Positions 1 through 64,000 of a stretch of DNA of 64,000 bases are shown here, in pieces. A program made the position numbers and the translations under genes. How positions within the stretch are numbered: the first letter of the stretch is position 1; each line of letters starts with the position of its first letter. The notes beneath the pieces were generated by a model. The model was not told where the DNA came from. It searched no databases and saw nothing but the letters and a program-made list of their open reading frames with translations. Where the stretch lies: positions 1 to 64,000 of the forward strand of contig JAVTVY010017520.1 of NCBI GenBank assembly GCA_036873755.1, read 5' to 3'. Origin of the DNA: Hanleya hanleyi. Lineage: Eukaryota > Mollusca > Polyplacophora > Lepidopleurida > Hanleyidae.

Positions 1-870
1 AGCGGAAACTGACATCAGTTTTTGTCCAGTTTCCATGTACCGGAATTTGGGCGGAAACCTAGGTCAGTTTCTGATCTGTTTCTGCTCAAGCGGAAACCGG
101 CTGGAAACTTGAATAGCAGTTTCCAGTCTATTTCCGCTGGATTGGAAACATGGGGGAAACTCGCGTTGGTTTCCGAGCTGTTTCTGCTCGAGCGGAAACA
201 GGTCTGAAACTCCAGCACCAGTTTTCAGTCCATTTCCAATGCATTGGAAACAGAGCGGAAACTAACATCAGTTTCCCACCCGTTTCCGCTGGAGCGTAAT
301 CTGGGCGGAAATTTAAGGACAGCTTTCCGTCCAGTCTCCGTGCACCGGAATCTTAGCGGAAACCTATGTCAGTTTCCGACCTGTTTCTGCGCAACCGGAA
401 ACAGGCTAGAAACTTGATAGCAGTTTCCGGTCCATTTCCGCTCCATTTCCGATGCATTGGAAACAGAGCGGAAACTAACGTCAGTTTCCCACCCATTTCC
501 GCTGAAGCGTAATCTGGGCGGAAATTTATGGACAGCTTTCCGTCCATTATCCGTGCACCGGAATCTTAGCGGAAACCTATGTCAGTTTCCGACCTGTTTC
601 TGCGCAACCGGAAACAGGCTAGAAACTTGATAGCAGTTTCCGGTCCATTTCCGCTCCATTTCCGATGCATTGGAAACAGAGCGGAAACTAACATCAGTTT
701 CCCACCCGTTTCCGGCGGAAACTTAACAACAGGTTTCTGTCCAGTTTCCGTGCACCGGATTCTTGGCGGAAACAAAAACACCTGTTTCCACTGGTTTCCG
801 CATCACGGAAACAGGCTGGAAATGGGGTGTTACAGTTTCCAACTGGTTTCCGCCAAGAATCCGCATTTTT
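1..870. repeat. GGAAAC/GTTTCC satellite, ~213-bp higher-order period
   Basis: Dense alternation of GGAAAC and its reverse complement GTTTCC, spaced about 30-35 bp apart. A larger unit repeats at about 213 bp: the word tcttagcgga begins at 351 and again at 564, with near-identical sequence after each. The array starts before the window. The ORFs here are by-products of the repeat. Because both orientations of the core word are interleaved, single strands could form many short hairpins. Confidence 0.85.
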
Positions 871-1296
871 GGAAACCAGTACATTTCACCCAGTGTGTGC
901 TATTAGTCTGGTTCAAGAATGGGGATGTGATGAAACTTTAGAAACACCTCAAGCAATTAGCAAACAACGTAAGGTCGAAATTAAGTTCGAAATGTCCAGG
1001 TAACAAGGTACCACAATGAAATCATTGAAAATTGTTTTTATTAAATCCAATGACGCAATGTGTGAGTACCCAAATTGAGGTAAAAAAGATGACAGGTTAA
1101 GGTCACTGACCACCAACAACTAAAATATGTAAACATGAGGACTGATAGATTTATTTTAATTGTAAAACTGATTTACTCATTTTATTGATTTCTGAGCGCC
1201 AGTGCCAATTAACGATTCTTATTCTCAATTTCTAGATTGCGTATGACTTCGTAAGCATAACAGTTTCATAATCTTGTCACACGTCAATCGCGTGAT

Positions 1297-1845
1297 TTAA
1301 CCCTATCTGGCCTGGGCTTTTTGGGACCTGTCGTGGCCTGCGGGGGGGCATCCCTAATTATTTTTCTTACCCCTTGAGCTAGGGGGCTGAAACTTACCAC
1401 ACTATACCCTTGGGTAAAGCTCTACCAGAAAGTGTAATAAAATCCAAGATGGCCGCTTTGATGACGTCACAGTGACGTCATTTTCAAAAACAGATTTTCC
1501 GAATTTTTTATTTATGCAATTTCTCCACAAAAACAGCATGATAAATTAGGAAATATTAATGTGGTGTAAAATAAAATAGTTTTTGCCCATTTGTCATCGC
1601 AGAAAAGCAGAAATTTTGAAGAAATATGACAAAAACATCACTTTTCTGGGACCTCACATTGCCGTCATCTTGAATTTACCCATGATCCTCTCCTCGGGGG
1701 GTCATACAAATAGGCTCAAAATGACCCCAATATAATAAACTATAAAGTCACGGAGTTTCAGCTCTCTATTATTTGTCGTTCCGGAGATAGCGCAGAAAGT
1801 TTGGTAGGGGGCCATTTCGGCTCCCCCCAGGCCAGGTAGGGTTAA
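1297..1845. mobile_element. piggyBac-like MITE (TTAA-flanked, ~549 bp)
   Basis: The element is bounded on both sides by TTAA (1297-1300 and 1842-1845). Its terminal inverted repeats read CCCTATCTGGCCTGGG at the left and, reverse-complemented, CCCTACCTGGCCTGGG at the right. TTAA target sites and CCC-starting ends are typical of piggyBac transposons. There is no transposase ORF, so it is non-autonomous. The interior carries two close TGACGTCA words near 1465-1482. Related copies lie at 15678, 24325, 31036 and 37416, and fragments at 52267 and 54416. Confidence 0.8.
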
Positions 1846-1992
1846 GCATTATTTCAGTTTACCGTCAAAGTGAGGACAGAGGCCGGCGGCCTGAATATAT
1901 ATAGGACAATTAGGGACAGGTTAGCCCACCATTCAGTCAGACTGAGGCTGGCCACGCACGAGCTTTCAACACTATTTCAGTCATATCAAGAC

Positions 1993-2125
1993 GTTTGGTT
2001 CCTATTCCTTTTGACACCCGGGGCCCCATGGGTGTGGTCCTATTCCTTTTCACACCCGGGAGCCCCACGGGTGCCCAAGTTAGTCGCCTTTTACGACAAG
2101 CTCTCTCAGGGGCTGAGGCCCATTG
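1993..2125 (+). repeat. dispersed molluscan-type repeat fragment
   Basis: The word cctattccttttgacacccggg is nearly repeated about 50 bp later, followed by the 'ttagtcgccttttacgacaag' word that I recognise from SINE-like repeats in mollusc genomes. There is no coding potential. The family assignment is from memory. Confidence 0.45.
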
Positions 2126-2355
2126 GCAGTGGATCTTATCAGCAACATGACCTAACATATATGTGAACCATCACGATTTATCACCAGACTGCTCAGCTTT
2201 ACTGAACAAGTACATCGATAGTAATTACAACACATATAAGGGAAGTGGGAAGAGGTGCCGACATACTGACTGCGTCACATGACTTCACAGAATAGTCTTC
2301 TGGTTAACCTATTCTAAAGCACATCCCAGGAATCTAACGATTCGTGCTATGTGTT

Positions 2356-2450
2356 GTATCTCAGGTACGCTTTTATTGTACCTGTTCATGTGGCAACTTG
2401 GATGATATGACCACACGGCCCCTAGCACCGGCATAAGCGGTATTAGATAC
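2356..2450 (-). other. ribozyme-like structured motif, complete satellite-type copy
   Basis: Read on the minus strand: closing stem GUAUCU/AGAUAC, a small ACCG/CGGU hairpin, the invariant stretch GCUAGGGGCC, a GUGUGG/CCACAU hairpin, and a 7-bp CAGGUAC/GUACCUG hairpin with loop AAUAAAAGC. It is identical in layout to the copies of the 59.85-64-kb array. Confidence 0.5.
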
Positions 2451-2863
2451 AAATCTAGAGAGCTATGATGGAAATGCTCTGGCAACTCGTATACTGGTAA
2501 TTGGTGAGCTGTTTCGCTGTGACAACTCGTACATTGGAGATTGGTGAGCTGTATCATCGTCAGATGCAAATGACGGCATTTAACACAAAAGACTAGTCTG
2601 TAACGCCCGATGTCGACCCAGCATCAACTTCCCACAAATGCCAACATATATCAAAGACCAAAAGGTCTGTACAGGGGGCGGGCCTCGGGGACGAAACGTC
2701 CACCAGCAGAATCTCGCCATATACAGGAAAAAATTACAACACATATAAGGGAAGTGGAAGAGGTGCCGACATACTGACTGCGTCACATGACTTCACAGAA
2801 TAGTCTTCTGGTTAACCTATTCTAAAGCACATACCAGGAATCTAACGATTCGTGCTATGTGTT

Positions 2864-2930
2864 GTATCTCAGGTACGCTTTTATTGTACCTGTTCATGTG
2901 GCAACTTGGATGATATGACCACACGGCCCC
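2864..2930 (-). other. structured motif, truncated copy
   Basis: This is the 3' two thirds of the motif: the 7-bp hairpin with loop AAUAAAAGC and the GUGUGG/CCACAU hairpin. It is broken inside the GGGGCC stretch, so the closing stem has lost its 5' strand. Confidence 0.45.
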
Positions 2931-3165
2931 AACAACTACAACTACAAGAAATGTATCGTGTTCTATGTGCAAAGTATCAAACTTGTAATTAAAAGGATTT
3001 GTCAAATAATATCGTTAGAATTTACCAAGCCGTATTTATTTGGTTGTTTGTGTTCAAAGTACAGCCACAACTTTAGTCGAAATAACACGAAACTTCGTCG
3101 GGACAGCATTAAAATAATAAAGTAACCTATACACTTCCAGAAGGATCGGGTCAAATTGACCAGGT

Positions 3166-3281
3166 ATTTTTGGGTATAGACGTGACGGACCAAAGAGTTT
3201 GAGTCAAATCCATTTTGACCGAAACATTTTGGGTCCTTTCAACTCAACTATTTTGGGTACGTCACGTCTATACCCAAAAAT
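3166..3281. repeat. inverted repeat, 22-bp arms
   Basis: The left arm atttttgggtatagacgtgac (3166-3187) is matched by its reverse complement at 3260-3281, with about 72 bp between. A second short palindrome, GGTCAAATTGACC, lies just outside at 3149-3161. This fits a small palindromic MITE or its remnant; no target duplication is clear. Confidence 0.55.
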
Positions 3282-3289
3282 TCTGACAG

Positions 3290-4610
3290 TGTACAAGAAA
3301 AAAAAGTTCAAAAGGGCAACTAACGCACATTGGGATTTCTGATTATTTTTGGTCGAAATGTCGTCATACCTGTGCAATTAAAATGGGTGGTTTGACGCCC
3401 ACTGGGGACAGGAAGATATAATTGAGTATACACGCATTGAACATACCGGTACATGTGCAAGGCGATCTATTGTAATTGATGTTTCCTATGATGAAAGAAA
3501 GACGGGTCGCAGAATGTGATAGTGGGTCTGTGGGTAACCAGATGGCGCTTGGCGCTTCTGTCTATCATAGAATAGAATAGAATTTATTAACCAATCAGGT
3601 GCCCACGTGGAGCGTACAATCAATACCCCCCCCCCTTTCTTTGATACAATTGATTCAAACAAACATGTACAACACACAAGAAAGTTACAAATTTCTCCAA
3701 CACTGAGATCTGTTTACCATTATGAGGATCAAAGGCTAACTAGCGTTTATGAGACATGTTATTATATAATACATGTACAAATAAAGCTACCCGGAAAGTT
3801 CAGACTTAAGTTAAGAAAATTACACAGCTATATGTATTTTGTGCATTTGGGCCGAGCTTTACGTCGCTATCTTTATTTAATACATGCATGTAATTAGACC
3901 ACCCATGAGATGACTGTCTGATAAATTCTGGGAATATATATCAACAATGAAATTAGATGAGGCTGACCGATCAAGTTAGGAATGAAATAATATATATGCC
4001 CAATCGGGAATTTCTTTATGTTGATATGTACACTCAAGTCTCCTAAGTACTTTACCGTATACTTAACTATTTGGAGAAAATGATTGTTGAATTGTGAAAT
4101 AATACCGGTACTGAAATATTGACTTCTGTAGAACTTAACCTATAAACGTATCCCCAGATCTGTCCTGTTCATGTTCATCTTATTTATTCATGTTTGGGGT
4201 TCTTTTTTAATTTATTTCCATCTTTGTGCATTGTATAAACTTGGACTGGCATATTATATTGCATACAGACTATTTTGCTCTATCCAAGCTGCATGGTATC
4301 CATTTATCTGAGATGTATAATATAGATCTGCATACTATAGTCATTCGACATTCCAAAATTAGGCAACCTACAGGCTGATGATATGTAAAACAATCCTGCA
4401 TAAATTCACTGATGGTGAAGGCTGATACGGAAATACTTTATTTTCAGCTGTCGCGATTTGAAGTGGGATGATTCCAGAATGTTACACGATGTCCTTGTAG
4501 AGACACATACCCGTTAATATAATTTGGAGTTAAGAAAATTACACAGCTATATTTAGAAATGACAATTTGTAGTGTACCGTTAACATAGTAATATAGTCGT
4601 TGCCAAGCAC
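3290..4610. other. no recognisable feature
   Basis: AT-rich sequence with only short unsupported ORFs. There is a CCCCCCC tract near 3630. I see no splice-flanked coding segment or clear repeat boundary. Confidence 0.5.
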
Positions 4611-4619
4611 TTCTGAATA

Positions 4620-5006
4620 ATTCATGTCATTCATAATTCAGCCGTCGTCCATTAAAGAATATCCGCGTCCGTAATCCAAAGACCTTTTTCATATTCCATA
4701 TAACAACATTAGTACCAAATTCAAAAAGGCAATCGTAGTATACATAAGTATAGGCTAGTTTCCTGCAAGAGAGAAGCGGTTAACAGTTTTCAATGATGCC
4801 GACAAGACATCATGATGTTCTAAAAATATCAAATCCGTATCGCTGATCGGTATCCTTAACCCATAATATTCGTTGTAAAGTCGCCATCTAGAGAATGATG
4901 TATCTCAGTCACGCTTTGATTGTGGCTGTACATATGAGCACCATGAGGATTTTGAAGTACATGTGTTCATACGGCCCCTAGCCCCGGGTTATGTGGAATT
5001 AGACAC
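4620..5006 (-). repeat. 3' region of the RT retroelement, copy 1
   Basis: The reverse complement aligns over most of its length with 54598-54990. The two copies share the structured motif, then 'gatacggatttgatattttt', 'catcatgatgtcttg', 'aactgttgaccgcttctctcttgcagga' and a final 'ggacgacggctg' area. It lies directly downstream of the RT reading frame that stops at 5010. The word 'ttcagccgtcgtcc' at its far end is the unit expanded at 12.7-13.6 kb. Confidence 0.65.
4900..5006 (-). other. ribozyme-like structured motif, RT-element copy 1
   Basis: The closing stem is GUGUCU/AGAUAC, with a G-U in place of the satellite's A-U. The next hairpin is GUAUGA/UCAUAU, and the terminal hairpin CAGCCAC/GUGACUG has loop AAUCAAAGC and one mismatch. 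The motif begins three nucleotides after the TAA of the RT reading frame (5012-5010 on the minus strand). Confidence 0.5.
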
Positions 5007-5009
5007 AAG

Positions 5010-5098
5010 TTACGAAACATAACGCCATTGATCTTGCACCCTACGCTCGTATTTTGCTATCAGCATACGATATGTAAAGCCAAATTTGAGAAACTTTG
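5010..5098 (-). pseudogene. C-terminal part of the split reverse-transcriptase ORF
   Basis: On the minus strand this reads ...KFGFTYRMLIAKYER... and ends in TAA at 5010. A second copy at 54526-54594 encodes nearly the same peptide and stop. Of the six base differences I count across the aligned part, five fall in third codon positions and four are silent, which indicates past protein selection. The segment continues the RT ORF at 9150-9719: removing the element at 5099-9149 with one 2-bp CA duplicate brings the frames together. I recognise no domain in this short tail. Confidence 0.5.
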
Positions 5099-5400
5099 CC
5101 CTTACAAAAAAATCTTATAGGATCCTATAAGATTCTGAAAAATCCTATAAGATTCTGAGAAATCCTATAAGATTCTAAAAAATCCTATAAGATTCTGAAA
5201 AATCCTATAAGATTCTGAGAAAATCTTATAAGATTCTAAGAAATCCTATAAGATTAAAAAAATCCTATAAGATTCTGAAAAGTCTTATAAGATTCTAAAA
5301 AAGTCCTATAAGATTCTGAAAAATCCTATTGGATTTAATAGGATAGAAATATAATAATCCTATTGGATTTAATATGACACTCCATAGGATCAATTGTATT
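5099..5400 (+). repeat. left inverted end: ~20-bp tandem repeats
   Basis: About ten copies of aatcctataagattctgaaa with small variations (ag/aa endings, one ctt variant), followed by two 'aatcctattggattta' copies. Each unit holds the near-palindrome aatcYtataRgatt, so the array can also fold locally. Confidence 0.8.
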
Positions 5401-5409
5401 AATGATATT

Positions 5410-5607
5410 AAGAAGAGTGGAAATTGATCCCGCTCAAGTATTTCAGTGAATTATTTCACACAAGCTAATTGAATGAAGTAATTGAATGTAATTTCACCCA
5501 AACATTATTTTGCCCACCACTTCAGCGATTTATTGACTTAAGCAAAATCCACCCAACTTGATACTGGACTTCATTCAACTTGAGTGGGATCAATTTCCAC
5601 TCTTCTT
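5410..5607. mobile_element. 198-bp MITE with 30-bp near-perfect inverted repeats
   Basis: The left end (5410-5439) begins AAGAAGAGTGGAAATTGATC. The right end (5578-5607) is its reverse complement with one mismatch in 30 bp (CGCTCAA versus CACTCAA). The interior is AT-rich and non-coding. No convincing target duplication is visible. It sits inside the larger foldback-like element, so it may have jumped in later or be part of it. Confidence 0.7.
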
Positions 5608-5609
5608 GG

Positions 5610-7850
5610 GAAAAACTAATTTAACGTTTTTAGAGAGTGATGTTTATGCCGTCTTCAGTCAAGACAAATATATCTAAAATGCATTTTTGCTTGATCAGGA
5701 CAGATCCGTGAATTGCCGAGTTGCATTTGGTTTTGAAGTGAAATTGTTCGCTGGTGTACCAGAACCGGCGTGTGGTAACACAAGTTGATGAAACATCGAA
5801 TTCTAAAATTATCCACTTATTGTTTTCAGTTTTCGTATATTCAATAAAGATCTTAAATGTGATACTGTACGGTAATTATATATATATGAAGCTACACTGG
5901 TAAAAGCTCATTACATTAACGAACGTACGAGTTGATCAACAACACACGTACATGTACATGATGATAATACACCAATAAATCTAGGCTAAAATTGTTCGAA
6001 AGGAAAACAAACGATTACCGTCTACATTGCACCATATAACTAAAGTTCAAGAATGGAATGATTACATGCATATGACAAATAACCAATAAATACATTCTAT
6101 TATTAGAAAAGTATTATTTATTCCCATGATAGATAAACACATAAATCATCATGCAATGTTTTATAAAGAAATCGAATATACCGGTGATCCAATGAGTCCA
6201 CATGCCGGTTTGAGGCCTAGAACACACCACAGTGCTAACGGAAACCAGCTGAGATCCGTTTTGATCTCCCTTGATCAGGGGATCCCCCGTGATTGCAGAT
6301 GGTTAAACAGAGCGACATGACGTTCGCTACCACAAAACAACATTCTTTATTTGATCATATCGGTTTGCTATGTCTCGGTTGTTCAAACGTGATGATTTCA
6401 CAATAAACTGATAAAAGACCAAGTTCAAGCCGGAAAGGGCTCCGCCATTATGCCATTTCCTGCTGGGCAACGTCACTGAATTCCGCCGACAGATCCGCTG
6501 CGAGGGGTGACCAAAATTCCATGGCAGACATTCCATCCTCTCCCAGGGTGCTTCGCGCTGCGCTCCATTTTCCCCTGTGAGTCTCGCCATTTTTCGCAGG
6601 ATTCTTGCAAAAATCAAGAACTGTTCTATCTAACTGTTTTACTGATCGCAAAACGTATATATATTTTGAAATACACTTAACAGTTATTCAATATATTTCA
6701 AAATGCCAGTGTCATTTAGTTTGAAGGCAGCTTCTTACAAATTACCCTGGAACTATATGTTGCGGGGAAAAATATATCGGTGAGTCGCGGCTGATATCAA
6801 ATTCGCCAAGTTAGACGGTCGCCACGTTCGTTTCTGTGGCAACAGATGACATAGGTTCCCATACATATTTCGCGGCCCATCACTCCGTGTTTTATTTTAA
6901 TTTCACAGTACATTTCTTAGTTTATTTAAGATGTTTACAACGGCTATATTTTAAAATAAATAAATGAATAACAAGGAGAGGGCAGAGGAAACTTTATATA
7001 GAAAAGGAGAAGAATCGACTATGTACAATGTACAAGTTCGTCGGTCAGCTTTTGGTGGTTATACCGTTAAATATGTGTTCATTATTCATTGTAACTGTAA
7101 TCGCGGGGATAATTCCTTTGTCTTTGTACCCCTTCCTACACAAAGCCGTCCAGAGAAAAAAAACTGGAAGAACCATGGACGGATTAGGCCGCGATGCGGG
7201 TGGCATAGGCGATTTACGGATCAGACAGAGTTGTACCGACTTAGATTTCCCACAATTCTCTTTACGCATGCGCATTCATTATTACTCAAAAGCAACTCAA
7301 CGTGTCAAGTCTGTCAGTCGGCGTGTACCAAAGTAACCTCACGGCAAATATGGAACATACATTTTCACGACTGATTTATTCAATAGCAAACTACCAATCT
7401 ATCGTTCACCGTAAACTTGACAGATGGCATCTCTATACAGCTGGGCCCTGTTCGATTTTTGTATGGAAGACCCTCCAACCGCGGAAGTCGGCAACCTCCC
7501 CACAGCGCATGCTCCATTTCGCAGGCTCCAATAACATCCCTGCCTCCAATAGCGGAAGTTGACCTTTACTACGTTGCTATGACGTATAGGGGAAACCAAC
7601 CAACGCACGGTTCAGTTTGAATCCGACCAAACGACTCCTTTAGTGTTGCACATGAGCGAACTACTTTTCATATGCTCTGTCCATATAAACAGGGAAAATT
7701 ATCTCCAGATAATTCTTTTTAACGCTAGGTCAACGGAGGTATTATGCAGACTTGAAAAGTAATCAAAATATTCGTTAAACATCTATTTTACTATATATGA
7801 TGTCACTTCCGGCGATGTGCGCGAAGGCCCCGAATCCGGTCCAAAAATCT
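5610..7850. other. foldback interior, no confident gene
   Basis: Mixed sequence with a modest GC- and CpG-richer stretch at about 6.2-6.6 and 7.1-7.6 kb. Several short overlapping ORFs occur on both strands, but none shows a recognisable domain, a clear initiator context or splice boundaries. Confidence 0.4.
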
Positions 7851-7882
7851 GACTGGTGGCTGGGGTGTTCTTAGACCCCCAG

Positions 7883-8039
7883 CGAGGTGGTTGGGAAGTC
7901 GGCAGAACTGCATGGATAGACAACGACCCCGATGAATCTATCGGACTTGACGATGAGGTGGTCATTAACTGGCCGACGAAGTTGAAAAATGGCAAGACCT
8001 TCACTTCAAGGTGTTCTGCGAGGATTGTGAGCTTTAACG
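7883..8039 (+). CDS. candidate internal exon, unknown protein
   Basis: The reading frame is open from an in-frame TGA at 7850. A possible acceptor, ...gacccccag, ends at 7882, and a good donor, AACG|GTAAGA, follows at 8039/8040. The peptide contains WIDNDPDESIGLDDEVVINW and RCSARIVSF, a mix of acidic and beta-like stretches. No ATG opens the frame, so if real it is internal. It ends in phase 1, which agrees with the acceptor at 8615. I do not recognise the family, and it could belong to the surrounding mobile element. Confidence 0.3.
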
Positions 8040-8615
8040 GTAAGAATGGTATAATCTCGCAAAATAAGAAAAGAATGACATAATACATTCTCGTAGAGTA
8101 TTATTTACAACAACAGCATAGTTGTTCTTGTATTCAGAGAGCAGGAGTTACAAATCTCGTTTCGCTATCAGCATGATCAGGGGGCAGGTTCTGGTTCTGG
8201 GTTATGAAGATCTCAATTTTCAACACCCTTGCAGTCGGCGTTCGTTAATATTTTCTTGTGTTTGCACACTGCATGGTTAATATTTTCAGAGCAAAAATGT
8301 GTCGAAGTAGTATTACATATTTCTCGTCTTGTAAACTGTAAGCATTGCATACTGTCCAATGCAATGTATTATGGAGGACCCTGCTCCCTGAATAACAGTG
8401 TTAATCCATACCCATTTATCCATGTGCTAAGATAATATGTAAGTGACTTTTTCAACCAACCTACTTTTTGCATTGACTGATAAACCACATGTTATATCCT
8501 GAAGTCAATTATTCAGTACTGGAATGAAATATATTTCTAATGTTTTTGAATTTGTCGAACTGTAAACACATAGCTATTTGCTCATTTCTAATTTTATTTT
8601 TCCTTGCTTTTACAG

Positions 8616-8725
8616 ATGACCCACTACAGTTGAGGAAGTTGTGCGAGAAACACATCTTCTTTCTATGCGTTAGTTACCAGATTATCTTCAACATAGCTGT
8701 GGTACATCCAAAACAAGCTGTTTAA
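8616..8725 (+). CDS. candidate following exon (phase-compatible)
   Basis: A strong acceptor with a long pyrimidine tract (attttatttttccttgctttt then ACAG) ends at 8615. Joining in phase 1 to the exon ending at 8039 gives ...VSFN|DDPLQLRKLCEKH..., and the frame then runs to TAA at 8725. A weak GTTAGT donor lies inside at about 8672. Support is splice signals and phase only. Confidence 0.25.
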
Positions 8726-8869
8726 GCTAAAACATTTTCTGATGTATTTACTATTCTACAGTACAGGGGTATTTTGTATTTCGTGGAGTTACTATAAAAG
8801 ATGACCTATATCACTCATCCAAATATTCTTATATAAACTTTATATCCTGTAGATTTCTCAGAATCCATT

Positions 8870-9149
8870 CCATAACTAAATTCTATAGGATCCTACTAAA
8901 AAATCCTGTAAGATTTGTATCCTATTAAAAAATCCTATAGGATTTCAATCTTATAGGATTTTAATCTTATAGGATCCTATTAAAAAATATCTTATAGGAT
9001 CCTATTAAAAAATCCTATAGGATTTCAATCTTATAGGATTTTAATCTTATAGGATCCTATTAAAAAATCTTATAGGATTTTGGGCCAACACCTTATAGGA
9101 TCCTATACGATTTTATCTTATAGGATCCTATCAGATTTGTTTGTAAGGG
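8870..9149 (-). repeat. right inverted end: ~20-bp tandem repeats
   Basis: Units of aatcttataggatttcaat and ttataggatcctattaaaaa are the reverse complement of the 5.1-5.4-kb units. The array ends in GATTTGTTTGTAAGGG at 9149, mirroring the left terminus. Confidence 0.8.
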
Positions 9150-9719
9150 TGAGCTGAGGCGCTTGGTGGTATTCTGTAACAATGATTTATGACGTTGATT
9201 AAAATCGTCACATTTAACACATGATCTAGCAACTGCTACTAGGCGAGATATGTATATGCCATATGCAGGTTCCACTGTAATATTACTGTCCAGAAAGAGA
9301 TAGTTTACGATGTCGAAATTGTAATCATATCCTTTGTCATAAAGTCGACGAGAGAGAAGGCCCGCTTCATTTTTATAGAAATATAGCTCTAAATATGATG
9401 TGCCTTTGGGGGTATCTGAAGTTACCTTCAAATCCAGTGGAGGTGGATATATATCCTTCACTGCGTCATTTATATAGCGATTATCCACAGCGAGAAGATC
9501 GTCTATATAGCGTTTGGTGAACGACAAGGAACGGGCGTTGAATGGATCCTGTTTTTGAAAGCGCCTGCATATAGTCATATTCATAAGAGAACAGTCTATA
9601 ATACTTTCACAATCTATAATACGTTCGTAGAATAAACCTGCCATTTTGAAAACTGTATAAGGATATATGAATTCAAGGCCTGGGATTTTGAAGAGCCCAA
9701 GACGCCTAATCACCTCCAA
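9150..9719 (-). pseudogene. reverse-transcriptase fragment (YIDD motif)
   Basis: The minus-strand frame contains FTKRYIDDLLAVDN, the catalytic YxDD box of reverse transcriptases. It is followed by an LYDKGYDYNFDIVNY block and a GIYISRLVAVARSC block. I recognise these blocks from many invertebrate RT-like proteins whose frame continues as DDFN..R.K.L. Further 5' (minus strand, above 9719) stops accumulate and the palm A motif is not recovered. The frame is cut at 9149 by the foldback-like element, and its C-terminus continues at 5098-5010. The clade is uncertain; a Penelope-like element is one possibility. Confidence 0.7.
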
Positions 9720-10260
9720 AAATTAAAAAATTGATAATCAGATGCAAACTTTGGCATAAAAGCTAACAAAAAATAATTTTTCCTACCCAAAATTGAGCTT
9801 TCAAAATGGGCTGTTCGACAAACCCTTGAGTGATATCCACGAACGCGATGATTATTAAGTTGGGGGTGCAGGTGGTCTACGCATCTTTATCCAACACATT
9901 TTGATAACTCTTTTCTTAAACTGATAAATTTTTGGGTGAGATTCCAATTAAGGGAACTCGTTCCTGACTCACTCCTCAGTAGCTTTTGCTTGTTTATCGT
10001 TTAAAATACTTATATTTTTTGCGTATGCTATTGAGCATAAAGTCATTAAATTTCAACAGAATAATGTTGTCACGTTTTCTTCTTGAGTACGTTTGAGTCC
10101 TGTTCAAAGTTATCCATACTTTAGAATTTATTCATTTTTTTTTTACTTTGAACCAATATTCTCGTAAAATTCTAATTTCCCGACAGAACAGCTTTCAGAA
10201 AATATTCTAATTTGCTCAAAGAACAGCTTTCATAAAATATAGAGCTCGTTTTCGTGAGTT
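9720..10260. other. degenerate 5' RT sequence or intergenic
   Basis: Read on the minus strand, this contains frameshifted stretches upstream of the RT fragment but no stable frame. It is otherwise AT-rich with poly-T tracts. Confidence 0.35.
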
Positions 10261-10266
10261 TTTGTA

Positions 10267-10500
10267 TTGGGCGTGGTTACTTCATAGTTTCCACATGGAC
10301 CCCAGAAATAAAAGCGCGGCTGAGATATTAAAGCTACTTCCGAGAATCTTCCGTATTCTAGAGTCCGAATGTGAGATACCAAGATAAACTTTCCTTTGGA
10401 GTTTCTTGGTTGCTTTTTAGTCGCCAGACGTCAACTTCTCCCACCCCTTACATATCTGCCCAATGTATTATTTAAAAAAATTAGGATTCCGCTGGTGAAC
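10267..10500 (+). repeat. divergent 3'-end relic with half of the structured motif
   Basis: 'aaataaaagcgcggctgagata' (10306-10327) is the 3' arm of the structured motif. It is followed by 'ccgagaatcttccgtattctagagtc', 'gagatacc' and 'gtcgcc.gacgtc...cccac'. The same series occurs at 10750-10900 and 57930-58040, defining a subfamily distinct from the 4.9 and 54.6-kb copies. Confidence 0.5.
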
Positions 10501-10681
10501 TGTGACATTTCATTGACAAATACAGGGAGGTTTATTGTTTTGGTGGGGAATTTAAGTCTCACGACGTCAGGCATTACATGCTACTTTTTCTGGGTATTCT
10601 TGCATTTACCATGTTTACCACATGTGGAGGCGTTCACTCCATCAGATGCCCTCAGTGCTCATCCATTAACATCTGGCTTGC

Positions 10682-10775
10682 GTATCTATTCCGCTTAAGC
10701 CGATGCTAGGGGCCGTGTAGTTACTTCATAATCTCCACATGAACAGCTGCACTAAAAGCGTAGCTGCAGGCTACG
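10682..10775 (+). other. structured motif, divergent copy with a covarying hairpin
   Basis: The 5' closing strand GTATCT and the GCTAGGGGCC stretch are kept. The terminal hairpin is CAGCTGC/GTAGCTG (10744-10750 and 10760-10766) with loop actaaaagc. All seven positions pair (one G-U), yet the sequence differs from both the CAGGTAC/GTACCTG and CAGTCAC/GTGACTG forms. The 3' closing strand is damaged. Confidence 0.45.
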
Positions 10776-10929
10776 TACGAGAATCCTTCGTATTCCAGAG
10801 TCTGAATGTGAGGTGCCAAGAGAAGCTTTTTTGTTGAGACTTGGTTGTTTTTTAGTCGGCTGACGTCGTCAATTTTTCCCACCTCTTGCATATCTCTCCA
10901 AGTGAGAGTTAAGTGAAAGTATCCAAAAT

Positions 10930-11430
10930 CTCATAGATGAGGTATTGTAATATACTCATATTTTTAAACACCGCTGTCTTGAAATAATTTTTATCCAGAG
11001 ATCGTTGTTTCGACAGAGTTTGACCCTTTCACGAATTGTATTAGATCATCAATTATAACCATGCAAACCAAGAATAGCTAAACGTTCGATAAATAATTGA
11101 TACCGTATGTAATTTATATAAAATGGCCATGTAATTTACAGTTGGGCGCAAAAGTAAGGGGGACGAAGAACACAATGCAGCCTAGTGCCATGCACACAAA
11201 CTCACTGAACGTGCATATAGTTAAATGTTCTATAACACAAGCCATCTGCACCAGTATGGAGTGATGGTAAGGAAGTTTAGTAAAATAGTGAACACCATTG
11301 GCAAAGTGTATCTTTTTGTTTTCTTTTTCGTACACGGGTTGACGTTATGAAAAAATCAATTAAGGGGAAAATCAGGGCAAAAGTTTTTTATAGTGTTAGA
11401 GGTTTCGAATTTTTATTCCAAATAGGGGAT
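10930..11430. other. no recognisable feature
   Basis: AT-rich sequence. ORFs are short and lack supporting signals. Confidence 0.5.
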
Positions 11431-11439
11431 ATAACTCTG

Positions 11440-11720
11440 TCGATTAGTCATATACATTACATTAACAGTACGTTACATACATCACATCTCTATCTAAGTA
11501 GCTTGGAACAACATGCATTTCGGTCAATATAAGAAATCACTAATCTGGACGGACATCAAAAACACTTGGATGAAAAATATTCTGGTGTCCATTAGATATT
11601 CGAAATAATCACTTCAGTAATAAACACAAATTCTGCAAGTGTCGTAATGGAAACTCCGTAATTCCGAATTAATTTTCACAATACTGCCTTTTCTTTACTT
11701 CGGGAATTACCCAAATATTA
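11440..11720 (+). repeat. single diverged copy of a block from the 19-38-kb repeat
   Basis: 'cattaacagtacgttacatacat', 'ttcggtcaRtataagaaatcactaatctggacgg' and 'ttccgaattaattttcacaata' appear in the same order as at 20425-20670, 26830-27060 and 33540-33770. It shows that part of the amplified segment exists elsewhere in single copy. Confidence 0.7.
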
Positions 11721-11729
11721 GAGTCACTG

Positions 11730-12700
11730 ACAAATACAGAACCACACTACATAGTACAAGGTCACTAATTCAATCTATCGAGTGGTATCGTTCGTTTTGA
11801 CTGTTGTGGGTTACGATCTTCCTAGATGGTGATTTTCGTTGGTGGTTCAGAATCATATCTCAACCGGATACGGTTGGAATTGCCCAGATCTCACTGATAC
11901 ACGCATAGCTCTGGCTGTTGAAATATTTGTCTGCTAGTTTTTCTCAAGTTCGGCGATGTGGAGACTACCAGTGATCGTCTCATCTTCATTGTGATATTTT
12001 CACGAATCCTTTTGAAATCGATATAGTGGTTTTTGTCGCAGCTGAGGTGCCGCGTTCTGTCCTTGAGCTTTTGTAGAACGCCTACGATGTCACACGATCC
12101 ATTACGACTATCTACAGATTTGGTTCTCTATCTAGATCCGGATGTGTATTTACGTAATTGCCAAACCGTTCACAATACGTGTTCGATGTCTTCAAGGAGC
12201 GTTCCATTCGCCAAATGTTGAATTGAGATTTATGAGTGATTTCTAGAGATTCGTTTTCGTCTACCATTACGGCCAAAACTGGATGTGCACACACAATGTC
12301 GAAAAGTTCATACTCAAATTCTGACCAAGTTTCACAGTAATCTCCCTCTGGTGAGGTCAAACCTGATCGTCAATTTGAGACGTTTTTAAGAGAAAACGTC
12401 AGAGGAGGTAATTGAATCGTATTATTCATGTGCATTGACATCACTATTATGTTACATATCCAATACTTTTGTTTGAAGGATTGATTCTGCCGCAGATATT
12501 ATTTATATGTTTGCATAATAAACGGTTCATTTACTTATGAGATGCTGCACATGGAGAAACGCATTCCTCTGCCGCTCGATATGTATCTATATTACCAACA
12601 CAAATACACAATGTCCCAGAATTGCCAAATTGCCATTAGACACGTTGTGCCCTATGTCATATCAGTTATTATCTTCCGATATACGACCCAGGTTTTTACA
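11730..12700. other. no confident feature
   Basis: Short ORFs on both strands near 12.0-12.4 and 12.5-12.75 kb lack recognisable domains or paired splice signals. Confidence 0.45.
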
Positions 12701-12705
12701 GATAT

Positions 12706-13650
12706 GAATATGGGGCCAATACTCTTACGTTTCCTTGCCTTTTGAATCCTCTTCCCGCTGAATGACATCAACCGCTTCCTAGCAAGCGACAGATTCGACA
12801 TTCAATCGTCGTCCATAAAAATATGCGCCACATCCGACATCCAATATTCAGCCGTCGTCTATAAAAGTATGCGTCACATCCGACATCCAATATTCAGCCG
12901 TCGTCTATAAAAGTATGCGTCACATCCGACATTCAATATTCAGCCGTCGTCCATAAAAGTATGCGTCACATTCAAAATCCAATATTCAGCCGTCCATAAA
13001 AGTATGCGTCACATCCGACATCCAATATTCAGCCGTCGTCCATAAAAGTATGCGTCCCATCCGACATCCAATATTCAGCCGTCGTCTATAAAGTATGCGT
13101 CACATCCGACATCCAATATTCAGCCGTCGTCTATAAAAGAATGTCTGCGTCAATATTCGAAAGACCTATTTCGTATTTCGAATATGGGGCCAATACTCTT
13201 ACGTTTCCTTGCCTTTTGAATCCTCTTCCCGCTGAATGACATCAACCGCTTTCTAGCAAGCGACAGATTCGACATTCAATCGTCGTCCATAAAAGTATGC
13301 GTCACATCCGACATCCAATATTCAGCCGTCGTCTATAAAAGTATGCGTCACATCCGACATCGAATATTCAGCCGTCGTCTATAAAAGTATGCGTCACATC
13401 CGACATTCAATATTCAGCCGTCGTCCATAAAAGTATGCGTCACATTCAAAATCCAATATTCAGCCGTCCATAAAAGTATGCGTCACATCCGACATCCAAT
13501 ATTCAGCCGTCGTCCATAAAAGTATGCGTCACATCCGACATCCAATATTCAGCCGTCGTCTATAAAGTATGCGTCACATCCGACATCCAATATTCAGCCG
13601 TCGTCAATAAAAGAATGTCTGCGTCAATATTCGAAAGACCTATTTCGTAT
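12706..13650. repeat. 49-bp minisatellite in two 474-bp blocks
   Basis: The unit is about 49 bp: ttcagccgtcgtctataaaa, then gtatgcgtcacatccgacat, then ccaata. There are about seven units in each of two blocks. Each block starts with 'gaatatggggccaatactc' (12706 and 13180, so a 474-bp period). Both blocks share the same internal variants: one unit lacks 'tcgt', one reads 'cacattcaaaatcc', one has 'tataaagt'. So the whole array was duplicated rather than expanded unit by unit. The same unit occurs once at the end of the RT-element 3' region near 4635-4680. Confidence 0.85.
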
Positions 13651-13659
13651 GACAGCGCC

Positions 13660-13900
13660 AATTCTAAATGTGTATGAAATAGAAATAATAAAAACACAAG
13701 GTGGTTTCTCACAAGAGGGAAGACGTCACTAATTTTCAATGACGACAGTAAGGCATGATGATATTCTTTACAATAAATCCTAATCACTTATTATCTCCAT
13801 CCAAACGAATTTTCAAGTCGATCTCCATGGTATGTATCTCACTCGCGCTTTGAGTTTGATCGTTTATTTGAATACGATGGAGATGTACAAACGATATGGT
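13660..13900 (-). repeat. relic of the RT-element 3' region
   Basis: 'ttctcacaagagggaagacgtcac..attttcaatgac', 'gatgatattctttac' and 'tatctcactcgcgctttga' follow the order seen at 4757-4920 and 47569-47715. The structured motif is damaged beyond its 3' arm. Confidence 0.5.
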
Positions 13901-14149
13901 GTCTGAATAAGTCTGTATGATTTGAAGAGTGAAGATCTCTCTGCACCAGAGAACACACTTTGACACAGATGCGTCAGTGTTCTTTGAATGTGACACACAG
14001 ATTTCGGTGTATTCACACAATGTATTCACGACTACACCCTCTGTTGTCGTTACTGTTTCATATTTAGACACTATAACATATTCATAACAAATAGTTGTAA
14101 CAATGTTATTGTTTCTTCCGTCGATATGTCAGACAGGGAGAAGATATAC

Positions 14150-14338
14150 AAGATTGAAAGCTGACATCAGTACTGGAATATAATATACACATGTGTTGCT
14201 GCATCACAAACAAGTGGCACGCGTCAGTGAGAAGACAACGGGTAGAACATTCTATCTTCGACCGTGTAGGTAAGGTAAGAAGCGATGCTGAGTCTTCGGT
14301 GATATTCTTCGACAATCTCTCAAATGCATTGAGCCAAA
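14150..14338 (-). CDS. PAN/Apple-like cysteine-rich exon
   Basis: A strong acceptor on the minus strand (a pyrimidine-rich run ending tgcattttcag) precedes WLNAFERLSKNITEDSA. The frame then has Cys residues spaced like mollusc PAN/Apple modules: SKIEC..RC...DAC..F......MC.LY. PAN modules are extracellular binding domains. A possible donor, CTT|GTATAT, lies at 14149. With it the exon is 189 bp and phase 1-1. The frame extends upstream with hydrophobic residues, but no ATG is present there and that stretch reads better as the pyrimidine tract. Neighbours on this strand are the Thr/Ser-rich exons, also phase 1-1. Domain call is by Cys pattern; the donor is uncertain. Confidence 0.5.
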
Positions 14339-14440
14339 CTGAAAATGCACATAAAAGAACAACATGAAAGGAACTTAAGACTAGAGTAACCCCTCCCGTT
14401 CCTGAGCTGAACTTTTCTCTAGTGCCCCGAAACGACAAAA

Positions 14441-14900
14441 ATCTTTATGACGTTTCGCTTATCACATTGGTTTCATTTTGAGCCATTTTGCAACCCCCGA
14501 GCAGCGGATCGTGCGTAAATTCAAATTTGGCGGACATTAGGGTATAACAAACAAGTTGAGTTTTCGCCTTGTTTTCTTCAAAACAATAATTGCAGGTGTA
14601 TGCCATGTTTTTTTTACGGTTGACTACTGCTTGAATACGTGGCTATATCTAAGGTGAATCGTTGCTCGAAAAATCTTTATGACGTTTCGCTTATCACATT
14701 GGTTTCATTTTGAGCCATTTTGCAACCCCCGAGCAGCGGATCGTGCGTAAATTCAAAATGGCGGACATTAGGGTATAACAAACAAGTTGAGTTTTCGCCA
14801 TTTTTTCTTCAAAACAATAATTGCAGGTGTATGCCATGTTTTTTTTGCGGTTCACTACTGCTTGAATACGTGGCTATACCTAAGGTGAATCGTTGCTCGA
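14441..14900. repeat. 230-bp direct duplication
   Basis: 'aaatctttatgacgtttcgct' starts at 14441 and again at 14671. The following 230 bp are nearly identical, with only a few substitutions such as aatttgg/aaatgg. It lies immediately upstream, on the minus strand, of the PAN-like exon. Confidence 0.85.
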
Positions 14901-14904
14901 ATTT

Positions 14905-15670
14905 AACTCCCTGTCCCGTGGAGAAGCCATAGCAGGTCCTTTTCAAACCTTTACTAACGCTATCCAGAGCACTGAAGGTAAAAGCTCCAAGACTTATTTA
15001 ATAATGATAAGCTGCTCGAAACCATAGCTAAAAACTCTTCGTCAGATAAACATATACCTAAATTTTAAAAGTTGAAAGAAATACAAGAAAACAAGTAGCG
15101 CGATATCATATGTTTTCATTTGCTCAACTTGAGAAAGCGGGAGCATTGTGACGTCGACATTTGAAATATTGACCTCAAAACCAACACACTTGTGAAGTTT
15201 TAAGAGGTTCGGTGGATCATAGCTGAAGATACCGTCCGGACTCCGTTGAAATCATTTTCAAGTGCTATGACCTTGACATCTGCACTTTTGACCTCAAGAT
15301 CGACAAGCTTTCGTGGAATCACATTGACAACACGTCTGTGAAGTTTTGAGATGTCTGAGTCAATCCAAACTCTGGATAAAATCCGGATAAGCTGCATTCA
15401 GTTTTACGGAGATTTTTTTTTCTGGAATGGCATGTACAACATTCCTGGGAATTTCTGAGAAGTTGAGTGACTGATTAGCTCAAGATACAATAAGAAATAG
15501 GACAGATTCAGTTAGAGTTTCTCGGAAGTTGGAACTATTGATCTCAGAATCAATGGTTTTCTTTTGAATGACATGAGAAACATCTTGAAGTCTACAGTTC
15601 TCAGATGTACGGTGGAACGTAACTCATGATATCATCCGGACAAGATAAATCGTAACGAAAACACAATTCC
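14905..15670. other. no confident gene
   Basis: Contains repeated phrases such as 'tttgacctcaa.atcgaca' and 'gtgaagttttgag', which point to a diverged repeat, but no clear boundary or coding frame. Confidence 0.4.
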
Positions 15671-15677
15671 ACTTCGA

Positions 15678-16235
15678 CTAACCCTATCTGGCCCTGGCTT
15701 TTTGGGACCTTTCCTGGCCTGGGGGCCATTTCCCACCACCACCACCCCGCCCACTAAATATTTTTCATATCCTTTGAGCTAGGGAGCTGAAACTTACCAC
15801 ACTGTACCCTTGGGTCAAGCTTTACTAGAAAATGTAAAACAATCCAAGATGGCTACTTCGATGACGTCCCAGCGACGTCATCTTTAAAACAGGCATTTTT
15901 GTGTCGATTTTTCGGTCAGACTTTTCGGATTTTTTCTTTCTGTTTTCTTTGACAAAACTGCACCATAAATTAGTAAATAATAGTCTGATGTGAAATAAAA
16001 TAGGATTTGCCCAAATTTCTTCAAACAAAAGCAGGAAATTTTGAAGTAAAATGACTGCACATGGCCGTTATTTTGAATTAACCCATGATCCTCTACTTAT
16101 GCAAATAGGCTCAAAATAACCCCAAAATATGATAAACTAAAAAGTCACGGAGCTTTAAGTTTTTTTGTCGTTCCGGAGATAGGGGAGAAAGTTTGGTAGG
16201 GGATAATACCTCTCCCCCAGATCTGGTAGGATTAA
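15678..16235. mobile_element. piggyBac-like MITE, copy 2
   Basis: Same element as 1297-1845. It starts 'CTAACCCTATCTGGCC' (TTAA mutated to CTAA) and ends 'CCAGATCTGGTAGGATTAA'. The internal landmarks gatgacgtcccagcgacgtca and tttgtcgttccggagatag are conserved. Confidence 0.75.
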
Positions 16236-16239
16236 AATC

Positions 16240-16740
16240 GCAGTGGCATAATATAGTCCATAAATGTACAAGCGTCAAATCTGACAATCAGGAGGCGGCC
16301 GTTGTCCATGAAGGCTTTTCGCGCGATTGACGTGATTGAGAGGGAAACCGGCCTGCCTAATGACATCAATGATGCCATTGATATTCCTGTTTTCAAATCA
16401 GCTGGTTTCTCTCCAAATAAATGTACAGGTTGTCTAATTTATCTTCGTAAAGCGTGCAGTGCGGTTGTAATTTGTATTATCACGAAAATCCTCAATACAT
16501 AGCGTTCATTAGCCATATCACCGGGCTGTACAGAATCAGACAATTTACGAAGCGCATTAACCGTTATCCTGCACGCCATGTTTGTATTAGGAGTGTGTGC
16601 TATGTAACAGAAATTTGGGAATGTTGAAGTGAAGCTGCCTTAATGTATATGCTTGACGAACTACAGTCTAATATAGCTCTGTGACGTTGATTTAAACCGT
16701 CGCATGTTAGCAGATAAAATATTCAAACGAGAGATCCTGA
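16240..16740. repeat. diverged single copy of the B/C block of the amplified segment
   Basis: 'gacaatcaggaggcggccgt', 'ctccaaataaatgt', 'tcctgcacgccatgtttgtatta' and 'gaactacagtctaatatagctc' match 21050-21480 and 22190-22640 in order. A minus-strand frame looks open in places but contains a frameshift and stops here. Confidence 0.7.
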
Positions 16741-16744
16741 AGGA

Positions 16745-17595
16745 TCTTGGCTCCCACCATTTTCCGATAAGAGGATCTTTTTGTCCATTGTTACTAAGAA
16801 CAAACGATTGATTTGTAATTTTGTTTACAGAATTTTGAATCTGAGCGAAAAAGAATGAAAAAGGGACACTGAAAAACACCAAGATATAATCTAATTTTCA
16901 GGAGTTTCAAGATTTCTAGAAATTGTACTTATGTCGGTTGTTATAATACAAGAGAGATGAGCAAAGTTAGTCTGAAAGTGAATGTACATGTAGAGAGGAT
17001 CCTTCGTCTTCGTTTTGTGGTATTTTTTATTTATTTATTTTTTTGCACGTGTCATCATTGGACACTGGAAGCGAAGACAAATCTCTTTGACACTTTTGCA
17101 TGAGCTATGAAACATACTTAAGATTTTATAACTAGGAATGAATGCTAGTTCTGTTCTGTTTACTGGGCTAGTTTGAGATATCTCTTTTAAGATACCATGC
17201 TCGAAAATAGTAAGATAGTACCATACTTAATACGGAAGGAATCCGGTCCGCGCAGTAATGTTGAAACTTCGAAAGTGCCTGAATCCTGATTATCTTCCTT
17301 GGATCGAAACATGCAGTAGTCTACAGTTGTCGAGTTGTGACGTTGAGTCACAAGAGTGACGTCCCTTCATGTAGCCGACCCGCCGGCAGACGAAAGGGTG
17401 GTTCACTTGCAACTGCATGGACTAAAGAAAACTGATTTAAAATTTGAAGAAATACATTTTAATTCCGAATTATTTGAACTCCTTGATATGGAAGGTGAAG
17501 GTGTGGATATTCTCTATAGTCAATATATAGAATATGCCCCACGGTTTGATCCACCGGCTCTTGTGATGCAACGTCACATATCGGGAATCCCGTAT
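16745..17595. other. no confident gene
   Basis: A plus-strand frame at 17347-17598 has reasonable amino-acid composition (SELFELLDMEGEGVDILYSQ) but no ATG and no recognised family. The rest is AT-rich. Confidence 0.35.
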
Positions 17596-17599
17596 TAAT

Positions 17600-19100
17600 T
17601 TGAAGCGTAACTTGGATTTTCGAATCGGACCAAAAAAGGTATCTTGCACAACTAGGCCCCACGTGGGACCTGTGTACCAAATTTCAGAAAGATCCATGAA
17701 ATATTTCCTGGGAATTCACGATAACAATGTTTCGAGGGGAAATTCAAGATAGCCACCTGGCGGCCATATTGGATTTTCGAATCGGACCAAAAAAGGTATT
17801 TTGCACCAAGGGGAATCTATGTACCAAATTTGAGAAAGATCCCTGCCGTACTTCCTGAGAAATCACGATAACAAAGTTGCATGGGAAAATCCAAAATGGC
17901 CGCCTGGTGGCCATATTGTACTTTCGAATCGGACCATCTTGCACAACTAGACGACAAGGGGAACCTGTGTACCAAATTTGAGAAAGATCCATGCAGTACT
18001 TCCTGAGAAATGACGATAAAGTTTCATGGGGAAATCCAAGATGGTTGCCTGGTGGCCATATTGGATTTTCGAATCGGACGCGAAAAGGTATCTTGCACAA
18101 CTAGACCCCAAGGGGAACCTTTGTCCCAAATTTGAGAAAGATCCATGCAGTAGTTCCTGAGAAATCGCGATAGCAAGGTTTCATGGAGAAATCCAAGATG
18201 GCCACCTCGTGGCCATATTGGAGTTTCGATTGGGACCGAAAAAGGTATTTTGCACCAAGGGGAACCTATGTACCAAATTTGAGAAAGATCCCTGCCGTAC
18301 TTCCTGAGAAATCACGATAACAAAGTTGCATGGGAAAATCCAAAATGGCCGCCTGGTGGCCATATTGTACTTTCGAATCGGACCAGAAAAGGTATCTTGC
18401 ACAACTAGACGACAAGGGGAACCTGTGTACCAAATTTGAGAAAAATCTATGCAGTACTTCCTGAGAAATGACGATAACAAAGTTTCACGAGGAAATCCAA
18501 GATGGCTGCCTGGTGGCCATATTAAATTTTCGAATCGGACCAGAATAGGTATCTTGCACAACCAGACCCCAAGGGGAACCTGTGTACCAAATTTGAGAAA
18601 GATCCACGCAGTACTTCCTGAGAAATTGCGATAACAATGTTTCATGGGGAAATCCAAGATGGCTGCCTGGTGGCCATACTGGATTTTCAAATCGGATCAG
18701 AAAAGGTATCTTGCACAACTAGACCCCAAGGGGAACCTGTGTACCAAATTTGAGAAAGACCCATGCAGTAGTTCCTGAGAAATCGCGATAACAAGGTTTC
18801 ATGGGGAAATCCAAGATGGCTGCCTGGTGGCCATATTGGATTTTCGAATCGGACCAGAAAAGGTATCTTGCACAACTAGACCCCAGGGGGAACCTGTGTA
18901 CTACCACATTTTAGAAAGATCCAAGCAGTAGTTTCTGAGAAATCGCGATAACAAGGTTTCATGGGGAAATCCAAGATGGCTGCCTGGTGGCCATATTGGA
19001 TTTTGGAATCGGACCAGAAAAGGTATCTTGCACAACTAGACCCCAAGGGGAACCTGTGTACTAAAATATCCATAAAGTATTTCCTGAGCAATCGCGATAA
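17600..19100 (-). repeat. ~156-bp tandem satellite, about 9-10 copies
   Basis: 'ccaagatggctgcctgg' begins at 18497, 18653, 18811 and 18971 (steps of 156-160 bp). Landmarks are 'gaatcggaccagaaaaggta', 'cttgcacaactagacc' and 'tgagaaatcgcgataacaa'. Outer copies are more diverged and shorter. Minus-strand ORFs run through because the unit has few stops; they are not genes. This repeat type is familiar from mollusc and other invertebrate genomes. Confidence 0.85.
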
Positions 19101-19103
19101 CAA

Positions 19104-19199
19104 AAATTGTTTACGGACGGACTGACGGACTGACGGACGACGGACGGACGACGGACCACGGAAGAAAAGCGATTTGAACCATCTGGTGATGGCGGGCTA
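19104..19199 (+). repeat. ACGGACGGACTG tail of the satellite
   Basis: Short imperfect repeats of acggacggac/gacggactg, followed by 'gaaaagcgatttgaaccatc' and 'tggcgggcta'. This ends the satellite element and abuts the left breakpoint of the triplicated segment. Confidence 0.6.
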
Positions 19200-19334
19200 A
19201 AAAACCTCTGTATATTGAGGTCTCGTGAAGAAACGCCAGGTCAACATTTTGGTGAATGTGGCTGAACGTTCAACCGATGTTTAGATTTGAACGCAAATCT
19301 TATATCTAACTCCGAAATCAAACTCAATGCCTAC

Positions 19335-19481
19335 CTGAAGAGGTCTTATTAGGGCCAACTGTGGATGTGGTGACCGATGTACGTGTCTCTGATGTGATTG
19401 TCGCATCTGAATCAGTCGTAGGAGGAGCATTCTCGGTTGCGGTTACAAACGTGCTGTCTTTTGAGGTGGCTGTAGCAGCAG
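19335..19481 (-). CDS. Thr/Ser-rich (mucin-like) candidate exon A1
   Basis: On the minus strand an acceptor, tttttattCCAG, precedes the exon, and a donor, CTTCAG|GTAGGC, follows it. The exon is 147 bp with phase 1 at both ends, so it can be duplicated or skipped without a frame change. It encodes a Thr/Ser/Pro/Ala-rich stretch (ATATSKDSTFVTATENAPPT...TSVTTSTVGP) with no Cys. This resembles an O-glycosylated stalk. All nine copies stay open, keep both splice sites and differ in length only by one codon. Against it, base changes are not concentrated in third positions and the intron flanks diverge at a similar rate. The parent gene is unproven. Confidence 0.45.
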
Positions 19482-20659
19482 CTGGAATAAAAATGAAATC
19501 GATGGTTATTCTAAAGCGTCCGACGTTCTCAAACCAAATGTGGTCAAATAACTTTGATTGAAGGCACTCTGTACGATATCTTACACATTTAAAACAAAAA
19601 ATCCGAAAGTAAAGTGGAAAATATCATAGAATTTAAGTCAAATTTTCTGTTGAGGTTCAATCGGTCTAGTACAACATCACCAGATCTCTTCCAGATGGAG
19701 CAACGTCCAGTTCTTCATTTAGTCGCTTGTGAAATGAGAGATTCACAGTCAATAATTTGTCAATCAATTCTACGACGTTTGCGATATTAAGAGCTTCTTC
19801 TAATCGAGCAGTTAGTTTGGAAGATCTTTTCGCTCGTGTGAGAACAGATTTGGTGGTATATTATATGAGAGCAATTAATTTGGTTTTGATCTAAATGTAT
19901 CAGATTGATGGTGTACGTCGCTTATAGATGAAACAATGCTGAACTCGATTTTGCTGTTAATTATGTTTCTCGAGTATAGCGGCAGGTACAGTACTAGTTT
20001 TATGTCATTCTAATGGGATTTGAACCTGTTACATAAAGGAAAACAGTTCTGCGAAGTTTGAGATATGTGGTGACTCATAACTCTAGATACAATCCAGATA
20101 ATCTACATTCAGATTTGTGGGTCTGTGACCTTTATATCGGACTCTTCGCCTCACAAAACTTCCACATCAGGACACAATTAATCCATTAAACCTGTGTTTA
20201 ACGCTCAAACATTTACAACTTTTTATTCCAAATAGCTCGTAAATTTATTCATTGGGTACACAGGGTTGTTCCATGGTTCCTTGGTACCTTGGAACACAAT
20301 AATACCGCGCATTTTGATGTGTATCAACCATTTAAATACATTACAATAAGTAACGACAGCAGAGAGAGGGAAATGAAACTACCACTGCAGAGGGGAGATA
20401 ACACTGTTGGGTTAGTCATGTACATTACATTAACAGTACGTTACATACATGATCACATCTCTCTCCAATTAGCTTGGAACAACATGCACTTCGGTCAGTA
20501 TAAGAAATCACTAATCTGGACGGACATCAACAGTCACAAAAACCTCGGGTGGAAAATATTCTGGTGTCTATTAGATATTCGAATTATCACTTCAGCAATA
20601 AACACAACTTCTGCAAGTCTCATAATGGAAACTCCACAATTCCGAATTAATTTTCACAA

Positions 20660-20900
20660 TATTGCCTTTTCTTTACCAAGAGTCACTGTATCGTATCGTG
20701 CACTAAATGAATTATCAAACCCTTTCGCCTTGCCCACAGGTAATAATCTAGATGATCAATCACATCTTTCTCGCCTGAATTTGAACTTTCGGATTGCGTT
20801 GAGTATGAACTTTGGCACACATTCTAATGCATCAATATTTGGAATAGGAGTGGCTATTTTTTGCCAATGTCGGAAAAGAATGAATTGAATGACACGAAAA
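20660..20900 (-). mobile_element. LINE RT-upstream fragment, unit 1
   Basis: Matches 38770-38990, the 5' continuation of the LINE RT frame, at roughly 80 percent by eye ('tcgtgcactaaMtgaattatc', 'tctagaYgatcaatcacatc', 'ttggaataggaRtggcta'). It carries frameshifts. The plus-strand ORF here is an antisense shadow. Confidence 0.55.
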
Positions 20901-21621
20901 ATATCTGTAAGCCCACTTCTCAGATGTAAAGTGAGACATAACTCAAGATATCATCTGGACAAGCTAAATCTTAACAAAAACACAATGCCACATCGACCAA
21001 ACTCACAGTGGCATAATATAATCCATGTAAGTACACGCTTCAGATCAGACAATCAGGAGGCGGCCGTCGCCATCAAGACTTTCCACACCATGGATTGAGA
21101 GGGCAAGCGGTCTGCCTAATGACATCAATAATGACATTGATGTTCCTGGTGTCAAATCAGCTATTTTCTCTCCAAATTAATGTTCAAGTTGTCCAGTGTA
21201 TCTTCGTAATGCTTGCAATACGGTTGTTAATTGTATTATCACGAAAATCTTAAATACATAGCGTTCATTCACCATATTCCCGGGCTGTACAGAACCAGAC
21301 ATTTTACGAAAGGCATTGACCCTTATCCTGCACGCCATGTTTGTATTAGCAGTGTGAGCTATATACCAGCAAATTCGGGAAGGTTGAACTGAAGTTGCCT
21401 CAATGTATATGCTTGTCGAACTACAGTCTAATATAGCTCTGTGGCGTTTATTGAAACCGTCGCACGTTAACAGATAACAGATTCAAAGAAATCTCTGTAT
21501 ATTGAGGTTTCGTAGACAAACATGAAGTTCAAAATTCTGGTGAATGTGGCTGAACGTTCAACCGCTGTCCACATTTGAGCGCAAATCGCACATCTAACTC
21601 AGCAATCCACACATTGCCTAC

Positions 21622-21765
21622 CTGAAGAAGTCTTAGCAGGCCGAACTGTGGAGGAGGTGACTGATGTAGCTGTCTCTGATGCGGTTGTAGCAGCCGAAGC
21701 AGTCGTAGAAGGGTCATTTGGGGTTGTGGTTACAAATGTGCTGTGTTTTGACGTGGTTGCTGCAG
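21622..21765 (-). CDS. Thr/Ser-rich candidate exon B1
   Basis: 144 bp, phase 1-1. Acceptor is ttttttTCCAG (a longer T run than other copies) and donor CTTCAG|GTAGGC. The peptide has TTTSKHSTFVTTTPNDPSTT and ends near KTSS. One GCT codon is missing relative to A copies. Confidence 0.45.
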
Positions 21766-21963
21766 CTGGAAAAAAATTTGATTTTGAAATGCCATGTACA
21801 GCATCCCTGGGAGGTTCTCAGAAGTCCAGTGGCTCCTAACTCGAGATATAAAACGGACAGGGACAGATTTAATTTTGAGTTTCTTGGAAGTCGGAACTAT
21901 TGACCTCAGAATCACTGGTCTTCTTCTGAATGACATGAAAAATATGTATAAGCCCACAGTTCT

Positions 21964-21964
21964 C

Positions 21965-22008
<44 letters not shown>

Positions 22009-22055
22009 AAGGTTTAACGTTGCGTTCAGCAATATTTCAGCTATATAGCGTCGAT
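21964..22055 (-). repeat. (GA)n with retroposon 3' tail, unit 1
   Basis: About 20 GA repeats are followed by 'aaggtttaacgttgcgttca' and 'gcaatatttcagctatatag'. Read on the minus strand this is the 3' tail seen at the end of the LINE at 46238-46300, ending in a CT microsatellite. Confidence 0.65.
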
Positions 22056-22763
22056 CAACAGTTCTCAGATGTACAGTGGAACTAACTCCAGATATCATCC
22101 GGACAGGCTAAATCGTAATGAAAACACAATGCCACTTGACTAAGATCACAGTGGCATAATATAATCCAAAAAAGTACACGCCTCAGATCAGACAATCAGG
22201 GGGCGGCCGTCGCCATCAAGACTTTCCGCACCATTGATTGAGAGGGCAACCGGTCTGCCTAATGACATCAATAATGACATTGATGTTCCTGTTGTCAAAT
22301 CAGCTATTTTCTCTCCAAATAAATGTTCAAATTGTCCAGTTCATCTTCGTAATGCTTGCAACACGGTTGTTAATTGTATTATCACGAAAATCCTAAATAC
22401 ATAGCGTTCATTCTTCATATACCCGGGCTGTACAGAACCAGACGTTTTACGAAACGCATTGACCCTTATCCTGCACGCCATGTTTGTATTAGCAGGGTGT
22501 GCTATATACCAGCAAATTCGGGAAGGTTGAACTGAAACTGCATCAATGTATACGCTTGTCGAACTACAGTCTAATATAGCTCTTTGGCGTTTACTGAAAT
22601 CGTCGCACGTTAACAGATAACAGATTCAAAGAACCTCTGCATATTGAGATCTCGTGGACAAACACGAAGTTCAACATTCTGGTGAATGTGGCTGAACGTT
22701 CAACCGCTGTTCAGACTTGAGCGCAAATCGCACATTTGACTCAGAAATCCACTCATTGCCTAC

Positions 22764-22907
22764 CTGAAGAAGTCTTAGTAGGGCCAGCTGTGGAGGAGGT
22801 GACTGGTGTAGGTGTCTCTGATGTGGTTGTCGCAGCTGAAGCAGTCGTAGACGGGTCATTTGGGGTTGTGGTTACAAACGTGCTGTGTTTTGACGTGGTT
22901 GTAGCAG
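22764..22907 (-). CDS. Thr/Ser-rich candidate exon C1
   Basis: 144 bp, phase 1-1, between acceptor tttttattCCAG and donor CTTCAG|GTAGGC. The peptide includes TTSETPTPVTSSTAGPTKTSS. The frame also stays open into both introns for a short way, but the composition changes sharply at the splice sites. Confidence 0.45.
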
Positions 22908-23394
22908 CTGGAATAAAAATCAACTCGACGGTTATTCTTAAGCGTCCGACATTCACAAACAAATGTGGTCAATTATTTTTGACTGGAGCTATAGTGTACC
23001 ATGGGATATCTTACACGACTAAAACAAAAAATCCGAAAGAAAGGAAAGTGCAAAATATCATAGAGTTTAAATCAAAGTTTCTGTTAAGGTTCATCTGGTC
23101 TAGTTCAACAGCACCAGATCTCTTCCAGATGGAGCAATATCTAATTCTTCTTTTAGTCAGTTGTGCAATGAGAGATTCACAGTCAATAATTTGGCAATCA
23201 GTCCTACAAAGTTTGCGATAGTAAGCGCTTCTTCTTATCGAGCAGTTTGGAAGATCTTTTCGCTCGTGTGAGAACAGATTTGGTTCTATATTATTTGTGA
23301 GCCTTTGGTTTGGTTTTAATGAAAATGTATCAGATTGATGGTGCTAGTCGCTTTATAGCTGAAATAATGCTGAACGCGATTTTGTGTTTAATTA

Positions 23395-23870
23395 TCTTTC
23401 TCGAGTATTGCGCCAGGTACAGTTTTATGCCATTCTTTCTCGAGTATTTCGCCAGGTACAGTTTTATGTCATTCTTTCTCGAGTATTGCGCCAGGTACAG
23501 TTTTATGTCATTCTTTCTCGAGTATTGCGCCAGGTACAGTTTTATGTCATTCTTTCTCGAGTATTGCGCCAGGTACAGTTTTATGTCATTCTTTCTCGAG
23601 TATTGCGCCAGGTACAGTTTTAGGTCATTCTTTCTCGAGTATTGCGCCAGGTACAGTTTTATGTCATTCTTTCTCAAGTATTGCGCCAGGTACAGTTTTA
23701 TGTCATTCTTTCTCGAGTATTGCGCCAGGTACAGTTGTATGTCATTCTTTCTCGAGTATTGCGCCAGGTACAGTTTTTTGTCATTCTTTCTCGAGTATTG
23801 CGCCAGGTACAGTTTTATGTCATTCTTTCTCGAGTATTGCGCCAGGTATAGTTTTATATCATTCTATTCG
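23395..23870 (+). repeat. 39-bp minisatellite, unit 1 (12 copies)
   Basis: The unit is tttctcgagtattgcgccag plus gtacagttttatgtcattc, 39 bp. Since 39 is a multiple of 3, both strands read open through the array, giving artefact proteins of the FLEYCARYSFMSF type. The A blocks contain a single copy (near 19970), the likely seed. Variants occur in a fixed order: a 'ttaggtcattc' copy, then later a 'ctcaagtatt' copy. Confidence 0.9.
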
Positions 23871-24324
23871 GATTTGAACCTCTTACATATCTCACCATTT
23901 TAACAAATATGTTATGGCTAATTAAAAGGAATACAAATCTGCGAAGTTTGAGATATGTGGTGATTTATAACTCTATATACAATCCAGATAATCTACATTC
24001 AGATTTGCGGTGCTGTGGCCTTTATGTCCGAATCTTGTCCTCACAAAACTTCCACATCAGGACACAATTAATCCAATGAAATCTTTGCTTAACGCTCAAA
24101 CATTTACACCTTCTTAACATATCGATACGATGTGTTTGTTGTCACATTCCAGGATAATTCACATTGCTCGGTTTTGAATTATCTGAGTTATTTGTGTTTC
24201 TCCCGTTGTAGCCAAATATTGTTGAACAACAATCAGTAAGAGGTAGAATCAAAGTATTATACAATATCAGGGGGAGGGGGGGGGGGGGGATCCGTTTCAG
24301 TATTCCAATATTTTTCTCCATTTC

Positions 24325-24916
24325 TTAAACCTATCTGGCCTGATCATTTTGGGGCCTTTCCAGGGCTTGAGAGACCATTTCAATTTCTTACCCCTTGAGC
24401 GCTAGCTAGGGAGCTGAATCTTACCAAAAGATACCTTTGAGTCAAGCTCTACCAGTAAATGCAAAAAAGCCAAGGTGGCCGCTTTGATGACGTCACAGTG
24501 TTGTTATTTTCAAAAATGACATTTTTTGGCCGATTTTTCGGTGAGGTTTTGCGACTTTTTTATTTATGTAATTTCTCCGCAAAAACTGAATGATAAATTA
24601 GTGAATATTCATCTGATGTGAAATAAAATTGTTTTTATCCACTTTTCCTTGCGGAAAAAACCCAGAAAATTTTGAAGAAAAATGTTGAAAACATCACTAT
24701 TCGGGCACCCCACGTGATTGCCATCTTGAATATATCCAAGATCCTCTGCGCGGGCTGTTATGCAAATATGCTCAAAATGATCCCAATATAAATTGTTTTT
24801 TATAAAGTCAACGAGTGTCAGCTTTAAATTTTTTTGTCATTCCAGAGATACAATATAGCGCAGAGAGTTTGGTAGGGGAGCGATAATGCCTCCCTCCCCA
24901 TGCCTAGTAGGGTTAA
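24325..24916. mobile_element. piggyBac-like MITE, unit 1
   Basis: TTAA at both ends. The ends read 'AACCTATCTGGCCTGATC' and 'TGCCTAGTAGGGTTAA'. The interior matches 1297-1845 (gatgacgtcacagt, ccagagata). It is preceded by a poly-G tract at about 24271-24289. Confidence 0.75.
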
Positions 24917-25608
24917 CAATGGTGTTCACATGGTGATAAAATTGTATGTGTTCGTCAATCGTTAACCCAAGATATTTGACATTGTTAGTCTCTTATGGTT
25001 TCACTATTCAACGAGTAGACAGGTCGTTTACCTGGTTGAACTTTCTTTGACGTACACCAACCAACATGACGTTAGATTTATCAATGCGAAGGCTGAGCTT
25101 GTTGGTGAATACTCATTTAGATAGTTTCGGAGTAATTGTTCTACTATCGATACATCCTGATGAGCAAGGTAAAAGGTGTTGCCTGCATAACAAATAGCAG
25201 AAAACCCAATATGGATCCCTGAGGAAGTCTGCTCTTGATCTCTAAGGGATTGGAGAAGCAGTCCTTTACAATAGATACTTGTTTTCCGGTAGTTGCGAAA
25301 TCAGGATCTAATCTGGGCTACTGTATCGAAGGTTTTCCTTGAACCAAGGACAGCCAGACCGATGACACTTTCAGAATTAATCGTATCCGCACAATAATCT
25401 GTTAGTCTATGTAAACAAGTTTAACTGAAATTACCTTTCTTAATCAGTATGGGTATCACCGAGTTTACCTTGCCTTAGCAACAAATCAAATTCCTGTTTA
25501 TGAACTATTGTTTCATGAATTTTCGAGATGACAATCAGGACAGAGATTGGTCGATATTTACCAGGATGAAGTTTGAACTTCTTTCATGGATGTCCGTAAC
25601 ACGAATAT
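24917..25608 (-). mobile_element. LINE RT pseudogene fragment, unit 1
   Basis: The minus strand carries non-LTR RT remnants. The usual YADDT active site reads YAGNT, followed by a DKSNVMLVGVRQRKFN-type block in a shifted frame. A one-base deletion relative to unit 3 (cttctttcatgg versus cttcttttcatgg) breaks the N-terminal frame. Confidence 0.6.
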
Positions 25609-25744
25609 AAAAAACCTCTGTATATTGAGGTCTCGTGAAGAAACGCCAGGTCAACATTTTGGTGAATGTGGCTGAACGTTCAACCGATGTTTAGATTTGA
25701 ACGCAAATCTTATATCTAACTCCGAAATCAAACTCAATGATTAC

Positions 25745-25891
25745 CTGAAGAGGTCTTATTTGGGCCAACTGTGGATGTGGTGACCGATGTACGTGTCTCT
25801 GATGTGATTGTCGCATCTGAATCAGTCGTAGGAGGAGCATTCTCGGTTGCGGTTACAAACGTGCTGTCTTTTGAGGTGGTTGTAGCAGCAG
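25745..25891 (-). CDS. Thr/Ser-rich candidate exon A2
   Basis: 147 bp, nearly identical to A1. The donor is CTTCAG|GTAATC rather than GTAGGC, still a usable GTAA-type donor. Confidence 0.42.
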
Positions 25892-27064
25892 CTGGAATAA
25901 AAATGAAATCGATGGTTATTCTAAAGCGTCCGACGTTCTCAAACCAAATGTGGTCAAATAACTTTGATTGAAGGCACTCTGTACGATATCTTACACATTT
26001 AAAACAAAAAATCCGAAAGTAAAGTTGAAAATATCATAGAATTTAAGTCAAATTTTCTGTTGAGGTGCAATCGGTCTAGTACAACATCACCAGATCTCTT
26101 CCAGATGGAGCAACGTCCAGTTCTTCATTTAGTCGCTTGTGCAATGAGAGATTCACAGTCAATAATTTGTCAATCAATTCTACGACGTTTGCGATATTAA
26201 GAGCTTCTTCTAATCGAGCAGTTAGTTTGGAAGATCTTTTCGCTCGTGTGAGAACAGATTTGGTGGTATATTATATGAGAGCAATTAATTTGGTTTTGAT
26301 CTAAATGTATCAGATTGATGGTGTACGTCGCTTATAGATGAAACAATGCTGAACTCGATTTTGCGGTTAATTATGTTTCTCGAGTATAGCGGCAGGTACA
26401 GTACTAGTTTTATGTCATTCTAATGGGATTTGAACCTGTTACATAAAGGAAAACAGTTCTGCGAAGTTTGAGATATGTGGTGACTCATAACTCTAGATAC
26501 AATCCAGATAATCTACATTCAGATTTGTGGGTCTGTGACCTTTATATCGGACTCTTCGCCTCACAAAACTTCCACATCAGGACACAATTAATCCATTAAA
26601 CCTGTGTTTAACGCTCAAACATTTACAACCTTTTATTCCAAATAGCTCGTAAATTTATTCATTGGGTACACAGGGTTGTTCCTTGGTACCTTGGAACACA
26701 ATAATACCGCGCATTTTGATGTGTATCAACCATTTAAATACATTACAATAAGTAACGACAGCAGAGAGAGAGAGAGGGGAATGAAACTACCACTGCAGAG
26801 GGGAGATAACACTGTTGGGTTAGTCATGTACATTAAAATTAACAGTACGTTACATACATGATCACATCTCTCTCCAATTAGCTTGGAACAACATGCACTT
26901 CGGTCAGTATAAGAAATCACTAATCTGGACGGACATCAACAGTCACAAAAACCTCGGGTGGAAAATATTCTGGTTCGAAATAATCACTTCAGCAATAAAC
27001 ACAACTTCTGCAAGTGTCATAATGGAAACTCCACAATTCCGAATTAATTTTCACAATATTGCCG

Positions 27065-27300
27065 TTTCTTTACCAAGAGTCACTGTATCGTATCGTGCAC
27101 TAAATGAATTATCAAACCCTTTCGCCTTGCCCACAGGTAATAATCTAGATGATCAATCACATCTTTCTCGCCTGAATTTGAACTTTCGGATTGCGTTGAG
27201 TATGAACTTTGGCACACATTCTAATGCATCAATATTTGGAATAGGAGTGGCTATTTTTTGCCAATGTCGGAAAAGAATGAATTGAATGACACGAAAAATA
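27065..27300 (-). mobile_element. LINE RT-upstream fragment, unit 2
   Basis: Paralogue of 20660-20900; nearly identical. Confidence 0.55.
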
Positions 27301-28018
27301 TCTGTAAGCCCACTTCTCAGATGTAAAGTGAAACGTAACTCAAGATATCATCTGGACAAGCTAAATCTTAACAAAAACACAATGCCACATCGACCAAAAT
27401 CACAGTGGCATAATATAATCCATGTAAGTACACGCTTCAGATCAGACAATCAGGAGGCGGCCATCGCCATCAAGACTTTCCACACCATGGATTGAGAGGG
27501 CAAGCGGTCTGCCTAATGACATCAATAATGACATTGATGTTCCTGGTGTCAAATCAGCTATTTTATCTCCAAATTAATGTTCAAGTTGTCCAGTGTATCT
27601 TCGTAATGCTTGCAATACGGTTGTTAATTGTATTATCACGAAAATCTTAAATACATAGCGTTCATTCACAATATTCCCGGGCTGTACAGAACCAGACATT
27701 TTACGAAAGGCATTGACCCTTATCCTGCACGCCATGTTTGTATTAGCAGTGTGAGCTATATACCAGCAAATTCGGGAAGGTTGAACTGAAGTTGCCTCAA
27801 TGTATATGCTTGTCGAACTACAGTCTAATATAGCTCTGTGGCGTTTATTGAAACCGTCGCACGTTAACAGATAACAGATTCAAAGAAATCTCTGTATATT
27901 GAGGTTTCGTAGACAAACATGAAGTTCAAAATTCTGGTGAATGTGGCTGAACGTTCAACCGCTGTCCACATTTGAGCGCAAATCGCACATCTAACTCAGC
28001 AATCCACTCATTGCCTAC

Positions 28019-28162
28019 CTGAAGAAGTCTTAGCAGGCCGAACTGTGTAGGAGGTGACTGATGTAGGTGTCTCTGATGTGGTTGTAGCAGCCGAAGCAGT
28101 CGTAGAAGGGTCATTTGGGGTTGTGGTTACAAATGTGCTGTGTTTTGACGTGGTTGCTGCAG
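28019..28162 (-). CDS. Thr/Ser-rich candidate exon B2
   Basis: 144 bp, phase 1-1. One Ser codon of B1 is changed to Tyr (TCC to TAC), and the frame stays open. The acceptor sits in an AAATTATTCCAG context. Confidence 0.42.
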
Positions 28163-28360
28163 CTGGAATAATTTTTTTTTCGAAATGCCATGTACAGCAT
28201 CCCTGGGAGGTTCTCAGAAGTTCAGTGGCTCCTAACTAAGATATAAAACGGACAGGGACAGATTTAATTTTGAGTTTCTTGGAAGTCGGAACTATTGACC
28301 TCAGAATCACTGGTCTTCTTCTGAATGACATGAAAAATATGTATAAGCCCACAGTTCTCA

Positions 28361-28440
28361 TAGAGAGAGAGAGAGAGAGAGAGAGAGAATTAAGGTTTAA
28401 CGTTGCGTTCAGCAATATTTCAGCTATATAGCGTCGATCA
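28361..28440 (-). repeat. (GA)n with retroposon 3' tail, unit 2
   Basis: Same junction as unit 1 with about 13 GA repeats, so the microsatellite has changed length since duplication. Confidence 0.65.
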
Positions 28441-29146
28441 ACAGTTCTCAGATGTACAGTGGAACTAACTCCAGATATCATCCGGACAGGCTAAATCGTA
28501 ATGAAAACACAATGCCACTTGACTAAGATCACAGTGGCATAATATAATCCAAATAAGTACACGCCTCAGATCAGACAATCAGGGGGCGGCCGTCGCCATC
28601 AAGACTTTCCACACCATTGATTGAGAGGGCAATCGGTCTGCCTAATGACATCAATAATGACATTGATGTTCCTGTTGTCAAATCAGCTATTTTCTCTCCA
28701 AATAAATGTTCAAATTGTCCAGTTCATCTTCGTAATGCTTGCAACACGGTTGTTAATTGTATTATCACGAAAATCCTAAATACATAGCGTTCATTCTCCA
28801 TATACCTGGGCTGTACAGAATCAGACGTTTTACGAAACGCATTGACCCTTATCCTGCACGCCATGTTTGTATTAGCAGTGTGTGCTATATACCAGCAAAT
28901 TCGGGAAGGTTGAACTGAAACTGCATCAATGTATACGCTTGTCGAACTACAGTCTAATATAGCTCTTTGGCGTTTACTGAAATCGTCGCACGTTAACAGA
29001 TAACAGATTCAAAGAATCTCTGCATATTGAGATCTCGTGGACAAACACGAAGTTCAACATTCTGGTGAATGTGGCTGAACGTTCAACCGCTGTTCAGACT
29101 TGAGCGCAAATCGCACATCTGACTCAGAAATCCACTCATTGCCTAC

Positions 29147-29290
29147 CTGAAGAAGTCTTAGTAGGGCCAGCTGTGGAGGAGGTGACTGATGTAGGTGTCT
29201 CTGATGTGGTTGTCGCAGCTGAAGCAGTCGTAGACGGGTCATTTGGGGTTGTGGTTACAAACGTGCTGTGTTTTGACGTGGTTGTAGCAG
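29147..29290 (-). CDS. Thr/Ser-rich candidate exon C2
   Basis: 144 bp, phase 1-1, near-identical to C1 with PTSVTSS in place of PTPVTSS. Both splice sites are intact. Confidence 0.42.
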
Positions 29291-30149
29291 CTGGAATAAA
29301 AATAAACTCGACGGTTATTCTTAAGCGTCCGACATTCACAAACAAATGTGGTCAATTATTTTTGACTGGAGCTATAGTGTACCATGGGATATCTTACACG
29401 ACTAAAACAAAAAATCCGAAAGAAAGGAAAGTGGAAAATATCATAGAGTTTAAATCAAATTTTCTGTTGAGGTTCAATCGGTCTAGTACAACATCACCAG
29501 ATCTCTTCCAGATGGAGCAACGTCCAGTTCTTCATTTAGTCGCTTGTGCAATGAGAGATTCACAGTCAATAATTTGTCAATCAATTCTACGACGTTTGCG
29601 ATAGTAAGAGCTTCTTCTAATCGAGCAGTTAGTTTGGAAGATCTTTTCGCTCGTGTGAGAACAGATTTGGTGGTATATTATATGAGAGCAATTAATTTGG
29701 TTTTGATCTAAATGTATCAGATTGATGGTGTACGTCGCTTATAGATGAAACAATGCTGAACTCGATTTTGCGGTTAATTTTGTTTCTCGAGTATAGCGGC
29801 AGGTACAGTTTTATGTCATTCTAATGGGATTTGAACCAGGTTCATCTGGTCTAGTTCAACAGCACCAGATCTCTTCCAGATGGAGCAATATCTAATTCTT
29901 CTTTCAGTCAGTTGTGCAATGAGAGATTCACAGTCAATAATTTGGCAATCAGTCCTACAAAGTTTGCGATAGTAAGCGCTTCTTCTTATCGAGCAGTTTG
30001 GAAGATCTTTTCGCTCGTGTGAGAACAGATTTGGTTCTATATTATTTGTGAGCCTTTGGTTTGGTTTTAATGAAAATGTATCAGATTGATGGTGCTAGTC
30101 GCTTTATAGCTGAAATAATGCTGAACGCGATTTTGTGTTTAATTTTCTT

Positions 30150-30580
30150 TCTCGAGTATTGCGCCAGGTACAGTTTTATGCCATTCTTTCTCGAGTATTT
30201 CGCCAGGTACAGTTTTATGTCATTCTTTCTCGAGTATTGCGCCAGGTACAGTTTTATGTCATTCTTTCTCGAGTATTGCGCCAGGTACAGTTTTATGTCA
30301 TTCTTTCTCGAGTATTGCGCCAGGTACAATTTTATGTCATTCTTTCTCGAGTATTGCGCCAGGTACAGTTTTAGGTCATTCTTTCTCGAGTATTGCGCCA
30401 GGTACAGTTTTATGTCATTCTTTCTCAAGTATTGCGCCAGGTACAGTTTTATGTCATTCTTTCTCGAGTATTGCGCCAGGTACAGTTTTATGTCATTCTT
30501 TCTCGAGTATTGCGCCAGGTACAGTTTTATGTCATTCTTTCTCGAGTATTGCGCCAGGTATAGTTTATATCATTCTATTC
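30150..30580 (+). repeat. 39-bp minisatellite, unit 2 (11 copies)
   Basis: Same unit and same order of variant copies as unit 1, with one repeat fewer and a one-base deletion in the last unit (tagtttatat). Confidence 0.9.
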
Positions 30581-31035
30581 TGATTTGAACCTCTTACATA
30601 TCTCACCATTTTAACAAATATGTTATGGCTAATTAAAAGGAATACAAATCTGCGAAGTTTGAGATATGTGGTGATTCAAAACTCTATATACAATCCAGAT
30701 AATCTACATTCAGATTTGCGGTGCTGTGGCCTTTATGTCCGAATCTTGTCCTCACAAAACTTCCACATCAGGACACAATTAATCCAATGAAATCTTTGCT
30801 TAACGCTCAAACATTTACACCTTCTTAACATATCGATACGATGTGTTTGTTGTCACATTCCAGGATAATTCACATTGCTCGGTTTTGAATTATCTGAGTT
30901 ATTTGTGTTTCTCCCGTTGTAGCCAAATATTGTTGAACAACAATCAGTAAGAGGTAGAATCAAAGTATTATACAATATCAGGGGGACGGGGGGGGGGGGG
31001 ATCCGTTTCAGTATTCCAATATTTTTCTCCATTTC

Positions 31036-31625
31036 TTAAACCTATCTGGCCTGATCATTTTGGGGCCTTTCCAGGGCTTGAGAGACCATTTCAATTTCTT
31101 ACCCCTTGAGCGCTAGCTAGGGAGCTGAATCTTACCAAAAGATACCTTTGAGTCAAGCTCTACCAGTAAATGCAAAAAAGCCAAGGTGGCCGCTTTGATG
31201 ACGTCACAGTGTTGTTATTTTCAAAAATGACATTTTTTGGCCGATTTTTCGGTGAGGTTTTGCGACTTTTTTATTTATGTAATTTCTCCGCAAAAACTGA
31301 ATGATAAATTAGTGAATATTCATCTGATGTGAAATAAAATTGTTTTTATCCACTTTTCCTTGCGGAAAAAAACAGAAAATTTTGAAGAAAAATGTTGAAA
31401 ACATCACTGTTCGGGCACCCCACGTGGTTGCCATCTTGAATATATCCAAGATCCTCTGCGCGGGCTGTTATGCAAATATGCTCAAAATGATCCCAATATA
31501 AATTTTTTTTATAAAGTCAACGAGTGTCAGCTTTAAATTTTTCTGTCATTCCAGAGATACAATATAGCGCAGAGAGTTTGGTAGGGGAGCGATAATGCCT
31601 CTCTCCCCATGCCTAGTAGGGTTAA
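31036..31625. mobile_element. piggyBac-like MITE, unit 2
   Basis: Duplicate of the unit-1 copy with the same TTAA junctions, so it was carried by the segmental duplication and is not a new insertion. A poly-G tract lies at about 30981-31000. Confidence 0.75.
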
Positions 31626-32313
31626 CAATGGTGTTCACATGGTGGTAAAATTGTATGTGTTCGTCAATCGTTAACCCAAGATATTTGACATTGTTAGTCT
31701 CTTATGGTTTCACTATTCACGAGTAGACAGGTCGCCTGGTTGAACTTTCTTTGACGTACACCAACCAACATGACGTTAGATTTATCAATACGAAGGCTGA
31801 GCTTGTTGGTGAATACTCATTTAGATAGTTTCGGATTAATTGTTCTACTATCGATACATCCTGATGAGCAAGGTAAAAGGTGTTGCCTGCATAACAAATA
31901 GCAGAAAACCCAATATGGATCCCTGAGGAAGTCTGCTCTTGATCTCTAAGGGATTGGAGAAGCAGTCCTTTACAATAGATACTTGTTTTCCGGTAGTTGC
32001 GAAATCAGGATCTAATCTGGGCTACTGTATCGAAGGTTTTCCTTGAACCAAGGACAGCCAGACCGATGCCACTTTGAGAATTAATCGTATCCGCACAATA
32101 TTCTGTTAGTCTATGTAAACAAGTTTAACTGAAATTACCTTTCTTAATCAGTATGGGTATCACCGAGTTTACCTTGCCTTAGCAACAAATCAAATTCCTG
32201 TTTATGAACTATTGTTTCATGAATTTTCGAGATGACAATCAGGACAGAGATTGGTCGATATTTACCAGGATGAAGTTTGAACTTCTTTCATGGATGTCCG
32301 TAACACGAGTATA
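31626..32313 (-). mobile_element. LINE RT pseudogene fragment, unit 2
   Basis: Shares the one-base deletion of unit 1, so units 1 and 2 are closer to each other than to unit 3 at this site. Confidence 0.6.
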
Positions 32314-32448
32314 AAAAACTTCTGTATATTGAGGTCTCGTGAAGAAACGCCAGGTCAACATTTTGGTGAATGTGGCTGAACGTTCAACCGATGTTTAGAT
32401 TTGAACGCAAATCTTATATCTAACTCCGAAATCAAACTCAATGCCTAC

Positions 32449-32595
32449 CTGAAGAGGTCTTATTAGGGCCAACTGTGGATGTGGTGGCCGATGTACGTGT
32501 CTCTGATGTGATTGTCGCATCTGAATCAGTCGTAGGAGGAGCATTCTCGGTTGCGGTTACAAACGTGCTGTCTTTTGAGGTGGTTGTAGCAGCAG
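32449..32595 (-). CDS. Thr/Ser-rich candidate exon A3
   Basis: 147 bp, phase 1-1, near-identical to A1 and A2. Donor CTTCAG|GTAGGC, acceptor CCAG. Confidence 0.42.
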
Positions 32596-33774
32596 CTGGA
32601 ATAAAAATGAAATCGATGGTTATTCTAAAGCGTCCGACGTTCTCAAACCAAATGTGGTCAAATAACTTTGATTGAAGGCACTCTGTACGATATCTTACAC
32701 ATTTAAAACAAAAAATCCGAAAGTAAAGTTGAAAATATCATAGAATTTAAGTCAAATTTTCTGTTGAGGTTCAATCGGTCTAGTACAACATCACCAGATC
32801 TCTTCCAGATGGAGCAACGTCCAGTTCTTCATTTAGTCGCTTGTGAAATGAGAGATTCACAGTCAATAATTTGTCAATCAATTCTACGACGTTTGCGATA
32901 TTAAGAGCTTCTTCTAATCGAGCAGTTAGTTTGGAAGATCTTTTCGCTCGTGTGAGAACAGATTTGGTGGTATATTATATGAGAGCAATTAATTTGGTTT
33001 TGATCTAAATGTATCAGATTGATGGTGTACGTCGCTTATAGATGAAACAATGCTGAACTCGATTTTGCGGTTAATTATGTTTCTCGAGTATAGCGGCAGG
33101 TACAGTACTAGTTTTATGTCATTCTAATGGGGTTTGAACCTGTTACATAAAGGAAAACAGTTCTGCGAAGTTTGAGATATGTGGTGACTCATAACTCTAG
33201 ATACAATCCAGATAATCTACATTCAGATTTGTGGGTCTGTGACCTTTATATCGGACTCTTCGCCTCACAAAACTTCCACATCAGGACACAATTAATCCAT
33301 TAAACCTGTGTTTAACGCTCAAACATTTACAACTTTTTATTCCAAATAGCTCGTAAATTTATTCATTGGGTACACAGGGTTGTTCCATGGTTCCTTGGTA
33401 CCTTGGAACACAATAATACCGCGCATTTTGATGTGTATCAACCATTTAAATACATTACAATAAGTAACGACAGCAGAGAGAGAGAGAGGGGAATGAAACT
33501 ACCACTGCAGAGGGGAGATAACACTGTTGGGTTAGTCATGTACATTACATTAACAGTACGTTACATACATGATCACATCTCTCGCCAATTAGCTTGGAAC
33601 AACATGCACTTCGGTCAGTATAAGAAATCACTAATCTGGACGGACATCAACAGTCACAAAAACCTCGGGTGGAAAATATTCTGGTTCGAAATAATCACTT
33701 CAGCAATAAACACAACTTCTGCAAGTGTCATAATGGAAACTCCACAATTCCGAATTAATTTTCACAATATTGCC

Positions 33775-34010
33775 GTTTCTTTACCAAGAGTCACTGTATC
33801 GTATCGTGCACTAAATGAATTATCAACCCCTTTCGCCTTGCCCACAGGTAATAATCTAGATGATCAATCACATCTTTCCCGCCTGAATTTGAACTTTAAG
33901 ATTGCGTTGAGTATGAACTTTGGCACACATTCTAATGCATCAATATTTGGAATAGGAGTGGCTATTTTTTGCCAATGTCGGAAAAGAATGAATTGAATGA
34001 CACGAAAAAT
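33775..34010 (-). mobile_element. LINE RT-upstream fragment, unit 3
   Basis: Paralogue of 20660-20900; nearly identical. Confidence 0.55.
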
Positions 34011-34728
34011 ATCTGTAAGCCCACTTCTCAGATGTAAAGTGAAACGTAACTCAAGATATCATCTGGACAAGCTAAATCTTAACAAAAACACAATGCCACA
34101 TCGATCAAAATCACAGTGGCATAATATAATCCATGTAAGTACACGCTTCAGATCAGACAATCAGGAGGCGGCCGTCGCCATCAAGACTTTCCACACCATG
34201 GATTGAGAGGGCAAGCGGTCTGCCTAATGACATCAATAATGACATTGATGTTCCTCGTGTCAAATCAGCTATTTTATCTCCAAATTAATGTTCAAGTTGT
34301 CCAGTGTATCTTCGTAATGCTTGCAATACGGTTGTTAATTGTATTATCACGAAAATCTTAAATACATAGCGTTCATTCACCATATTCCCGGGCTGTACAG
34401 AACCAGACATTTTACGAAAGGCATTGACCCTTATCCTGCACGCCATGTTTGTATTAGCAGTGTGAGCTATATACCAGCAAATTCGGGAAGGTTGAACTGA
34501 AGTTGCCTCAATGTATATGCTTGTCGAACTACAGTCTAAATAGCTCTGTGGCGTTTATTGAAACCGTCGCACGTTAACAGATAACAGATTCAAAGAAATC
34601 TCTGTATATTGAGGTTTCGTAGACAAACATGAAGTTCAAAATTCTGGTGAATGTGGCTGAACGTTCAACCGCTGTCCACATTTGAGCGCAAATCGCACAT
34701 CTAACTCAGAAATCCACTCATTGCCTAC

Positions 34729-34872
34729 CTGAAGAAGTCTTAGCAGGCCGAACTGTGGAGGAGGTGACTGATGTAGGTGTCTCTGATGTGGTTGTAGCAG
34801 CCGAAGCAGTCGTAGAAGGGTCATTTGGGGTTGTGGTTACAAATGTGCTGTGTTTTGACGTGGTTGCTGCAG
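34729..34872 (-). CDS. Thr/Ser-rich candidate exon B3
   Basis: 144 bp, phase 1-1, near-identical to B1. The acceptor follows an A/T run (aaaaaattattCCAG). Confidence 0.42.
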
Positions 34873-35069
34873 CTGGAATAATTTTTTTTTTGAAATGCCA
34901 TGTACAGCATCCCTGGGAGGTTCTCAGAAGTTCAGTGGCTCCTAACTCGAGATATAAAACGGACAGGGACAGATTTAATTTTGAGTTTCTTGGAAGTCGG
35001 AACTATTGACCTCAGAATCACTGGTCTTCTTCTGAATGACATGAAAAATATGTATAAGCCCACAGTTCT

Positions 35070-35150
35070 CATAGAGAGAGAGAGAGAGAGAGAGAGAATT
35101 AAGGTTTAACGTTGCGTTCAGCAATATTTCAGCTATATAGCGTCGATCAA
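35070..35150 (-). repeat. (GA)n with retroposon 3' tail, unit 3
   Basis: Same junction with about 12 GA repeats. Confidence 0.65.
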
Positions 35151-35855
35151 CAGTTCTCAGATGTACAGTGGAACTAACTCCAGATATCATCCGGACAGGC
35201 TAAATCGTAATGAAAACACAATGCCACTTGACTAAGATCACAGTGGCATAATATAATCCAAATAAGTACACGCCTCAGATCAGACAATCAGGAGGCGGCC
35301 GTCGCCATTAAGACTTTCCGCACCATTGATTGAGAGGGCAACCGGTCTGCCTAATGACATCAATAATGACATTGATGTTCCTGGTGTCAAATCAGCTATT
35401 TTCTCTCCAAATAAATGTTCAAATTGTCCAGTTCATCTTCGTAATGCTTGCAACACAGTTGTTAATTGTATTATCACGAAAATCCTAAATACATAGCGTT
35501 CATTCTCCATATACCCGGGCTGTACAGAACCAGACGTTTTACGAAACGCAATGACCCTTATCCTGCACGCCATGTTTGTATTAGCAGTGTGTGCTATATA
35601 CCAGCAAATTCGGGAAGGTTGAACTGAAACTGCATCAATGTATACGCTTGTCGAACTACAGTCTAATATAGCTCTTTGGCGTTTACTGAAATCGTCGCAC
35701 GTTAACAGATAACAGATTCAAAGAACCTCTGCATATTGAGATCTCGTGGACAAACACGAAGTTCAACATTCTGGTGAATGTGGCTGAACGCTCAACCGCT
35801 GTTCAGACTTGAGCGCAAATCGCACATCTGACTCAGAAATCCACTCATTGCCTAC

Positions 35856-35999
35856 CTGAAGAAGTCTTAGTAGGGCCAGCTGTGGAGGCGGTGACTGATG
35901 TAGGTGTCTCTGATGTGGTTGTCGCAGCTGAAGCAGTCGTAGACGGGTCATTTGGGGTTGTGGTTACAAACGTGCTGTGTTTTGACGTGGTTGTAGCAG
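35856..35999 (-). CDS. Thr/Ser-rich candidate exon C3
   Basis: 144 bp, phase 1-1. The base before the acceptor CAG is changed (CCAG to TCAG), which leaves the acceptor valid. The peptide has PTSVTASTAGP. Confidence 0.42.
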
Positions 36000-36484
36000 C
36001 TGAAATAAAAATAAACTCGACGGTTATTCTTAAGCGTCCGACATTCACAAACAAATGTGGTCAATTATTTTTGACTGGAGCTATAGTGTACCATTGGATA
36101 TCTTACACGACTAAAACAAAAAATCCGAAAGAAAGGAAAGTGGAAAATATCATAGAGTTTAGATCAAAGTTTCTGTTAAGGTTCATCTGGTCTAGTTCAA
36201 CAGCACCAGATCTCTTCCAGATGGAGCAATATTTAATTCTTCTTTTAGTCAGTTGTGCAATGAGAGATTCACAGTCAATAATTTGGCAATCAGTCCTACA
36301 AAGTTTGCGATAGTAAGCGCTTCTTCTTATCGAGCAGTTTGGAAGATCTTTTCGCTCGTGTGAGAACAGATTTGGTTCTATATTATTTGTGAGCCTTTGG
36401 TTTGATTTTAATGAAAATGTATCAGATTGATGGTGCTAGTCGCTTTATAGCTGAAATAATGCTGAACGCGATTTTGTGTTTAAT

Positions 36485-36958
36485 TATCTTTCTCGAGTAT
36501 TTCGCCAGGTACAGTTTTATGTCATTCTTTCTCGAGTATTGCGCCAGGTACAGTTTTATGTCATTCTTTCTCGAGTATTGCGCCAGGTACAGTTTTATGT
36601 CATTCTTTCTCGAGTATTGCGCCAGGTACAGTTTTATGTCATTCTTTCTCGAGTATTGCGCCAGGTACAGTTTTATGTCATTCTTTCTCGAGTATTGCGC
36701 CAGGTACAGTTTTAGGTCATTCTTTCTCGAGTATTGCGCCAGGTACAGTTTTATGTCATTCTTTCTCAAGTATTGCGCCAGGTACAGTTTTATGTCATTC
36801 TTTCTCGAGTATTGCGCCAGGTACAGTTTTATGTCATTCTTTCTCGAGTATTGCGCCAGGTACAGTTTTTTGTCATTCTTTCTCGAGTATTGCGCCAGGT
36901 ACAGTTTTATGTCATTCTTTCTCGAGTATTGCGCCGGGTATAGTTTTATATCATTCTA
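36485..36958 (+). repeat. 39-bp minisatellite, unit 3 (12 copies)
   Basis: Same unit. The first 'tatgccattc' copy of units 1 and 2 is missing. The 'taggtcattc' and 'ctcaagtatt' markers keep their relative spacing. Confidence 0.9.
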
Positions 36959-37415
36959 TTCGGATTTAACCTCTTAGATAGCTCACCATTTTAACAAATA
37001 TGGTATGGCTAATTAAAAGGAATACAAATCTGCGAAGTTTGAGATATGTGGTGATTTATAACTCTATATACAATCCAGATAATCTACATTCAGGTTTGCG
37101 GTGCTGTGGCCTTTATGTCCGAATCTTGTCCTCACAAAACTTCCACATCAGGACACAATTAATCCAATGAAATCTTTGCTTAACGCTCAAACATTTACAC
37201 CTTCTTAACATATCGATACGATGTGTTTGTTGTCACATTCCAGGATAATTCACATTGCTCGGTTTTGAATTATCTGAGTTATTTGTGTTTCTCCCGTTGT
37301 AGCCAAATATTGTTGAACAACAATCAGTAAGAGGTAGAATCAAAGTATTATACAATATCAGGGGGAGGGGGGGGGGGGGTATCCGTTTCAGTATTCCAAT
37401 ATTTTTCTCCATTTC

Positions 37416-38006
37416 TTAAACCTATCTGGCCTGATCATTTTGGGGCCTTTCCAGGGCTTGAGAGACCATTTCAATTTCTTACCCCTTGAGCGCTAGCTAG
37501 GGAGCTGAATCTTACCAAAAGATACCTTTGAGTCAAGCTCTACCAGTAAATGCAAAAAAGCCAAGGTGGCCGCTTTGATGACGTCACAGTGTTGTTATTT
37601 TCAAAAAAGACATTTTTTGGTCGATTTTTCGGTGAGGTTTTGCGACTTTTCTATTTATGTAATTTCTCCGCAAAAACTGAATGATAAATTAGTGAATATT
37701 CATCTGATGTGAAATAAAATTGCTTTTATCCACTTTTCCTTGCGGAAAAAAACAGAAAATTTTGAAGAAAAATGTTGAAAACATCACTGTTCGGGCACCC
37801 CACGTGGTTGCCATCTTGAATATATCCAAGATCCTCTGCGCGGGCTGTTATGCAAATATGCTCAAAATGATCCCAATATAAAGTTTTTTTTATAAAGTCA
37901 ACGAGTGTCAGCTTTAAATTTTTTTGTTATTCCAGAGATACAATATAGCGCAGAGAGTTTGGTAGGGGAGCGATAATGCCTCCCTCCCCATGCCTAGTAG
38001 GGTTAA
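37416..38006. mobile_element. piggyBac-like MITE, unit 3
   Basis: Duplicate of the unit-1 copy; same junctions. A poly-G tract lies at about 37362-37379. Confidence 0.75.
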
Positions 38007-39010
38007 CAATGGTGTTCACATGGTGATAAAATTTTATGTGTTCGTCAATCGTTAACCCAAGATATTTGACATTGTTAGTCTCTTATGGTTTCACTATTCA
38101 ACGAGTAGACAGGTCGTTTACCTGGTTGAACTTTCTTTGACGTACACCAACCAACATGACGTTAGATTTATCAATACGAAGGCTGAGCTTGTTGGTGAAT
38201 ACTCATTTAGATAGTTTCGGAGTAATTGTTCTACTATCGATACATCCTGATGAGCAAGGTAAAAGGTGTTGCCTGCATAACAAATAGCAGAAAACCCAAT
38301 ATGGATCCCTGAGGAAGTCTGCTCTTGATCTCTAAGGGATTGGAGAAGCAGTCCTTTACAATAGATACTTGTTTTCCGGTAGTTGCGAAATCAGGATCTA
38401 ATCTGGGCTACTGTATCGAAGGTTTTCCTTGAACCAAGGACAGCCAGACCGATGACACTTTCAGAATTAATCGTATCCGCACAATATTCTGTTAGTCTAT
38501 GTAAACAAGTTTAACTGAAATTACCTTTCTTAATCAGTATGGGTATCACCGAGTTTACCTTGCCTTAGCAACAAATCAAATTCCTGTTTATGAACTATTG
38601 TTTCATGAATTTTCGAGATGACAATCAGGACAGAGATTGGTCGATATTTACCAGGATGAAGTTTGAACTTCTTTTCATGGATGTCCGTAACACGAGTATT
38701 TTTTTCAGTCTCTGAGAAAAGCATGATTGTAGCCTGTTTTGGGTAACTTGAATGTCATGCCCCGAGTGGAGTTATCATATCGTGCACTAACTGAATTATC
38801 GACTCTGTTAACTTGCTCACAAGTAAATGATCTAGACGATCAATCACATCCTTTTCTGTAACTGGCTTGAATTTGAACTTTGAGATTTCGTTGGGTAATA
38901 ATTTTGTCACATATTCTAATGCATCATTATTTGGAATAGGAATGGCTACAGTTTTTTTGCCAATGTCGGAAAAAAATTAATTGAAGTAATCTATTATATC
39001 ACACCCAGAC
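38007..39010 (-). mobile_element. LINE RT pseudogene, longest copy
   Basis: The minus-strand frame at 38530-38724 reads VTDIHEKKFKLHPGKYRPIS then VLIVISKIHETIVH, the canonical start of non-LTR RT domains (KYRPIS.L...SKI.E). Further upstream (38770-38990) are GKKTVAIPIP- and EKDVIDRLDHLL-like stretches. The catalytic YADD is degraded to YAGN. The element is dead. Confidence 0.7.
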
Positions 39011-39014
39011 CGAA

Positions 39015-42000
39015 GAAGGTTAACATTCACCTCTAGACGTGAAATACCACTATTCTGTGTCTTTGGTAAAATTACTGTCCACATTCCTGAGCTGTTTCCG
39101 AGATTTATTTCAATTTCAGCTTTTCTGCGTAGAGAAATAGTCACTATTATTTGTTAGGACAGCATGTTTAAGATACTGGTCCCTCACACTTTTTTCAGTC
39201 TCATCACAATGCCATTTAAGGTTTTGTTTACCTAAAGTTTTCTGTTCAATGGAAAAAACTACTACGTAACACTGTCAAATAATGCTTTTAAGGATAAAGT
39301 TTTTTGAAAATTTGGTTCCTAAAATATTTTAAGCAGATTATGTTGGAGGGTCCGGTACCCCGTTCGTAACAGATTAACCTTTCGTGAGACTGTGTATTGT
39401 GAGGCGGTAATGACTGCACGAGTGTGAATTGTACTCTAATTGATTGCATGGAATGACCAGCCTAGCTGTCTGACAGATCTGTGACAAGTACTCAAAACAG
39501 TGACAGTTTGCTCAGACACACGCCGTGCAGCGATCAGCACAGGTGTGAAAATTTTCCAGCATCACAAATTTTACCATGTTAACGGCTAAAAATGAATACT
39601 CTTTGTACGAAAGATATCTGGAATAAGTAGGTTGGTGAGTAGGTACTGTATGGCAGGATCTAAAATGTATTTTGTAACAGAATTCAAGAGAAATCTTAGA
39701 ATTATTTCTTCAAATGTATAGCTGGACGGTATTTGCCCGATTTGTAGTATTTTACGTTTTTGCTAAAATTCAAGTTTTCTTATCGTATTTTTCGAAGAGT
39801 GTTCATGATACGCTTGTGAAATTTGGCATGCCTGTTATTTACGTTGTGATGTAGTCAACGACCTCTCAGTTTTCATAAGCTGGGCTTAGTTTTTGAATTA
39901 TTCAACTTTAATGTAGAAAGTTGTAAGATAATCGGTTTTTTCAATTCATTTTAGTTAAAATGCTATAAAAATAGACCTAGGCAAAATTTAAAATAAACTG
40001 AGACGCTGTTTACTAATTTCAGTTGTCTTTGATCAAGGTATGCCATCAAATTTGAAATATGTTAAACAGTGTTTATGAAATTTCAATTAAAAAATGGAGG
40101 CTATTGTTTTCATTTCCTTTTTCTTTTAATTGTGAAAATTTTCTACAAGGTAGTAACAACAGTTTCTCAGAACATACGCCTTCATATACATACATTATTA
40201 TTGTTATGTTTAATATTTAGTGCTAGGGAGCACCAATTATCAAGGAGTGCATAAAACTGCCTCGGGGGGAGGGGGGGTTACGTGTCATTGACGCCCACGT
40301 CTCATTGATGACCATGTCTCATCAACGCGGTCAAACAATTCAATGATATTTCAAGGTATCTAAATAAGCTTCAACGATCAGTTTGTTGAAGTTTCTCCCA
40401 TGTAAAAATCTATGTTGATTATGGAATCCTCTCTTTCCAAACATAACATTGGTCAGTAGGTCTTCTGTTACGTTAGCAAGAGCAATCTAGGGATGATGGA
40501 AGCGTCAGGCCAGAGAGGACGTCCGTCTACCCCCCTCCCCCCCCCTCACTCAAGAGCGGCGTCCAAGGATCAACTTTGTCCCCCAATATTTAAGACAGAA
40601 GTGCTATGAAATGGGCCGTAAATTGGTAGCGAAGCGTCTGAAATCTCAAAATGTTTTGATGGAGTAATCTCGCCCCTTTTTAAACTTCATGAGTCCAAAT
40701 TGATCGTGACTAGTTTTAAATTGCAGTTTGTTTGCTATATGCTAACTTCTTCCCAGTGTTTGTTCTATCTGACTTAGTGTTAACTCCAGCAACGATCAGC
40801 ACAGTCTTCATGAATTATCAGTTCGCTAAAAAAAGTTAATTAGCACCGAAAATTGCCGGGTTTGGCACCCACAACTTCAAGCAATTCAGCTTTGCATTTA
40901 TGCAACAACTTATGCATCGATGAATTTGCCTTCTCTTGCAGAGGTATTAGAAGTTGAATTTGGCTTAAACTTACGAAAAGATGGAACACCAAGATTTTTT
41001 TGCCTCTTTGGAAGAGGCAGAACGGCGGATATTGTGACAATTTTTACCGTAAAATGTTCTCTGAAAATGCGCCAAAGTACGTAAAATGAAGAGTAGGTCT
41101 TTTTTTAATTTTATGGGGAGGGCCTCAGGTTCCCCACCTCGCCTCAGAGGAAAACGCCTTCCCAATCCCATCCCTGATTTGACACCCTCCCCCAGTGTTG
41201 AATTGCTTCCGCCGCCCATCGCCTGCAACCCCACTACCAAACTGTAGATTATAGCGAGTTGGAAGAGTTAGGGCAATGCAGGTTTCAGTTTTGTCAGTTA
41301 TTATTGTTGGTTGAGTAACGTATTGAGAATTAAACGTAACATAGCAACCTGAGGGTGGTGGCAAAATATGTCGGCGTACTGGCAAGGGATCATAAGATAC
41401 AAACGGCTAGTCCGTCATTCATGGACCCCACAGGCCAATACATTGACGGCATTATATCTAAACACATCACAAGAACTGTTTATGTCGACGTCTTGATTGG
41501 TGTCACCACGCGGTCTTTGGCACCGGTTTAAGTGGTATTAGAGATAAATATTCAAGAGCGATGATGTAATTACACTGATGTAATACTCGGAGGATCTTTT
41601 GCATTTAAAAGTTAGCACCAAGTTCGCTTCTTGCACGAAATAAACTGACACCATTTCCGACGGTGGGACATCCTGCTGTTCTGTTACTTGTATTTGTACC
41701 ACTGCCAAGTATTCCTTGATCCAAATGAACTTTCAAGTCGCCTAGTTTATTAGACTGACAACATTTCTCAAAAGTGTACTTCGAGAGGCATTTTATTGTA
41801 GGAAAGCTCGAATCATATGTTTTTGGGCCTGCGGAATTCGAAAATGCCGTATACCAAGCTGAGTGTTATGCTCAAAATTTAAAAAAATCCAAGATGACGG
41901 CCAAAATTACCTAAATGAAATATGTCACCATGTACTAGTCTAAAAAAATGTTGTTACCCCTTTGGCTGGGAACTGAAGCTTTCTCTGGATTAATTGGCAA

Positions 42001-43280
42001 TTGCTATTTTTTCGAATTAGAAGATGGTCTGCGGAAATATTGGGTTTGTTGGCTGTTCCTTAGTATGTTGACGTTCCACTTCGAGCGTCACTTATTAGCA
42101 TCAAAAGCCGTCGTATGCTTTTCCATAAGGCATGAAAAAATTATTCGGAATATTGTACCATTTTTTCTAGAATCGTAACTTACAATTGCCTCTGTCATAT
42201 AGGGTGAAGATCTACGGTCGCCAATGCATGGCCAAGTTTGTCAAACTGATGTTCTTTGGGGTTCAAATTTTGAGGTTTTAAACCTGGGATCTGGCTTCAA
42301 AAAATCTCTTTACAGCTGTATGTCTTGGAGATCTTTCAACGTCGCCTAACTTGATGCATAGAGCGCGACGTTCAGGAAGGTTAATGAAGAAGCATGTTAC
42401 ACACCGACGACTTCTCGTGTGAGCTAGACAATGACATTATCCGAGACGCGAACAGTGGATTGATACCGCTGTAGGTGGCACATCTTTTCTTCACAAATGT
42501 GATGGGAGGATTAGTGCTCGAAATCTCGCATGACGAACGTACAGTGAGGGTGTGTATACGCAAGACAGTTTATATAAGATATGGCTAGGCGCCTGCGCGG
42601 GTTACCAAATGCTTCCATGAATAGTCTGAACTTACCGCAAAAACAAAATGCCACTACAGTGCGTTTGAGGACTTCGTTGCGGTTCGCACAACGCTTTATT
42701 CACCCCATCACAATGAAGTACCTATGCACAAGAATGGCATGATTGTGATTTTTGATAAAATACAGTCTTTTTTAATAATTCTAAATCCCCAGAGTTTATC
42801 TCTATGAGACACGTCTTTGAGTGGGTCGTGTTTTGCGTCAGGAGGTGTCCTCGATGCCAATTAATGCCGCGAGTGTAGAAAGGTCGGACCCTGTCCTGCT
42901 TTTAGGGCTGAAAAACCTTGTACAACCATGCCGTGGCGTTTTACACGATATGATGATATTTGGCGCATAAACGCAACATGAAAATGGGCGACCGATGATC
43001 TCAACGAACCCTCAAACAGTGACTGGAGTTGAAAAGGTAGCCATTGTCAAAATATCAAAAGAAATGTGCGTTCGACTCGCGATGCTGTTCCTTGAATTTT
43101 GCATAGATTAATGATAGGACGTATGTGTTGGACCATTGCTAGCGTTAAGACGTTTGTAGCTTGCGGATCAAGGAGGAACAAAATAGATAATCCTTTGGAA
43201 ATTCACGTGTAGTCCGAAATATATTCACAGAAACAAACTAATTCGTCAAATAGGCTTTTACCTGTCCAAATTGGAAAATG
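39015..43280. other. no confident gene
   Basis: AT-rich, with a G-run near 40263 and a C-run near 40532. A fragment of the structured motif's 5' half (minus) may lie at about 41490-41545 (accggtttaagtggtattag). ORFs at 41.1-41.4 and 41.9-42.2 kb show no domain. Confidence 0.4.
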
Positions 43281-43299
43281 TTCCCGATACATCAATCAT

Positions 43300-44290
43300 T
43301 TTAAAGAATACTGTATGATAGGCATTTAGAAGAAGGATATCGATTTCTTCACAGCAAAAGTCGTTATCGAGATGGGCATTTAGGCATGTGATAGGCATTT
43401 AGGAGTCAGAGTATACACCCAAGGCAATTTTAGGCATAACGAATCTTTTGCAGCAGTAAAGAAGTCGTTATCCAGATAGACTTTTAGGCATGTGATGGGA
43501 ATTTAGGCATGTGACAGGCATTTAGGAGTCGGCGTATATACACAAGGCAATTGTATGGATATCAACTTCCTAACATCAACAAAGAAGTCGTTATCCAGAT
43601 AGACATTTAGGGATATGATAAGAGTTTACGCATGTGATAGGCACTTAGGAGTCGGCGTATATATACAAGGCAACTGTATGGATATCGACCTATTTACAGC
43701 AACAAATAAGCCGTTATCCAGGTAGGCATTTAGGCATGTGATAGGCATTTAGGAGTCGGCGTGTATACACAAGACAATTTTATGGATACCCACTTCTTTG
43801 CAGCAATGAATTAGTTACCCAAGTTTCCCAGATAGGAATTCAAGCATGTTATAGGCATTTAGGCATGCGGTAAGAATTTATGAGACGGCGTATATACACA
43901 GGGCAATTTTATTGATATAGACTTCCTTACAGCATCAAAGAGGTCGTTATTTAGATAGACATTTAGTCATGTGGGAGAGAGTGAGTGATTGAGTGGGATT
44001 TAACGTCGTACCTACATGTGCCAGAACACGAGAGTGTCCACAGTTCCTATTTTCCGAGACAATGATCAACCCAGCCAGTACAGCACGCGCTCCATGTGAT
44101 AGGGATAGGCATTTAGGAGTCGGCATATATATACAAGGCAATTGTATGAATATCGACTTCTTTATAGCAACAAAGAAGTCGTGATCTAGATAGGGATTTT
44201 GCATGTGATAGGCATTTAGACATGTGGTAGGCATTTAGACATGTGATAGGCATTTAGGAGGCGGCGTGTATACACAAGGCACTTTTTAAA
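43300..44290 (+). repeat. ~120-bp tandem repeat ('ataggcatttagg')
   Basis: About seven degenerate units carry gtgataggcatttaggagtc, ggcgtatatacacaaggcaa and agaagtcgttatccagatag. Spacing between the 'cacaaggcaa' words is 103-128 bp once the insertion at 43974-44098 is removed. Confidence 0.8.
43974..44098 (+). mobile_element. SINE-like insertion with CATGTG target duplication
   Basis: A ~120-bp sequence (ggagagagtgagtgattgag, tgggatttaacgtcg, ...gtgccagaacacgagagtg..., ending agcacgcgctc) interrupts the tandem repeat. It is flanked by CATGTG at 43968-43973 and 44093-44098. The 'gggatttaacgtcg' word belongs to the retroposon tail family of this genome. Confidence 0.65.
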
Positions 44291-44334
44291 AGCAACAAAG
44301 ACGTTGTCCAGAACATTATTAGTATATAGAGGAT

Positions 44335-44485
44335 ATCACCTGTTTCTTGACGAATACCATAAATATTTCATCGAGTGGGGTGAGAAAATTGGTATTTTCA
44401 CGAGTGGCGAAGCCACGAGTGAAAATGCCAATTTTCTCACCCCACGAGATGAAATATTTATGGTATTCGTCAAGAAACAGGTGAT
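44335..44485. repeat. 151-bp near-perfect palindrome
   Basis: Arms 44335-44408 and 44412-44485 (74 bp each, five differences) around a GAA spacer. It starts atcacctgtttcttgacgaa and ends with its reverse complement. A transcript would form a very long hairpin. It looks like a foldback MITE. Confidence 0.85.
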
Positions 44486-44490
44486 TTTCT

Positions 44491-45648
44491 TTTTATTATA
44501 TACTTCTGTTGTCCTACGTTATCCTGATTTTTTTTAACCTTAAAATAATCCAGATTTTGTTGGCTTTTTCGACTGAAGATACACTGAAACACTGGTTATT
44601 TTCACTGTGACGTCACTCGCGGACTACTTTGCTGTCAACAAATCGCACGTGCTGCAAGCGAATTTCTTTCAGTCGGGAATCCTGCACTTTAGTATCGATG
44701 ACATCCAGCAGATCTCAAGAATTTTATTAGCTTTATATCTCAAATAGAAGATTTTCATGTTGACCCGTCAGCCAACTCCCCCCTCCCCTTCAGCAGAAAA
44801 GCACGGACCATCCAGGGGCTGGTCTCGCTGTCTGCACCCGGGCAGGACTGACGCATTGGTTTCTCGTTGACCTCCCTGGTTCCACAGGGTGCTTGTCATG
44901 GGTGTTTGTCTTTGCATCGAACGTTCTCATTTCAAATAAAATCCGCATTCGTCCCCTTGATTTCGTTCATGTCTACCCAAATAGCACTATTTTGATTCAG
45001 CAAAATCGAATGGTTACGATAAGTTATAGCCAGATTTAAATTTACCAGTCGTGCGTGATTGTTGTGTGGAGCTTCGACGGTGGTGAGAGCCATTGTGATT
45101 TTGCTGATTCTTAATGAATACTCACTGACAAGAGTTCACGGTCGTTGAATTAAGTTGTTTTTCATGTTTTCTCATCAACTTTGGTGCGACATTTTCATGA
45201 TATGACCCCAATTTCGAGCCTTCAATTGAGGAATGTGTGTTATTTTCCACGCTGAGTTGGCGTTGCACTGCTCTGGCCAAACTGCAGTCACGTCGCGCAT
45301 GTTCAGGTGCACGCGTACGTGACTAGTCGGTCCCATTATCGCCATTGCCGGTATTTCTTATGCAATTTATGCCTACTTGTGTTCATTTCCTGTCAAAATC
45401 TGGTCATCATAAGGCATAATAACATACAAATCTTCTCAAATGTTTAGCTTCTTTTTCTTTGGCGCACAAACCTTGCGGAGGTTTGGTCAATTGCCTCATC
45501 ACTGTGACCACGGTCACATGTATTTGTGCGCTGTGACGTCATTTGTCATATCATCACCGTGATGATATTTTTCATATCATCACTGTGAAAATATCGCTTT
45601 TATTCGATTGATAATTTTCACTATCTCATCGCCAAGTATATAATAAAA
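44491..45648. mobile_element. possible DNA transposon remnant with 15-bp inverted ends
   Basis: TTTTATTATATACTT at 44491-44505 is inverted at 45634-45648. The interior is non-coding, with 'tgatatgac'/'gtcatatca' words. The ends are AT-rich, so chance matching is possible. Confidence 0.3.
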
Positions 45649-45696
45649 TATAATATATTCTATAGAATATTGCTTAAGGAAATAACGCTGGTTTAC

Positions 45697-45923
45697 CTTT
45701 TGTTTGGCAGATAGATCTGTAATTAATATCGCACTCTTTATTATCGTACAAGTACTGATTGGTGGGCCCTTTTATTACGACACAGTTCTGGGTTCCTAGT
45801 GAACCAGGTTCGTTGTCTTCCCATTTGGACAATGTCAGTGGAGACCCATCAATCCATATGAAGTCGCTGTCGGACTGGGATTCCTGGGTTATACTCAGAC
45901 CTATCCAGAGGTACTTATCAACG
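45697..45923 (-). CDS. C-type lectin domain, C-terminal exon
   Basis: The minus-strand exon begins after acceptor tatactttCAG and ends at donor AAAG|GTAAAC. It encodes VDKYLWIGLS, then FIWIDGSPLTLSKWEDNEPG, NCVVI and a final C....SICQTK: the WIGL, WxDG, EP and terminal Cys landmarks of a C-type lectin domain. The Ca2+-site EPN is EPG and the WND motif is replaced by LYDNKEC, so sugar binding may be altered. The exon starts in phase 2, matching the exon at 53301-53459, and ends in phase 1. If the donor is skipped the frame runs on nine codons past CQTK to TAA at 45674. Extracellular recognition is the family role. Confidence 0.8.
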
Positions 45924-46237
45924 CTGAAAGTATAGATCAAATGGTGTTGTGCACTGACATTCGAGTTGGAAAAACATATTCAGTGAATGTCAGTTTGGTA
46001 ATCTGAAGATATATCTAACATCCACTTATTGCATGCATATGTTAATGCTACACCAAAGGAACGTAAATTTGATACTTAATCTATTTCTATATTGATGAAA
46101 TATATGTAGTCGCCAAAAAAGTGCATATGAAAATTTCCAGTAGTTACCGAGATACGGCCATCTAGACTTGAAGAGCACACATGGTTAAAAAACGTATCCC
46201 TTCACGGCATATATAACTAATAGTTTGGGATAGCAGG

Positions 46238-46305
46238 GAGAGAGAATTAAAGTTTAACGTCGCGTTCAGCAATATTTCAGCTATATAGCGACGATCAAAC
46301 AAAAC
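46238..46305 (-). repeat. retroposon 3' tail attached to the LINE
   Basis: Contains 'agtttaacgtcgcgttcagc' and 'aatatttcagctatatagcg', downstream of the LINE RNase H on the minus strand. It ends in a short GA-rich run. The same tail occurs at 21.97, 28.36, 35.07, 48.69 and 49.29 kb, which links those copies to this LINE family. Confidence 0.65.
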
Positions 46306-47500
46306 TCCAAGCATTCCAACTAAAACAGGTCAACAACTCAGCAATCCAGAAGTAACCAACACAACACACCAGAAAAACATGTACATCAACTAAAACTTAT
46401 GCAACAAGCCGATTTCTTTCAAATAACCTAGAATACAGTATTCTTTTACTCGACTAAAAAGATCTTCTAAAGTAGCTGCTTGGTAAACAAAAATCTCTAA
46501 CAATCTTAAAATCTATACAGTCGATCAGAATATGTTTCACCGAGAGATTTTCGTGGCATGGAATACACCTTTGTGGCTGGCTTTTTCTTTAGTAAATGTT
46601 CGTGAGTTAATCGGGTATGGCCGATTCTACATCGCCTGATCATGGCTTGATCGAAACGTTTAATAAGGATAAATATATCCTACAGTTTGTTGAAACTCGT
46701 GAAGTTTGCTATTATCCACAGCATACCATAAACATTGAAACAACTTTCTCACATAAGCACAGATAGCGGGTCCGAAATCGCTATATGGGATTCCAACATG
46801 ATCAACCTCATTATCTAGGGCTGCCTTAGCCATTTCGTCAGCCTTAGTATTTCCTTTGGTGCCAACGTGACTAGGCAACGAACAAAACACAACATCACTC
46901 TGTTGATGAAATCTAGTATCATATAATTGTAGAATGTTCAAAATGTTGGGGTGAGATGAAGATTCATTCTCAAACGCTTGAAGGCATGACAGTGAATCTG
47001 AGAATATGACATATTGTTCCTCCTATAGTACAACACATATAAGGGAAGTGGGAAGAGGTGCCAACATACTGACTGCGTCACATGACTTCACAGAATAGTC
47101 TTCTGGTTAACCTATTCTAAAGCAGTGAAAATCGAACTTTAATTGGAAGTCGACAGGTTTTAGTTTCGGAATTAAAGGTAGTAGCACACGCTACTCTCTC
47201 ACCATCTTTAGAACCATCTTTATATATAACTTGATGCGATCTGTAGTTTTCTCTCAACAGACCAAATTCTTGTGTACACACGAGATGGCGCCTGTCTGCC
47301 TTTTTATATTTCGTCATTGCAATATCTACTTCTGGTCTGGCTAACTGCCATGGTGAGACTGGTAAGAGCTTGTTAGGTAAAATTTGACTAAGCTTATTAC
47401 CAGCAGCTGCAATGTGTTATTTCATACGAATTCCAAGTGGGTTTGGGATATCAACACCATCTATATGCTTACTAGCTGCAGTACCCATGCTCACATTTTA
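46306..47500 (-). pseudogene. LINE 3' end: RNase H domain and C-terminal region, interrupted
   Basis: On the minus strand: SPWQLARPEVDIAMTKYKK, then VIYKDGSKDGERVACAT (RNase H first strand, D of the active site), then, after an interruption, EEQYVIFSDSLSCLQAFENE and VVFCSLPSHVGTKGNTKADE (the SDS and LPSHVG..GNE.AD motifs), then IRRCRIGHTRLTHEHLL. This is the RNase H plus RIGHT.LTH tail typical of several non-LTR retrotransposons. Stops and frameshifts, for example near 47420, show it is dead. Confidence 0.75.
47029..47124 (-). repeat. satellite-monomer fragment inserted in the RNase H frame
   Basis: 'acaacacatataagggaagt', 'gggaagaggtgcc.acatac' and 'cagaatagtcttctggttaa' match part of the 509-bp monomer. 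The flanks read as adjoining RNase H segments, with about 20 residues apparently lost. So this piece was inserted or replaced sequence in the LINE. Confidence 0.75.
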
Positions 47501-47564
47501 ATAATTACGATTAATTATAACTATGAAAGTATCATGGGAAATTCTGAATAGAAACCCACAAGAT

Positions 47565-47830
47565 ATTTCCTGCAAGAGAGAAGCGGTCAGCAGTTTTCAA
47601 TGACGACCGCTATTTCTTTACAAAAGATCGTTATCAGTGACCAGTATACTTTATCCAAATGTATTACCAAGCCGTTTTCTAGAGTGTGATGTATCTGAGT
47701 CATGCTTTGATTGTGCTTGTTCATTTGAACACTATGGATTATTAAAGTCATGAAGTTTAAACGGCCCATTGTACAAGGTTTTAGCGAAATTAGACATAAG
47801 TTACGATACGTAGCTTCAGAGATCTTTATC
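47565..47830 (-). repeat. RT-element 3' region relic with damaged structured motif
   Basis: 'cctgcaagagagaagcggtcagcagttttcaatgac' matches 4763-4795. The motif at 47691-47796 keeps GTATCT, the loop 'gctttgatt' and 'taatttcgct', but the terminal hairpin is mismatched. Confidence 0.55.
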
Positions 47831-47834
47831 ACAG

Positions 47835-48710
47835 AATATCAGAAAATTATAATGCGGGCGTTTGGTAATATAACCTTGTTTGACAAGTTTCTTCAATTAT
47901 TTTCGATACTGTTGACTAACATCGTCACTAGATCCAGCAAATGCTGCCAGGCGAGATATGTTACGCGTGTTTTCAAAATCTGCGCGATTTTAAAATTGTG
48001 CTGTGTGTTTTTGAAATTTCAAGATTGCGCAAGTATTTAGAAATTGCGCAAGGAACAATTTTAAAATCGTACAAGTAACTTTTCGTGTTGAATTTCTTTT
48101 AGCAAAGGAATATTTGTAATCTGTTACTTAAGTTTTGAGTATTTTGTTCACACTGTCATGTGTTCAGCCCCGTGGGAGGTCAACTATGATCAACTGCAAC
48201 AGAGCGGGTGAACATGGAGGGACCTTCTCTGAAATTAGTGGGGCATATAGACCTTTACAAATCGTATAGGCTAACATCATCTGGAAATTCTGGAAGAAAA
48301 TGTTGACGCGAATATAAAGTTCTATACATGAGAATCTTTAGAAGAATAAAAATCTTTTTTGCACTCTTTAAAGGCATATACATCATATAAAGCACATGAA
48401 AATGTTTACAACCCAAGTTGAACACATATGTGAAAACACAGAACCCTTGAATCATTTTGAGAGTAAAGGGCGTTTCGTAGTTGACATATGGATACCCCCA
48501 TCCCCTTTCTCCACCTGTGAGAGACGACTTGATTCTAAATTATGTGAGAGCAATTGGTTTGTTAAATAAATTGTAAATGTATATACCAGTTCTTTAATAC
48601 GTTTTATCTGTCATGTTAGACATTAGATACATTGTTAACGTCTTTAGATATAATTTAATTTTGCTCGTCTCTATATAGATGACATATTGCTCTCAACGCG
48701 ACGTTAAATG

Positions 48711-48745
<35 letters not shown>

Positions 48746-49270
48746 GTAAACTACAAAAACTTGAAAATGGTAATTTTATAAGAACATGACCATTATATCT
48801 GGAAGCGCAATGTGATAGAATATGATATTCAAAAGTGAAAGAGCTCGCTTGGCCGTAAAAAAAATTGAGATAGCATAAGTATTTCAAAATCGCACAAGCA
48901 AATTTTCATACTGAATTTCTTTTAGCAAGGAACTATTTTAGAGTTTTTAGTATTTCGATCCCGCTGTCACGTGTTCAATGCATGTGGAGGTTACGGTTTC
49001 CATATACAAGTTGGGATAAACTGACACTCCAGCAAAACGTGACCATGGAGGATCACCGATTGAAATTAGAGAGAGTGAGATGATTAAAAGGCTAAGGTAT
49101 CAAACAGTTGATGGGAATTTCACTTTCTATGTGAACAGAAAGAATTAACTTCTAGGTAACATTTCAAATAGATGTAACTATCCATATTATTCCTTTCACA
49201 TTAAAGCATATTTCAAATTGCATTTAAATATTCTTATAACTCAGATATAAGCATTTGCTTCATCAAAAAG
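47835..49270. other. no gene; CT microsatellite at 48711-48745
   Basis: A (CT)n tract preceded on the left by 'gctctcaacgcgacgttaaatg', a shortened retroposon tail. The words 'aaatttcaagattgcgcaag' and 'caaaatcgcacaagca' recur at 48.0 and 48.9 kb with 'ctgtcaYgtgttca', suggesting two diverged copies of a repeat. Confidence 0.45.
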
Positions 49271-49284
49271 TTTATAAAACAGAG

Positions 49285-49345
49285 TGAATGGAATTTAACG
49301 TCGCTTTGATCAATATTTCAGCTATATCGTGACGAACCACCCAGC
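49285..49345 (-). repeat. retroposon 3' tail
   Basis: 'gaatttaacgtcgctttgat' and 'caatatttcagctatatcgt' match the tail family. The body on the minus strand upstream (49.35-49.57 kb) is not recognisable. Confidence 0.5.
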
Positions 49346-49349
49346 CAAA

Positions 49350-52260
49350 TTGCGTTCCTGCTACTTCAAAGAAAAAATCTTTGAAGCAGCATGGAACCAG
49401 ACACCCGCCATCCACCCTAAAAAAGCACCGAGGACAGCACACAAGACACAGACAGTGATTTACAGTGCTAGATATCACATTATCAAGTTCCTTTTGCTTC
49501 TCAGCAAAATGCATTGAAGCAACAAGAACTCGTGACCTTTGACCTAGTTGACCTTTGATAATACCATTACCTGGCATACTGATGCTGATTTTTAGATGAG
49601 AGTGACCTTAACATTTTACCGACGTGACCCAGCTATCCTGATTAAATTTAAGAGAAATCGGTCGATTAAATGAAAAGTAAATGAACTACATAAAGAAAGT
49701 CGGGAGTAGAAGTAGGGGAATGTGTATTCCATAGGACCCGGACTTCGCCAGCTATAGCTGACGTAACCCAAAAATGTATGTCTTCATGACTAAGTTTATA
49801 TTATCAGAATAAATATAGTAGAAGAATTGGTCTGCTCTATTTTAAAATATATATATTAATATATCTCGATCCTCTGGGAAAATGGCCTACGCCTAAGAGA
49901 TTGTGAATCTACAAATATGTTTTCGGGATTCTACAATCCGTTGTAGTCAGTTGGCTTATCTCACTCGTATCAGGTAGTTCGGTCGTGTTTACCGCAAGCA
50001 GATGAAGTTAATCTGTCAAAAATAAACAACAATAACATTGCCCGATTTTGGGCCGTTTCTCGCATTGATTAAGCCAGAGACCACCGACAGCTGCCTTTTT
50101 CTTGCACAATTATATCATGTCATACGGCGGTCACTTGAGATATGAATAGGATGATTAAACATTAGAGACATTACTAATACTTAAATTAAGGATTTCTTAG
50201 ATATTTTGGGGGCTGGTGTAATATTTTACGATATTTCTCCGTTTCTATACCACATACACAAATCATACTCAGATATTTCCCCGTCTCTATACGACGTACT
50301 TATTTCTCTACGATCATAGCGCACTAAATACCTGTAAAAGATATATCATCTGCTTGTCTTTTTGAGGAAACAGAACAGTTACGAATATGTTTCTAAAATA
50401 ATGATTCTTTTTTTTAATTTGGGTGGTATGGTAACATTTAAGTTATTGTTCTGACACAACGCCAGATAATCTGGTCTTGTTCATAGCAAACTTTAGTCCG
50501 ATCATTGATAAAAATGATGTATATGCTGACGAAGTGACGTATATGCTGACAAAGTCCTACCATTGTGGTAGTTTTTACCTCAAGTTAAATACAAATAGTT
50601 TGTCTAATTTCAAGCCTTTCTCTCATTGAATCAGACCTAGAGCTCGGACAACCGCCACTCTATTCTACACTCAGATCATATTCAGTACCTTTAATTTGAG
50701 ACATAATTTGTTCAATTTGATGGGGAGAATAGAAAAGTTGAACTTTTGACAAATTAATGTTATTTTAACGCGTTGAAATGCAACGCACAGACTTACAAGC
50801 TGACATCCGGACAGAAAATGCGTACATGGGCCTCCCTCTACACGGAAAGGTTTGTATGTATGCAGGCAAAAGTGATTACGAACACCTAAAGTAAACCACT
50901 TCTCATTTCTGGTCATTACTAACACTTGGTGTGGAGTTATTCAACCTATTGTCACGGCTGATGGCTTGCCAGTGTGAGGCTTGCAAGATGGACCAGAAGA
51001 TAGACCGGAAATGCTGTTGGTTGGTTAACTTGGCCAGACTCGACAAACTGGAAGTTGCAATCCCATAATCTGATAGGATAGTTGGTATTATGCCGCATTA
51101 CCCATTATTGTCGGGTTTGTATTCCGAGGATTGAATAGTATCCGGAAACCTTATAATACTGTCTAATGCATGTAAGAATAATGCTTTTATTTCAGACTAC
51201 CTGTCCATATATATGTACATGACATTTACTGTTTATGTAGATCTCACGTGCTCCCGAATAACATAGGATAGTAACAGAGAAATCGCCTTCACATCAAAAT
51301 TAAGAATTAAACTAATTAAAACGTTGTCACAAACCCCAATTCTTCTCTTGAAAGTAAACAATGTCTTTCACATGAGCTCTAGGGCTACACATACTTTCTC
51401 TATTCGCTGCTCCGATGTTTGTATCGGTATAGATTCGCCGTGAAATTGGCGCGTGTCAGATTCCTGTAACATGTATATGCGATAACGTATTAAACTGCGA
51501 CAGTACATGGGTGTCATGACAAATATTTCTTCAACTTAGATTGCAATTTATATTAAATGCAGCATACCTCTTTATGGAGAACGGGGCTGTGTTGTTGCAC
51601 AATGGGTAGCTAACTTCACTGTGCGGAAAGGAGAATGGGGGCTAGCTAGATCAATAGAAATATTAACAAGAATAGACTACGGTGATATGTAATTGTGTTT
51701 ACGGTTTAGACTGATATTTTCAGGAATTTCCCTCAGTCGTTTACTACTCTCGTGTTCCCATTCCTTTGTCTTTGACTATAAGGTACTGATATCGAATGAT
51801 TCAATGTATTTTTGTAACATCACAATAGATAAGTATATTGTTGTTGGACGAAGGATGAAGTCAACTTTTGGGAAAAAAAACTGATTTCTATACAACCTAC
51901 TGACATTTGCAGTGTGAGAAATGCCAAGGAACAATATGTTTTATAGTGGGCTGCAGTCAAAACTGGTCCGGTCTCCAAGATATGTAAAATGAACATTGAA
52001 ACATTTATGGAACAAACTTGATTTGTAAGCTCGCTATAGATGTGTACGTAACTCTGAAATATAACAGCATTCTTTCAATCAACAGCATGATTACAGGTAT
52101 AATAACAATTGACTACCTCCATCTCAACCATGCTCAACAACGGTTTACCATGTTCGACCGTAATGCACCGGTTCACTGAAGTGGTTCGATATCACACTTC
52201 TCCAACTGTTAAATATGTCTTATCATTGTCACTCAGAATAATTTTTGACCATGGTTATAC
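49350..52260. other. no recognisable feature
   Basis: AT-rich presumed intron or intergenic DNA between the two lectin exons. No splice-flanked frame was found. Confidence 0.45.
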
Positions 52261-52266
52261 CTATAA

Positions 52267-52546
52267 AACTTTCTATCCTATCTCCGGAACGACAAAAAAA
52301 TGAGAGCCCCGGGCTGAGGATCATGGATGAATTAAAAATGTCAGCCATGTTGGGTACCAGATAAGTGATGTTTTCCTCATTTTTATTAAATAGTCCTTCT
52401 TTTTACATTTACTGGAAGAACTTGACTCAACGGTATGGTGTGGTAAATATCAGGCCACTAGGTAAAGAGGTAAGAACAATAATTAGGGGAAGTCGAAATG
52501 CCCCCCCAGCCCTGGACAGGTCCCGAAAAGTCCAGACCAGATAGGG
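52267..52546 (-). mobile_element. internally deleted piggyBac-like MITE
   Basis: The minus strand starts 'ccctatctggtctggac' and ends at '...ttgtcgttccggagatagg'. It keeps the 'caccataccgttgagtcaag' area but lacks most of the middle of the full element. Confidence 0.6.
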
Positions 52547-52744
52547 GAAAATATAGTTTACCATTAATTGTCACTGAAACCTTGACGACAATGGTCTTTC
52601 TCGCGTGCTTGACTGTGGTGCAATATTTCAAAAGCGGACAAACATTGTCAGTCACGGTTGAAAGTATTGCTAACCATAGTATAATCATGATTTTTAACAC
52701 CTAAATTTGCATACGGGACTTTATAACGGACAGGGCATATTTGA

Positions 52745-52825
52745 TTTCTTGGGGTCGTGTGGACATGTCCACATGCTGGACATGTCCACATGCACACCAA
52801 CAATAAAAGCGTGGCTGGGATACAA
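52745..52825 (+). other. divergent structured-motif fragment
   Basis: 'ggggtcgtgtggacatgtcc' leads to a duplicated 'ggacatgtccacatg' and then 'caataaaagcgtggctgggatac'. The 3' arm of the motif is recognisable and the middle hairpin is replaced by an internal repeat. Confidence 0.4.
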
Positions 52826-53300
52826 ATTATCACAGGGATCAGTTTTCGGAAATATTCATTCGACACATTTGCCTACGGGGTCATATGCCTTGTTATTAAT
52901 ACACCCGCATCTTTTCTCACTATTTCTGTTATGTTGCCTTTAATTCGGTTAGCTAACGACATATTTTACTTCAGATTGAAAAACTTGCAAAATCTTATTC
53001 CATATGTGCAGCATTTATCGCCACTAAATTTCACTCCGATGCCGTTAAAATGCTAATAATGTATGTTCACCACGCTTCAGATATGTAAACAAACTATCAT
53101 ATCAACTGTGCATGTATTTAATCAAATAATTGCCCTATGTTTGTAACTATATATCACGCTTTCTCTAATGAATAATATAGATGATCAAAACAATAATTTA
53201 TCAGAAATCTTCAACCAGCTTTCGTGAGCATAAAAAAGGAAATTGTGATCATAAAGGCGGAACATTTTACAAAAAAGCTCAGAAAACACACCAAACTTAC

Positions 53301-53459
53301 TTTGTCTGCTCGATAAATTGGACCAGATCATTATAATCCTCAGATGTGGGAACCGTCACTAATTCCTGGCCTAAAGCCTCACAGTTCAAGCGCGAATCAG
53401 TCCAACTCCGTTTTGTGTCCTGCCAGGAAAACAATTTCACACTGTAAACCGGGTTGTTA
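53301..53459 (-). CDS. C-type lectin domain, N-terminal exon
   Basis: The minus-strand exon is read from acceptor tactttctCAG to donor CAAA|GTAAGT. It encodes NNPVYSVKLFSWQDTKRSW, then DSRLNCEALGQELVTVPTSE and DLVQFIEQT. This is the first half of a C-type lectin domain: SW..SR..C...G..LV...S..... The phase-2 donor joins to the exon at 45923 to give EQT-N-VDKYLWIGL, in frame; the two together are about 128 residues, a normal domain length. The intron would be about 7.4 kb. The open frame extends to an ATG at 53518, so a longer first exon is possible, but no good signal peptide is visible. Confidence 0.78.
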
Positions 53460-53519
53460 CTGAGAAAGTACTTGCATAAAATTGCCCAGTTTAGTAAATT
53501 CCACACAGATGACCTCATG

Positions 53520-54405
53520 TTCAGAAATTATATAGATATAGGTATGTAAGCAAACGCTCAGAGCACAATCTACAATTATTTTTGACGTTAGTTTCTAGTA
53601 TCTAAACTCACAGAAATGAATGTCATCATCGAGTGTACTATTTATTTCAGATTTAAAATGAGTATCGACCATGTCAACTTATGTAGAGCCGAAGTGCTCA
53701 GCGTAAGTATTATCAGGATAGTATTGAGCTATTCATCCAAACAACTCCAGTCGTACTGATATTGACCCATTGTCATTGTTCTCACTTACTCAGCGATATA
53801 AGGCGATATTTGTCTGTATAAAGATTTGGTTGGATACGGCAGAATGGTCGTACGTCCTTAACCCCTACTTCTGTCATGATATCCAGTGTTGGATATTGGA
53901 AATCCCACAGTGATACACGTCGCGCGGAACATAAGATTGACACGTTTATTTGCTTTATGAGAGACACTCAACAAGAAAATAAACTGTTCAACAGAGGAAG
54001 GCAGAAAATATCAATAGGATTGAGGTTCTGCCTTAAACATACGGGTTTTTTTTCAATTAAACTATATTAATTTATAACTATTGTATTTGATAGTTCTATA
54101 TGCTTCTAGCATTAGAAAGAATTTCGTTACAAATACAATTCTGCTGGTTACCAGAGAACGCATATTCAGTAATATGGATATATGGTGTCCGACGCATTGG
54201 GTCCACAGTTATTTTTTATTTACCAGGAACTATTAATTTATATACATGTAAACTAAAAATACGAAGCAGATATTCCACAATGTTTTTTAGAAATAACCCG
54301 AATATAGAAATGTTTCGGTCTCTCAACATATTGCATCAGACACAGGGAAATTACCAAACGCGTTTCAAAATATAGCCCTTTCTGAAAGAAGTGCAGTACG
54401 GAGAC
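53520..54405. other. no recognisable feature
   Basis: AT-rich. Short plus-strand ORFs near 53.9 and 54.1-54.4 kb are unsupported. Confidence 0.45.
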
Positions 54406-54415
54406 ATTTCTGTTC

Positions 54416-54525
54416 TGTTTCGACCCCCACCCCTAATATTTTTCTGATTCCACACTATACCCTTGGGTCAAACGCTAAGTAAATGCAAAGAATCAAGATG
54501 GTCGCACTGGTGACGTCATAGTGAC
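54416..54525 (+). mobile_element. piggyBac-like MITE fragment
   Basis: 'taatatttttctgattccac', 'actatacccttgggtcaaac' and 'gatggtcgcactggtgacgt' match the MITE interior. It ends abruptly where the RT C-terminal sequence begins. Confidence 0.6.
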
Positions 54526-54594
54526 GATACATATCGCATGCTGATAGCAAAATACGAACGTAGCGTGCAAGATCTATGGCGCTACGTTTCGTAA
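54526..54594 (+). pseudogene. RT C-terminal fragment, copy 2
   Basis: Reads TYRMLIAKYERSVQDLWRYV and then stop TAA at 54592, the same peptide as 5098-5010 with two amino-acid changes. It is truncated at its 5' side by the MITE fragment. Confidence 0.5.
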
Positions 54595-54990
54595 CTTGTG
54601 TCTAATTCCGCTTAACCCGGGGCTAGGGGCCGTATGAACCCATGTACTTCAAGATCCTCATGGTACTCATATGAACAGTCACAATCAAAGCGTGACTGAG
54701 ATACATCTTTTTTTTAGATGACGACTCTATAACGAATATTATGGATTAAGAATACTGATCAGCGATACGGATTTGATATTTTTGGAACATCATGATGTCT
54801 TGCCGGCATCATTGAAAACTGTTGACCGCTTCTCTCTTGCAGGAAACAAGCCTATGTTTGTGTATACTATGATTGTCTTTTTGAATTTGGTGCTAATACT
54901 GTTATGTGGAAAATGGAATAGGTCTTTGGATTATGGACGCGGATATTCTCTAATGGACGACGGCTGGATTATGAATGACGGACTAGACGC
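54595..54990 (+). repeat. 3' region of the RT element, copy 2
   Basis: Follows the RT stop. It contains the structured motif and then the same series of words as 4900-4620 (reverse strand), ending 'ggacgacggctggattatga'. Confidence 0.65.
54598..54704 (+). other. ribozyme-like structured motif, RT-element copy 2
   Basis: Closing stem GTGTCT (54598-54603) with AGATAC (54699-54704). Middle hairpin GTATGA (54632-54637) with TCATAT (54667-54672). Terminal hairpin CAGTCAC (54676-54682) with GTGACTG (54692-54698), loop aatcaaagc. Compared with the satellite form, two pairs in each of the middle and terminal hairpins have changed on both sides. Confidence 0.55.
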
Positions 54991-55448
54991 TTGTAATTCA
55001 TCTCTTGCATATCGTTCCAATTGGATCCTCCTGACCTTCCCTAGGCGATAGATGCTGCGCTCTTGAGGAATGAAAATAGATGTGGGAGACCCGAACCATT
55101 CAGTGGATCGGCCGAAACATCATGTGCGGACTCCACGTGACACTGGTTGAAAGAAGGATATGATCTCTACTCTCGAAATTTATGAACAGTAAGACTCTTC
55201 AGATGTGTAGACCATATCGCTGTGAATTCACTAAGAAATCTAAGAAATGTCAGACTATGGTTTTTTGCAATGATGGTGGTGTTATGTTACTAAGAGATTT
55301 TGTTAGAAGTGTTTACAAAGTGCCCGAGTCTAGAAAACTTGAAGAGTTATTTTTGACCCGTGTACCACATACGGAGACCATTTACGAGAACTGACAAACC
55401 AATGCAGAAAATATGGTGGCCGATAAGGGACATCGCTAGGTATGTGGT

Positions 55449-55876
55449 TTGGTAACACGAAGGCAGGATGCGAAGCACGAAGGCAGGATGCGAAGCGCGA
55501 AGTCCAAACACGAAGGCAGGATGCGAAGTGCGAAGGCAGGATGCGAAGTGCGAAGGCAGGATGCGAAGCGCGAAGACAGGATGCGAAGCGCGAAGGCAGG
55601 ATGCGAAGCGCGAAGGCAGGATGCGAAGCGCGAAGTCCAAACACGACTTCGCGCTTCGCATCCTGCCTTCGTGTTTGGACTTCGCGCTTCGCATCCTGCC
55701 TTCGTGTTTGGACTTCGCGCATCCTGCCTTCGCGCTTCGCATCCTGCCTTCGTGTTTGAACTTCGCGCTTCGCATCCTGCCTTCGCGCTTCGCATCCTGC
55801 CTTCGTGTTTGGACTTCACGCTTCGCATCCTGCCTTCGTGTTTGGACTTCGCGCTTCGCATCCTGCCTTCGTGTTA
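55449..55876. repeat. left arm repeats, themselves folded back at ~55644
   Basis: Units of cgaaggcaggatgcgaagcg, some followed by cgaagtccaaaca, run forward to about 55643 and then in reverse complement to 55876. The array is therefore a palindrome about 430 bp long. All ORFs through it, on six frames, are artefacts of its high GC and lack of stops. Confidence 0.85.
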
Positions 55877-55879
55877 CCA

Positions 55880-56630
55880 AAGCCCACCCAACCACCCGCG
55901 TTTTAAGTATATACCCAAGTCTTAAGTATATACCCAAGTATTTTTTAACATACATGTATATCACCAAGTTGAAATTTTCCAGTATTCTTAATGCTGAGAG
56001 ATTTTGTTACCGACAACTGATTGATTTAGTCAAATTTATTATCAAGGCTGGGGATTTAAAAAATTTGATCCTTTATTTTTTCCTGTTTAGTTTTAATTTT
56101 GCGTCCAACTTCATTTGTCGTCCTCCATATTTTGTAATCATATTCTGGTCCTGTGATACAATTATATATACCAGTATTTAATATGTTAAGTTTCTGTGAT
56201 ACAGTATGATATGTAATACTATTATGCTTGGTTTCTGTGAAACATTTATTGTATGTTTTCCAATCTTATGTAAAATTTCCGACCATATTATTATTGTATA
56301 GCAGATGTCGTGATTGATATGAAGAATTTCCGACGATATATCCGACGTTAAAATATTAACGGATGACGCTGTCTTCAATAAAATCGAGCATAAATGAACT
56401 ATACTTTGAATCAAGAAAATCAGCGATTTTGACTGTATCGAGTGACGAAATGGTTCCGGTAATAAAGAAAGACTGGTCTTGTACTCGTGTATCTAAGCAT
56501 ATACAGACTTTATTCTTCATGTAAACCATCCCGACGAGAAAGGCGACTATACTCTGATCTCGGCATTGGTAAATAAAATAATTCAAATGGCGGCCTGGCC
56601 TCGCTTTCATCGGGTCATGCGCAGCGGCAC
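55880..56630. other. core of foldback-like element 2
   Basis: AT-rich and unlike the arms. A direct repeat 'ttaagtatatacccaagt' occurs twice at 55902-55940. A minus-strand open stretch at about 56370-56620 reads GMVYMKNKVCICLDTRVQDQ. No transposase or host domain is recognised. Confidence 0.4.
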
Positions 56631-56636
56631 TTGTTT

Positions 56637-56940
56637 TGACCTGCCTTCGTGTTTGGACTTCGCGCTTCGCATCCTGCCTTCGCACTTCGCATCCTGCCTT
56701 CGTGTTTGGACTTCGCACTTCGCATCCTGCCTTCGTGTTTGGACTTCGCGCTTCGCATCCTGCCTTCGCGCTTCGCATCCTGCATTCGTGTTTGAACTTT
56801 GCACTACGCATCCTGCCTTCGCGCTTCGCATCCTGCCTTCGTGTTTGGACTTCGCGCTTCGCATCCTGCCTTCGCACTTCGCATCCTGGCTTCGTGTTTG
56901 GACTTCGCGCTTCGCATCCTGCCTTCGTGTTACCAAACCA
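56637..56940 (-). repeat. right arm repeats
   Basis: Inverted copies of the ~22-bp unit (cgcttcgcatcctgccttcg) interspersed with 'tgtttggacttcg'. Confidence 0.85.
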
Positions 56941-56999
56941 CATACCTGAAACAATGCAGCGATGTCCCTTATCGGCCACCATAAGAAAACGAGTTCAAA

Positions 57000-57915
57000 G
57001 ATCGGACGTGTTGAACATATTTTGTAAACATTTAGAAAACCCACAAGATCATATGCAGAGCCCGAAAAATTCCAATCTTAATTCCGGAAATATTTCAGTA
57101 AAATTAAAATTTCCATGTTCCATATCCTGTCTCGCAATGGTGATATTTGGTGGGTAATTTCTGTATTCTTAAATTTTACAAATCGTGAATTCTTCAGAAA
57201 AAATGATTTAATGAAGATATGCACGGGTAGTGATATAAATTCTCTGAATTGTGTTTGTTGAGAATCTCCAAATTGATGTTACGTTACGTGGGCTTAAATT
57301 GATTTTGAAGGTTGGTACGACTATCGGCTCGATGACCATGCATTTGAAAGGTGCTTTGGAAAATGTAACACCGAAGTGGTCATCAGGATCTGCCTGCATC
57401 AGCAAGTATTTCTTTCACTATCCATTGTTTGTCACAAATGATTACTGCGGAATTGAGCTAAATGAATAGTCCGATCGAGGCTGAACATATCAGTTTCGAT
57501 GAGAGCTGGAAAACCGCATGTTATTTTCGCAGTATTTATCTTTTGCAGCTCGCGAATCGTATCTGTTCACTAGAAACTGATGAAGATAGTAAAAACTCCT
57601 TTTGGTCAGAAAAATACACCAGAAGATATAAATCAAAATTTGTATCCAGTTTCTAAGTTTAATACAAGAGGAGCGTGATTCCCACAATATTAGCGAGAAG
57701 CATTTTGTAGACCAATATTCCGACATATATGTGTTCATGTCATCATCCGGAATGGTGGTATACAACAAGTTCCATGGATTTATATAAGTTGTACAGAACA
57801 TTAAACAATTATCAATCAGGAAGACATACTGTACAGTGAGTAGTAGTGTTTTAACGAATGAAACTGATCAAAATGGGTGCTCACTGGAAATAATAATGGA
57901 ATGGATTGAATGAAT
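57000..57915. other. no confident gene
   Basis: Plus-strand ORFs at 57251-57469 and 57462-57656 overlap slightly and have plausible composition, but I recognise no domain and see no clear splice boundaries. Confidence 0.4.
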
Positions 57916-57924
57916 GAATGAATT

Positions 57925-58070
57925 GCAATAAAAGCGCGGCTGAGATACTAAGGCTACGTCCGAGAATCCACCGTATTCTCGGGTCTGAATGTTGGATGAA
58001 TGTTGTTGACATCGTACATTTTCCCACCTCTTGCATATCACTCTAATTGAGAGGGTTCTCCGAAAAAGTA
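57925..58070 (+). repeat. 3'-end relic, same subfamily as 10.3 and 10.7 kb
   Basis: 'caataaaagcgcggctgaga' is followed by 'ccgagaatccaccgtattctcgg', an 8-bp hairpin, and 'ttcccacctcttgcatatc'. Confidence 0.5.
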
Positions 58071-58079
58071 ATAGCTCCT

Positions 58080-59840
58080 CTGATGCTTCTTCTGATGCCT
58101 TATGTTCTATAAGCTTTTTATACCCTTGGAAGAGTTCCCGATGATGATATGAATAGATATATGACGAAATACTGATCAACCAAACGCTTCTCGCTAACAT
58201 TTTGGGAATCACGCTCCTCTCGTATTACGTCAAGTTAATCAGTGGATCCCAACGATGTCTCGTATTAGGTGTTCATAACTATGGTTCCCTACACCCTTTT
58301 TCTAATGTGCAGGGAAGGCCATACGCAAACCCGTTATTAGCTTACACGTGTGTGTTTTGGGGTTTGAGGGAGTTAAATCCGAAAAATCATCTGATTCAAT
58401 GAACAAATAATGTCTCAACTTACAGGTATTGGATATGGCCCGATTGCAAAAAACTTGTGCCATTATCAGAGCCCTAGCGATCGTCTTTCTGAGTAACTGA
58501 ATATTCAATATTCTTCACTACATCAGTATAGCAATATGTGCTGTCGTTTGCTACCGACAAGCCTGAGCTTCTCTAATTAACCGAGTCAAAAGGACAACCA
58601 CCCTTTTTTCACAATCACACAACATCCAATATCTCTAGATACATAATTATATGGAAAGTTACATATCTTATGTATGTCGAATTATTGGCATTTACTCCCT
58701 GGAATCCAAGCTCACAGCTAGTCATAAAATATGGATCACCAATAACAAATAGAAATGGATTTAAGAGTGCTGGAAAAATTGGTTAGGAAATTCCTATTGT
58801 TTTGACCAACTGACTATTTAGCCTTCCCACGCATTCAAAGTGGAGCAATGGATCCATATGACATCAGACAAGCTCGCAGTTACAGTTTGTACAAATATTA
58901 TGCTTACTCAGTGGACAGCTTTGTTATGAATTTGGATCGATACAAAATAATAATTGAGAAAATGAAATGAAGCCAACAGACGTTAGACAATGATATTCAT
59001 CTCGTTGGGTGGAAGTCATCGATGACAATGCACTATGTATATTTGCTTAACATCGCGGCTGAGGGAGAATTTTGGATATAATCGAAGCAAACATGGACGA
59101 TGGAAAGGAAATACCATGCCTGTTGTGTAAATCTTGTGTGTATGTCGACACAATTTATGGGGCGGGAAGGGAGGGGGTGGGGTTTAAATGAAGACAGATG
59201 ACTTTCGAATATTATCTTAATTGCTTGCCAAACTGCTTCAAAACTGGCTGGTGTTCACAGTTGTTTTAGATTCAACTGGTGTTAGCAGAAGCAGAGGTTA
59301 TTTACATAACGCAAATGATCAGCAAAGTTGAGACTGCAAACTGTCACACAGAATCTCACTTTTGCATTGCCTGTATGCAGGAGTAAAAGCAGGATTTCAA
59401 ATCAGTTTTGGAGAATTACTTAGGGAGCGATACTTCGTGCAAGTATTTCCTGCTCAGCCTCCCCCCCCCTCTATCGAATCTTAAAAATATATATTGCAGT
59501 TGTAAATATATGATTGCTGATATCGTCTGGATTAAGTACACTTGAATTAATATCTATATATTATATGTTTAATGTATTTTGTGTCTCATTGTTAGACATC
59601 TGATAGATTAATAGCGACTTTAGATAAATAGAGGACCTTACACACGAGTGGTTATTTAATATGAAAGCTATTACACAATTTAAGTAAGTTTTATATGTTG
59701 CGCGCTGATAAACATCACATCGACATTTGATTAAAAAGTGGGGGAGGCAGACGGGGATGTGTAATGCTCTTGAGAAAGCCTGCCTGGCTTTGCCAGGAAC
59801 CGCTGATGGAAGACTCCAGGCACGGCGGAAGCAATTCATG
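58080..59840. other. no recognisable feature
   Basis: AT-rich sequence with a CCCCCCCCC run near 59460 and no supported coding segment. Confidence 0.45.
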
Positions 59841-60160
59841 ATTGGGGGGAATTCCACTTCCCTTATATGTGTTGTAATTTTTACCTGTATATGGCGAGAT
59901 TCTGCTGGTGGACGTTTCGTCCCCGAGGCCCGCCCCCTGTACAGACCTATTGGTCTTTGATATATGTTGGCATTTGTGGGAAATTGATGCTGGGTCGACA
60001 TCGGGCCTTACAGACTAGTCTTTTGTGTTAAATGCCGTCATTTAGATCTGACGACGAGACAGCTCACCTATCTCCAATGTACGAGTTGTCACAGGGAAAC
60101 AGCTCACCAATTACCAGTATACGAGTTGTCAGAGCATTTCCATCATAGCTCTCTAGATTT

Positions 60161-60255
60161 GTATCTAATACCGCTTATGCCGGTGCTAGGGGCCGTATGG
60201 TCATATCATCCAAGTTGCCACATGAACAGGTACAATAAAAGCGTACCTGAGATAC
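60161..60255 (+). other. structured motif, array copy 1
   Basis: Same fold as copy 2. The middle hairpin has GTATGG opposite CCACAT, leaving one A-C mismatch. Confidence 0.5.
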
Positions 60256-60669
60256 AACACATATCACGAATCTTTAGATTCTTGGTATGGGCTTTAGAAT
60301 AGGTTTACCAGAAGACTATTCTGTGAAGCCATGTGACGCAGTCAGTGTGTCGGCACCTCTTCCCACTTCCCTTATATGTGTTGTAATTTTTACCTGTATA
60401 TGGCGAGATTCTGCTGGTGGACGTTTCGTCCCCGAGGACCGCCCCCTGTACAGACCTTTTGGTCTTTGATATATGTTGGCATTTGTGGGAAGTTGATCCT
60501 GAGTCGACATCGGGCCTAACAGACTAGTCTTTTGTGTTAAATGCCGTCATTTAGATCTGACGACGAGACAGCTCACCTATCTCCAATGTATGAGTTGTCA
60601 CAGCGAAACAGCTCACCAATTACCAGTATACGAGTTGTCAGAGCATTTCCATCATAGCTCTCTAGATTT

Positions 60670-60764
60670 GTATCTAATACCGCTTATGCCGGTGCTAGGG
60701 GCCGTGTGGTCATATCATCCAAGTTGCCACATGAACAGGTACAATAAAAGCGTACCTGAGATAC
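60670..60764 (+). other. structured motif, array copy 2 (reference)
   Basis: GTATCT (60670-60675) pairs with AGATAC (60759-60764). ACCG/CGGT forms a small hairpin. GTGTGG (60704-60709) pairs with CCACAT (60727-60732). CAGGTAC/GTACCTG form a 7-bp hairpin closing a nine-base loop, AATAAAAGC. The GCTAGGGGCC segment stays unpaired in this model. Confidence 0.55.
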
Positions 60765-61178
60765 AACACATATCACGAATCGTTAGATTCTTGGTATGGG
60801 CTTTAGAATAGGTTTACCAGAAGACTATTCTGTGAAGCCATGTGACGCAGTCAGTATGTCGGCACCTCTTCCTACTTCCCTTACATGTGTTGTAATTTTT
60901 ACCTGTATATGGCGAGATTCTGCTGGTGGACGTTTCGTCCCCGAGGCCCGTCCCCTGTACAGACCTTCTGGTCTTTGATATATGTTGGCATTTGTGGGAG
61001 GTAGATGCTGGGTCGACATCGGGCCTCACAGACTAGTCTTTTGTGTTAAATGCCGTCATTTAGATCTGACGACGAGACACCTCACCTATCTCCAATGTAC
61101 GAGTTGTCACAGCGAAACAGCTTACCAATTACCAGTATACGAGTTGTCAGAGCATTTCCATCATAGCTCTCTAGATTT

Positions 61179-61273
61179 GTATCTAATACCGCTTATGCCG
61201 GTGCTAGGGGCCGTGTGGTCATATCATCCAAGTTGCCACATGAACAGGTACAATAAAAGCGTACCTGAGATAC
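61179..61273 (+). other. structured motif, array copy 3
   Basis: All stems as in copy 2. Confidence 0.5.
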
Positions 61274-61687
61274 AACACATATCACGAATCGTTAGATTCT
61301 TGGTATGGGCTTTAGAATAGGTTCACCAGAAGACTATTCTGTGAAGCCATGTGACGCAGTCAGTATGTTGGCACCTCTTCCCACTTCCCTTATATGTGTT
61401 GTAATTTTTACCTGTATATGGCGAGATTCTGCTCGTGGACGTTTCGTCCCCGAGGCCCGCCCCCTGTACAGACCTTTTGGGCTTTGATATATGTTGGCAT
61501 TTGTGGGAAGTTGATGCTGGGTCGACATCGGGCCTAACAGACTAGTCTTTTGTGTTAAATGCCGTCATTTACATCTGACGACGATACAGCTCACCAATCT
61601 CCAATGTATGAGTTGTCACAGCGAAACAGCTCACCAATTACCAGTATACGAGTTGTCAGAGCATTTCCATCATAGCTCTCTAGATTT

Positions 61688-61782
61688 GTATCTAATACCG
61701 CTTATGCCGGTGCTAGGGGCCGTGTGGTCATATCATCCAAGTTGCCACATGAACAGGTACAATAAAAGCGTACCTGAGATAC
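61688..61782 (+). other. structured motif, array copy 4
   Basis: All stems as in copy 2. The monomer downstream has lost the 'ttagattcttggtat' stretch. Confidence 0.5.
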
Positions 61783-62158
61783 AACACATATCACGAATCG
61801 CGGCTTTAGAATAGGTTAACCAGAAGACTATTCTGTGAAGTCATGTGACGCAGTCAGTATGTCGGCACCTCTTCCTACTTCCCTGTATATGGCGAGATTC
61901 TGCTGGTGGACGTTTCGTCCCCGAGGCCCGCCCCCTGTACAGACCTTCTGGTCTTTGATATATGTTGGCATTTGTGGGAAGTAGATGCTGGGTCGACATC
62001 GGGCCTCACAGACTAGTCTTTTGTGTTAAATGCCGTCATTTAGATCTGACGACGAGACAGCTCACCTATCTCCAATGTACGAGTTGTCACAGCGAAACAG
62101 CTCACCAATTACCAGTATACGAGTTGTCAGAGCATTTCCATCATAGCTCTCTAGATTT

Positions 62159-62253
62159 GTATCTAATACCGCTTATGCCGGTGCTAGGGGCCGTGTGGTC
62201 ATATCATCCAAGTTGCCACATGAACAGGTACAATAAAAGCGTACCTGAGATAC
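62159..62253 (+). other. structured motif, array copy 5
   Basis: All stems as in copy 2. Confidence 0.5.
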
Positions 62254-62664
62254 AACACATATCACGAATCGTTAGATTCTTGGTATGGCTTTAGAATAGG
62301 TTTACCAGAAGACTATTCTGTGAAGCCATGTGACGCAGTCAGTATGTCGGCACCTCTTCCCACTTCCCTTATGTGTTGTAATTTTTACCTGTATATGGCG
62401 AGATTCTGCTGGTGGACGTTTCGTCCCCGAGGCCCGCCCCCTGTACAGACCTTTTGGTCTTTGATATATGTTGGCATTTGTGGGAAGTTGATGCTGGGTC
62501 GACATCGGGCCTTACAGACTAGTCTTTTGTGTTAAATGCCGTCATTTAGATCTGACGACGAGACAGCTCACCTATCTCCAATGTACGAGTTGTCACAGCG
62601 AAACAGCTCACCAATTACCAGTATACGAGTTGTCAGAGCATTTCCATCATAGCTCTCTAGATTT

Positions 62665-62759
62665 GTATCTAATACCGCTTATGCCGGTGCTAGGGGCCGT
62701 GTGGTCATATCATCCATGTTGCCACATGAACAGGTACAATAAAAGCGTACCTGAGATAC
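62665..62759 (+). other. structured motif, array copy 6
   Basis: All stems intact; one loop change (catccatgttg). Confidence 0.5.
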
Positions 62760-63171
62760 AACACATATCACGAATCGTTAGATTCTTGGTATGGGCTTTA
62801 GAATAGGTTTACCAGAAGACTATTCTGTGAAACCATGTGACGCAGTCAGTATGTTGGCACCTCTTCCCACTTCCCTTATATGTGTTGTAATTTTTACCTG
62901 TATATGGCGAGATTCTGCTGTGGACGTTTCGTCCCCGAGGCCCGCACCCTGTACAGACCTTTTGGTCTTTGATATATGTTGGCATTGTGGGAAGTTGATG
63001 CTGGGTCGACATCGGGCATTACAGACTAGTCTTTTGTGTTAAATGCCGTCATTTACATCTGACGACGATACAGCTCACCAATCTCCAATGTACGTGTTGT
63101 CACAGCGAAACAGCTCACCAATTACCAGTATACGAGTTGTCAGAGCATTTCCATCATAGCTCTCTATATTT

Positions 63172-63266
63172 GTATCTAATACCGCTTATGCCGGTGCTAG
63201 GGACCGTGCGGTCATATCATCCAAGTTGCCACATGAACAGGTACAATAAAAGCGTACCTGAGACAC
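63172..63266 (+). other. structured motif, array copy 7
   Basis: The closing stem is weakened (AGACAC opposite GTATCT), and GGGGCC is changed to GGGACC. Confidence 0.45.
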
Positions 63267-63679
63267 AACACATATCACGAATCGTTAGATTCTTGGTATG
63301 TGCTTTAGAATAGGTTAACCAGAAGACTATTCTGTGAAGCATATGACGCAGTCAGTATGTCGGCACCTCTTCCCACTTCCTTATATGTGTTGTAATTTTT
63401 ACCTGTATATGGCGAGATTCTGCTGGTGGACGTTTCGTCCCCGAGGCTCCGCCCCCTGTACAGACCTTTTGGTCTTTGATATATGTTGGCATTTGTGGGA
63501 AGTTGATGCTGGGTCGACATCGGGCCTTACAGACTAGTCTTTTGTGTTAAATGCCGTCATTTACATCTGACGACGATACAGCTCACCTATCTCCAATGTA
63601 CGAGTTGTCACAGCGAAACAGCTCACCAATTACCAGTATACGAGTTGTCAGAGCATTTCCATCATAGCTCTCTAGATTT

Positions 63680-63774
63680 GTATCTAATACCGCTTACGCC
63701 GGTGCTAGGGGCCGTGTGGTCATATCATCCGAGTTGCCACATGAACACGTACAATAAAAGCGTACCTGGGATAC
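63680..63774 (+). other. structured motif, array copy 8
   Basis: The 3' arm reads CTGGGATAC, and the terminal hairpin has one mismatch (CACGTAC). It appears to be decaying. Confidence 0.45.
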
Positions 63775-64000
63775 AACACATATCACGAATCGCTAGATTC
63801 TTGGTATGGGCTTTAGAATAGGTTTACCAGAAGACTATTCTGTGAAGCCATGTGACGCACTCAGTATGTCGGCACCTCTTCCTTCTTCCCTTATGTGTGT
63901 TGTAATTTTTACCTGTATATGGCGAGATTCTGCTGGTGGACGTTTCGTCCCCGAGGCCCGCCCCCTGTACAGAGCTTTTGGTCTTTGATATATGTTGGCA

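Follow-up and report, generated by a model that had tools for sequence, protein, structure and literature searches.

A covarying RNA fold shared by a satellite and a Penelope-like element in Hanleya hanleyi

Hammerhead ribozymes have reportedly been described in Penelope-like elements (PLEs) by Cervera and De la Pena in 2014, and Craig et al. are said to have described, in 2021, PLEs with an N-terminal endonuclease, the Chlamys and Naiad clades. To our knowledge this N-terminal-endonuclease branch lacks canonical hammerheads, and we know of no report of the fold presented here from PLEs of the Chlamys or Naiad type. The hammerheads of other PLEs are compact structured RNAs located in the pLTR/ORF region and present in tandem copies (PMC11167929, PMC6431247). 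In the anole PLE the hammerhead overlaps the start of the ORF, at the junction of the pLTR with the next ORF, and reverse transcription starts internally, near the pLTR/ORF junction (PMC11167929). Animal non-LTR retrozymes are tandem satellites with one type I hammerhead per unit, and most classical animal type I hammerheads are reported inside such retrozymes (PMC7229834).

The fold that we describe in Hanleya hanleyi is likewise a compact structured RNA of the pLTR/ORF region, found in tandem copies. Its stems differ from those of the hammerhead, its self-cleavage is putative, and it lies just after the stop codon, at the opposite end of the pLTR from the anole hammerhead (which overlaps the ORF start), so the parallel between the two is one of region and not of exact place. 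The satellite that carries the same fold resembles retrozymes (PMC7229834) in its short tandem repeats, its single structured RNA per unit, its high copy number and its apparent lack of autonomy. Retrozyme units measure 150-450 bp and contain a hammerhead (PMC7229834), whereas the satellite unit is about 509 bp long and gave no hammerhead in Rfam scans. The PLE that carries the fold has a GIY-YIG domain upstream of the reverse transcriptase (RT) and is arranged in tandem units, as are PLEs of the Chlamys and Naiad type.

The fold spans about 100 nt and consists of a closing stem, P1, around two 7-bp hairpins, P3 and P4, with the near-constant single strands CTAATNCCGCT, GCTAGGGGCC, ATGAAC and AATNAAAGC. 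Positions within it are counted from the first G of GGGG in GCTAGGGGCC (position 0). Three families are distinguished: the satellite form (fam1), the form of the copy at 54598 (fam2) and a third form, first seen in genome loci (fam3). The stems of fam1 are TGTATCT/AGATACA (P1), CGTGTGG/CCACATG (P3) and CAGGTAC/GTACCTG (P4); P1 continues straight into P4, whose 7 bp carry a 9-nt loop. A preliminary description of this DNA had listed stem variants and constant loops, and these were recovered: P1 is TGTATCT or TGTGTCT with AGATACA, P3 is CGTGTGG/CCACATG or CGTATGA/TCATATG, P4 is CAGGTAC/GTACCTG, CAGTCAC/GTGACTG or CAGCTGC/GTAGCTG, and the single strands are near-constant across copies. Genome loci add CAGCTAC/GTGGCTG to the P4 variants, and locus L010 adds CGTTTGA/TCAAATG to those of P3. 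The AAGC of the P4 loop may pair with GCTT; this contact showed no covariation in the 16-copy alignment described below. The P4 loop (for example 60743-60751) reads AATAAA in fam1 and fam3 and AATCAAA in fam2, and a poly(A) signal considered there was rejected as incidental or family-specific, AAUAAA not being kept in fam2. An alternative small hairpin, (A/U)CCG-7nt-CGG(U/G), has A-U as its first pair in 7/16 rows and U-G in 5/16.

Copies were located with a covariance model (R1) built from the 16-copy alignment (A1) and run on the window, by which we mean the whole 64-kb stretch of DNA analysed. R1 gave 18 matches at E<=1, 16 of these at E<1e-6; three window copies (10680, 54596 and 60668) are included in the model, the other satellite units and the copies at 2354, 2862 and 4898 come from families already represented in it, and those at 41452, 47689 and 52719 are more independent. 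The motif had been claimed for five places, and direct reading together with R1 places it in all of them: 54598-54704 (+), 2356-2450 (-), 4900-5006 (-), 10682-10775 (+) and, as eight copies, 60157-63776 (+). The features of the window are the following.

54596..54705, + strand: motif, fam2 (PLE) copy (R1 match 54594-54706, E 7.3e-25)
54522..54998, + strand: whole 5'-truncated fam2 copy (homology to 5076-4626)
4898..5010, - strand: motif, second fam2 copy (R1 E 1e-21)
47689..47801, - strand: diverged fam2 motif (R1 E 3.7e-10)
10678..10776, + strand: motif of another lineage, P4 CAGCTGC/GTAGCTG (R1 E 2.4e-19)
41452..41549, - strand: diverged motif copy (R1 E 1.5e-7)
52751..52846 (3' end approximate), + strand: fam3-type copy that starts at GGGG within the motif, upstream half absent (R1 match 52719-52825, E 3.6e-8)
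2223..2930, - strand: fam1 satellite insertion, starting at GGGGCC within a motif and ending at GTGTTGTAATT
59852..64000, + strand: fam1 satellite array, unit about 509 bp, extending past the window edge
60157..60257, + strand: motif, satellite unit 1 (R1 match)
60666..60766, + strand: motif, satellite unit 2 (R1 match and folding)
61175..61275, + strand: motif, satellite unit 3 (R1 match)
61684..61784, + strand: motif, satellite unit 4 (R1 match)
62155..62255, + strand: motif, satellite unit 5 (R1 match)
62661..62761, + strand: motif, satellite unit 6 (R1 match)
63168..63268, + strand: motif, satellite unit 7 (R1 match)
63676..63776, + strand: motif, satellite unit 8 (R1 match)
60419..60431, + strand: second small hairpin, GGACG TTT CGTCC, recurring in other satellite units (PLE form in locus L091 from 4563)

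Successive motifs of the array are spaced by 509, 509, 509, 471, 506, 507 and 508, and the helices of unit 2 occupy 60668-60675/60759-60766 (P1), 60703-60709/60727-60733 (P3) and 60736-60742/60752-60758 (P4). The satellite insertion at 2223..2930 has one full motif (2354-2454, -), and the R1 matches at 2862-2949 (-) and 52719-52825 (+) are copies without the upstream half of the motif. The copy at 54596 has P1 TTGTGTCT/AGATACA, P3 GTATGA/TCATAT and P4 CAGTCAC/GTGACTG; the truncated element around it starts at -104, contains the end of the RT frame, the motif and a pLTR-like stretch, and has the final letters GCTTGTAATT. A fixed order of stems had been stated for all copies, and the stems and loops are as stated except at 10678..10776, a decayed copy without the 3' half of P1.

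The window holds other repeats as well. Diverged pieces of the 3' part of fam2 lie in and next to a 46-bp tandem repeat, itself part of a 474-bp unit that is duplicated (13097-13170 and 13571-13879, minus; 12800-13143 and 13274-13617), and the 46-bp repeat may derive from the PLE end. Three similar arrays of a 39-bp repeat (23395-23865, 30145-30581 and 36487-36957), about 6.3-6.8 kb apart, seem to belong to longer repeated segments whose open frames are alike; the frames tested near them (20202, 22721, 26824 and 33316) gave no Pfam match. Arrays of 20/33/53-bp repeats (CTTCGCGCTTCGCATCCTGC-like) occur at 55454-55881 and 56640-56937 in direct and inverted orientation.

Covariation was scored in two alignments: A1, whose 16 rows were chosen for diversity, nearly all out of 79 distinct extracted motif sequences, and a second alignment of 57 matches in 35 of 113 loci, fitted to R1. 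All copies come from one genome in which few lineages carry changes, and the statistics are not tree-aware. In A1, 89.8% of cells pair, and the covariation score is 0.215 compared with 0.140 +/- 0.013 in shuffles (0/500 as high) and at most 0.096 in slid controls; cells with two-sided changes number 22, compared with 7.5 +/- 2.6 in shuffles and at most 9 in slid controls. The 57-match alignment scores 0.167 against 0.122 +/- 0.006, again with 0/500 shuffles as high and slid controls at or below 0.061, and has 34 two-sided cells (slid, at most 20). The earlier suggestion of selection on RNA structure is therefore upheld by a covariation score that no shuffle (0/500) and no slid control equals, whereas cruder pair counts are not above controls. 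Six pairs show any two-sided change in each alignment, a count reached by 32/500 shuffles and by the slide of +3 (also 6) for A1, and by 58/500 shuffles and the slides of +1 (7) and +3 (12) for the 57 matches. Further pair types are weak in both alignments, the observed value being reached by 88/500 shuffles for A1 and by 16/500 for the larger set.

The changes themselves fall at a few pairs. At the fourth pair of P4, which had been singled out as variable, A1 contains C-G, U-A, G-C and U-G, and at pair 5 it contains C-G, U-G and U-A. In P3, pair 4 is G-C (10), A-U (4), U-A (1) or G-U (1), and pair 7 is G-C or A-U. The two-sided changes claimed for the stems at large are thus found in P3 and P4 and hardly in P1, where nearly all changes are one-sided (G-U for A-U). 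The RNAalifold consensus contains P3, P4 and a CC-CU/AG-GG pairing, and does not contain P1. Because of these one-sided changes and this omission, P1 rests on 87% paired cells and on single-sequence folds.

Folding of single sequences recovers P1, P3 and P4 in all three families. The sense strand folds with z-scores against shuffles of -2.79 (fam1), -2.08 (fam2) and -2.19 (fam3), and the antisense strand with -1.27, -0.14 and +0.19, respectively. Among 329 cells of the three helices there are 42 G-U and 11 A-C combinations, an excess indicating that selection probably acts on the sense RNA. Covariation, sense-strand folding and the G-U excess point to selection on sense RNA and not on a DNA hairpin.

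The preliminary description had placed the fold at the 3' end of a retroelement as well as in a satellite; that retroelement is a PLE, in which the module follows the stop codon. A tandem array (loci L091 and L092) consists of units of about 3.62 kb whose self-repeats are 95-97% identical, with a GIY-YIG frame, an RT frame, a stop, the motif and a pLTR-like stretch in that order; the motif starts 1 base past the stop codon of the RT frame. One unit of L092 has GIY-YIG (3151-3456) upstream of an RT match (3901-6000), as separate frames with a satellite insertion (3806-3918) between them. PF01541 scores 23.0 bits in L092:3151-3456, over the cut-off of 22.6, and 16.9 bits in L091:4256-5062, under it. 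PF00078 has two matches that fall short of its curated cut-off (29.6 bits), one in L092:3901-6000 (5.9e-05, 23.3 bits) and one in L092:482-2110 (22.3 bits), and the L091 frame 5661-6959 has no Pfam match. The 699-codon RT frame, P0001, starts beside the antisense satellite copy at L092 3806-3918 and is therefore not a whole protein. Of 8,000 candidates scored, 643 are relatives of P0001 at E<=1e-3, the best being 50% identical; among the 120 relatives listed, some have PF00078 or PF01541 and one (P0064) has both. P0001 also contains the letters CDC, which we take to be the CxC motif typical of N-terminal-endonuclease PLEs (Chlamys, Naiad). From the domain order, the Pfam matches and the relatives of P0001, we call the carrier a PLE with the endonuclease upstream of the RT, and the feature is very probably a structured cis-acting RNA of that element.

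On contig C152, three tandem PLE units each contain a satellite copy in antisense orientation (L091 1944-2050 and 5566-5678; L092 3806-3918, all minus). Their upstream junction letters are identical in the three units, so the array was probably amplified after the insertion.

Homology between fam1 and fam2 is limited to the motif (54596-54705 against 60159-60256). Among the 12 cross-family rows listed for the fam2 query, 11 begin at -30 and one at -32, some of the loci overlapping. Judged by these boundaries, the motif is a module whose flanks are unrelated between families. A search of the genome (2.48 Gb in 52,793 contigs) counted the motif pattern 20,229 times, the fam2 stretch 15,104 times and the fam3 stretch 65 times, each with 0 in the reversed control, and a 32-base fam1 stretch allowing <=3 mismatches gave 33,135 near matches. 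No relatives were found among viral contigs and phages.

Copies of the satellite and of the PLE have a sharp 3' terminus in common, TTGTAA followed by 0-3 bases, with differing DNA beyond. It lies 370 nt from position 0 in fam2 and 198 nt in fam1. Among copies that do not read through, 53/65 of fam2 and 22/32 of fam1 end at TTGTAA +0..3, counts that omit matches ending >60 nt before the terminus or of <80% identity and that include some overlapping, not fully independent loci; 7 fam2 and 26 fam1 copies read through the terminus, and 1 fam1 copy is at a contig edge. Just 3' of the terminus is a small hairpin, GGACG TTT CGTCC in fam1 and GGACA AGT TGTCC in fam2, a two-sided change between the families. 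This hairpin is possibly a candidate RT-binding signal, and by analogy the shared terminus resembles the internal RT start of the anole PLE.

A sharp 5' end was not seen upstream, where starts are scattered. Three window copies of three families start at GGG(G) within the motif after T-rich sequence (2930 -, 52751 + and ~10269 +). A 5' terminus at GCTA/GGGG was considered and rejected: it was doubtful in L084 and occurred in 0/30 fam2 loci (L031-L060) and 0/20 junction windows. In those 20 fam2 5'UTR junction windows (sampled from 104 sites), 11 run through the motif, 7 have no match and 2 start within the motif at different places (~-18 and ~-14). A cluster of starts at -24..-10 (~6/11 fam1, 2/13 fam2 and 3/16 fam3) was likewise set aside as post hoc and small; it counts hand-read own-family starts between -160 and -5, and one fam1 and one fam2 case resemble internal deletions. 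Genome counts in 32-base windows do not reveal a 5' terminus within the motif for the bulk of copies (33,135 at +8, 31,156 at -12 and 32,459 at -32) and say little, because they are non-monotonic and swamped by local decay.

The fold had been said to match no known class, and the scans agree. Rfam at gathering scores found nothing in the 64-kb window, hammerhead included, and at E<=0.5 no family, hammerhead included, in L092 1-6500. At E<=10 there are two matches each in 54560-54740 and 60640-60800, far below gathering scores and to unrelated families. Literature searched by title and abstract opening contained no description of the fold. The further suggestion of a strongly diverged known class was not borne out for twister, which is the least probable of the readings considered here. 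The letters CUAAUNCCGC..GCCGGUGCUAG..AAUAAAAGCG presumably resemble the twister core; on visual inspection the opening 26 bases of fam1 do so in order and spacing, and some fam1 copies start 3' of CUAAU, where twister would cut, although these numbers are small and post hoc. The similarity is found in fam1 and fam3, is not significant, and goes with a different topology: P4 is on the wrong side of a would-be twister P2. The twister loop CAAGCCC is absent. The letters CUAA are present in the motif; partners for the two L4 pseudoknots (T1, T2) that surround the U-A cleavage site of twister were not found by eye. Local alignment to the one twister sequence printed in PMC12236469 gave scores that were reached, in two sets of 2000 shuffles, by 86 and 93 for fam1, 207 and 229 for fam3, and 1247 and 1227 for fam2. 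The Rfam twister models matched neither 54560-54740 nor 60640-60800 at E<=10, and twister-P1 (RF03160) had 0 matches over cut-off genome-wide and 11 at E<=10 (best E 0.094; 61/125,999 candidates scored), with below-cut-off matches also in 10/14 control genomes.

Self-cleavage by an unrecognised fold is, by analogy, the most likely mechanism in our judgement, and we propose it tentatively. The module would cut tandem read-through transcripts once per unit, as hammerheads do in other PLEs and in retrozymes, and reverse transcription seems to begin elsewhere, at TTGTAATTT, immediately before the small hairpin of the next unit. We favour a substitute self-cleaving ribozyme because one PLE that has been tested carries its hammerhead at the opposite end of the pLTR and because the satellite is built like hammerhead retrozymes. 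Two facts lower its probability slightly, the difference in position from the anole hammerhead and the failure of some pair counts against controls. The missing clean 5' end counts neither strongly against nor for a ribozyme, because uncleaved RNA of the anole PLE was the main insertion substrate in vitro, and the authors state that no RNA-seq reads ended at the cleavage site (PMC11167929). The broader proposal is that a new class of self-cleaving ribozyme, built from the closing stem, the two hairpins that covary and a contact between loops, replaces the hammerhead in N-terminal-endonuclease PLEs and drives satellites of retrozyme type that number tens of thousands of copies. Taken as a whole it is possible, and we regard it with some doubt.

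A close rival, also possible, is that the module is no ribozyme and binds or packages the PLE reverse transcriptase/endonuclease, in RNP assembly or template choice. PLE RTs share ancestry with telomerase RT, and telomerase RNA also has a pseudoknot and hairpins; protein-binding RNAs, too, show constant single strands with covarying stems, and what the satellite and the PLE have in common is the module and the 3' terminus. The ends of retrocopies, however, lie next to another conserved hairpin, 198 nt past GGGG in fam1 and 370 nt past it in fam2, and the protein-binding stretch hypothesised for the tested PLE, in the first 172 nt of the ORF, is downstream of the place of the module (PMC11167929). 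RT start therefore seems not to need the module nearby, and a role in it is less likely than processing, the RT start being 200-370 nt away beside another hairpin. That host factors process the module or set the fate of the RNA, either as a tRNA-like four-way junction that RNase P or tRNase Z would cut or as a 3'UTR stability or translation element, is improbable. P1 runs straight into the 7-bp P4, as an acceptor stem would into a T arm, the small (A/U)CCG hairpin fits the place of the D arm, and a start 1 base after the stop codon is a 3'UTR position; yet ARAGORN found no tRNA in the window, P4 has 7 bp with a 9-nt loop instead of 5 bp with a T-loop, and AAUAAA in the P4 loop, AAUCAAA in fam2, is no conserved poly(A) signal. 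We consider it very improbable that the inverted repeats have no function, descending from a single ancestral repeat and altered in their stems by chance or gene conversion. The use of a single genome, the decay of many copies, two-sided changes in few lineages and pair counts not above slid controls would fit such an origin, but one pair of P4 and one of P3 each show three Watson-Crick types, and this, the sense-strand G-U excess and the unrelated flanks speak against it.

The covarying module beside the pLTR suggests what hammerhead-less PLEs with an N-terminal endonuclease may use instead. It offers a short candidate for a ribozyme class, one form of which has some 33,000 near matches in a single genome. 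Should it not cleave, the module would still be a candidate cis signal for a group of retroelements about whose mechanism little is known.
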